Part shown: one piece after another, positions 1 through 44,565 of the stretch
Layout: each line of letters opens with the position of its first letter
Position numbering within the stretch: position 1 is the stretch's first letter
Source of the DNA: Bacteroidota bacterium
GTDB taxonomy: Bacteria > Bacteroidota > Ignavibacteria > UBA10030 > SZUA-254
Reading direction: 5' to 3'
DNA: 44,565 nt
NCBI GenBank assembly: GCA_020056225.1
Contig: JAGVIE010000011.1
Span: 1 to 44,565 of the forward strand
Position numbers and translations under genes: made by a program
The notes under the pieces: model-generated
Database searches by the model: none
The model's input: only the letters and a program-made list of their open reading frames with translations
Told to the model about the DNA's origin: nothing

Positions 1-34
1 ACTGGCGGTGTAAATCAATACCTGTATATAACAT
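1..34 (-). CDS. IS110-family transposase, N-terminal 11 residues (partial)
   Basis: Reading from the ATG at 34-32 towards position 1 gives MLYTGIDLHRQ, which then runs off the window. The GIDLH motif near the N-terminus is the hallmark first acidic residue of the DEDD (RuvC-like) catalytic domain of IS110/IS1111 transposases. An AGGAG ribosome-binding site lies 5-9 nt upstream. The identification rests on 11 residues plus the ribosome-binding site, so it is good but not certain. Confidence 0.55.
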   Translation of the reverse strand, partial: MLYTGIDLHRQ

Positions 35-131
35 ATGGTTCTCCTGTGAGTTAGTTCTGAAAGCGTTGATTTGATTCGGTAATCAATCATACGAATTTCC
101 CCTGACTCACGGAGACCTTTTAGAAATATCA
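1..131 (-). mobile_element. IS110-family insertion sequence, 5' end only (cut by window edge)
   Basis: On the minus strand the RHS-derived sequence stops matching its paralogue at position 132. About 97 nt of non-coding DNA follow, then an AGGAG Shine-Dalgarno and an ATG at 34 that opens an IS110-like transposase. The boundary at 131/132 is taken from where similarity to the second RHS copy (2703-2775) ends. The element is inserted inside an RHS core. In IS110-type elements the non-coding end can encode the bridge/seek RNA; whether this 5' leader does so here is not known. Confidence 0.6.
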
Positions 132-222
132 GGTAATAATCGTCGTAGCTTGTAACATTGCCGCTTGCGTCAACTGCCATCTTTATTGTGCCGAGGTGAT
201 CTTTAAAATTGTATTTTCAGGT
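132..222 (-). pseudogene. RHS core fragment, interrupted by IS110
   Basis: The minus strand encodes YNFKDHLGTIKMAVDA and then a TSYDDYY motif, the standard RHS/YD-repeat core segment that precedes the 'PFG' motif in intact proteins. It is entered through a stop codon (the TGA of the upstream 178-residue ORF) and left by the IS110 insertion at 131, so it cannot be expressed as an RHS protein. Positions 132-204 are a diverged copy of 2703-2775. It is the third RHS piece of the locus and shows that at least two rearrangement events have hit it. Confidence 0.8.
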
Positions 223-223
223 A

Positions 224-760
224 TCAATGTTCATATAATACATCATCACCGTGACCATCTTCATCTATATGATTTTCTCCAACGCTATAGAGTAGATAAG
301 AATCCGGTGTTAGCAACCTATAAATAATTGTAAATTCGTGGCTCCCGATACCTAAGTAAGTATTATTGAAAGAACAGTAATCGAAATTCTTCCCACCACG
401 CTTCTTGATAGGTGTCATCCTTCCGTCCTTATCGAGGGAATCTGCGTAAACGTAAACATCATCAACACTGATGTACTGTTTTATCGAATCAAAAAAATGT
501 TTTCCATCGATTTTAGGATAATGTCTATGTTCTGCGTAAAACATTCTAAGACCAACCGCGACAGAGTCAAATAGATCATTGGTGATATTTTTTCGAAGAC
601 CTCTCATGTCGGGTCCTGCGCGGAAGCCCTTGTCAATTTGTTTCGCTTCATAGATGACCAAGAAAATAAAACCCAAAAACAGACAGACTATGAGAAGCAA
701 TCTGACTTTCCGATTTTGCTTTATAAATTGAGGAACGAATCTTTCCGGTATAGGTATCAT
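224..760 (-). CDS. Membrane-anchored pseudopilin-like protein, candidate immunity partner of the RHS tip
   Basis: This 178-residue protein has one transmembrane helix (about residues 20-37, after a basic QNRKVR segment) and a soluble C-terminal domain outside. The domain ends in TPDSYLLYSVGENHIDEDGHGDDV, where the sequence up to the acidic Gly-Asp-rich tail resembles the calcium-site end of GspG-type pseudopilins. No prepilin peptidase site is evident. Its ATG overlaps the stop of the upstream RHS-tip gene by 4 nt, the usual toxin-immunity arrangement, so I infer that it protects against that tip. I do not recognise a named immunity family. It could instead be an unrelated pseudopilin-like cargo gene. 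Confidence 0.6.
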   Translation of the reverse strand: MIPIPERFVPQFIKQNRKVRLLLIVCLFLGFIFLVIYEAKQIDKGFRAGPDMRGLRKNITNDLFDSVAVGLRMFYAEHRHYPKIDGKHFFDSIKQYISVDDVYVYADSLDKDGRMTPIKKRGGKNFDYCSFNNTYLGIGSHEFTIIYRLLTPDSYLLYSVGENHIDEDGHGDDVLYEH

Positions 761-1554
761 GGTTTCCTTGGTAGTAATGGTACCGTATTCAATCTGGTAG
801 CTCCTATCAGAGGTCTAATTACGCTTGGTCCCAAGATTGAATTAGCAGATTTGTAGATAATGGTTCCGAGTATAGAGGAACTGCTCAGCGAGATTGTATT
901 AGCAGAGTTCGTTACGTAGCGAGAGTTCTGCAGTGTGTTCGAGAGTTGCTCTGGGGTCACCGCACCATTAGGTTGGTTGAACGGTATACCACCAGCATCC
1001 AATGCACCAATGGTATTTGACACACAGGAGTTGGTCTCCACATTGTAAGTTCCATTCTGTGAATTATCAAGAAAATCCTGAACTTTTGTTTGATCAACAT
1101 CAACAGTCTGTTCCGTGACTGTTCTGACTTGTTTTTCGTTTGCCATATATCCATCGTACTGATATTCTTGCCATTTTCCATTCCCTTCAAAAGAATAAAT
1201 ATTTCCATCAACATTGATTGCTGTATGACCTCCAAGGCTATTGCTGGTGGAGTTAGTAGGGGTATTTTGTGTAGCCGGACCCGAGGTGATTACAGAAACC
1301 GAATCACCTTTCTTGTCAATTAACAAGAGCGGGTTGTTAGCTACATAGTTGTATGGACTCAAACCAGGATACTTCTCTACCAACGGGTCCACGCTCATCC
1401 ATCTTCCAATTCTCGAGTCATAATACCTTGCACCAAAATAATCATAACCGGTATCCACATCTCGTTCTTTGCCTGTAAAATTATAGGGCGTATCGTCTAT
1501 GATAACCAAACTTATGTTAGAACCAATGTTGCTCAAGCGCTGGAACCCTTTCAC
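757..1554 (-). CDS. Orphan RHS tip with permuted papain-like toxin tail
   Basis: This 265-residue ORF starts at GTG 1554, with an in-frame TAG two codons upstream, so no RHS core precedes it. Residues about 30-80 carry the RHS-associated core end: GKERDVDTGYDYFGARYYDS, then IGRWMSVDP and YNYVANNPL. Behind it is a variable domain with GGHTAINVDGNIYSFEG (His) and NSCVSNTIGALDAGGI (Cys). That His-before-Cys order fits circularly permuted NlpC/P60-LRAT-like cysteine hydrolases. It is a displaced RHS-CT cassette, silent unless recombined onto a full core, and is followed by a 4-nt-overlapping partner gene. The toxin chemistry is inferred from the motif order only. Confidence 0.7.
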   Translation of the reverse strand: MKGFQRLSNIGSNISLVIIDDTPYNFTGKERDVDTGYDYFGARYYDSRIGRWMSVDPLVEKYPGLSPYNYVANNPLLLIDKKGDSVSVITSGPATQNTPTNSTSNSLGGHTAINVDGNIYSFEGNGKWQEYQYDGYMANEKQVRTVTEQTVDVDQTKVQDFLDNSQNGTYNVETNSCVSNTIGALDAGGIPFNQPNGAVTPEQLSNTLQNSRYVTNSANTISLSSSSILGTIIYKSANSILGPSVIRPLIGATRLNTVPLLPRKP

Positions 1555-1573
1555 TTCCTATTTGCCACCTCGC

Positions 1574-1978
1574 TCATTCGATGATATAATGCTCAATATT
1601 TAGGTCAATGCCATTTGAAGCAAGAAAAGATAGAATTTGTTTGTCTAAATAGACTTGTGGATTACTATCATTGCAACTCGTACTCAAGTAGATCGCACAA
1701 GATATCTGACAACTAAATGTTGAACTCAGTTGCTGCAGTACTTTGCTGGCAGGCTCAAGTTCAGTAATAAGTGAACGAATATGTTTGTGAACAGGAAAAT
1801 GTTGCGGTTGCTTTGATTTTAATAACCATCCATTACTCTTCCGCTTAAGTGCTGTCTTAAGAATTAGATCCCCTTTTAGCCATGTTTTTGTCGGAGATAG
1901 CTGCATTATCTCAGAAATGTATGATGGTGGTTTATCGAATTCCGTAACCACAAACGAAACTTGAATTTCGTGCGTCAT
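1574..1978 (-). CDS. DUF4279 protein, probable immunity protein
   Basis: This 134-residue soluble protein begins 8 nt after the stop of the RHS-toxin ORF. Its layout fits the DUF4279 family: an N-terminal strand MTHEIQVSFVV, a central WLKGD segment, then a region rich in CQISCAIYLS, ending in a short acidic helix. DUF4279 genes are repeatedly found directly downstream of RHS and other polymorphic toxins and are regarded as immunity proteins. It should bind and neutralise the toxin tail encoded just upstream. The ORF is intact although the RHS core upstream is broken, as expected if loss of immunity is selected against. Confidence 0.72.
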   Translation of the reverse strand: MTHEIQVSFVVTEFDKPPSYISEIMQLSPTKTWLKGDLILKTALKRKSNGWLLKSKQPQHFPVHKHIRSLITELEPASKVLQQLSSTFSCQISCAIYLSTSCNDSNPQVYLDKQILSFLASNGIDLNIEHYIIE

Positions 1979-1986
1979 ATTACTCC

Positions 1987-3236
1987 TTATAGATTATTAA
2001 TATTAATGTTAAGAGGCTCACCGGGGCCTTGTCCATTTGACGGCTTGATATATAAATTACCATCCTTATCCTTATAAATGTCTTTACCCTTTTGATAGTC
2101 TTTTAGCTCATGTGGATCGTACCCCTTCTCCTTCAGTTTTCTGATTTCAGAAGAAGTTAATTTTTTATCTTGTGCGGGGTTTCTCTCCTTCTTTATTTTC
2201 GCGTTCTGTTTACTTTGTGAAGCAGGTTCTGCCTTCTTGTTCTCCGAAAGGAACGGCTTCAAAAATTGATATGCGGCAATACTGCCAAGAATTACACTAC
2301 CAGCAATTTTTAAACCGGGATGAGGGGCATATTCAACTAAGCCACTTCCTGCTAATCCCAAAAACATCATTGCCCACGATGGTTGTTCTGGAGTTATAAC
2401 AACTTCCGGTAGAATATAAATCTTTTTCGGATCATCATCCTTCTTAACGTTATCTTCTCCATCAAGGCCCGTCGGATCGATGAAGCGTACCGGATTATTA
2501 AACGCATAATGATACGGATTGACTTCTGGGTTATCATCTTGAAGTGGATCAATCGTTAAGAATCTGCCGATGCGTGAATCATATCCTCTTGCACCCAGCC
2601 AATCATATCCTGTTTCTACGTCACGTTCTTTTGAGATAAATTTATATCTCGTATCACCCTGCCCAAAGTTACCTGAGCGTCCAGCCATAACCATACCGAA
2701 CGGGTAATAATCGTCGTAGCTTGTAACGTTGCCGTTTGCGTCAACCGTCATCTTAATTGTGCCGAGGTGGTCTTTGAGGTAGTAATAGCGGCTGTCAACG
2801 CGAATCACTGTTCCACCTCCTCCACCGCCACCGGTACTTAATTGGGTCACACCACTGCTAATGCTCGCACTGCTATCGGGAGGAACCAAATCGGTGAGAC
2901 CGGGAGCTGCTTCTAGGGCTGTGCTGGTTTCAGCGCTACTGGGGGTAGCATCCGGCACCGAGCCGTTCAATGCAACAGCAGAATTTTCTTCACCACCACC
3001 TCCACCTTGGGTCTCGTAAGCTATGGTCATGTACCCTATATTATCAAGACCGTAAATGTTTAGCATCTGCACATCGCCGTTGCCTTTCATCACAGCTAAT
3101 GTTCTACCTATATAATCATTTAGGTAAAAATATGTTGTGCCTGTCGATGTCGATTTGAAAATCCTGTTGGTCCGTAAACGCAAGTTCGCTCAAGCCGCGG
3201 TAGTACAATGCCGAAGTTTCCGCGCCTGAAATCATT
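1987..3236 (-). pseudogene. RHS/YD-repeat protein C-terminal part with toxin tail, 5'-truncated and frameshifted
   Basis: The longest frame (from TTG 3183) gives 398 residues. They contain TTYFYLNDYIGRTLAVMKG, a Gly/Ser/Thr-rich low-complexity insert with two Gly runs, YYYLKDHLGTIKMTVDA, DDYYPFGMVMAGRSGN, the core end KERDVETGYDWLGARGYDS and NNPVRFIDPTG. The tail is Lys-rich and ends in YKDKDGNLYIKPSNGQGPGEP, resembling polymorphic toxin type 33 as I remember it. Upstream, RHS-like residues appear in other frames (ALYYRGLSEL, then CVYGPTG), implying two frameshifts between 3165 and 3225. Homology stops within 4 nt of the priA stop, so thousands of bases of RHS repeats are missing. The toxin tail and its DUF4279 partner are still readable. 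Confidence 0.78.
2703..2775. repeat. 73-bp RHS direct repeat, partner of 132-204
   Basis: Positions 2703-2775 and 132-204 align without gaps and differ at about seven sites. Both encode the DHLGTIKM...SYDDYY segment on the minus strand. This is the kind of homology patch through which RHS tips can be exchanged or deleted by recombination. Confidence 0.85.
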
Positions 3237-5816
3237 CTACATCATCCCCGTCGGGTCAACATCGATTATCATTCTTGTCGCTTTATTTTTTCCCGCCGGA
3301 GTATTTCGATAAATCGCTACGGATTGTTCCAGTATATAATGAATCCTTTTGCCTGCGGGATCTTTTGTCTTAACGCTCTTTATTAAAATATGCCATCTAT
3401 ACAATCCCTTTAACCGGGCAAATGCCGCGGCTGAAGGTCCTAAGACGATAACTTGAGAGCCGTGTTTTTTTATTATCACTGCAAATTTCTTCGCGCATTC
3501 CAATACTTCGCGCTCATTAACTCCCTTGAATTCTACCAAAATCAATCTGGAAAATGGCGGATAATTTAGTTCTTTCCGGAACGCAATCTCTTCCTCATAA
3601 AACCCGTTAAAGTCGTGAATAAGAACATGCACCAGGCTCGGGTGGTTCGATTGATATGTCTGAATTACTACATCACCTTCGAGGGCACTGCGCCCCGCGC
3701 GTCCCGCGACTTGTGTCAGCAGTTGGAATGTTCGTTCTCCGGATCGAAAATCAGGCAAAAGCATTTGTGTGTCTGCCGAAATTACCCCGACAAGTGTAAC
3801 GCGAGAAAAATCCAGTCCCTTTGCCACCATTTGAGTGCCGAGAAGTATATCAGCCTCGCCTTCGGAAAATTGCTTCAGAATTCTATCGTGCGCGCCGCGC
3901 GCGGATGTTGTATCTAAGTCCATGCGTAATAGTCTGGCGTCCGGAAAAAGTTTTTTCAATTCATCCTCTACCCGCTGTGTTCCGAATCCGCGATATTGAA
4001 TATCAACCGACTGACATTGCGGGCAAAAGATAGGTATCTGTTTAATTAGCCCGCAGTAATGACATCTCAAATGATCGTGGGTGGCGTGATATGTGAGCGA
4101 TATATTACAGTTGTCGCACATCTCGACGTAGCCGCAATCCGGGCATTCAATGAACGGAGCGAACCCGCGGCGATTTTGAAGAAGTATAATTCCTTCCTTT
4201 TTCACCAGGCGGTCTGCTATTTGATTCTTAAGAATGTCAGATATAGAGCCAAACTCAAATTTCCGTTTCGATAGCCTTGCCAACGCTTTGTCTTTTTTGA
4301 ACGCCTCTTTCCGCGCAGACCGATGTGCGTCTAATTTTTTCGCTCTTTCTTGTGTCATATCGACAATTTGTATCTTCGGCATTTTCGAATTATCTACGCG
4401 AACCGGCAGTTCAAGCAATTTATACTTCCCGTTTACAGCGTTCGAATATGATTCGACCGAGGGTGTTGCCGAGCCAAGAACAACTGTTGCCTTGCAGAAT
4501 AATGCGCGCATAATCGCAACGTCTCTGGCATGATAACGCGGCGACTGATCGTATTGCTTATAAGATGTTTCGTGTTCTTCATCCACTATGATAAGTCCGA
4601 TATTTTTTAACGGCGCGAAGACCGCTGATCTGGGACCTATTACAACGGAACATTTTCCCTCCCATGCCATGCGCCATGCGTCGTAGCGTTCGCCGCCGGA
4701 CATGCGGCTATGCATAACGATGACATTTTTTCCGAGGAAATACTTGAACCTTCGAACAATTTGCGGCGTCAATGAAATTTCCGGAACAAGAACTATTGCC
4801 GACTTTCCTCGCTTCTGTGCTTCCTTAATTGCTTCGATGTATACATGCGTTTTGCCGCTCCCGGTAACGCCGTGGAGAAGAAAGACGCCGAAAGTTTCTT
4901 TCTCCGTTTGTTCGTTTATTTCCCTTAATGCTTTTTCCTGATCTGAATTTAACTGAAAATCTATCGCGCCCAATGCCGATTTGTAGAAATCATACTCCGG
5001 CACCCGCGTAATCTCCTGCTTCGACAGAACAATGATTCTGTTTCTCTCAAGAGATTTAACAGTCGAGATGTTAGCACCCGCGCGTTTCAAAAGCTCGGTC
5101 ACAGAAATAGATTCGGCGTCTGCGCCAACCTGAAGCAGCGACTGTATAAGAGATACCTGCTTCGCGTAGCGATTCGCCGACCGTGAATATAATTCCTTCA
5201 GCCATGTTTGCCATGTATTCTGAGCTTGAGGATTTATCCTGATAACGTTTTCATATTTGGGTTTGAGAAACGGTTTGAATTTTTCCTCTTCAATTTTAAG
5301 AACTCCTTGCCTGGAAAGAGCATACAGTTGAGCGTGAATTGTCCCGATCTTCAGGCGCTTTTCAAGCAGGGGTATACCGATCGTGCCGAGCGATTGTAAT
5401 GCCCGCAAGATCGTTGCTTGTTTTGGTGGAGGTTTGTTAACGGCAAGCCATCGATCAACATCGCCGATGAGAAGGGAAGCTGTTTTCTTTCCGGATTTCA
5501 ACATGCCGTGAAGGAGGGCAGATTTAAACACCTCGCCATGTGATACAAAATAATACTCCGCCATCCAGCGGGTAAGTTGAAAGAGATCGTCAGGCACTAG
5601 GGGTGCTGGGTCTATAACATCTTTGATAGATTTGAGATTTTTAATTTCAGTTTTATATTTGATGTCGGTGACCAAACCTATAATCGTGCGATTGCCGAAT
5701 GGAACCATTACACGCACGCCACGCTTCACCGCGGCTTGCAATTCTTGCGGAACTGTGTATGTAAACGACTTATCCACTGCAAGGGGGATAACAATATCCA
5801 CGAATAATTCAGACAT
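3237..5816 (-). CDS. priA: Primosomal protein N' (PriA helicase)
   Basis: PriA is the superfamily-2 3'-5' helicase that reloads the replisome at collapsed forks. The N-terminal 3'-OH-binding domain is seen in VDIVIPLAVDKSFTYTVP and VMVPFGNRTIIGLV. Walker A is GVTGSGKTHVY near residue 320 and Walker B is IIVDEEHE. The zinc-binding insert carries paired cysteines (ECPDCGYVEMCDNC, RCHYCG, FCPQCQ). Late helicase motifs GTQMVAKGLDF and QVAGRAGR are intact. I chose ATG 5816 (MSELF); a TTG at 5822 would add two residues. At 859 residues it is slightly longer than the E. coli protein. An RHS remnant begins within 4 nt of its stop codon. Confidence 0.96.
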   Translation of the reverse strand: MSELFVDIVIPLAVDKSFTYTVPQELQAAVKRGVRVMVPFGNRTIIGLVTDIKYKTEIKNLKSIKDVIDPAPLVPDDLFQLTRWMAEYYFVSHGEVFKSALLHGMLKSGKKTASLLIGDVDRWLAVNKPPPKQATILRALQSLGTIGIPLLEKRLKIGTIHAQLYALSRQGVLKIEEEKFKPFLKPKYENVIRINPQAQNTWQTWLKELYSRSANRYAKQVSLIQSLLQVGADAESISVTELLKRAGANISTVKSLERNRIIVLSKQEITRVPEYDFYKSALGAIDFQLNSDQEKALREINEQTEKETFGVFLLHGVTGSGKTHVYIEAIKEAQKRGKSAIVLVPEISLTPQIVRRFKYFLGKNVIVMHSRMSGGERYDAWRMAWEGKCSVVIGPRSAVFAPLKNIGLIIVDEEHETSYKQYDQSPRYHARDVAIMRALFCKATVVLGSATPSVESYSNAVNGKYKLLELPVRVDNSKMPKIQIVDMTQERAKKLDAHRSARKEAFKKDKALARLSKRKFEFGSISDILKNQIADRLVKKEGIILLQNRRGFAPFIECPDCGYVEMCDNCNISLTYHATHDHLRCHYCGLIKQIPIFCPQCQSVDIQYRGFGTQRVEDELKKLFPDARLLRMDLDTTSARGAHDRILKQFSEGEADILLGTQMVAKGLDFSRVTLVGVISADTQMLLPDFRSGERTFQLLTQVAGRAGRSALEGDVVIQTYQSNHPSLVHVLIHDFNGFYEEEIAFRKELNYPPFSRLILVEFKGVNEREVLECAKKFAVIIKKHGSQVIVLGPSAAAFARLKGLYRWHILIKSVKTKDPAGKRIHYILEQSVAIYRNTPAGKNKATRMIIDVDPTGMM

Positions 5817-5998
5817 CGGCAAGTAAAATCGATAAAGTTTTTATCATAACTTAAAAAAGTTCGTGAAAAAAGAACGGAGAAGCAAGTAAATACTTTTAAC
5901 AATAAGTTGTGTGCTCCTTCTTGCTTATCTCAATTCCTTTTTGTATTCTCTTATTGTTACGGATACGATAGAAATAACTATCCGAACTAAAATTATGG

Positions 5999-6334
5999 TT
6001 GAACAAGTTGATTAAACCTATAAGTATTAAAAAGGCAAACCCGTCCGATTTGACTATTACCTGGGACAATGGGCATGAAAGTAAATTTACTTTAGACCAT
6101 TTACGAAAGATTTGTCCGTGCGCCGGCTGTCAGGGTGAAGATATTTTATTACATCATCATCCTGGACAACCTATGCTTGGGGAGCCGGAGTGTTATTTAC
6201 TTATCAGCATTCAACCGGTTGGGGCATATGCAATTCAACTTCAATGGGCTGATGGTCACAATTCCGGGATCTATACGTGGGACCACCTGCTGGTTAATTG
6301 TCAATGTAAAGATTGTGCAGGTAAAGCTGATTGA
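5999..6334 (+). CDS. DUF971 (GBBH-like N-terminal) domain protein
   Basis: This small soluble protein of 111 residues has the DUF971 signature: TITWDNGHESKFTLDHLRKICPCAGCQGE at the N-terminal half and QLQWADGHNSGIYTWDHL near the end. The domain is shared with the N-terminus of gamma-butyrobetaine hydroxylase and occurs alone in many bacteria, sometimes near Mrp/ApbC iron-sulfur carriers. Two clustered Cys pairs (CPCAGC and CQCKDC) could bind metal. No ATG is available in frame, so the start is TTG at 5999 or 6008, without a clear ribosome-binding site. Its role here is unknown. It lies divergent from priA and 39 nt ahead of the next plus-strand gene. Confidence 0.85.
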   Translation: MNKLIKPISIKKANPSDLTITWDNGHESKFTLDHLRKICPCAGCQGEDILLHHHPGQPMLGEPECYLLISIQPVGAYAIQLQWADGHNSGIYTWDHLLVNCQCKDCAGKAD

Positions 6335-6373
6335 AAAAGAATCACGACCTCTTTTTGAGAAAAGGAATTAAAA

Positions 6374-6916
6374 ATGAAAAAACTATTTGATTTAATTTGG
6401 CTGAAGATTCAAGTAATCGTGGAAAAATATCCAATTCTGATTGCTGCCGTTGTAATTTATTTATATTACCTTATGGCTTCCCTCAATTTATTCCAGCGCG
6501 TCGGCGAAAAGCACACATTCATGGATTATGTTATGGAGTTTGACTCTCTGTTCTTTTTGTGGCTTGCGGCGGCGGCATTATTGCAGGTTCAAAAAATGAG
6601 AAAGGCGTATAAGCGGGAAGAAGAGACTCGCCGGAATATTGAGCGTGCGCTGGACAGGCAGCAAATTTACAGTACCCTTGTCAATGACATTACCATGCTG
6701 CTTCAAGATAATGTAAATAATCCGCTTGCAATTATTTCCGTCACGACGCAAGAGATACGCCGGCGGTTTGAAACAGATCCGGAGATCATGCGCTATCTTG
6801 ATCGTATAGAGGGTGCGATGAAACGCATTCATAATACGATACGCGACATACAATCGTATGAAGCCCAGAAGCTGATCGAGGGAACGGCAGAAACATTGAA
6901 AATGGAAAGCAAGTAA
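6374..6916 (+). CDS. Membrane protein with degenerate histidine-kinase dimerisation-like helices
   Basis: This 180-residue protein starts at ATG 6374 after an AAAAGGA ribosome-binding site. Two membrane segments are visible (about residues 18-40 and 55-75), followed by a basic coiled-coil linker (MRKAYKREEETRRNIERALDRQQ). The C-terminal helix pair contains LLQDNVNNPLAIISVTTQEI. This aligns with the kinase H-box pattern 'HxxxxPL', with Asp where the phosphorylated His should be. There is no ATPase domain. It may be a kinase-derived scaffold or dimerisation partner, or simply a coiled-coil membrane protein. It faces the PilB-type gene tail to tail, with a shared terminator between. Confidence 0.6.
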   Translation: MKKLFDLIWLKIQVIVEKYPILIAAVVIYLYYLMASLNLFQRVGEKHTFMDYVMEFDSLFFLWLAAAALLQVQKMRKAYKREEETRRNIERALDRQQIYSTLVNDITMLLQDNVNNPLAIISVTTQEIRRRFETDPEIMRYLDRIEGAMKRIHNTIRDIQSYEAQKLIEGTAETLKMESK

Positions 6917-6940
6917 TTCTTTCACGTATGCGAGATAAAT

Positions 6941-6970
6941 AAAAAGCCCGAGACGTTAATCTCGGGCTTT
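6941..6970 (-). terminator. Intrinsic terminator of the PilB/GspE transcript
   Basis: A 9-11 bp perfect stem (AGCCCGAGA paired with TCTCGGGCT) has a six-base loop. Read on the minus strand it is followed by TTTTTATTT, a good U-tract. On the plus strand the following run is only three T, so its main direction is minus, although it may stop both converging transcripts. Confidence 0.88.
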
Positions 6971-6972
6971 CG

Positions 6973-7021
6973 GCTTTGGCAACTGGGAGGGTCGCCGTCT
7001 ACGGGCGGCCAGTTTGCCATC
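6973..7021 (-). ncRNA. Structured RNA candidate in the 3' UTR of the PilB/GspE gene
   Basis: Read on the minus strand, GGCAAACTGG pairs with CCAGTTGCC in a 9-bp stem with one bulged A. Inside is a GC-rich hairpin, CCG-TAGA-CGG extended by two pairs past a bulged C, and an unpaired GACCCTCC segment. The fold starts 12 nt after the stop codon and is followed immediately by the intrinsic terminator at 6970-6941. The aptamer-plus-terminator layout looks riboswitch-like, but no gene lies downstream on this strand. I do not recognise an Rfam class. Confidence 0.5.
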
Positions 7022-7033
7022 CAAGAAATTGCC

Positions 7034-9046
7034 TTAATCTTCTATCAACATTCCTTCTGCTGTATCGAAAGATGTGATTCCGCTTGTTATCAGGTTCAGC
7101 GCGGACTGCCTTAGTGTATGCATACCATTCTGAACTGCTAAAGCTCGGAGAGCTTCTTCGTCTACTGAGTCTTTTGATTTCAAAATAATCTTTCTAATAT
7201 CTTTATTCATTGCAAAAGCTTCGTAAATTCCTATGCGTCCACGGTATCCTTTTATACAATGAGCGCATCCAACCGGTTTGTAGAATTGGGTTGTTTTGAT
7301 TTCCTTCTCGTTAAGCCCTGCTTCCATCAGCATATCTACATCTATATCTTCATCTACTATTTTACATCGATTACATAACTTGCGAAGTAAGCGCTGGGCA
7401 ACTATAATATTAACAGTATACGCAAGTAAGAATGGCTCAATGCCCATGTTATAAAGTCGTGTTATTGCGCTTATAGAGTCGTTAGTGTGAAGCGTAGAGA
7501 AAATAAGGTGTCCCGTGTTGGCAAGTTTCACGGCAATTTCAGCTGTAGTTTTGTCTCTCATTTCGCCAACCATTACAACGTCAGGGTCGTGTCGCAACAG
7601 GCCTCGCAATGCTCCTTCGAAGTCGAGCTTGTGGTTGAGTTTTACCTGCCGGCATCCTTCGATCAAGTATTCAACAGGATCTTCAATAGTGATGATATTA
7701 ATTCCGGGATCCATTATTTCCTGAATTGCTGCGTGCTGGGATGTTGTTTTTCCGCTGCCCGTTGGTCCTGTAAAGATGATCATGCCCTGGGTTTTGCGAA
7801 TCGACTTTCGGAATATTTCAAGGCTCCTTTGATCCATACCCAAAGATTCAAGCCCCATAGCATCGTCTGCACCACGGAGAATTCTTATAACAATGGATTC
7901 TAGTTTGCTTCTAAGATCACTGCCATAAATCGGCATTGTGGAAAACCGGAACCGAAAGATTTTATTGTCAATCATTCTCTGTGCAAATCCATCCTGAGAA
8001 AGAAATTTTTCAAACCTATCAAGATTTTTTGCTCGGTCTTTAATTACTGTGATGACCGCTTCCGCCCGCATGTCTGTTATTGCGCTCCACAATGATAATT
8101 TTCCATCTATCCTAAAATGAAATTCTGTTCTATTCGCGCCTTTAGGTATAACGTGAATGTCGCTGGCGCCTGTACGAACGCTATCCGCCAACAGGCTTTC
8201 AACAATCTCGTTAAGTTTCCCCCTGCCAATTTCGTCTTCAAGCGAACGTTCGAGTTCTTTTTCACTTTCGTCTTTTGTTAATTGAACAAATTCGTCTTCA
8301 ATGTCAAGCCCAAGTTGTTTTGCGCCCTGATCAAAGGCAAGCTGCCTCCATAGTTCATTCCAATTTGCCAAACTGACGTGTTTGATTTCGTATTTTGGAA
8401 ACTGAAGTGCACGTGCAATCGAATGTACTTCCGGGTGGGTTGTATCTGGAGTTACGACAATTATTTTATCATACCCGTTCGTGAACATCTCGTAGGGTAG
8501 CACCTTTCGCCGGATTGCCATTTCATAGTAATAAGGCGGAAGCGAGTCCAGCACTTGACGAATAAACTGTAACCGTTCTTTGTTGCCAAAAGCTGCGGTT
8601 GGATCGATAGTGTCAAATGAGTAATAGCGCGCTATCGTCTGAAATATTAATTCGCGATCTTCCCCAAGGTCATCGACAAGGATGTCGGTTAGTCGACGTT
8701 TATCGTTTGTGCTTTTTTGAATTTCTATCGCCCGATTGATTTTCTCTCTTGAGACGCTTCCCTTTTCAATTAGAGTTTGTATAAGGCGGGGCGGTGGCGT
8801 CTTTTTTATGGCAGCATCTTCCGCTATTACATTGTCCAGTCCTTGCGCTGGAATATTTTCAATTGGTGATTCGTTAATGACTTGGACATCTTTCGATTGG
8901 TCCAGGTCGGCTACCGCATTCCCGTTTTGTGGTTTTTCGGACAAAGAGAGATCATCAAAATGAACGTTTCTTTTCCCGATCATACTTCCAAACGAATTGA
9001 GAAGGTTCCTTTTAACGGCCCCCGTGTTTCCATTATTAGTAGACAT
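7034..9046 (-). CDS. PilB/GspE-type secretion/pilus assembly ATPase
   Basis: This 670-residue hexameric ATPase powers assembly of type IV pili or a type II secretion pseudopilus at the inner membrane. After a 80-residue disordered N-terminus comes an MshE-N-type domain (about 85-230), which in relatives binds c-di-GMP. The ATPase core has RTGASDIHVIP and RIDGKLS near 290-316, Walker A GPTGSGKTTS at 427-436, the Asp box IITIEDPVEY, Walker B VVMVGEMRDKTT, and the His box STLHTNDS. A zinc tetracysteine is seen (CNRC near 560, later CAHC). GEMRD replaces the usual GEIRD, which is conservative. No pilin, PilC or secretin gene is adjacent, so its machine must be encoded elsewhere. Confidence 0.92.
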   Translation of the reverse strand: MSTNNGNTGAVKRNLLNSFGSMIGKRNVHFDDLSLSEKPQNGNAVADLDQSKDVQVINESPIENIPAQGLDNVIAEDAAIKKTPPPRLIQTLIEKGSVSREKINRAIEIQKSTNDKRRLTDILVDDLGEDRELIFQTIARYYSFDTIDPTAAFGNKERLQFIRQVLDSLPPYYYEMAIRRKVLPYEMFTNGYDKIIVVTPDTTHPEVHSIARALQFPKYEIKHVSLANWNELWRQLAFDQGAKQLGLDIEDEFVQLTKDESEKELERSLEDEIGRGKLNEIVESLLADSVRTGASDIHVIPKGANRTEFHFRIDGKLSLWSAITDMRAEAVITVIKDRAKNLDRFEKFLSQDGFAQRMIDNKIFRFRFSTMPIYGSDLRSKLESIVIRILRGADDAMGLESLGMDQRSLEIFRKSIRKTQGMIIFTGPTGSGKTTSQHAAIQEIMDPGINIITIEDPVEYLIEGCRQVKLNHKLDFEGALRGLLRHDPDVVMVGEMRDKTTAEIAVKLANTGHLIFSTLHTNDSISAITRLYNMGIEPFLLAYTVNIIVAQRLLRKLCNRCKIVDEDIDVDMLMEAGLNEKEIKTTQFYKPVGCAHCIKGYRGRIGIYEAFAMNKDIRKIILKSKDSVDEEALRALAVQNGMHTLRQSALNLITSGITSFDTAEGMLIED

Positions 9047-9385
9047 ATTACCCTCGATCTTAAGTTATTAAACTAAACTATTTACACAATAATACTACTT
9101 AAATATTACGATGTATACAGTGATGGTCAATAACACTTGTGATGAAACGCAACACCCTCTGAATAAATTCATTCAAATTTAACAGGAATTACTGTGATTA
9201 TTTGCTTTTCTGACTGCTGGGCATAATTCTCTGAATACGTTCGCTCTTATATGATTAGTGAAATATGTGGCTGGTGCACATTCTTCGCGCTATAGCTCCC
9301 CGCTTTATTTTCTTGAAAAGAATGTAATAACTTGAGAGATGATAAATATCGGAAGGTTTGGTATTGTTTTGTTTTATGCTCTATA
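9047..9385. other. Intergenic gap, AT-rich, nothing recognised
   Basis: These 339 bp lie between the PilB/GspE gene start and the 3' end of the adenosine deaminase gene. They should hold the promoter of the PilB/GspE gene. I find no convincing ORF, tRNA, inverted repeat or terminator. Confidence 0.6.
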
Positions 9386-10471
9386 TTATTTTTTTTTTGC
9401 CTTTGCTTTGTTGAATCCTGGTTTAATTACATTGTATATTAGTTCAATTCTCTTTTTATATGGAATAAATGCGCTTTTCATAGCATTTATCGATAATTTC
9501 TCGAGGTCGGTTACCGACAGCATAAATATATCGTGAGCAAGTTTATACTCTTTCGTCATGGTTGTATTGCTCATCAGGCGGTCGTCGGTATTTAGCGAGA
9601 CGCGAAACTTATATCTATAATATATCCCAAATGGATGCTCTTTGATGCTCTTCACAGCTCCGGTATCCAGATTACTTGTCAGGCAGATCTCTAAGGGTAT
9701 TCTTTTATCAAGAACATACTGTGCGAGATATCCCATGCTTACGATTTCCGTAGGATCATCGTCGGAAACCTTAATATCTTCAATAAGATGCGTTGCGTGC
9801 CCAATGCGGTGAGCTCCGCACCATTGTATCGCTTGCCAAATTGATTCCTTGCCAAAGGCTTCGCCCGCGTGTATGGTGATATTAAAATTCTCTCTCTGTA
9901 TATAATGGAATGCGTCGACATGTTTCTTTGGGGGAAATCCACCCTCTTCGCCCGCCAGATCAAAACCCACAACGCCTCTCTCGCGAAAATCAACCGCAAG
10001 TTCTGCCATCTCTTGTGAAAGTTTCATATTGCGCATAGCCGATATGATTAAGCCGAACTCTACGCCAAAATCATTTCTTCCTCTTTCTAAGCCTTTAAGG
10101 ACCGCGGCTACAATTTCTTCCCAGTGCAATCCTTTGTTTGTGTGAAAGACCGGCGCAAAGCGTGTTTCAACATAAACAACACCATCTTTATACATATCTT
10201 CCATCATCTCATAAGCAACCCGTTCCAAAGCCTCTTCTGTTTGCATTACTCCGGTTGTATGCGCAAATCCTTCGAGGTAAAGAGACAGGCTTCCGCGCTG
10301 TGCCCCTCGATGGAACCACGTTTGAAGATTTTCTGCGTTTGTGCTCGGTAGTTTTTTGTAACGAATATCCTTTGCCAGATCTATAATTGTTTGAGGTCTT
10401 AAGCCCCCGTCAAGATGGTCGTGAAGAACTACTTTGGGCAGGGTGCGAATATATTTTTCGGTGAGTTTCAT
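9386..10471 (-). CDS. add: Adenosine deaminase
   Basis: This 361-residue cytosolic enzyme hydrolyses adenosine to inosine and ammonia in purine salvage. The metal ligands are seen in LHDHLDGGLRP (His17, His19). HAGEAFG carries the third His and the catalytic Glu. GHATHL contributes a further catalytic His, and SLNTDDR the last metal-binding Asp. LTSNLDTGA and HPFGIYYR fit the family. Length is normal for bacterial and eukaryotic-type ADA. A related adenine or AMP deaminase is less likely given SNLDTGAV. The gene stands alone; the C-terminus is Lys-rich. Confidence 0.92.
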   Translation of the reverse strand: MKLTEKYIRTLPKVVLHDHLDGGLRPQTIIDLAKDIRYKKLPSTNAENLQTWFHRGAQRGSLSLYLEGFAHTTGVMQTEEALERVAYEMMEDMYKDGVVYVETRFAPVFHTNKGLHWEEIVAAVLKGLERGRNDFGVEFGLIISAMRNMKLSQEMAELAVDFRERGVVGFDLAGEEGGFPPKKHVDAFHYIQRENFNITIHAGEAFGKESIWQAIQWCGAHRIGHATHLIEDIKVSDDDPTEIVSMGYLAQYVLDKRIPLEICLTSNLDTGAVKSIKEHPFGIYYRYKFRVSLNTDDRLMSNTTMTKEYKLAHDIFMLSVTDLEKLSINAMKSAFIPYKKRIELIYNVIKPGFNKAKAKKK

Positions 10472-10662
10472 TTTTGATGTAATTATTTATTATGTAGACA
10501 TTTAAATACTTTCCGGCGGGATTTATACTTCCCTTCGGAAAAGATTGTTTAAATCTACGAAGATCGGTTATGAAATGCAATGAATCACACCAATTATTGA
10601 CTTTGATGTTCTTTTTGAATATCATATTTCCGAAATTATTATAACATTTAACGAGATAATAT

Positions 10663-11770
10663 ATGCTGACCAAGCCACAAATAATAATCGTTGATGATGA
10701 GATTGAATTCCTAACGATGTTAGCTAAAACATTAGAAACCGAAGGTTTTGATGTAACAACCGCCAGCAGCGGAGACGCGGCGGCGCTAAACGTTCGTGAA
10801 CGAAGTTATGATTTAGCTCTTTTTAATTTGAAAATGGCTGGGGTTAACCGGGCTTGAGCTGCTGAAAGTCTTGAGGTGTGAATCGCCAACGACCGACTGC
10901 ATTGTAGTAGCGGGCCACCAAGAACTTGATCTTGCAATTGAAGCAATTAGGATGGGAGCAAAAGAGTTTATATCGAAACCGAGCAATATTGACGACCTTG
11001 TTAATCGCATAAAAACCATCGTACGTGCACATACTGCTGAAGCTAACATCAAAAATCTGCAAGTAGAATTCACATCAAAACTATTACACGATCTGCTCAC
11101 GCCTCTACACACAATTAAGTCGGCGATCGACTACATTGAAAGTGAGGTTTCAGAACAACTTGCAGAACAACATAAAAACGTTTTCCGAGGAATTGAAAAG
11201 TCCATTCAATCTATGGACGCCTTACTTAATGATATGATAGATTTAAGTCTTTTTGAATCGGGTAAGGTCGATATAGAAAAACTCCCTGCAAACCTTGATG
11301 AGCTTATCCCGGTGATATGTACTCAGTTCTTTCCACGCACAAATGCCAAGCGCATCGAAATGCTAATTCAAGTGAATGAGGCTGTTCCCACTACTCCACT
11401 TGATACCGGTAAAATTGAACAGGTGATGCAGAACCTCCTCGATAATGCTATTAAATTCACACCTGAGGGCGGAACCATTAAAATACAAGTGCGCCCCATT
11501 GAGGAAGTTGCCGGTGACCAAAAACGAGAGTTCGTTGAAGTTGTGGTCTCAGATACCGGAGCCGGAATTGCGCCCGAGGAATTATTATTCATCTTCGATA
11601 AATATAAAAACTTTCTAACAGGCAAGACATCACAACAAAAAACAACTGGACTTGGGCTTGTGATTTGCCAAAGTATCGTTGAGGCTCATGGCGGGAAAAT
11701 GTCGGCTGAGTCTGCATTGGGCGGGGGAAGCAGATTTAAATTTATGCTTCCTGCCGATTCGATGAACTAA
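10663..11770 (+). pseudogene. Receiver-histidine kinase hybrid, split by a one-base frameshift
   Basis: Frame 1 from ATG 10663 gives the first 64 residues of a receiver domain (IIIVDDEIEFLTML) and ends at TGA 10855. From about 10847 the receiver continues in the next frame (GLELLKVLRCES, then MGAKEFISKPSNI), followed by a kinase. Removing one C in GTTAACCGGGCTT restores one protein of about 368 residues. The residue at the phospho-acceptor position is Asn (DLALFNLKMAG) rather than Asp, and the usual following Pro is Ala, so the receiver probably could not be phosphorylated even when intact. The frameshift may be a real mutation or a sequencing error. Confidence 0.75.
10871..11770 (+). CDS. 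Sensor histidine kinase portion of the split hybrid
   Basis: The second frame encodes 299 residues: the end of the receiver (about residues 1-50, with the conserved Lys in ISKPSN), a DHp domain with an intact phosphorylated His in LLHDLLTPLHTI, and a complete HATPase_c domain. The ATP-binding boxes are MQNLLDNAIKFTPEGG (N box), SDTGAGIAPEE (G1) and GLGLVICQSIVEAHGG (G2). It has no membrane helix, so the kinase is cytoplasmic. The TTG at 10871 is only the first usable codon in frame; the natural start is 10663 in the other frame. No cognate regulator lies beside it. Confidence 0.78.
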   Translation: MRCESPTTDCIVVAGHQELDLAIEAIRMGAKEFISKPSNIDDLVNRIKTIVRAHTAEANIKNLQVEFTSKLLHDLLTPLHTIKSAIDYIESEVSEQLAEQHKNVFRGIEKSIQSMDALLNDMIDLSLFESGKVDIEKLPANLDELIPVICTQFFPRTNAKRIEMLIQVNEAVPTTPLDTGKIEQVMQNLLDNAIKFTPEGGTIKIQVRPIEEVAGDQKREFVEVVVSDTGAGIAPEELLFIFDKYKNFLTGKTSQQKTTGLGLVICQSIVEAHGGKMSAESALGGGSRFKFMLPADSMN

Positions 11771-11832
11771 ATAATAATAACGCGCTATTACTTTATCGGG
11801 GTGTCTACGTTAATAAAATTCGCTTGTAGGTA

Positions 11833-14385
11833 TTACTTTTTTTTATGATTGTTATTATTCTGTAGTTTTTCTTTTGATGTCGTAATTTTTTTTTCAGATT
11901 TTCCGCTTTGTTCATTCTTGTGAAACAAATCGGTTTGCGTGTCAACGATCTTTTCTTCATCTTCGGACGGTACTACGGCAGTATCGGCGATCTTATCACC
12001 GTCTTCAAGCCGAATAAGCCGAACACCCTGAGTGTTTCTGCCGGCTACCCGTATAGTTTCTGCCGGCTGACGAATCACTACTCCCTGTGTCGTTACAACA
12101 ACAATATCATCATTGCCTAAGACTTCTTTTATTGCAACCATATTTCCGGTTTTATCGGTTACCCTAAGAGTTATTACACCCTTGCCGCCACGATGGCTGA
12201 GACGATACTCGTCTAATTCACTTCGTTTGCCAAATCCGTTTTCTGCTACTACTAATATCGATGTTTTTTGCCTCTTGATTGCAACAGCCCCCACGACTCT
12301 ATCGCTCTTATGTAATTTAATCGCTCGGACCCCCATCGAAATTCTTCCGACTGGTCTGGCTTCATCTTCGGAAAATCTAATCGCCATTCCATTATGTGTG
12401 CCGATCACTATATCTTGTGATCCGTCTGTTAGTTTTACGTCTTTAACACAATCGCCTTTTTGAAGCGTAATGGCTGCGATCCCGTTCTTACGAACATTAC
12501 TGTATTCAGCAAGCGAGCTTTTTTTAATTAGTCCCTTTTCGGTTACCATTGCGATATATAGTTTTTCGTCAAATTCCTTTACTGGAACAAAAGCGGCAAT
12601 GTTTTCGTCCGGTAATTTTGATATTAAATTAACAATTGATTTTCCGCGAGCAATCCTGCCCGCCTCAGGTATCTCGTGGACCTTCAGCCAATAACATCTG
12701 CCCTTATTTGTATAAAATAAAATATAATCGTGGGTTGATGCGATGAACATGTGTTCGATGAAATCATCTTCTTTCGTTGTTGCACCTGTAACGCCTTTGC
12801 CGCCACGCGCCTGTCTTCGATAACCTGAGACTGGAAATCTTTTAATAAAACCGCTGTGGCTGATTGTTATTACCACATCCTCTTCGGCTATCATATCTTC
12901 AACGCTGAATTCTTCTGCTTTATATATTATTTCTGTTCGTCTTTCATCTCCATATTTCTTTTTTACCTCAAGTAATTCTTCTTTAATAATTTGCATCTGG
13001 AGCTTTTTATTGGCAAGTATTGCCCGGAATTTCTCGATAAGCTTGATTGTATCTTTATATTCTTCTTCGACTTTCTTACGCTCTAACCCAGTTAGCTTCT
13101 GCAATCGCATTTCAAGAATTGCTTTTGCCTGAATCTCGGAAAGTTTGAATCTCTTCATCAGTCCTTCTTGGGCGCTTTGCACATCCTTCGATTTTTTGAT
13201 GAGCTTAATGATCTCGTCAATATTATCTAACGCTATTATGTAACCTTCAAGTATATGTGCTCGTTTCTCTGCTTCATCAAGATCGTACTTTGTGCGTCGC
13301 ACTACCACTTCATTTCGATGTTTTATGAAGTGGTCTATCATCTGGCGCAGCGTGAGGATATTGGGTCTGCCTTCGACGAGCGACAGCATGATCACGCCAA
13401 AAGTGGTTTGCATCTGAGTCTGCTTATAGAGGTTGTTCAGCACTACGGGCGCGTTGGCATCGCGCTTCAATTCTATTACAACGCGTAATCCATCCCTGTC
13501 TGACTCGTCTCTGATATCTGAGATATCTTCAATTTTTTTATCTCTCACAAGATCCGCGATTTTTTCTATCAACGTCGCTTTGTTGACCATGTACGGAACC
13601 TCGGTAACAACTATTGCCTGTCGATCTGCGCGACCGGTTTCGATTGATGCTTTTGCTCTTACTAGAATTCTTCCTCGCCCGTTTTTATATGCATCTATTA
13701 CGCCCCCATAACCATATATTATTCCACCGGTCGGAAAATCCGGCGCTTTGATGATTTTAAAAAGTTTATCTTCAGCCAATGTGGGAGACTCAATCACAGC
13801 TACGCATCCATCAATGATCTCGGTTAAATTGTGTGGGGGTATATTTGTCGTCATCCCAACAGCGATACCCGTAGTTCCATTAACAAGTAAGTTTGGAATC
13901 AGCGCCGGCAGAACGGATGGCTCTCTGAGTGTGTCGTCGAAGTTGGGATTAAAATTAACTGTGTTCTTATCGAGATCGCGCAACAATTCTTCAGCCATGC
14001 GCGACAGCCTTGCTTCCGTATAACGCATTGCCGCGGGAGAGTCGCCGTCGATCGATCCAAAATTTCCCTGACCGTCGACGAGCGGATAGCGTAATGAAAA
14101 ATCCTGCGCCATACGAACCATTGTATCGTACACCGCCGAATCGCCATGTGGGTGATATTTTCCAAGAACTTCTCCAACAATTCGCGCGCTCTTTTTATGC
14201 GGACGATTGCTTGCCATTCCAAGATCATGCATTCCGAAAAGAACCCGTCGATGTACCGGTTTTAATCCGTCTCTTACGTCGGGTAAGGCGCGCGCAACAA
14301 TAACGCTCATCGCATAATCGATGTACGAACCCTTCATTTCATCTTCTATGTCAACAGGTACTATTTTTTCGTTTACTACTGCCAT
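11833..14385 (-). CDS. gyrA: DNA gyrase subunit A
   Basis: This 850-residue subunit breaks and rejoins DNA in the GyrA2B2 tetramer that introduces negative supercoils. The N-terminus is [20 protein letters not shown]. The catalytic Tyr lies in [11 protein letters not shown]. The winged-helix/quinolone region reads [20 protein letters not shown], with Ser and Asp at the positions equivalent to E. coli 83 and 87, i.e. not the common resistant forms. The C-terminal beta-pinwheel repeats include the GyrA box region ([15 protein letters not shown]). The tail is Lys/Asn-rich. It lies 42 bp behind gyrB in the dnaA-led minus-strand series. Confidence 0.97.
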
Positions 14386-14427
14386 TTATTCTCCAATATA
14401 CATTTGCTTAAATTTTTACAGTGGCTG

Positions 14428-16795
<2,368 letters not shown>

Positions 16796-16799
<4 letters not shown>

Positions 16800-17941
16800 G
16801 CTTGTAGCGCAACTCTATCTTTAATTGAACCATTTACGATATAAAATATTTTACTACCATCTTGATGTAATTCTGTCTCGCTAAACAAATGCGGATTAGT
16901 TGAGGTAATAAAAGTTTGGTTTAGAGTCTCTACATATTTCAACAATTTACCGGAGCGTTTTTCATCCAGCTCGCTGAAGATATCGTCAAGAAGCACTATA
17001 GGAGTTTCGTGACAGCGTTCCTTCAAATAATAAAATTCGCCCATTTTTAATGCAATTAAAAAAGTTTTATGCTGGCCCTGCGATGCGTATTTGCGAAGAT
17101 CGAGATCGTTTATTTTGAAAACAAATTCGTCCCGATGTGGACCCACGAGGGTTATTCCGGTTTTCATCTCCTCGTCGCTCTTTTCCATTAGTATCGATCT
17201 GAATATCTCGCTGGCATAATCTTGTTTTGCTATCTCCCCATAATTATTTGCCGGTCTGTATTCTATGGTCGGCTTCTCATCGTCAACTGCAACCTGCAAA
17301 TAAGCCGATTGCACATACGATTTGAAATCATCTACAAATTCTTTCCTTTTTACAGTTAGATAACTTCCCCTCTCAATAAGTTGTTCATTCCAGGGGGCTA
17401 TAGTAGTAGAAACATCGCGGCGAAACGCTTTTCCATCAAAGAGTATTTTATTGCGATGTTTTAATATTTTTCTATATTCAAGAAGATTCTGAAAATAATT
17501 GTTGTTCGATTGAGATATTACAAAATCTACAAATTTTCTTCTTTCAACCGGACCTGCCGATGTCACTGGCGAGTGTTCCGGCGAGCAGATTACAAGCGGA
17601 AATTTTCCTATTACCGATGAAAACGGTTCTATGCGATGTTTGTTTATCGTATATATTTTTTCCTGTTGCGTGTCTGCATATGCAATCCTTATATTATATT
17701 CTTGATTTTGGTCCGATATTACCGTGCCTTCTATTTCAAAAATGTCACCGTTGAAATTCAAAACAAGATTATCGCCGTTAGCGTAAAAACTTTTTGTGAG
17801 ACAGAGGTAAGAGATGGCTTCAATTACGTTTGTCTTCCCGTGCCCGTTATCTCCTAACAAGACGTTTGTTCTGCAATTAAATTCGAAAGTCGAGTCTATG
17901 TGATTTCGAAAATGCTGCAGTCTTAAATTTTTAAGATGCAT
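16796..17941 (-). CDS. recF: DNA replication and repair protein RecF
   Basis: This 381-residue SMC-like ATPase acts with RecO and RecR to load RecA on gapped DNA. It begins MHLKNLRLQHFRNH, typical of the family, with Walker A LLGDNGHGKTNVIEAI near residue 33. Its ABC-type signature region lies near KYASQGQHKTFLIALKM, and Walker B is PIVLLDDIFSELDEKR. It sits 13 nt behind dnaN and overlaps the DUF721 gene by 4 nt, in the classical dnaA-dnaN-recF-gyrB order. Confidence 0.96.
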
Positions 17942-17954
17942 TTACCTAATTACT

Positions 17955-19070
17955 TCAAGTATTAAGTCTGACTGGCATTATAAGCATTAATAAGTTTTCA
18001 CCGTCTCGTTGCGTTGCCGGTTGAACAATACATGCCCTTGTAGCAGAACTAAATTTAAAAACTACTTCATCGGTATCGATGTGTGAGAGAACGTCAATAA
18101 CATATGCGGAATTAAATCCTATCTCCATCGCTTCTGATGAGTAGTCACATTGAAGATTTTCTCTTGCCTCACTTCCAAAATCAATATCTTCGGCAGATAC
18201 TGTAAGGGTTCCTTTTTTCACAGATAATCTAACCTGATGAGTTGTTGAACTTGCATAAAGCGATGTTCTTCTAACCGATGCAAGTAGTTGGTTTTTATCA
18301 ATTATTAATGTTTTCTCGTTATCTAAGGGTATTACGCTTTCATAATTTGGATATTTTTCTTCTATCATCCGTGAAACTAAGGTAGTGTCTCCAAAAGAAA
18401 ACATCGTGTGGTTCTCATTGAATAAAATATTACTGTTTGTATCGTTAGCGGCTTTTAAAACTAAATTAAGAGCTTTACCGGGTATTATTATATCACGCTC
18501 GAATTTATTAGATGTAAATTTAGTATTTATAAATCTCACTAAACGATGTCCATCGGTAGCTGCTGTTCTTATTTCATTTTTCTTTATCTGAAACAAGATT
18601 CCCATCATTGCCGGACGTAATTCATCTGCACTAACCGCAAATACTGTTTTACTTATTAATCTTCTTAAAATTTCATTCTCTATTTTTATTTCTTCTACAC
18701 CTTTAAAAGATGGAATACTCGGATAGTTTTCACTTGATTCACCCGTTAATTTATATTCTCCGCTTGTTGTTGTCATTACAACTTTATTGTTTGTTAGATT
18801 TGCGTTGAAATCTACATCAATATTAGGCAAAGCACGAATTGTTTCAAATAGTCTTTTAGCCGGAATTGCTATGGTTCCATCTTCATATCCTTTGACTTTT
18901 ATTACAATAGACATTGATGTATCAAGATCGGTAGCCGTTATTTTCAACTGATCGCCTGTTAACTGAAGATGAAAATTTTCCAATATAGGTAATGTTGATT
19001 TAGAAGGAATGACTCCCCCAATACTACCCAACGCTTTTTGTAATTCTGTGCTCGAAGATGAAAATTTCAT
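17955..19070 (-). CDS. dnaN: DNA polymerase III beta subunit (sliding clamp)
   Basis: This 371-residue ring-forming clamp tethers the replicative polymerase to DNA. It has three similar domains. The N-terminus MKFSSSSTELQKALGSIGGV with LPILENFHLQ, and the C-terminal LLMLIMPVRL that forms the partner-binding cleft, are typical. DLDTSMSIVIKV and TDGHRLVRF mark domains 1 and 2. It lies 347 bp downstream of dnaA on the same strand, an unusually long gap for this pair, and that gap has origin-like features. Confidence 0.96.
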   Translation of the reverse strand: MKFSSSSTELQKALGSIGGVIPSKSTLPILENFHLQLTGDQLKITATDLDTSMSIVIKVKGYEDGTIAIPAKRLFETIRALPNIDVDFNANLTNNKVVMTTTSGEYKLTGESSENYPSIPSFKGVEEIKIENEILRRLISKTVFAVSADELRPAMMGILFQIKKNEIRTAATDGHRLVRFINTKFTSNKFERDIIIPGKALNLVLKAANDTNSNILFNENHTMFSFGDTTLVSRMIEEKYPNYESVIPLDNEKTLIIDKNQLLASVRRTSLYASSTTHQVRLSVKKGTLTVSAEDIDFGSEARENLQCDYSSEAMEIGFNSAYVIDVLSHIDTDEVVFKFSSATRACIVQPATQRDGENLLMLIMPVRLNT

Positions 19071-19417
19071 TGGCTTCTTCCTTTTAAGGATGGTAATTGT
19101 GTTTAATTTTGGTAACTAAAGTTACTAAATTCCCTGATAAAAATCCAGCACTTAATACGCTGTATCTATCATTATTATAATAAGTTATATTTATTTAAAA
19201 AGGTTTATAATAATAATAGATGTTGATATGTTAATAGGTCTAAAATTAATTCAAAAAGTATAGTTAATAAGGATATAGTACTGTTGAAAATATGTTTAAC
19301 ATGTATGGAAAATAAATACATTTATTAATAGTAAAAAACTAAAGGAAAAGAAAATGGACATAATGAAAAATTTTAAACATTGTATTAAGAACTATATTTA
19401 AGTTATTAACAAGTTTA
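19071..19417. other. AT-rich dnaA-dnaN intergenic region, possible part of oriC
   Basis: These 347 bp are extremely AT-rich. They contain TTATTAACA at 19403-19411, TTATCAACT at 19415-19423 (running into the dnaA stop), AGTTAATAA at 19262-19270 (reverse complement of TTATTAACT), and the 15-mer AATATGTTTAACATG at 19289-19303, which recurs on the other side of dnaA. The nonamers resemble DnaA boxes (TTATNCACA) with one or two changes. No ORF or hairpin terminator was found. It could be a second half of a bipartite origin or only a long promoter region for dnaN. Confidence 0.5.
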
Positions 19418-20878
19418 TCAACTAATGTTGCGTTCAAGTTTCGACCGTAATTGCTGAACAAGAGACTTCTGTTTTTGATCGAGCCCCATACTGTCTTCTA
19501 CACACTGATAAGCATGAATCACGGTGCTATGGTCTCGTCCACCAAAATGTAAACCTATGGTTTTCAGAGATGAATTAGTAAGCTCTTTAGCGAGATACAT
19601 AGCGATCTGTCGAGCGTTTACAACTTCCTGTTTTCTTGTTTTGGCGCGCAATAAATCTTCGGGGATCATCATATACTCTGCAACAACACGCTGTATTTCT
19701 TCAATAGTAACATGTGAACGCACTTCACCGATAATAGATCGAACAACACTCTTAGCAAGTTCTAAATCGATATCTCGGTTTTCAAGAGAAGCGCGGGCGA
19801 GCAAACCTATAAGACAACTTTCAAGTTCACGTATATTAGAAGTTATATTAGAAGCAATAAATTCTACAACATTATGTGATAAATCGATTCCATCATCACT
19901 ACTTTTTTTCTGGAGTATAGCAATTCTTGTTTCAAGGTCAGGTGGTTGGATATCGGCAGTTAAGCCCCATTGAAAACGTGATATTAATCTCTCATTAACG
20001 CTTTTCAATTCTTTTGGAGGTTTATCGGAAGAAAGCACAATTTGCTTTCCAAGATGATAAAGAGCGTTAAACGTGTGGAAAAACATATCCTGTGTTTTTT
20101 CTTTACCTGCAAAAAACTGTATATCATCAACAACAAGAAGATCAACACTGCGATAATAGTTAGAAAAATCAGCAACCCGATCTTTTTGAATAGCCTCGAC
20201 AAAATCGATAGTAAATTTTTCACTTGAAACGTATAGTATCCGATTTGTTTTGCCCGAGCTCAGTAGGTGATTACCAATAGCATGGACCAGATGTGTTTTT
20301 CCTAATCCCACACCGCCATAAATAACAAGTGGATTAAACGAAGTACCGCCCGGATTATTAGCAACAGCAAGCGCAGCTGCACGCGCAAATTGATTACTCT
20401 CACCTTTTATGTAATTGTCAAACGTATAACGTGGATTAATAGAATGATTAATAGATGGTTGCGAAATTTTTATCGTTGAAACTTTAGTGAGTAATTCCGG
20501 CACTGAAGATTTTATGCTTAAAGGTCCAGCGGGCAATTTTCCAAGGTTTGCCTGCGTAGAATCGAAGTCTATGGAAAGTAAAGAAGATTCACGCTCCTCA
20601 GATGTAATGATGTGATCAACAACAATCTCCCGACCGGTAACCTGTGTTAATGCTTCATTGATCAGAGAATAATAATGCTCTTCGAGCCAGTCTGAAAAAA
20701 ATTGACTCGGCACTTTAATTGACAATTTGTTTTTCTCGATTTGAAGTGGAATGATCGGCTCAAACCAGGTCTTATAGCTTTGGTTGTTTACTCGATCCTG
20801 AAGGATAGTGAGACAATCAGCCCAAAGCTTCTTAGTGTATTCGTTGTCGAAAATATTTTCATTATTCTGATCGTGCAT
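19418..20878 (-). CDS. dnaA: Chromosomal replication initiator protein DnaA
   Basis: This 486-residue AAA+ protein binds DnaA boxes and melts the origin. Domain I (about 14-90) has LWADCLTILQDRVNNQSYKTW for helicase and self-interaction. A short linker follows, then the AAA+ domain starting at RYTFDNYIKGESNQ. Walker A is GGVGLGKTH at 188-196 and Walker B is LLVVDDIQFFAGKEKTQ. Sensor residues lie in VNERLISRFQWG. Domain IV ends with the DNA-binding signature GGRDHSTVIHA. The gene is read away from the large plus-strand intergenic gap that carries repeats like its own binding sites. Confidence 0.98.
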   Translation of the reverse strand: MHDQNNENIFDNEYTKKLWADCLTILQDRVNNQSYKTWFEPIIPLQIEKNKLSIKVPSQFFSDWLEEHYYSLINEALTQVTGREIVVDHIITSEERESSLLSIDFDSTQANLGKLPAGPLSIKSSVPELLTKVSTIKISQPSINHSINPRYTFDNYIKGESNQFARAAALAVANNPGGTSFNPLVIYGGVGLGKTHLVHAIGNHLLSSGKTNRILYVSSEKFTIDFVEAIQKDRVADFSNYYRSVDLLVVDDIQFFAGKEKTQDMFFHTFNALYHLGKQIVLSSDKPPKELKSVNERLISRFQWGLTADIQPPDLETRIAILQKKSSDDGIDLSHNVVEFIASNITSNIRELESCLIGLLARASLENRDIDLELAKSVVRSIIGEVRSHVTIEEIQRVVAEYMMIPEDLLRAKTRKQEVVNARQIAMYLAKELTNSSLKTIGLHFGGRDHSTVIHAYQCVEDSMGLDQKQKSLVQQLRSKLERNIS

Positions 20879-20896
20879 GGCAATTAGCTGTAAGTA

Positions 20897-20911
20897 AATA
20901 TGTTTAACATG
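20897..20911. repeat. 15-mer AATATGTTTAACATG, copy upstream of dnaA
   Basis: The identical 15 bases occur at 19289-19303, downstream of dnaA. The core ATGTTTAACAT is palindromic except at its centre. It starts 19 nt upstream of the dnaA start codon, so a protein bound here could affect dnaA expression. Confidence 0.7.
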
Positions 20912-20934
20912 GTTTGAGTGTTATTAACAAAGAA

Positions 20935-20950
20935 TTCACAAATTTGTGAA
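20935..20950. promoter_or_regulatory. Perfect 16-bp palindrome upstream of dnaA
   Basis: TTCACAAATTTGTGAA is a perfect inverted repeat 57 nt upstream of the dnaA start, beside a DnaA-box-like nonamer. It has the size and symmetry of an operator for a dimeric regulator. It is too short and AT-rich, and lacks a T-tract, to be a terminator. The binding protein is unknown. Confidence 0.5.
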
Positions 20951-21267
20951 CAAAGAAATAGATATTCAATAAAAACTAGAATAATTAATATTATGAAAGA
21001 ATAAAAATTACAGAATATCTATGTTATTTTACCCTAACAATAAATTCATTAATTATTAACAAAACACTTTAAGCAGAAACAGCTAAAAACGACATATATT
21101 TATAGAAATAAATTCAAAGCAATAAATTATCAACTAATTATTAACAAAACAGTATTAAGTTTTCCCCTACCTTAAAGTACTAAGAATAGATGACCATGGC
21201 AAGTAAAATATTGCTCAAGCATTTTTTATTTGTTTTACATGTCCAATTTTTTTATATTAAATGCAAA

Positions 21268-21321
21268 TTCGGTAATATAAAATACCGGAAGAGGATTGTA
21301 AGCAAACAATCCTCTTTTTTT
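21268..21321 (+). terminator. Leader hairpins ending in an intrinsic terminator, before rpmH
   Basis: A first hairpin (TTCGGTA with TACCGGAA, one bulge, 21268-21290) is followed by a perfect 10-bp stem AGAGGATTGT/ACAATCCTCT (21290-21315) with a six-base loop and a run of T. The T-tract follows on the plus strand only, so it acts on transcripts heading into rpmH, 32 nt before its start. No gene precedes it on this strand. It is therefore either an attenuator of the rpmH-rnpA-yidD-yidC operon or the end of a short leader/small RNA. Confidence 0.72.
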
Positions 21322-21353
21322 GATTTATTTAATGAAAACATAAAGGTTTAGCG

Positions 21354-21506
21354 ATGAAAAGGACGTTCCAGCCCAGCAATATTAAGAGAAAGAACAAGCA
21401 TGGTTTTCGAGAGAGGATGAAAACAAAAGACGGGCGAAAGGTTCTGGCGAGACGTCGCGCAAAGGGTCGTTGGAAACTAACGGTTAGCGACGAAGGTAAA
21501 AATTAG
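21354..21506 (+). CDS. rpmH: 50S ribosomal protein L34
   Basis: This 50-residue, very basic protein of the large subunit is too short for a 60-residue ORF cut-off. From ATG 21354 it reads [20 protein letters not shown] and later [17 protein letters not shown], the standard L34 pattern. It has an AAAGG ribosome-binding site. The C-terminus is a few residues longer than in E. coli. rnpA follows 16 nt on, as in most bacteria near the origin. Confidence 0.96.
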
Positions 21507-21522
21507 AAATATACTTGCCGGC

Positions 21523-21927
21523 GTGTTGCAGAAACTCGAAAAAGTTGAAATCATCAGGGGAAGAAAAAAATTTAAAATAGTATATGAAAATGGAGTTGAA
21601 TTAAAAGGGAAAACTCTCCGCTGTCTGGTGGCTACAACTGGCATAAATGAATTGTTAACAAAGAGAAAGATATTATTCGGCATTTCAATTAGTCGTAAAG
21701 TCAGGCTCGCCGTAGATCGCAATCGTATTAAACGCCTAATCCGAGAATCATACCGAAGGAACAAGAGTATATTAATCGTGAACAATGAAAACTGTATAAT
21801 ACCGTCTGCATTATTGTTTATCTACCGACCTCCTGTAACCGAAAATCATTTTCCATCGTATAGTGATATTGACAACGACATAAAACACATTTTGGATAAA
21901 ATTCTTCATGGGATATTTCCTAAGTAA
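21523..21927 (+). CDS. rnpA: Ribonuclease P protein component
   Basis: This 134-residue basic protein assists the RNase P RNA in maturing the 5' ends of tRNAs. The family signature [16 protein letters not shown] is present after [10 protein letters not shown]. The start is taken as GTG 21523, 16 nt after rpmH; no ATG fits in frame. The C-terminus is longer than usual and its last 20 nt overlap yidD, which couples the two. Confidence 0.93.
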
Positions 21928-22132
21928 GCTCATCATACTTTTTATCCAAACTTATCAGAGAATTATTGCTCCACTGTTACCACCAGACACGTGTAGATTT
22001 TATCCAACTTGTTCCTCCTATGCAATTGAAGCGATTAGAAAACATGGAGTAGGCGGCGGTATCATGTTGGCGATAAAAAGAGTTTTAAGATGCCATCCAT
22101 TCAATCCGGGTGGATACGATCCAGTTCCGTAA
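21908..22132 (+). CDS. yidD: Membrane protein insertion efficiency factor YidD
   Basis: This 74-residue protein has an amphipathic N-terminal helix ([20 protein letters not shown]) and the conserved cysteine motif [19 protein letters not shown] followed by [17 protein letters not shown]. YidD helps the Sec/YidC route of membrane protein insertion. It overlaps rnpA and precedes yidC by 26 nt, the conserved order. Confidence 0.95.
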
Positions 22133-22158
22133 TAACCAATTTAAATCGGTGAAATAGC

Positions 22159-23955
22159 ATGGAAAAAAATACAATCATAGGCTTCATTTTAATCGGCTTA
22201 GTTCTAATGATTTGGCTATGGATAAGCACCCCCCCCCAAAAACCGCTTAAAGTCAACGATGATAGCACTAAAACAACTCAAACAAAGACACAACGAGAAA
22301 TAAAACCAGCGGCAACCGACATAACTAGTTCGAAAAAGAAATCAAAAGAAGATTCTCTTGGCAGGTATTTTTCTCACCTCAATGTGGGAAAAGGAAAGAT
22401 ATTTATCATTGAGACCGATATTTATCGCGCCGAAATATCATCGCTTGGAGGCTCAATTCTAAAATGGGAACTGAAACAATACAAAACGTGGGATAAATAT
22501 CCTGTAAATTTGGTAAACTCAACAAGAGGGGGAGACTTCCACCTTCTTTTCTATACCTCTGACGGCAAACTGGTTAACACTAAAGGTTTATACTTTCAAC
22601 CATCGTTTACCCAGAACCAGATTTTTAAAATTGGCGAGAACGATTCATTAACTATTGAAATGATTCTTAGCGTGAACAATGAGAGCCGAATAGTTAAGAC
22701 TTTAAAATTTTATGGAAATCAATACTCATTTAACGCTATCTATCGTTTTGATAAGATGGAGTCTATTATTGCTAATTTTGCATACCAAGTGACCTGGTCA
22801 TCTGGCATGCCTTATTCCGAACATAATAGCGTTGACGAATCGAATTTTTCTAAAGCTTTTGCTTATGCGGGTGGTGAGTTAACAGAAATAGACGCCAGCA
22901 ATTTGAATGAGCCAGCGATGGACAGCATCTCCGGAAAAGTTGCATGGATAGCCGAAAGAAACAAATATTTCGCTATAGCAATTATTCCAAGGGGCAAGGA
23001 TAGCCAGGGCGCATATATTGAAGGACGGAGATCGGGACTTCCCGATGAAGGAGCGCGGGAAGATTATAATATTGCAATAGAGATGCCGTTTATGAGCCAC
23101 ACTACAGAGTCTGATAGTTTTACGGTATACCTGGGACCACTCGGGTTTGATGCCGTAAAAAAGTATAATGTTGGGTTAGATCAGATAATGAGCCTGGGTG
23201 CGGCGTGGATAATACGCCCAATTTCAGAATACGTTATTATTCCGGTGTTTAGATTTTTGAAAATATTTATTCCCAACTACGGTGTTGTTTTAATAATATT
23301 CTCATTTATCATAAAAATAGTACTTCACCCGCTAACCAAAAGTAGTATGAAGTCGATGCAGAAAATGCAGGCGCTGCAGCCGATGATGAATGAGATTCGT
23401 GAAAAATATAAAGATGATCCGCAGAAAATGAATCAGCAGGTTATGAGATTGTATAAAGAATATGGCGTCAACCCGGCGGGCGGATGTCTTCCCATGCTCC
23501 TTCAGCTTCCCATCCTTTATGCATTGTGGGCCGTGTTTAGCTCGGCGATTGAGTTGAGGCAGGCATCATTCATATGGTGGATCCAGGACCTCTCTATTCC
23601 CGATGTGGTTGCGCGACTTCCTTTTCGTATTCCGATTTTTAATATAACTGAGATTAGCGGGCTTGCGCTTCTCATGGGCGTAACTATGTTTATTCAACAA
23701 AAAATGTCAGTTAAAGACCCCCGTCAAAAAATGATGGTATGGTTAATGCCTATTCTGCTAACACTCATGTTTAATAGTTTTCCATCTGGTTTGAATCTAT
23801 ATTATTTTGTATTCAACTTATTATCAATAGCACAGCAGGCATGGATTAACCGACAACATAAAGGGGAGCCGCTAAGAAAAATTGAAGTTAAAAAATCTTT
23901 CGGTGGATGGATAAGTAAAATTGCCAAAGATCTTCCCGCCAAGCAGAAACACTAA
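22159..23955 (+). CDS. yidC: Membrane protein insertase YidC
   Basis: This 598-residue inner-membrane insertase folds and inserts proteins with or without SecYEG. It has an N-terminal anchor (IIGFILIGLVLMIWLWI), then a periplasmic beta domain (about 70-340) as in Gram-negative YidC. The five-helix core begins at YVIIPVFRFLKIFIPNYGVV, with KSSMKSMQKMQALQPMMNEI, the family hallmark cytoplasmic loop, and GGCLPMLLQLPILYALW. The large periplasmic domain supports a two-membrane cell. A run of nine C (22229-22237) sits at codons 24-27 without breaking the frame. Confidence 0.96.
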   Translation: MEKNTIIGFILIGLVLMIWLWISTPPQKPLKVNDDSTKTTQTKTQREIKPAATDITSSKKKSKEDSLGRYFSHLNVGKGKIFIIETDIYRAEISSLGGSILKWELKQYKTWDKYPVNLVNSTRGGDFHLLFYTSDGKLVNTKGLYFQPSFTQNQIFKIGENDSLTIEMILSVNNESRIVKTLKFYGNQYSFNAIYRFDKMESIIANFAYQVTWSSGMPYSEHNSVDESNFSKAFAYAGGELTEIDASNLNEPAMDSISGKVAWIAERNKYFAIAIIPRGKDSQGAYIEGRRSGLPDEGAREDYNIAIEMPFMSHTTESDSFTVYLGPLGFDAVKKYNVGLDQIMSLGAAWIIRPISEYVIIPVFRFLKIFIPNYGVVLIIFSFIIKIVLHPLTKSSMKSMQKMQALQPMMNEIREKYKDDPQKMNQQVMRLYKEYGVNPAGGCLPMLLQLPILYALWAVFSSAIELRQASFIWWIQDLSIPDVVARLPFRIPIFNITEISGLALLMGVTMFIQQKMSVKDPRQKMMVWLMPILLTLMFNSFPSGLNLYYFVFNLLSIAQQAWINRQHKGEPLRKIEVKKSFGGWISKIAKDLPAKQKH

Positions 23956-23978
23956 AATATTAATAGAAGTTTTATTTT

Positions 23979-24010
23979 AAAACCCCGCCCGGAAAAGGAT
24001 GGGGTTTTTT
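23979..24010 (+). terminator. Intrinsic terminator after yidC
   Basis: The stem AAAACCCC/GGGGTTTT encloses a 14-base loop and is followed by TTATT on the plus strand. It lies 23 nt after the yidC stop and separates the ribosomal-protein/insertase operon from mnmE. Confidence 0.8.
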
Positions 24011-24068
24011 ATTAATTGAATTTCACTCGGGAGTTTTTTAAATTTAGAATAGACCTCATTTAATAACT

Positions 24069-25469
24069 ATGAATAACAAAGACGACACTATTGCTGCGAT
24101 TGCTACCCCAATCGGTATTGGGGGAATTTCTGTAATACGGATTTCTGGTAAGGGTGCTATTGAAAAAATTGGCAAAATTTTCAAAGGAAACAACGCTCTC
24201 TCGCACGCCAAATCACACACTGCTCATTATGGCAAAATAGTATGTGGGGATGGAAGAACAATTGACGAAATCGTTGCAACTATTTTTCGTTCGCCACGCT
24301 CTTACACATCAGAAGATATGGTTGAAATTAGTTGCCACGGTGGATATTACGTCACACAGGCGATATTGCAGGCGATCATCCATAATGAGATAAGACTTGC
24401 TGAGCCGGGCGAATTTACAAAAAGAGCTTTTTTGAGTGGTCGGATTGATTTAGTCCAAGCTGAAGCAGTAGCTGATATGATTAACGCCAGCACGGAAATA
24501 TACCACCGATTTGCGGTCCACCAATTGGAAGGTAGGCTTTCTAACGAGATAAATGAAATCAGAGATAAGTTAGTAAATCTTTGTAGTCTATTAGAACTTG
24601 AACTCGATTTTTCGGAAGAAAATTTAGAGGTTGTGAAAAAAGCACAAATTAAAACGGAAATAGAATCAATTACTAGAACGATACAGCAACTATCTCGTTC
24701 CTACAGTTACGGAAAACTTTATCGAGAGGGTGCAAAAGTAGCTATCGTAGGGAAACCCAATGTAGGTAAATCCAGTATTCTCAATACTTTACTAAACGAA
24801 AATAGAGCAATTGTAACCGAAATTCCCGGAACAACAAGAGATATTATCGAAGAAAAATTTGTTATTGATGGTGCATTGTTCAGCATTGCAGATACTGCTG
24901 GTATCCGAACGAGTAAAGATATAATTGAATCTATGGGAATTGAACTCGCAAAAAAAAAAATAAATATGGCCGATATTATTCTAATTGTAGTGGACCCAAC
25001 CCAAGATATTGAAAGCGAAGACGACGACATCCTCGAATTAATAGGAAACATCAAAAGTAATATTGTTGGGAATAAACTGCTTATTGTTAATAAAATCGAT
25101 ATAGCTATGCCAAAATCTGATATGAATAATTATATAAAAAAATTCTTACTGACTCCGATATTTCTTTCAGCCAAGACTGGCTATGGGCTGAACAAATTAA
25201 AACGAGCAATGTTTTCCGTAGTTGTGGAAAGCCAGCGCACTGATTATCATGGTAACTCAATTATTATCAATGGGAGGCATAAAGAATGCTTAAGAAAGGC
25301 AGAAATACATTTAGCACAAGCCCTTGAAGGAACAGTCAGACAAGCGAGCAATGAGTTCATAGTATTTGACATTAATACAGCAATTAACGATTTAAGCGAA
25401 ATAATAGGAACCGTAATAACAGAGGAAATACTTAATAATATTTTTTCAAAATTCTGTATAGGTAAATAG
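24069..25469 (+). CDS. mnmE: tRNA modification GTPase MnmE
   Basis: With MnmG, this enzyme installs the carboxymethylaminomethyl group on wobble U34 of certain tRNAs. The N-terminal tetrahydrofolate-binding domain starts [20 protein letters not shown]. The helical domain is interrupted by a G domain with G1 [12 protein letters not shown] near residue 227, G2/G3 PGTTRDI and DTAGI, and NKID. The protein ends in the invariant FCIGK with the catalytic-loop Cys. At 466 residues it is of normal length. An A11 run (24950-24960) lies within the G domain in frame. Confidence 0.97.
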
Positions 25470-25472
25470 AAT

Positions 25473-25488
25473 TGTTTCACGTGGAACA
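25473..25488. promoter_or_regulatory. parS centromere site (ParB binding)
   Basis: TGTTTCACGTGGAACA lies 12 nt before the mnmG start and is a palindrome with one mismatched pair. It matches the ParB/Spo0J consensus TGTTNCACGTGNAACA closely. Its distance of about 4.5 kb from the dnaA-side gap is typical of origin-proximal parS sites. Confidence 0.88.
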
Positions 25489-25500
25489 GATAATCAATCA

Positions 25501-27408
25501 TTGAAAACAAAATACGACATAGTAGTTATCGGAGGCGGACATGCTGGTATTGAAGCGGCGTTGTCGGCAGCAAGGATGGGGTGTAATACACTGTTAGTTA
25601 CTACTGATCAAAAATCTATTGGAAGGATGTCGTGTAATCCAGCAATTGGTGGCACCGCAAAAGGTCACATCGTAAAGGAGATTGATGCGCTTGGTGGTGA
25701 AATGGGTAAAATTGCAGATAAAACCGGAATACACTTCAAAATGCTTAACTTATCTAAAGGTCCCGCGGTATGGTCACCGCGGTGCCAATCTGATAGAAAT
25801 TGGTATTCTGAAGAAGCACAAATATGCATATATAATCAAGACACACTTGATGTATTTGAAGATTCTGTTGTCGACATAGTAATTACCGAGAATAGACATT
25901 CGCAAAAAGACCACGTGGAGGCGATTTATACTAAGTCTGGAACGAAGATAGATTGTAAATGCTTGATATTATGCCCAGGGACTTTTTTGAGAGGAATCTT
26001 ACACACTGGGCTTAGATCTATTCCCGGTGGAAGGTATGGTGAAAAGCCATCGAACAAGATCACAAAAAACTTAGAGAAAAAAGGACTAATAATCGGACGC
26101 TTTAAAACTGGAACACCTCCACGAATTGATTTTAGTAGTATGGATCTATCGCAATTGATAATTCATCATGGGGACGTAGAACCAACACCGTTTTCGCATC
26201 AAACAAAATTAATTACAAACACACAAACACCGGTCTATATGTCATTCACTAATATCAAAACACATAACGTTCTCAGATCAGGATTCAGCGAATCACCACT
26301 ATTTAGTGGAAGAATAAAAGGAGTTGGACCAAGGTATTGTCCGTCAATAGAGGATAAAATAAATCGATTTTCTGATCGTGAGCGTCATCAAATATTTCTT
26401 GAACCGGAAGGGTATAATACTAACATAGTTTATGTAAACGGGTACTCGACTAGTCTATCAAAACACATCCAAATCGAAGGTTTGAAGACAATCCCAGGAT
26501 TACAATCCGTAAAGATGCTACGCCCAGGCTACGCCGTCGAGTATGATTATTTTCCACCCCAACAATTAAAGCTTACCCTTGAATCTAAAAAAATTGAAGG
26601 TTTATATCTCGCAGGCCAAATAAACGGTACATCAGGATACGAAGAAGCGGCAGCTCAAGGTTTGATGGCGGGAATTAATGCGGCACTAAAAATTAAAGGA
26701 GAGGATCCGTTTATATTAAAAAGATCTCAAGCATATATAGGTGTCATGATTGACGACTTAATAAATAAAAATACAGAAGAACCGTACCGTATGTTCACAT
26801 CGCGAGCCGAACACAGATTAGCGCTAAGACAAGATAATGCCGACTTGAGATTGATGGAGTTTGGGCATAAATATGGGCTAATATCAAATGAGATATATAC
26901 TAGAGTGAAAAATAAATCAGAAATTATTAAGGAGGGAGTAATTTTTTTTAAATCTAAGAATGTGTCAGCAAACGAAATAAATCTGTTTCTTGTCTCCAAG
27001 GGTTCAGCAGTAATTAATCAGGGCAGCAAACTATCGAAAATAATTCAACGCCCCGAGATTTATCTAAATGATCTGATAATAATACCGACGCTAAGGGAAG
27101 ATAATTTTATTAAAACTCGATTATCTATGCTCGACCTAAAAGAAAAAAAAGAAATACTCCAACAAATAGAGATTGAACTAAAATATGAAGGATATCATAC
27201 ACGCCAGATGGAGCAGATAGAGAAATTTGAAAAACAAGAATCTATTACAATCCCGGAGGATTTTAATTTTGAAAAAATTAAATCACTATCCACAGAAGGA
27301 AAGGAAAAATTATCGCGAATAAGACCATCCTCGGTTGGTCAAGCTGCCCGCATCAGTGGCGTAACAAATGCAGATATCTCAGTATTGTTAGTTCACCTTC
27401 ACCGATAA
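25501..27408 (+). CDS. mnmG: tRNA uridine-5-carboxymethylaminomethyl synthesis enzyme MnmG (GidA)
   Basis: This 635-residue FAD enzyme is the partner of MnmE. The FAD site is [20 protein letters not shown] at the N-terminus. [20 protein letters not shown], then [10 protein letters not shown] and [19 protein letters not shown], are family blocks, and [15 protein letters not shown] starts the C-terminal tRNA-binding part. The start is TTG 25501, supported by homology to the usual N-terminus; no upstream ATG is in frame. It follows mnmE with only the parS site between. Confidence 0.96.
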
Positions 27409-27416
27409 TCATCCTA

Positions 27417-27432
27417 CGTTTCATGTGGAACA
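27417..27432. promoter_or_regulatory. Second, weaker parS-like site
   Basis: CGTTTCATGTGGAACA, directly before the rsmG ATG, differs from the 25473 site at two positions. It keeps most ParB contact bases, but the central CpG is changed to TpG, so it may be a low-affinity site. Confidence 0.6.
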
Positions 27433-28191
27433 ATGAACCATAAACCTAATATTAACAGTAACTTAAAAATCGCCGACAACCACATCATGTTTATTCGAGA
27501 TATATTCGAAAAGAATAATTATAAGATCGAAAATTCACAACTCAACGCACTTGGATCGTATGTGGCAGAATTATTAAAATGGAATCAGGCAATAAACTTA
27601 ATTTCCCGCAAGGATACGGGCAAGATATGGATACAGCATATTCTATCCTCGATTTCATTTCTATTCATGTTTGAATTTAGAAAAAATTCTACAGTATTGG
27701 ATATAGGAACCGGAGGAGGGTTGCCGGGAATTCCACTATCTATTCTTTGTCCAGAACTTCGCTTCACGCTTATTGATTCAATTCAAAAAAAAATCAAAGC
27801 AGTTCAAAATATAATTGAAAATACAACATTGGAAAATGTAACCACTGTGTGTGCACGCGCAGAGGAGTTGAGTAAGAATAAAAAATTCCAAAATAAATTT
27901 GATTATGTTATTACCCGGTCAGTAGCTCCAGCAAAAAAATTATTAGAGTGGAGCAAACCGTTCTTGGTCAGCCAAAAGGATCCCTCACCCGCCCATGAAT
28001 CTATCATAACTCAAAGAAAAGTAATACCAGTAGGGTCGATAATATTGTTAAAAGGCGGAAATCTTCAAAGCGAAATAGAGGAAGCAAGGATCGAGCACCG
28101 CCCTCGGTTTATTCAAATCTTTCCAATCGCGATAAACGGAATCGAACCAACAGAATTGTTTGAAAAAAAAGTAATCATAATACAACCCTAA
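27433..28191 (+). CDS. rsmG: 16S rRNA (guanine527-N7)-methyltransferase RsmG (GidB)
   Basis: This 252-residue SAM-dependent enzyme methylates G527 of 16S rRNA. The N-terminal helical part contains LLKWNQAINLISRKD. The SAM site is VLDIGTGGGLPGIPLSILCP, and ITRSVAPAKKLLEWSKPFL is the typical block for 16S contacts. It is longer than many homologues because of an N-terminal extension and a loop near SQKDPSPAHES. Genome context (mnmE-mnmG-rsmG near dnaA) is classical. murQ follows 7 nt later. Confidence 0.94.
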   Translation: MNHKPNINSNLKIADNHIMFIRDIFEKNNYKIENSQLNALGSYVAELLKWNQAINLISRKDTGKIWIQHILSSISFLFMFEFRKNSTVLDIGTGGGLPGIPLSILCPELRFTLIDSIQKKIKAVQNIIENTTLENVTTVCARAEELSKNKKFQNKFDYVITRSVAPAKKLLEWSKPFLVSQKDPSPAHESIITQRKVIPVGSIILLKGGNLQSEIEEARIEHRPRFIQIFPIAINGIEPTELFEKKVIIIQP

Positions 28192-28198
28192 TTGAAAT

Positions 28199-29149
28199 AT
28201 GAAAAAAAATAGAACCATCTTCGATCAAATTAAAATTCTGTCATCGGAACAAAGAAATAATAAAAGTCATAATTTTGACACAATGAGAACAAATAAAATT
28301 TTAACAGTTATTAACGATGAAGATGGCTTCGTAATAAGTGCCGTAAAAAAAGAAATCCCGTATATTTCAAAAGCAATAGCATTAGTTATTGATTCATTGA
28401 AAACGGGAGGCAGACTGATTTATGTCGGCGCCGGCACGAGCGGTAGACTGGGAGTTCTGGATGCATCGGAATGCCCGCCTACGTTTGGCACAAACCCGTC
28501 AATGGTCCAGGGAATTATCGCGGGAGGGAAAAAAGCAATCTTCAATTCTCAGGAAGGGGCCGAGGACGATACGGTGGCAGCCTTGAAGGATATACGAAGT
28601 AAAAAGATTCAAGAAAAAGATGTTGTTTGTGGAATTGCCGCCAGCCTGCGTACCCCGTATGTTATGAAAGCGGTTATAGAAGCGAAAAGGGAAGGAGCAA
28701 AAACAATATATATTACCACAAATCCACGTTCAATATTAAATAAAAAAGAGTTTAAGACTCTAAGGGATTGTCTTGATGTAGCAATTTGTCCCGAAGTAGG
28801 TCCGGAAGTAATTATGGGATCAACCCGAATGAAATCAGGCACAGCGCAAAAACTTGTTCTCAATATGATTACAACAACCTCAATGATTCAACTTGGTAAA
28901 GTTTACGAAAACATGATGGTCGATCTCAAAATGAACAGCAAGAAACTTGAAGAACGAGCCAAGCGTGTTCTGATGATTAGTACGGGCGTAGATTATCAAA
29001 CCGCTTCAAATGTTTTAAAGAAAGCCGGCGGACATGTTAAAACTGCAATTGTTATGATTAAGACGAATTCGTCAGTTACACAGGCGCGTGCACACCTAAG
29101 AAAAGCCAACGGGTTCGTTCGAATAGCTATTCAGGAAAAGAGAAAATGA
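28199..29149 (+). CDS. murQ: N-acetylmuramic acid 6-phosphate etherase
   Basis: This 316-residue SIS-domain enzyme cleaves the lactyl ether of MurNAc-6-phosphate to give GlcNAc-6-phosphate in cell-wall recycling. The phosphosugar-binding loop is YVGAGTSGRLGVLDASECPP and the catalytic Glu region is SQEGAEDDTVAALKDI. CPEVGPEVIMGSTRMKSGTA is the MurQ/GCKR family signature. The C-terminal UBA-like helices (KVLKKAGGHVKTAIVM) fit. It is probably co-transcribed with rsmG. No MurNAc kinase or transporter is adjacent. The stop overlaps the next gene by 4 nt. Confidence 0.94.
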   Translation: MKKNRTIFDQIKILSSEQRNNKSHNFDTMRTNKILTVINDEDGFVISAVKKEIPYISKAIALVIDSLKTGGRLIYVGAGTSGRLGVLDASECPPTFGTNPSMVQGIIAGGKKAIFNSQEGAEDDTVAALKDIRSKKIQEKDVVCGIAASLRTPYVMKAVIEAKREGAKTIYITTNPRSILNKKEFKTLRDCLDVAICPEVGPEVIMGSTRMKSGTAQKLVLNMITTTSMIQLGKVYENMMVDLKMNSKKLEERAKRVLMISTGVDYQTASNVLKKAGGHVKTAIVMIKTNSSVTQARAHLRKANGFVRIAIQEKRK

Positions 29150-29859
29150 AAACAGAATTTTTATTAGATGAGGAAATGTTCCCACCATTTGAAGGATTTC
29201 CGGCGGAAGGAATTGACTTTCTAACACGACTGAAGAAAAATAATAACCGGGAATGGTTTGCTAAACATAAATCTGAATACGAGGATTTTGTTCGGTTACC
29301 GATGCAATCATTGATTACATTGCTCAGAGCGCCGATGACAAAGTTAGCGCCCAAGATTGATATCAATCCTAGGCGGAACATGTTTCGCATCTACCGGGAT
29401 ACGCGATTCAGCAAAAATAAAACACCGTACAAAACCCACGTTGCCGCAGTATTTCATCTGAAGGGACACTGGCAGCAAAGCGCCGGATATTATGTTCACA
29501 TTGAACCGGGGAATATTTATGTCGGTGGTGGAATCTATATGCCGGACAGCAACCAACTTAAATTGATTCGAAGCGCCATAGCGGAACGCACAGACGATTT
29601 TAGAATGATCGTGGAAAGTAAAATTTTCAAGAAAAGATTTCGGACACTGGAAGGCGGCAAACTTCTGCGGGCACCACTCGGATATTCACCCGAGCATCCG
29701 ATGATTGAGTGGCTGAAGTATAAAAGTTTTTACACAGGCGTGGAATGGAAAGAAAAAGAATGTTATTCTTCGAAATTTATCGACAAGATTGTTATTGTCT
29801 ATAAAGATCTGCTGCCATTAATCAGATTTTTGAATGAAGCGCTCGGGAAATCTGAATAA
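29146..29859 (+). CDS. DUF2461 domain protein
   Basis: This 237-residue soluble protein matches the DUF2461/TIGR02453 family: FPAEGIDFLTRLKKNNNREWFAKHK at the start, RMFRIYRDTRFSKNKTPYKTH in the middle, and GYYVHIEPGNIYVGGGIYMP later. The family is widespread, and its biochemical role is not established. The start overlaps murQ by 4 nt, so it is translationally coupled, which hints at a wall-recycling or housekeeping role but does not show it. Confidence 0.88.
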   Translation: MKTEFLLDEEMFPPFEGFPAEGIDFLTRLKKNNNREWFAKHKSEYEDFVRLPMQSLITLLRAPMTKLAPKIDINPRRNMFRIYRDTRFSKNKTPYKTHVAAVFHLKGHWQQSAGYYVHIEPGNIYVGGGIYMPDSNQLKLIRSAIAERTDDFRMIVESKIFKKRFRTLEGGKLLRAPLGYSPEHPMIEWLKYKSFYTGVEWKEKECYSSKFIDKIVIVYKDLLPLIRFLNEALGKSE

Positions 29860-29919
29860 TTATTTCCAGGATTATTTTAGTTCGATCGTGAAAGTCATTT
29901 AGATCAACCGAATCATGGT

Positions 29920-31107
29920 TCAGACTGTTGAGACATAATCTACTATCTCGCTTACAGCTTTTTGAAAAGCGAAACTTTCTGTCAACAAACTTACAATAAG
30001 ATATCCATCATCCTCAAAATCGAAGAAGTAGCCGGGGAACAGATAAACCCCTTTGGTTTCAAGCAGTTGCAGTGCCCACTCTTCTTCGGATTTAATTCTA
30101 GGCACGCGAACGATACCGTACCAGCCACCCTGAGCGGTTAGCGCCGAGCAGGAACTGTTTAATGTTTGAGTTATTAGAGTTGAGTAATTCGAGCGAATGC
30201 GAGTAAGAATATTTTGTTGAATAATCTTTCCGGCATCAAACAACTTCGGCAATGCAACTTGTACCGGCGTATTCACCGAAAGAAATGTGTCACAGATTAT
30301 ATCGAGCCTTTCCAGCGCCTCATTAATAATTGGCTTTTGACCATTGACGATTATCCACCCCAACTTCATCTGCGGCAGTCCCATCATTTTTGAGATACCG
30401 TTTAATGTGAAAGTCAGCACTTCCGATTCACCGGCGGTAGATGCGGTTCTGCCCTCTTCACTCTCAAAAGCATAATCAATAAAAACTTCATCAACGATTA
30501 GCGATAGATTATTTTCCTTAGCAAGGGCAACAATTCCACGGTAATCATTCTGCCGTAGATACATTCCCGTCGGATTGTGAGGATTGATTAAAACTATCGC
30601 TTTCGTATCTTTATTGATAGCGGTCTTAATTGAATCGATATCGACTTGCCATTCATGATCGTAGCGCACGCAGTAATAGTTAAGTTCAACATCATTCAGT
30701 TGGGCAAGGTAGTCAAACAGCGGGTACGAAGGTTTTGGAACAAGAATATTTTCGCCGACGTTACACAGAAGCTTGAAGATGATAGAATAAGCTTCGCTCG
30801 TGCTTGCAGTAAGAAATATGTTGGAGGGGTCGACAACGATATTTTTCTTCTTGTAAAATTCACAGACAAGCTCTCGTGCTGAAAGGAGTCCGCGAGGATC
30901 AGGTTCATAATGAAATACAGATGGATTTGAGATGGCGGAGAGAATTTCTTCTTCGGGATACCCGATACCGCACTCGGTTGGGTTGGAAATAGTTAAATCA
31001 ATAATTGATTTGCCATTCTTGCGAAGCGAATCAATCAGCCTGGAGAGTTTATTCGGCTGGCGATGCCAGTTTGTTCGCTTAGAAAAGGTCATATGCGATG
31101 GGTTCAT
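29920..31107 (-). CDS. Pyridoxal-phosphate-dependent aminotransferase, class I/II
   Basis: This 395-residue fold-type-I aminotransferase has a substrate arm IIDLTISNPTECGIGYP near the N-terminus, a PLP pocket ASTSEAYSIIFKLLC, NPHNPTGMYL with the Asn contacting the cofactor, and DEVFIDYAF. The Schiff-base Lys lies in LNGISKMMGLPQMKLGW. The amino-acid substrate cannot be read from sequence; aspartate/alanine-type enzymes are the nearest style. It is 41 bp behind typA on the same strand, so it may share its transcript. An N-terminal ATG at 31092 (MTFSK) is an alternative start. Confidence 0.9.
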   Translation of the reverse strand: MNPSHMTFSKRTNWHRQPNKLSRLIDSLRKNGKSIIDLTISNPTECGIGYPEEEILSAISNPSVFHYEPDPRGLLSARELVCEFYKKKNIVVDPSNIFLTASTSEAYSIIFKLLCNVGENILVPKPSYPLFDYLAQLNDVELNYYCVRYDHEWQVDIDSIKTAINKDTKAIVLINPHNPTGMYLRQNDYRGIVALAKENNLSLIVDEVFIDYAFESEEGRTASTAGESEVLTFTLNGISKMMGLPQMKLGWIIVNGQKPIINEALERLDIICDTFLSVNTPVQVALPKLFDAGKIIQQNILTRIRSNYSTLITQTLNSSCSALTAQGGWYGIVRVPRIKSEEEWALQLLETKGVYLFPGYFFDFEDDGYLIVSLLTESFAFQKAVSEIVDYVSTV

Positions 31108-31148
31108 GGGACGCTAAGCCATCTAATTTTTTTACTTTTGCATTGATC

Positions 31149-33014
31149 TCAGTCCACCTCAAGGGACACGGCTTTTTTTTTCGACTTCCTCAACCGTTCG
31201 TTATGGTCGAGATATTTCTTCCGAAGACGGAGAGATTTTGGAGTAACTTCAAGGTATTCGTCGTTAGTGATCCACTCAATAGCCTGTTCCAATGTATGAA
31301 GTCGTGGTGGTTCAAGCCGTATAGCCTCATCGGCGCCACTGGCGCGCATATTTGAAAGCTGTTTGGTTTTACAGACGTTCACAATAACATCTTCATCGCG
31401 GGCACTTTCTCCCACGATCATTCCTTTATAAACCCGAATTCCCGGCTCGATGAAAAATGATATCCGTTCCTGAAGTTTCCACATGGCATAAGCAGTTGAG
31501 TTTCCGTCTTCAAGCTGGACAATTGCACCCCTATGCCTTGTTGCCACCTCGCCTTTATACGGTTCATATCCATGGAAATTGTGATGCAAAATTCCCGTGC
31601 CCTTGGTTTCAGTCATAAATTCAGAACGAAAGCCAAGAAGCCCACGAGCGGGGACAACGAATTCCAATCGTGTGTTTCCCAGAGACTGAAGCATATTTTT
31701 CATAATTCCACGACGGGAACCGAGATTTTCTATAACCGTTCCCACAAATTCATCAGGAACATCTATGATCACATGCTCCATCGGTTCGCTTAAAACATCA
31801 TCGATGCGCTTGAAAATTACCTCGGGGGCTGATACCTGGAACTCGTATCCTTCGCGGCGCATTGTCTCGATTAAAATTGCAAGGTGCAATTCTCCTCGCC
31901 CGCTTACTTTCAATGTATCGGGATTGTCGGTTAGCTCAACGCGCAAACTAACATTTGATCGCAACTCTCTTGTTAGTCGTTCACCAAGGTGGCGTGTGGT
32001 AACATACTTTCCTTCTTGTCCGGCAAAGGGAGAATTATTTACGACAAAGTTCATAGAGAGAGTCGGTTCTTCGATAGAAACAAAAGACAGTGGCGCCGGG
32101 TCTGCCGCATCGGCTATTGTTTCACCGATGTCCACGTCTTCCATTCCCGCTATTGCTATGATGTCGCCTGCGGATGCATCGGCAATTTCAACGCGCTTCA
32201 ATCCTTCAAATGTATAAATCTTTGTTACCCGCGCATCCTCAACCAAACCATCGCGATGAATGATTTTCATTGGTGAACCAAGTCGTATTGTACCGCGATC
32301 GATTCTTCCGATACCAAGCCTTCCAAGATAATCGTTATAGTCGATTGTTGTAACTAGCATCTGGAAAGGTGATTCATAGTCGCCCGGGGGCGGTGGAATT
32401 TGATTCACTATTGCCTCGAAAAGCGGGTCGAGATTAACGGCTTCCTCCTCAAGTTCGTTTTTTGCCAAGCCCTGCTTTGCAACACAATATATTATTGGAA
32501 AATCCAGCTGATGATCGTGCGCGCCGAGTGAGAGAAATAGTTCAAATACTTCATCAAGTACCTCATGGGGTCGCGCATCCTTCCTATCTATTTTGTTGAT
32601 GACAACAATCGGCTGAAGATTCAGGTCGAGTGATTTTTTCAACACGAATTTTGTCCCGGGAAGCGGTCCCTCGGCGGCATCTACGAGAAGAAGTACACCC
32701 TCAACCATTTTAAGAGTACGCTCGACTTCTCCGGCAAAATCCGAGTGCCCCGGAGTATCAACTATATTAATCTTTATTATTCCCTTGTCATCAGAATTTG
32801 CAATACCGTGTTTATAAAAAACCGCAGTATTTTTCGCAAGGATAGTTATTCCCTTTTCACGCTCCAACTCATTGGAATCCATCACCCGCTTGACCACCTC
32901 CTGGTTCGCTCTAAAGGTGCCGGTTTGTCTAAGCATATGGTCGACAAGCGTAGTTTTCCCGTGATCGACATGTGCGATAATAGCAATATTTCGTATATCT
33001 TCTCTTAGTTTCAT
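31149..33014 (-). CDS. typA: Ribosome-associated translational GTPase TypA/BipA
   Basis: This EF-G-like GTPase binds the ribosome and supports 50S assembly and stress growth. I chose ATG 33014 ([20 protein letters not shown]), which gives 621 residues and the normal family N-terminus; a GTG at 33047 would add eleven atypical residues. G1 is [11 protein letters not shown]2/G3 are [11 protein letters not shown]-like ([10 protein letters not shown]) and DTPGHSDF, and [10 protein letters not shown] is G4. The BipA-specific C-terminal domain is seen in [19 protein letters not shown] and [14 protein letters not shown]-like ([18 protein letters not shown]). Confidence 0.96.
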
Positions 33015-33101
33015 AAAGATTATCCATGATAGCCGTGAATGTTCCACGGTGTGTGTATTATTTAACGATAATGTCCCGTAAGTAGACTAAAATTAAGAAT
33101 A

Positions 33102-33134
33102 AAAACGCCCCAAGCGCTTACGCTCGAGGCGTTT
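33102..33134 (-). terminator. Terminator-like hairpin in the typA leader region
   Basis: Read on the minus strand, AAACGCC pairs with GGCGTTT around an inner GAGCG/CGCTT stem and is followed by TTTTTATT. It lies about 88 nt upstream of the typA start, between two divergent genes, where no gene needs terminating. It may be an attenuator of typA or the end of a small RNA starting in 33135-33281. Confidence 0.6.
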
Positions 33135-33281
33135 AGTTCCATCTATGATAAATACAAGATACGGAAATTAAAGGAGAAAAGAAAAAATACAAAATCAAAA
33201 CAATTTCCCGCAGCCACTAAACCATTAACAATATTAGATGTCAAACAAATAAAATTAATACTAATCATAAAGGGGAATTAT

Positions 33282-33809
33282 ATGAAAACATTATTTTTAC
33301 TTCTGTTCATGACAACGATAGTTGCATGGGCACAGCCTCGCGAGTTTGACGATGATGATGATGCACCGGTCGGACAGATGTTTGGAGGCGGTCGATTTAT
33401 TGAAAAGCTGGATTTGAATGCGGATCAACAAAAACAATTCGACAAGCTACACACCAATAAGCAGAAAAAACAAATCGATCTTAGATCAAAGATTCAAACG
33501 CTTCGGTTGGATTTAAGGGAATTGTTTAATGAAGATTCACCTAATAAATCAAACATTGCATCGAAAATGAATGAGATTAGCAAACTCCAAACAGAAGCGA
33601 AGCTAAGTCATCTCGATCTATGGTTTGAAGTGAATAAAATTCTTAAACCGGATCAACAAAAGCTCTGGAAAGAACACCGCATGATGATGGGCTCAAGAGC
33701 TGGGCGCCAAGGCAATGGTGGCATGCGGGATGAAATGAGAAAGCCAATGGGAAGACATGGGCGCGGAGGAGACCGCATGGAATGCAAGCCGAATTGCTTA
33801 GGTGACTAA
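33282..33809 (+). CDS. Spy/CpxP-like periplasmic LTxxQ protein
   Basis: This 175-residue secreted protein has a signal peptide (MKTLFLLLFMTTIVAWAQ) and an acidic run (EFDDDDDAP). A helical domain follows with two degenerate LTxxQ motifs, LNADQQKQF and LKPDQQKLW, as in Spy/CpxP chaperones and zinc-resistance proteins. The C-terminus is rich in Met, His, Arg and Gly (HRMMMGSR, GRHGRGGDRMEC), which could bind metal such as copper or nickel. It has a GGGG ribosome-binding site and its own terminator, so it is monocistronic. A dedicated sensor kinase is not adjacent. Confidence 0.82.
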   Translation: MKTLFLLLFMTTIVAWAQPREFDDDDDAPVGQMFGGGRFIEKLDLNADQQKQFDKLHTNKQKKQIDLRSKIQTLRLDLRELFNEDSPNKSNIASKMNEISKLQTEAKLSHLDLWFEVNKILKPDQQKLWKEHRMMMGSRAGRQGNGGMRDEMRKPMGRHGRGGDRMECKPNCLGD

Positions 33810-33830
33810 AATATTTTATTTATTAGATTA

Positions 33831-33862
33831 ATGCCCCGAGAAAATTTCTCGAGGCATTTTTT
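33831..33862 (+). terminator. Intrinsic terminator after the Spy-like gene
   Basis: ATGCC-x-CGAGAAA pairs with TTTCTCG-AGGCAT almost perfectly, followed by TTTTTTATTTT on the plus strand, 22 nt after the stop. Confidence 0.88.
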
Positions 33863-34077
33863 ATTTTACAAACGGGTAAATCGTTCATACGATTACCAAT
33901 TGTGAAAAACGGCATGAGTCATATCACCCAAGAATTTTGTATAAGTTCCCCATGAGTTGTGCGATTCAGCGTAATATTCTAATATCCATAAGCAATATAG
34001 TGGTATAGTAATTGAAGTCAATGACCAGCCTAGGACTCACCCCTTATTTTAATGTAACAATCATTCTAAGAATTGCT

Positions 34078-34797
34078 ATGCGAATACTTTCAATTCTAGT
34101 CGGATTCATAGTAACGCTCCAGATGGGTTTCGGTCAAAGCGTCATTAAATCGAAACATGATTTATCCAGCAATAATGACGGCGTGACCCAATGGCAGAGT
34201 ACAGACGAAAAACAAGTTTGTATATTTTGTCATACGCCTCATTCTCCGACTACAACTATACTACCCCTTTGGAATAAATCTCAGCCGAGCAACACGGTGT
34301 TCTCGGCGTATTCATCTCCGACAATGGAAGGAGTGCCTAACAGCGATCTAAGCGGAAGTTATTCACTTTTGTGTTTGAGTTGTCATGATGGTTCAACACC
34401 GATGGATGCTCTTCTTAATCCGTCGGAAATTGGTAAGCCGCACATGGCAGGCGGATACACCCGACTTGGAGACGTATATTATCCCGGAAGCCCATTCGCC
34501 CAATTCCCGGGCGCAAATATTGGTGAAGGATACGGAGGATCGGCTGGCACAAACTTAACAAACGATCATCCCGTCAACATTGTGTACGATGCTTCACACC
34601 CCGGTGTAATGAAAGGCAAATTGTTTGATCCGGAATCGAAATCAAGCGGACTTGGTGGAACTGTTACCGTGAAGATGCTCTTCGAAAATAAAGTAGAATG
34701 TCCATCATGCCATGATCCGCATAACCCAACCATTGTTCCGTTTCTGCGTCTTTCAACTTCAAACGGAACCCTCTGCATTGCATGTCATAATAAATAG
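34078..34797 (+). CDS. Tetrahaem c-type cytochrome
   Basis: This exported protein of 239 residues starts at ATG 34078, which puts the signal peptide MRILSILVGFIVTLQMGFGQ at the very N-terminus; a TTG at 34012 would add 22 non-signal residues. Four CXXCH haem-binding motifs are present: CIFCH at 48-52, CLSCH at 99-103, CPSCH and CIACH near the C-terminus. The SKHDLS and CHTPH-type context is the style of small multihaem proteins in metal- or nitrogen-cycling bacteria. It is first of a three-gene cluster whose last gene is a large cytochrome, so electron transfer across the periplasm or envelope is inferred. Confidence 0.88.
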   Translation: MRILSILVGFIVTLQMGFGQSVIKSKHDLSSNNDGVTQWQSTDEKQVCIFCHTPHSPTTTILPLWNKSQPSNTVFSAYSSPTMEGVPNSDLSGSYSLLCLSCHDGSTPMDALLNPSEIGKPHMAGGYTRLGDVYYPGSPFAQFPGANIGEGYGGSAGTNLTNDHPVNIVYDASHPGVMKGKLFDPESKSSGLGGTVTVKMLFENKVECPSCHDPHNPTIVPFLRLSTSNGTLCIACHNK

Positions 34798-34809
34798 TGA
34801 GTATAAATT

Positions 34810-36027
34810 ATGAGACAAATATATAGACGGATATTATTTCCAATTTTGTTTACGGTTATCTTCACAACGTTGTACGCAAGCGGTCCATCGTTAACCTTAA
34901 AAAGCTCGTGGGGTACAACTCTCTTTCGTCCTACCCGCATAGCGGTGAACAACAAAGGCTCGATAGCCGTAGTTGAATATCATAGAAAGCAGATTAATAT
35001 ATTCAATGAAAGTCGTCGGTTGTTGTATAGCGTTCCTGTTTCCCATGCTCCACTGAGTGTCGCTTTTACAGCAGACGACAATCTGTACGCAGGTGTTGAA
35101 AATGATGTTTTTAAACTGAACGCGAACGGCGAGGTTATTGATAAATTTTCTCTTCATGGTTTTACTCCCAAATTTCCCTCCGATATTGATGTGGATGCCG
35201 CTGGTTCGGTATATGTAGTTGACCGGGAACAATGCAAAGTTTTTGTGTGCAATCAAATTGGTGAGATAAAATATTCTTTCGGATCGGCAGGGTCACAGCA
35301 GGGTGAATTTCGCTCACCTGTGGGTATTGCGATAGATGAGACCGCCGGTGAGTTGATTATTGGTGATGCAGGAAACTCGCGCATTCAGGTTTTTTCTCTC
35401 GGCGGAGAATTTCGCCGGATGTTCGGTCAGCACATCAAGCAAATCGATACTGCATGGCAAACGGTGGGAACGTTTGCGCGAATTCAGGGCGTAGCTGTTG
35501 ATACCCGGCATCGTATTTATGTTACAGACAGCGGCTTAGACCATGTGCAAATATTTGATGCCGTTGGAAATCATCTTGGCTTTATAGGCAAAGAAGGACT
35601 TAGAAATTCCCGACTTCGTGTTCCTATGGGAATTAAAGCCTGCAAATCCGAGCGATTATTCATCACGTCTATGGCAGGATCGGAAATTAAAGAATACACA
35701 ATTCAATCCGCCACCGATGTCTCATCCCAGCCTATCGAAACACCCAAGGAATTTGTTCTTGAACAAAATTACCCCAACCCGTTCAATCCATCTACCAGAA
35801 TAAATTTTTCGTTGCCTGAACGAGAATGGGTAACATTGAAAATATACGATGTAATCGGACGTGAAGTTGTGGTACTGGCTAACGAAGACTATAAAAGCGG
35901 GAAGTACACTATCGAATGGGACGGAAGGAACAGCGCGGGCGTGCCGACATCATCGGGCATCTATTTCTACCATTTACAAGCGGGAGAGAAGTATTCGCAA
36001 ACGAACAAAATGGTATTTCTTAAATAA
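34810..36027 (+). CDS. NHL-repeat beta-propeller protein with type IX secretion sorting domain
   Basis: This 405-residue protein has a signal peptide (RILFPILFTVIFTTLYAS), then NHL-type repeats forming a propeller: FRPTRIAVNNKGSIAVVEY, FPSDIDVDAAGSVYVVDRE, FRSPVGIAIDETAGELIIGD and RIQGVAVDTRHRIYVTDSG. The C-terminal 90 residues carry EQNYPNPFNPST, an FlgD/Ig-like fold, and end KMVFLK, the T9SS type A sorting domain that exports proteins and anchors them on the surface. It lies 12 nt after the tetrahaem cytochrome gene and 11 nt before the large cytochrome gene, so it is a surface partner of the same cluster. Confidence 0.9.
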   Translation: MRQIYRRILFPILFTVIFTTLYASGPSLTLKSSWGTTLFRPTRIAVNNKGSIAVVEYHRKQINIFNESRRLLYSVPVSHAPLSVAFTADDNLYAGVENDVFKLNANGEVIDKFSLHGFTPKFPSDIDVDAAGSVYVVDREQCKVFVCNQIGEIKYSFGSAGSQQGEFRSPVGIAIDETAGELIIGDAGNSRIQVFSLGGEFRRMFGQHIKQIDTAWQTVGTFARIQGVAVDTRHRIYVTDSGLDHVQIFDAVGNHLGFIGKEGLRNSRLRVPMGIKACKSERLFITSMAGSEIKEYTIQSATDVSSQPIETPKEFVLEQNYPNPFNPSTRINFSLPEREWVTLKIYDVIGREVVVLANEDYKSGKYTIEWDGRNSAGVPTSSGIYFYHLQAGEKYSQTNKMVFLK

Positions 36028-36038
36028 GGACGCCACCC

Positions 36039-38444
36039 ATGCAACCACGAATAACGATTTTTATTTGCGCGCTAATTCTTGCATCAACAACATTTCTTTT
36101 AGCGCAAAAACCATCGGGCATTTTAGGTGTTGATGCGCCCCATGGAGATTCAACGAAATTATCTAATCTTTGTGCCGATTGCCATTTCGGATTCAATGCG
36201 CCTAATACTCCCGCTACGCTCAACGACAAATGCTTAAGCTGTCACAATGGAACAACAGCCGCCGCGGCAGAAACACACCGCGGGTTAAGTTGTACTACAT
36301 GCCACAATCCTCATCATCAGGAACAGGAACGAGCATACGGCAGTACATATTCAAAATTAGTGCGGACAACTATTAACCAACGGCCGGTAAGACTTACGGC
36401 TTCTTCAGGCGTTAACTCCTTCGCCGACGGCGACAGTGTGTATAACGGTGTTTGCGAAGTTTGCCATTCTACAACAAAATATCATCGCAATGATGGAACA
36501 GGACAGCCGCACAACAATGGCGCTAATTGTACATCATGTCATCCTCACGATGTTGGATTTTCCGGCGCTTCCGGCGGACCTAATTGTTTGGGTTGTCATC
36601 AATCGGCAATGGGATCGCGCCGCGCCGTAGGTCCCGATTTTGCAACCACAAAACCGCATCACCCGCTAACGTTCAACCCGGGCGGAGATCTTAATCTGCC
36701 GGCAAATAATAATTGCCTCATCTGCCATAACGATTATCCCAATATGCACGCAGACGGAAAAATAGATTTCAACCCCGACCCGGATCATTCAGGATCGCAG
36801 GAGTGGAGCGGCGTCTATCCCGATGCGTGGTGCATGGATTGTCACGATGGTGATAATCCCGATCCAAACTATCGTCTCGGCGGAATAGTTGCCCCTGATA
36901 AGCGCGCGTTTTATTCAACTGCCAATGCACATGGGAATGGAACCGCATTTTCCGGTCGCTGCATCGATTGTCATAATCAGACGAATGAACATACAGCCGC
37001 GGTCAAGTTTTACTCAACTTTCTATATGGATGATAGTGAAGAAAACATGTGTTATGGATGTCACGGAGGAGGCGCCAATGTAAATACCGGTGGACGATAT
37101 ATGGAAAACATTCGCGTTGCATACACTACCGGAACCATCACGAGTAAATCTGTACATGCGGTTTCTGCCGATCTAAATACGTCGGATGGAAAGGTGTTTT
37201 GCAGAAACTGTCACGATCCCCATTTGCTTAATCACACAACAAATCTCTTAATAGATCCGAAAAATATTACACAGCCATGGACAGGCATGCGCCGCGATCT
37301 ATGTTTCCAGTGTCACGAGAGAAACACAACAACGCTTCACGGAAATCATAACGGTGTTTCATGCAGCCAATGTCACGACGTCATGAATATGACCATAAGC
37401 ACGCAGTGCATTGAATGTCACCTGCCGCACTCCTCGGCGACAACAAACTTACTGCAGGTGAACACCTCAGGTAAAACATTATCCGTATCACCCTCCAGCG
37501 CGAACGTTGTTGTGAGCAACTCTCAACAATTCAACGCGATAACCTCTCCGGCTTTTACAGAATTTTCCCAGACGATAGTCAATAGATTTACGGACTGGGG
37601 ATTGGTAACAACAAGCGGCGGCAGTCCGGGATCAGAGTTTTCAAGGATAGCAAATATTTCGCTTGATCGCTCGATCGGATTTGATCCAAACGGCAATGGA
37701 GGCTGGGGACTTATCACTGTAACAAGTACGATTACTATTCCCGATAACACTGCAATCGAAGATCTCGATGTCTATTTTAACGCAACACACCATTACCGCG
37801 GCGATATTGATCTAACGCTTACACATATTCAAACCGGAACTACAGTTCACGTCCAAGCCTCAGATTGGGGCGATTGGGAACCGAACCTGAATTTTTATTA
37901 TGATTCGGAGTCGCCGAACAATCAGCATGGCAGTGTCAGCCCGCGCTCTACCGCTGAATCGCTCACAAAATTCAACGGTGAATTGATCGGGGGAGATTGG
38001 GTTTTAACAATACTTGATACCTGGCCCTGGGATAATTCTACCATACCATCAAGCCCTGATTATTGCATAGTGAACTCATGGGGTTTGAAAGTCAACGGCA
38101 GCGTGCTCGGATCGTTTACGAGCGCCGGCCTATTCCAAACATCTTATGCAGGAGCGGGAACGGTATATGCAACCCTGCACAATGGGAAAATTTACCCGGT
38201 ACAGAGCGGACTCAATGTAGGAGTTTTTGAGAATCCACTACCAATTCAATCAACAGCTTCTCTCAACATTACTACAGTTCTTGGAAAAGTCGCCGCGACA
38301 ATTGAATCACCAAACCCATCATATTTCGTAACACCGCTTGTTCATCCAACCAAATCCCTTAAACAGTCCCAAACAATCGAATTAGGCACAAACGGACATA
38401 CTTCTTTAAACGGTAAGTCGTGCAGCTCGTGTCACGGCAGATAA
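36039..38444 (+). CDS. Fifteen-haem c-type cytochrome with inserted P-domain
   Basis: This 801-residue exported protein has a signal peptide (residues 1-22). Fourteen CXXCH motifs lie between 45 and 461 (CADCH, CLSCH, CTTCH, CEVCH, CTSCH, CLGCH, CLICH, CMDCH, CIDCH, CYGCH, CRNCH, CFQCH, CSQCH, CIECH), and one more, CSSCH, sits at 795-799, two residues from the end. Between them a Big2-like Ig domain (LSVSPSSANVVVSNSQQF; finished by SFTSAGLFQTSYAGAGTVYA) appears to be split by a proprotein-convertase P-domain (about 540-687: NATHHYRGDIDLTLTH, GDWVLTILDTWPWD, VNSWGLKVNG). P-domains usually follow subtilisin-type proteases; no protease is present. The role is presumably long-range electron transfer at the envelope. 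Confidence 0.9.
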   Translation: MQPRITIFICALILASTTFLLAQKPSGILGVDAPHGDSTKLSNLCADCHFGFNAPNTPATLNDKCLSCHNGTTAAAAETHRGLSCTTCHNPHHQEQERAYGSTYSKLVRTTINQRPVRLTASSGVNSFADGDSVYNGVCEVCHSTTKYHRNDGTGQPHNNGANCTSCHPHDVGFSGASGGPNCLGCHQSAMGSRRAVGPDFATTKPHHPLTFNPGGDLNLPANNNCLICHNDYPNMHADGKIDFNPDPDHSGSQEWSGVYPDAWCMDCHDGDNPDPNYRLGGIVAPDKRAFYSTANAHGNGTAFSGRCIDCHNQTNEHTAAVKFYSTFYMDDSEENMCYGCHGGGANVNTGGRYMENIRVAYTTGTITSKSVHAVSADLNTSDGKVFCRNCHDPHLLNHTTNLLIDPKNITQPWTGMRRDLCFQCHERNTTTLHGNHNGVSCSQCHDVMNMTISTQCIECHLPHSSATTNLLQVNTSGKTLSVSPSSANVVVSNSQQFNAITSPAFTEFSQTIVNRFTDWGLVTTSGGSPGSEFSRIANISLDRSIGFDPNGNGGWGLITVTSTITIPDNTAIEDLDVYFNATHHYRGDIDLTLTHIQTGTTVHVQASDWGDWEPNLNFYYDSESPNNQHGSVSPRSTAESLTKFNGELIGGDWVLTILDTWPWDNSTIPSSPDYCIVNSWGLKVNGSVLGSFTSAGLFQTSYAGAGTVYATLHNGKIYPVQSGLNVGVFENPLPIQSTASLNITTVLGKVAATIESPNPSYFVTPLVHPTKSLKQSQTIELGTNGHTSLNGKSCSSCHGR

Positions 38445-38474
38445 CTAGATAATCGATCAACCAATTACGCTAAA

Positions 38475-38513
38475 CAAAAGCCGCCGCATCGCAAGGTGCG
38501 GGGGTTTGTTTTT
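38475..38513 (+). terminator. Intrinsic terminator after the cytochrome cluster
   Basis: CCGCA pairs with TGCGG around TCGCAAGG, extended by AAAGCC/GGGTTT-type pairing, with TTTGTTTTT following on the plus strand, about 30 nt after the stop. Confidence 0.7.
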
Positions 38514-38636
38514 AATGTAGACTTCTGAATTATTGCATAGAGAACGATTTTCGAACTTCTTCTGTTTAATATATTGATGAGCTATATATCGCGCTTATTT
38601 TAATCAATGAATCGGAATTTTTTTTTGGAGAAGATT

Positions 38637-39524
38637 ATGTATGTAATAACCGGAGCAACAGGAAACACAGGAAAACCGATAGCGGCAGCGCTCTTGAAAG
38701 CGGGAAAGAAAGTAGGCGTTATCAGCCGCAGCGCACTTAAGGCAAAAGAATTAACCGATAAAGGCGCAGAACTTTTTGTGGGTGATGTTGGAGACGCCAA
38801 TTTTTTATCGAAAGCGTTCCATGGCGCAACGGCAGTATATGCAATGATACCGCCGGATTTTACCGTACCAGACGTTACCAAATACCAGATGAAAATTGCA
38901 GATTCAATCGCGCAGGCAGTCCAAACTGCGGGAGTTAAATTTGTCGTAGCGCTGAGCAGTGTCGGCACGCATTTAGAAAAAGATGCAGGGATAGTATCGG
39001 GTTTGCGGTACATGGAGCAAAAGTTCAATGCAATCTCAGGACTGAACACATTGTATTTACGACCGACGTACTTCATGGAAAATTCTCTGGGCATGGTGGA
39101 TGTTGTTAAAAATATGGGAGTCATCGGCTCGCCGGTAAAAAGCGATCTCAGAATAAATATGATTGCGACTAAAGACATCGCCGCCGTTGCCGCAAGGCGT
39201 TTGCTTGCCTTGGATTTCTCAGGTTCTAACGTTCAGTATCTTCTCGGACAGCGAGATCTGACTTACTCGGATGTTGCAACAATACTCGGCAGAGCGATTG
39301 GTAAACCCGATCTGCAATATGTTGAGTTTCCACCGGATGAGTTTAGAAAAGCAATGCTAGGCATAGGTGCTTCGGAGAGTATTGCAGACAATATGAACAC
39401 CTTTATTAAATCTATGAATGAAGGCAAAATACTTTCAGATGCGATAAGAACGCCGGAAAGCACAACGCCGACGACCATCGAAGAGTTCGCGAAAACCTTT
39501 GCTAATATTTATAGCATGAAATAA
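38637..39524 (+). CDS. NmrA-like NAD(P)-binding oxidoreductase
   Basis: This 295-residue atypical short-chain dehydrogenase starts at ATG 38637, eight bases after a strong GGAG site. An upstream in-frame ATG at 38607 lacks one. The dinucleotide-binding loop is ITGATGNTGKPIAAALLKAG, with the NmrA-style ISRSALKAKEL and FVGDVGDANFLSKAFHGA. The catalytic region has VVALSSVGTH without the Tyr-xxx-Lys pair of classical reductases, as in NmrA/QOR2 proteins. It could be a quinone reductase or redox sensor; the substrate is not readable. Monocistronic between two terminators. Confidence 0.85.
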   Translation: MYVITGATGNTGKPIAAALLKAGKKVGVISRSALKAKELTDKGAELFVGDVGDANFLSKAFHGATAVYAMIPPDFTVPDVTKYQMKIADSIAQAVQTAGVKFVVALSSVGTHLEKDAGIVSGLRYMEQKFNAISGLNTLYLRPTYFMENSLGMVDVVKNMGVIGSPVKSDLRINMIATKDIAAVAARRLLALDFSGSNVQYLLGQRDLTYSDVATILGRAIGKPDLQYVEFPPDEFRKAMLGIGASESIADNMNTFIKSMNEGKILSDAIRTPESTTPTTIEEFAKTFANIYSMK

Positions 39525-39545
39525 TAATCTGTTTAATACGAATTG

Positions 39546-39604
39546 GGAGCCGGTGCGAAGAAGTAAGCTTGGGGCGTAGTTCTGCTTTGTCCGGCTCTCT
39601 TTTC
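39546..39604 (+). terminator. Probable terminator after the NmrA-like gene
   Basis: GAGCCGG (39547-39553) pairs with CCGGCTC (39591-39597) around a 37-base loop that may itself fold. CTTTTCATTTTA follows on the plus strand. The long loop makes it less certain than the others. Confidence 0.5.
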
Positions 39605-39739
39605 ATTTTATGAATGTTTAATTCGTGACAGATATGCTGTACGATTACAATGGTTTCCTCACACGGTTGAAACGATCCATGGGAATTACGCGTTAATAAT
39701 AATAAAACTAAATCATGTACTTTGAACGGAGGTATAATG

Positions 39740-40019
39740 ATGTACAATATTAAAATGACAACACGCGGGCGAATGACAATACCAGCGGAAATCCGGAAGA
39801 AATATGGTATTAAAGGAGGAACACGCATAAGATTTATTCCAGACGAAGAACACCGGCGCATCTTCCTAATTCCAATGACGGGAAAATACTTTCACGCGTT
39901 GGCTGGTGTGTTGAAGCTAAAACGGGGGAGAGAAATCGATGTTGCAGATGTTGGTGGAAGAGAAGTCGGAGGAGATGAAGATGGCGGAAAAGAAGATTAA
40001 TAGAGTGAATCGGCAATAA
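39740..40019 (+). pseudogene. AbrB/MazE-type antitoxin, frameshifted at a G run
   Basis: From ATG 39740 (six bases after GGAGGT; ATG 39737 is adjacent) the first 60 residues form a swapped-hairpin AbrB DNA-binding domain: NIKMTTRGRMTIPAEIRKKY and GGTRIRFIPD. The open frame then ends at 40000 in an odd Gly/Asp-rich tail (VADVGGREVGGDEDGGKED). Shifting frame at the GGGGG run (39925-39929) instead gives EKSMLQMLVEEKSEEMKMAE, the helical, charged tail normal for such antitoxins, ending at TAA 40019. One extra G therefore breaks the gene. No PIN-type toxin follows. It may be a real mutation or a read error. Confidence 0.65.
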
Positions 40020-40021
40020 CA

Positions 40022-40453
40022 CTATGCCATATTTGTCTGTAGTGCTTTAAGAATTTTACAGATAGACTTTTCCACGCGGTGTTTTATGTCGTATTCCCAG
40101 ACTCTGCAAACTTTCCAACCCCGTTTCTTCAAGAGTTTATTTACTTCCTTATCACGTTCCCTGTTTCGCTGAATCTTTTTTTTCCAATAGTAAATATTAG
40201 ATTTTGGTACTGTACATCGTTTTGGATGTCCATGCCAAAAATCAGAATCAATGAAGACGGCGACTTTCTTTTTTCTAAAAACAATATCAGGTTTACCCAC
40301 TATTGATGTAACATGCCTTGAGAAGTAAACACCTTTTCTTTTCAAAGCTCTCTCGACGATTCGTTCGGGAGTTGTACCGACCGATCGTATGTTTTGCATG
40401 TTTTTTCTTCTTTGAGCCTTTGTAAGATTATCCACTCTTTTTGTGTTTTTCAA
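40022..40453 (-). CDS. vsr: Very short patch repair endonuclease Vsr
   Basis: This 143-residue mismatch nuclease nicks at T:G mispairs left by deamination of 5-methylcytosine. Family blocks are all present: RRKNMQNIRSVGTTPE, GVYFSRHVTSIVGKPDIVF (catalytic Asp), KKVAVFIDSDFWHGHP, KSNIYYWKKKIQRNRERDKE and GWKVCRVWEYDI. The start is TTG 40453 or GTG 40435; the former overlaps the upstream fragment by 26 nt. Its usual partner, a cytosine methyltransferase, survives only as an N-terminal scrap 1.3 kb away, so Vsr here may lack its methylated substrate. Confidence 0.93.
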   Translation of the reverse strand: MKNTKRVDNLTKAQRRKNMQNIRSVGTTPERIVERALKRKGVYFSRHVTSIVGKPDIVFRKKKVAVFIDSDFWHGHPKRCTVPKSNIYYWKKKIQRNRERDKEVNKLLKKRGWKVCRVWEYDIKHRVEKSICKILKALQTNMA

Positions 40454-40735
40454 AATTCATGTAGTAAGTCTCATCATCTATTTTGTAAAACTCAACATCT
40501 GTTCTCCCGTATCGGATCAAATCTTCTTTGGTAACAAGCGCCCCGGAGGGTAGCCCAAGTCTATGCCTAAAGTATTCTCCCAACAAACTGTTATTCGACG
40601 GTGAATGAATCGCTTTACCATTATCTTGAGCGCGTGAACAGATTAATACTTTACCGTCATCTGTTAGTACGGTGAAATGTTTTAGTGGGAAGGTATTAGG
40701 AATTAGATCCTTACCTAGGAAGGTCTACTACAATT
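40428..40735 (-). pseudogene. NgoFVII-type restriction endonuclease, C-terminal fragment
   Basis: The minus strand encodes, without a start codon, IPNTFPLKHFTVLTDDG, ICSRAQDNGKAIHSPSNNS, LLGEYFRHRLGLPSGALVTK, then LIRYGRTDVEFYKIDDETYY and a stop at 40428. I recognise this as the C-terminal domain of NgoFVII-type (phospholipase-D-fold) restriction enzymes. The catalytic N-terminal half with its HxK motifs is missing, and the frame is closed by a TAG near 40727. It is therefore inactive. Confidence 0.65.
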
Positions 40736-40936
40736 TAATTCTACTTCATTTTCTCTGCTTGAGGGACAATCATTTTGGATTGAATTGCACATTGAACATT
40801 TATTCTGATTTATTGGATGGATATAATTGCTTTTACATTCACAGTCCCAATATTCGAGATTTAAAGTAATACTACCAATGTACTGAATCCGCTCCCCATA
40901 ACTATTCTTTGTATCAAACCATATCTTTGGAGTCAT
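40715..40936 (-). CDS. Small cysteine-rich (zinc-ribbon-like) protein
   Basis: This 73-residue ORF from ATG 40936 has two Cys pairs, CEC in LEYWDCECKSNYIHP and CSMC in QNKCSMCNSIQND, with a further Cys, the spacing of a small zinc ribbon, then SSRENEVEL. The EYWDCEC...NYIHP arrangement looks conserved to me, but I cannot name the family. No clear ribosome-binding site is seen. It lies between two degraded restriction-system genes and may be part of that system or a stray piece of one. Confidence 0.5.
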   Translation of the reverse strand: MTPKIWFDTKNSYGERIQYIGSITLNLEYWDCECKSNYIHPINQNKCSMCNSIQNDCPSSRENEVELNCSRPS

Positions 40937-40949
40937 ATTATTATGGGAT

Positions 40950-41729
40950 TTAATTTATCCAAGCTGTTGGTTTTGTATGGTAACTAATTTGTTTTGATTT
41001 AATTTCTTTTTGCTGGAAACTCAAGTTCTCCGTGGGATTGAAAACGACTCCAAATTTGGGAATATCGATAAGATTGCAAACGACAACCAGAGCATACTCA
41101 TTTTGATACTCTTTTGCTTTTAAGAATTCATTTTCGGTTAATCGAACGCTTCCGTAATGCGTTCGGAGTCCTTTTATTTCCGCAAGGTAAAATCTATGTT
41201 TAACCTCAATCTGAAAATCGTAGCCATCACCAAATAAACGTGCATCCTCCAATGTACCATCTCTAAAATAATCGATCGTTTCGTAATTCCTCATGAAAAA
41301 GAGTTCGGCTTCCTGCCCAGTAATTTGTAACTGTTTGAATTTACTTTTAAGGATTGGACTAATAGATTTGTCTGTTTTAAATGTTCTATCAGCTCCTTTT
41401 TCAAGATAAAGTTTTACGACATCTACAAACGATTTACAATCCATTGTGCCAAACAAGGAATCAATAAAAATTTTTCTATGAATATAAGCATCCCCTTTTT
41501 GCCACCAGCCTTTTCTCCCGCTATCAAAAAAGGGATCAAACAAATCTTGGCGATTCTTCACAGTCCCAACTGTTTCTGCAATACCAATCTTAACTACGTA
41601 TTCGAAAAAGCTATTTTTGGTTTTAAAGCCGAATGCAGAGACAAAACGTGTGTCAAATTTAGCTAAACCATAGCCAATAAGATTTAGAATATCATGGTTT
41701 TTATGTTTGCCGTGTTTAGAATTTATCAT
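40950..41729 (-). CDS. DUF3883-type PD-(D/E)XK nuclease, putative restriction component
   Basis: In this 259-residue protein the C-terminal half carries the DUF3883 pattern: ARLFGDGYDFQIEVK (acidic site), YLAEIKGLR (the E-x-K catalytic pair), GSVRLTENEFLKAKEYQNEY and ALVVVCNL. This fold is common in restriction and defence proteins that cut modified or unmodified DNA. The N-terminal half is helical and has no named match. It overlaps the methyltransferase scrap by 4 nt, so the two were a restriction-modification pair. The ORF itself looks intact. Confidence 0.75.
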   Translation of the reverse strand: MINSKHGKHKNHDILNLIGYGLAKFDTRFVSAFGFKTKNSFFEYVVKIGIAETVGTVKNRQDLFDPFFDSGRKGWWQKGDAYIHRKIFIDSLFGTMDCKSFVDVVKLYLEKGADRTFKTDKSISPILKSKFKQLQITGQEAELFFMRNYETIDYFRDGTLEDARLFGDGYDFQIEVKHRFYLAEIKGLRTHYGSVRLTENEFLKAKEYQNEYALVVVCNLIDIPKFGVVFNPTENLSFQQKEIKSKQISYHTKPTAWIN

Positions 41730-41914
41730 TCACAAATACCATCATTTAATTCTTGATGATTAAATGTGCCTTTAATTACTCTCACAGCTAATCCACCGGG
41801 GCCACAGAACAATTCACCGAATGAAAATTTCTTCTCCTTTGTTCTGCCCGCATACAGTGCAATTGATTCAGAAACCTTACCAGTTTTTCTATTTTTCTTT
41901 TGTTTAATCGACAT
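41726..41914 (-). pseudogene. DNA cytosine-C5 methyltransferase, N-terminal scrap
   Basis: This 62-residue ORF begins with a basic leader and contains FSFGELFCGPGGLA, which is motif I (SAM-binding FxGxG) of C5-cytosine methyltransferases. After GLAVRVIKG the family sequence stops and a short unrelated tail leads into the overlapping nuclease gene. The PC-motif IV, the target-recognition domain and motifs VI-X are absent, so no methylation is possible. The junction suggests an internal deletion that removed nearly the whole gene. Confidence 0.75.
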
Positions 41915-42033
41915 TTGGACGGAGACGCGAAAATTTAAGAAAGATTATTAGCTGTCTAAATATAATAAATTTTGCATTATTAACTATAATTCTCATCCAC
42001 ACACCTCTCTCCGACGATTGATCGAAAGAATAT

Positions 42034-42852
42034 CTACGGTATATCTCTCTTACTAAATCTCCATACTGCTATACCAACACTCACAACAATCAATCCCACC
42101 AGAACAATAACTGAGATTGGCTTGAGCTCGCCGTTAACCAATATCTTCTGCGGCGAGTAGTAGGTGTGCACAGTGTACGGCGGGAGGAATGCAGCTTTCG
42201 CCCAGAGTTGCGCGATTACCTGAACGAAGTACGAAACAAGCGCCAGCACAAATCCGATAAACGCTACCCGCCCTGCTTCCCGACCGAAAACTGAAAACAA
42301 AAGTGTGATTCCGTACCATGCGCTGTGGAGCAAGAAAAAGTTGAATGCAACCTTAAATAGAATTATTCCTTCTATCGGAGCGAGTGAATAAACGTGAATG
42401 CCGATGAGTGTGCCGCACACACCGATCAAACTCAGGAAAGCAATTGATGCCAGTGCAAAGAGTATATGTCCGGTAAAATAACTCAGTCGTGCAATCGGCT
42501 GGCTTAAAAGTAATTCCATTGCCCCGCTCTCAATTTCACCTGCAACTGCCCGGGAAGCGAAAACAAGCGCAACCGCAGTCCCGATGGCTAACGCAATCGG
42601 GTGGTTCCATCCGAACGCAAGAAGTCCTTTTTGAGTTAATCCTCCGAAGAATTGCTGCTCAATGAGTGCTCGCATGAAAGGAGGAATATTCTGCAATGCA
42701 CCGTTCATGATTCCGGGAATATCAATCATTGCGATGATGCCACAGATCAAGAATTGCAATCCTGCAAGTAAGAACATATTGATGCAAAGGAATATTCCAT
42801 GACGTCGAACCAGGTGCATGATTAGGTTAATCAACGGCATTCCCTCCATCAT
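42034..42852 (-). CDS. ABC-2 type transporter permease
   Basis: This 272-residue membrane protein has about six hydrophobic helices (for example GIFLCINMFLLAGLQFLICGI, IALAIGTAVALVFASRAVAG and PISVIVLVGLIVVSVGIAVW). The loop GEIESGAMELLLSQPIARLS is the typical amphipathic segment that couples to the ATPase in ABC-2/NosY-like permeases. It overlaps the ATPase gene by 26 nt. Starts at 42852, 42840 or 42819 are all possible; a GGAGG lies between the first two. Substrate unknown; drug or lipid export is typical. Confidence 0.86.
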   Translation of the reverse strand: MMEGMPLINLIMHLVRRHGIFLCINMFLLAGLQFLICGIIAMIDIPGIMNGALQNIPPFMRALIEQQFFGGLTQKGLLAFGWNHPIALAIGTAVALVFASRAVAGEIESGAMELLLSQPIARLSYFTGHILFALASIAFLSLIGVCGTLIGIHVYSLAPIEGIILFKVAFNFFLLHSAWYGITLLFSVFGREAGRVAFIGFVLALVSYFVQVIAQLWAKAAFLPPYTVHTYYSPQKILVNGELKPISVIVLVGLIVVSVGIAVWRFSKRDIP

Positions 42853-43729
42853 TCCGGTAATGCGAAAGGAAAATATCCTCCAGCTCGGGCTCAGGGAAAA
42901 TAAAACTCGCTACTTCAGTTTGGGCGATGGTTCGAAGAATCGGATTCACATCACCGCGAATCCACAGAGTAACATCATTACCTGTTATCTGAGAGCGTGT
43001 AACACCCGGCACGTTGGCTAAATCGCCGGGCACAGGTCCATGGAAGCGAACCTGAAGACGGCGAACCATTTTACTTCTGAGGTTTTCTATCGATTCAACT
43101 GCGACAAGCTCACCTGCACGTAGGATCGCAACGCGACTGCATATTTCTTCAACCTCCGACAAAACATGTGAAGAGAAAAATACTGTACGTCCATTGCGTG
43201 CGCGGTCGAGGATAATCTCGCGGAAAGATTTCTGCACCAGCGGATCAAGACCGGTTGTCGGTTCGTCGAGCAACAGAAGTTTCGGATCGTGCTGCATCGC
43301 GATGACCAATCCAAGTTTCTGCTTTGTGCCGTGTGAGAGAAATTTTACACGACGGGTAAGATCGGTTTGCTGAACATTAAGCGCATTGAGAAGTCGTTCT
43401 CGTAAGATAGGCGGTTTGTCCTTGCGGAATCCGGAGAAGTAATCAAGTAATGCCAGTCCGGTCATGTTACCATACGGATGAAACTCGCCGGGCAGATAGC
43501 CGATATCGTTTCGTATTACCGCGCTTCGTTGATCGTTCTTGAATAGTTGTACGCTGCCGTGTGAAGCGTAGACAAGTCCCATAATAATTCTGAGCGTTGT
43601 TGTTTTTCCCGCTCCATTTGGACCGAGGTAACCAAAAATTTCACCTTCATCAACCTTAAAGCTGACATCATGCAGAGCACTAATCTTGTCGTACCACTTT
43701 GTGAGATTTTCTATTGAAAGAGTGACCAT
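42827..43729 (-). CDS. ABC transporter ATP-binding protein
   Basis: This 300-residue ATPase partners the ABC-2 permease. Walker A is LGPNGAGKTTTLRIIMGL, the signature motif is LSHGTKQKLGLVIAM (His-Gly in place of Gly-Gly), Walker B is LLLLDEPTTGLDP, and SSHVLSEVEEIC is the switch His. The extra C-terminal domain (after RAGELVAVESI) is of the BcrA/CcmA-like type seen in exporters. It ends in the permease coding region, so the pair is coupled. Confidence 0.92.
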   Translation of the reverse strand: MVTLSIENLTKWYDKISALHDVSFKVDEGEIFGYLGPNGAGKTTTLRIIMGLVYASHGSVQLFKNDQRSAVIRNDIGYLPGEFHPYGNMTGLALLDYFSGFRKDKPPILRERLLNALNVQQTDLTRRVKFLSHGTKQKLGLVIAMQHDPKLLLLDEPTTGLDPLVQKSFREIILDRARNGRTVFFSSHVLSEVEEICSRVAILRAGELVAVESIENLRSKMVRRLQVRFHGPVPGDLANVPGVTRSQITGNDVTLWIRGDVNPILRTIAQTEVASFIFPEPELEDIFLSHYRNDGGNAVD

Positions 43730-43740
43730 TTTAGGATATG

Positions 43741-43992
43741 TTATTTATATACATCTCTCCTGTGGTTAATTGTCAAAACATAAATTATGCTCTTTGCTAT
43801 CTCGTAGATAATTCTATAATCTCCAACTCTCAGCGATCTCTTTCCTTTTAACGGTCCAATGAGTTGTTTCCCCGATTGTGGATCATCCTCCAGTGATTGA
43901 ATTTTAGAAATGATACGATTGAAATATTTTGGTTGCGAGCGCTCAAGTGCATCGAGGTCTTTTACCGCACGTTTGGTAAGTTCGATACTCAA
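43741..43992 (-). CDS. RelE/ParE-superfamily toxin
   Basis: This 83-residue protein has the RelE/ParE fold: IELTKRAVKDLDALERSQPK, then LKGKRSLRVGDYRIIYEI and a final IYVLTINHRRDVYK with the catalytic-type His-Arg-Arg-Asp. Most relatives cleave mRNA on the ribosome. Its start overlaps the antitoxin stop by 4 nt. Confidence 0.9.
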   Translation of the reverse strand: MSIELTKRAVKDLDALERSQPKYFNRIISKIQSLEDDPQSGKQLIGPLKGKRSLRVGDYRIIYEIAKSIIYVLTINHRRDVYK

Positions 43993-44285
43993 CGTTTGCC
44001 ATTCCCTTTGTGAGATTTCTGTTTGCTTGACAGGTATTTATTCAGCGATAATGTTTCTCCGCGCTTCGCTTGTAAGGTGCTTTCTGCTATCGCTAAAACT
44101 TCCTTTTTGTTTGCTAAGATATCAAGGGTTTCCAATAAGCTCTCGTATTCTTCAGCGCTTAAGAGAACGGCGGCTTCCTTCCCGTTCTTGGTAACAAGAA
44201 AGCGGTCGAACGATCTTTCTACACCCTTTACAAGCTCTGTGAACCTCTGCTTTGCCTCGCTGACCGGTAATGTTGTTGTGCTCAT
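43989..44285 (-). CDS. Phd/YefM-family antitoxin
   Basis: This 98-residue protein has the Phd/YefM N-terminal DNA-binding fold, LPVSEAKQRFTELVKGVE with TKNGKEAAVLLSAEEYESLL, and a charged, flexible C-terminus (YLSSKQKSHKGNGK) that would mask the toxin. First gene of a two-gene toxin-antitoxin operon, expected to repress its own promoter just upstream (44286-44340). Confidence 0.9.
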   Translation of the reverse strand: MSTTTLPVSEAKQRFTELVKGVERSFDRFLVTKNGKEAAVLLSAEEYESLLETLDILANKKEVLAIAESTLQAKRGETLSLNKYLSSKQKSHKGNGKR

Positions 44286-44348
44286 ATATAATCCTTTAAA
44301 GTTCTAAATAAGGTAGACATAATTCTGGACAGAATCAACAGTTAACCG

Positions 44349-44476
44349 CTAAGAGTGCAATTTTCTCAATACAACACTGTGGTTTCTCTTAATTTCGGGA
44401 GATGTAATTACTTCGAATCCAATACGTTTTGCTATTGCCAGTGTTTGATTGAACTCGTCCAGCGTAACATTGATCT
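44349..44476 (-). pseudogene. C-terminal remnant of an unidentified gene cut by the IS3 element
   Basis: On the minus strand about 40 codons are open up to a TAG at 44349: INVTLDEFNQTLAIAKRIG, then EVITSPEIKRNHSVVLRKL. The sequence reads like a real protein end but I cannot name its family. It has no start and its 5' side is replaced by the IS3-type end at 44477. Confidence 0.5.
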
Positions 44477-44565
44477 TGTCCCGATTTTCTGGACAACAAG
44501 TTAAGACAAAAAATTATTTAATTCAAATTGCACCGGTGATTGATAACCGATAGCAGAATGTCTCC
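44477..44565 (-). mobile_element. IS3-family insertion sequence, 3' end only (cut by window edge)
   Basis: The right part contains the end of an IS3-type transposase (stop 44501). Outside it, TGTCCCGATTTTCTGGAC (44477-44494), starting with the TG expected of IS3-family ends, is taken as the terminal inverted repeat. The other end is outside the window, so the repeat cannot be confirmed. Confidence 0.75.
44501..44565 (-). CDS. IS3-family transposase OrfB, last 21 codons (partial)
   Basis: Reading from the window edge gives RHSAIGYQSPVQFELNNFLS then TAA. The RHSAxGYxSPxxFE motif is the conserved C-terminal signature of the DDE transposase (OrfB) of the IS3 family, including IS150 and IS3 groups. 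The rest of the enzyme lies beyond the window. Confidence 0.85.
   Translation of the reverse strand, partial: RHSAIGYQSPVQFELNNFLS

Follow-up and report, generated by a model that had tools for sequence, protein, structure and literature searches.

A predicted fifteen-haem cytochrome with a P-domain apparently nested in an Ig-type domain, encoded in one unit with an OmcE homologue in Ignavibacteria

Outer-membrane decahaem cytochromes of the MtrC/OmcA type combine haem parts with beta domains at the cell surface, and P-domains typically accompany subtilases. To our knowledge, no tip or base protein that would join cytochrome filaments to the cell or to their acceptors has been described. OmcZ of Geobacter sulfurreducens is an 8-haem filament cytochrome from which the subtilisin-like protease OzpA removes the tandem C-terminal Ig domains (PMC9473688). 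A histidine from the next subunit serves as ligand to one of the haems in filaments of OmcE and OmcS (PMC9473688, PMC12954529), and in PgcA, also of Geobacter, the haem motifs are separated by PTx repeats (PMC5732950). Porin-cytochrome complexes, and occurrence on anodes, have been reported for Ignavibacteria (PMC7399161).

The window, which is the whole 44,565-nucleotide stretch of DNA that was analysed, belongs to a 3.5-Mb genome from this class, where it is placed on contig C26, and encodes an 801-residue protein that can be compared with each of these systems. As in OmcZ, a multihaem part is followed by a C-terminal beta-sandwich, here a probable one of Ig type, in a predicted setting of extracellular electron transfer (EET), but OmcZ, with 8 haems and two Ig domains, lacks a P-domain, and its Ig part is cleaved with no haem after it. 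The protein could not be assigned to the OmcZ family, there being no OmcZ match in a PDB sequence search up to E 1. A homologue of OmcE, the tetrahaem filament cytochrome of Geobacter (PDB 7tfs), is encoded two genes upstream in the same unit, although the 801-residue protein is itself no OmcE homologue by sequence in the PDB search. It resembles the extracellular cytochrome PgcA in that a lone CXXCH motif is reached via a poorly conserved stretch; PgcA, however, is built from three haem motifs and tandem PTx repeats and carries a lipid attachment site, whereas here the lone motif is joined by 14 more predicted haems and by folded beta domains, and repeats are absent. Its P-domain is by profile, and weakly by fold, that of the convertases (PF01483; furin, Kex2 and bacterial subtilases), but no protease domain accompanies it and it appears to lie inside an Ig domain of a cytochrome. 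In contrast to the MtrC/OmcA-type proteins, it has no match to their Pfam family, no lipobox and another domain order. What is new is the domain combination; the protein most likely belongs to the multihaem EET cytochromes.

Haem motifs and orthologues

The open reading frame (36039..38444, forward strand, as are all features below unless stated otherwise) starts with ATG and encodes the 801 residues in a single uninterrupted frame. Inspection of the polypeptide sequence reveals 15 CXXCH motifs, at residues 45, 65, 85, 139, 164, 183, 226, 265, 308, 338, 388, 422, 442, 457 and 795, compared with ∼0.07 expected by chance (arithmetic from 32 cysteines and 42 histidines in 801 residues). The first fourteen lie within residues 45-461 and the fifteenth at 795-799, two residues before the C-terminus, where the initial annotation had placed a lone motif. 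Residues 1-22 (36039..36104) were recognized by eye as a probable Sec signal peptide without a lipobox, and profile searches for a C-terminal sorting domain of the type IX secretion system (T9SS) gave no TIGR04183 or PF18962 match.

Over the 14-haem part (residues 45-461, 36171..37421), defined by the motifs, Pfam and orthologue alignment, the Pfam matches were to cytochrome c7/c3 and doubled-CXXCH families: PF14522 (E 3.4e-19, 68.9 bits against a cut-off of 24.8) and PF09699 (E 3.7e-11, 43 bits against 20.6). By its motifs and these c3/c7-type profiles, the protein qualifies as a multihaem c-type cytochrome with predicted haem attachment.

Full-length orthologues were found in three further genomes of the same order: G013 (Chlorobiaceae bacterium SW.3.66), G007 and G036 (an Ignavibacteriae bacterium from groundwater), at 70, 65 and 64% identity to the window protein, respectively. 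G013 and G007 represent one other genus of the window's family, and G036 belongs to a different family. Of the order's 98 genomes, 4 carry the fused architecture; in a phylum-wide sample of 395 genomes, only the window's genome and that of one orthologue matched. A scan of 84,980 species with short exact peptides, which detects close relatives only, returned G013, G036 and a single gammaproteobacterial protein that corresponds to the haem part alone (29% identity over residues 27-465), and a plasmid search with the 801-residue protein gave no matches. In these searches the architecture is conserved and rare. Its presence in only four species, together with a search of the available literature that found no paper joining a P-domain with a multihaem cytochrome, is consistent with the earlier statement that no described family with this domain order was known. 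A frame error or fusion artefact is ruled out, since the same full-length architecture is read in four genomes.

Alignment of the four orthologues (the window protein included) showed 17 further invariant histidines in the haem part, plus His434. In the G007 protein, haem 13 and the nearby His434 are both absent, and this joint loss suggests that His434 is the distal ligand of haem 13.

The beta module and the last haem

The P-domain comprises residues 557-687 (37707..38099), as delimited by the PF01483 profile and fold comparison. In a whole-protein Pfam scan, PF01483 (P_proprotein) matched residues 574-669 with E 4.8e-4 and 20.6 bits, marginally under the cut-off of 21. In a single-domain search of the genome, the window protein scored 23.1 bits, above that cut-off, and two orthologues scored 24.4 and 32.2 bits, the higher value being that of G036. 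All four orthologues are matched by the profile (best E 1.5e-7), and residues 557-687 are assigned as a P-domain on this basis. A domain had been proposed at 540-687; its presence is confirmed by the profile, and its extent is slightly shorter by fold comparison.

Fold searches with a weak model of the C-terminal part placed furin, Kex2 and immune inhibitor A among the top matches at residues 557-687, with Foldseek probabilities mostly of 0.97-1.00 and Z ∼6.5. The AlphaFold model of the C-terminal part had a mean pLDDT of 35.6, reaching 50-60 at best in the P-domain, and the full-length model (mean pLDDT 27.5) was kept out of the fold searches; the alignments used for modelling contained three sequences, with the G007 orthologue excluded. 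Because Z ∼6.5 is also reached by unrelated beta-sandwiches, the fold matches are taken as supporting evidence only. A PDB sequence search with an alignment of the C-terminal part gave no matches.

Flanking the P-domain, strands of a Big_2-type Ig domain had first been seen by eye. Pfam Big_2 (PF02368) did not match the intact protein. An excision (breakpoint) scan asks which cut restores an Ig domain, here scored with a Big_2-type model built from 18 domains of the same order. The best cuts in three orthologues ran from ∼498 to 684-688. Excision of ∼499-687 raised their scores from 12.2, 7.3 and 11.4 bits to 23.8, 24.5 and 23.0 bits, compared with at most 7.7-10.8 bits for shuffled controls. 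The fourth orthologue reached 14-15 bits at this cut and its best score, 17.4 bits, at another, with shuffles at 11.1. Against Pfam's own Big_2 model the stitched sequence scored weakly (11.6 bits, E 0.28). The scan supports, more strongly in three orthologues than in the fourth, a P-domain nested in a Big2-like domain. The first strands would comprise residues 478-498 (37470..37532) and the remaining strands residues 688-731 (38100..38231). The cuts define an insert of ∼190 residues, which consists of 58 residues without a family match (499-556, 37533..37706, from the alignment and the scan) and the P-domain. Motif count, Pfam and excision scan together agree with the order originally read: fourteen CXXCH motifs, Ig strands, P-domain, Ig strands and a lone haem motif.

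As an insert in the Ig domain, the P-domain could be neutral or purely stabilizing in a general electron-transfer cytochrome that lacks a specific docking function, a reading that we regard as doubtful, though it deserves some weight. Ig loops tolerate domain insertion, and in convertases P-domains classically serve a stabilizing function. Against this, the P-domain is among the best conserved parts of the protein: its identity between the four orthologues (68-78%) exceeds that of haem-part residues 201-470 in several pairs and lies far above that of the linker that follows the module. Such conservation argues for constraint beyond mere tolerance. Cys676 in the P-domain, which lies outside the haem motifs and has no partner cysteine, is invariant in all four.

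The 801-residue protein contains the only P-domain matched in the window's genome (profile search). None of the other P-domain proteins checked in the order and in a sample of the class contains CXXCH, some of these loci containing the gene only partly; most end in T9SS-type tails, as judged by eye. In these Ignavibacteria-type genomes, the presence of a P-domain does not indicate a protease.

Beyond the Ig domain, a linker (residues 732-786, 38232..38396) precedes a single-haem motif consisting of invariant His787 and C795-x-x-C-H799 (38397..38435). Identity across the four orthologues is 73-88% in haem-part residues 25-200 and only 28-51% in residues 736-790, and the linker is probably flexible. 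The invariance of His787 and C795-H799, next to a stretch that varies so widely, lends some support to the earlier suggestion that electrons are handed out through the last haem. By analogy with OmcE and OmcS, it is conceivable that the tethered haem, or a histidine, reaches into a neighbouring subunit.

The position of this haem also bears on whether the Ig/P module is a removable C-terminal extension that preserves solubility or prevents activity until cleavage. The usual company of P-domains, the subtilases, would suit such processing. OmcZ supplies the precedent of C-terminal Ig domains cleaved from behind a haem domain (PMC9473688). The haem motif beyond the module is, however, conserved in all four orthologues, so that cleavage would discard a haem; moreover, the three-gene unit encodes no protease by Pfam, and the genome offers no P-domain match outside the cytochrome. 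With the last haem lying behind the beta module, simple OmcZ-like removal is disfavoured, and we consider it quite improbable.

The three-gene unit and its surroundings

The cytochrome gene is the last of three, preceded by genes for a tetrahaem cytochrome and an NHL beta-propeller. The unit is compact, its genes being spaced by 12 and 11 bases, and this order is identical in all four genomes. The tetrahaem cytochrome (34078..34797) was listed as an open reading frame from 34012, with the ATG at 34078 preceding a signal peptide. It matched OmcE (PDB 7tfs) with E 7e-31, and its four CXXCH motifs and the KHD, TPH, DHP and PH histidines were aligned; it is by sequence an OmcE homologue, for which filament formation is only a potential property. 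The propeller (34810..36027; PF01436, E 5.9e-21) ends in a T9SS type A sorting tail (TIGR04183, 40.6 bits against a cut-off of 23) that also matches PF18962, and the T9SS component SprA was found in all four genomes. The combination of an OmcE-type cytochrome with a T9SS-tailed propeller in one unit is the most informative fact about the locus, and it was overlooked in the initial annotation.

Terminator-like hairpins lie before and after the unit, the latter with a T-rich stretch at 38484..38511, although shuffled sequence yields such hairpins at least as often. Upstream, behind its own terminator-like hairpin, is a gene for a Spy-like Metal_resist protein (33282..33809), identified by family match and also a neighbour in two orthologous loci; it adjoins the unit in three genomes and carries cysteines in its C-terminal tail. 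Elsewhere in the window, a chromosome origin region was recognized by eye at 11833-29149, with gyrA, gyrB, recF, dnaN and dnaA on one side and yidC, mnmE, mnmG and rsmG on the other (a family search confirmed the assignments of mnmG and rsmG only). Also by eye, two reverse-strand open reading frames at 757-3183 resemble RHS-repeat core ends (GARxYDSRIGR and similar), and the reverse strand at 40022-41729 has a frame that resembles a Vsr-type endonuclease and, at a distance of ∼500 bases, a frame for a possible restriction enzyme.

The unit has typA (bipA) as its neighbour in the window's genome, G007 and G013. Cytochrome identity is 63-70% across all pairs of the four genomes. Between G007 and G013, which are of one genus (loci L009 6633-9008 and L010 6864-9251), the cytochromes are 63% identical compared with 94% for the OmcE-like protein and 97% for TypA, so that either the cytochrome evolves fast or one copy was replaced. 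TypA of the window's genome is 85% identical to that of its family members and 79% identical to that of G036; either horizontal transfer to G036 or fast change or replacement would explain the pattern when TypA and cytochrome are compared. Multihaem cytochromes of Geobacter show raised rates of mutation and exchange, with fast change or replacement (PMC12977616).

In G036, the unit sits between 12-haem and 13-haem genes of a large cluster that encodes a sensor kinase, response regulators, an 8-haem cytochrome, a propeller, another tetrahaem cytochrome, a barrel-like protein and 12-, 3- and 13-haem cytochromes. A similar cluster, with several OmcE-like proteins, lies apart from the unit in the window's genome, G007 and G013. 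In the window's genome, an EET-like cluster on contig C18 (42000-61999) contains a sensor kinase, response regulators, 8-, 4-, 10- and 13-haem cytochromes, propellers resembling NHL lipoproteins and a 557-residue barrel-like protein. The latter had no Pfam match; from its look and place, the barrel-like protein is a putative outer-membrane porin.

Proposed role

Domains and neighbours suggest an extracellular location, a partnership with the OmcE-like protein, a docking role for the beta module and a direction of electron flow. The reading that we favour, with modest confidence, is that the 801-residue protein is an exported EET cytochrome that partners the OmcE-like protein, with the Ig/P module serving in docking and the fifteenth haem tethered. 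The cytochrome would be exported by Sec, matured in the periplasm and act at or outside the outer membrane, having been made together with the potential filament cytochrome and the T9SS-secreted propeller. Electrons would travel along the 14-haem part, and the beta module that follows, an Ig domain with the P-domain in one loop, would hold or position the protein at a partner, the surface matrix or a mineral. On its variable linker, the fifteenth haem would provide a mobile electrical link to a haem of a partner or to an acceptor outside. Docking or adhesion, or a role as a surface module, as had been suggested for the P-domain, is compatible with the gene context.

Against this reading, the protein has neither a T9SS tail nor a lipobox, and in the window's genome the unit is not adjacent to the barrel gene. 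The plain signal peptide and the lack of a lipobox and a T9SS tail would suit a periplasmic electron reservoir or relay. Ig and P domains, however, are typical of surface or secreted proteins, the P-domain proteins found in the class mostly bear T9SS-type tails, and the unit itself encodes T9SS cargo and an OmcE-like cytochrome; a periplasmic role is accordingly judged rather unlikely.

A more specific and unlikely proposal is that the 801-residue protein forms a dedicated tip, base or junction piece of OmcE-like filaments, in which the P-domain within the Ig domain would grip a partner, for example the propeller secreted by T9SS, and the fifteenth haem would plug into the filament haem chain or an outer-membrane conduit. 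If true, cytochrome nanowires would have an accessory part of a kind not described before. Conserved as a set, the OmcE-like cytochrome, the secreted propeller and the large cytochrome, with its grafted beta module and its tethered haem, are a concrete candidate for filament attachment outside Geobacter, and suggest a new design for the parts that pass electrons to the cell exterior.
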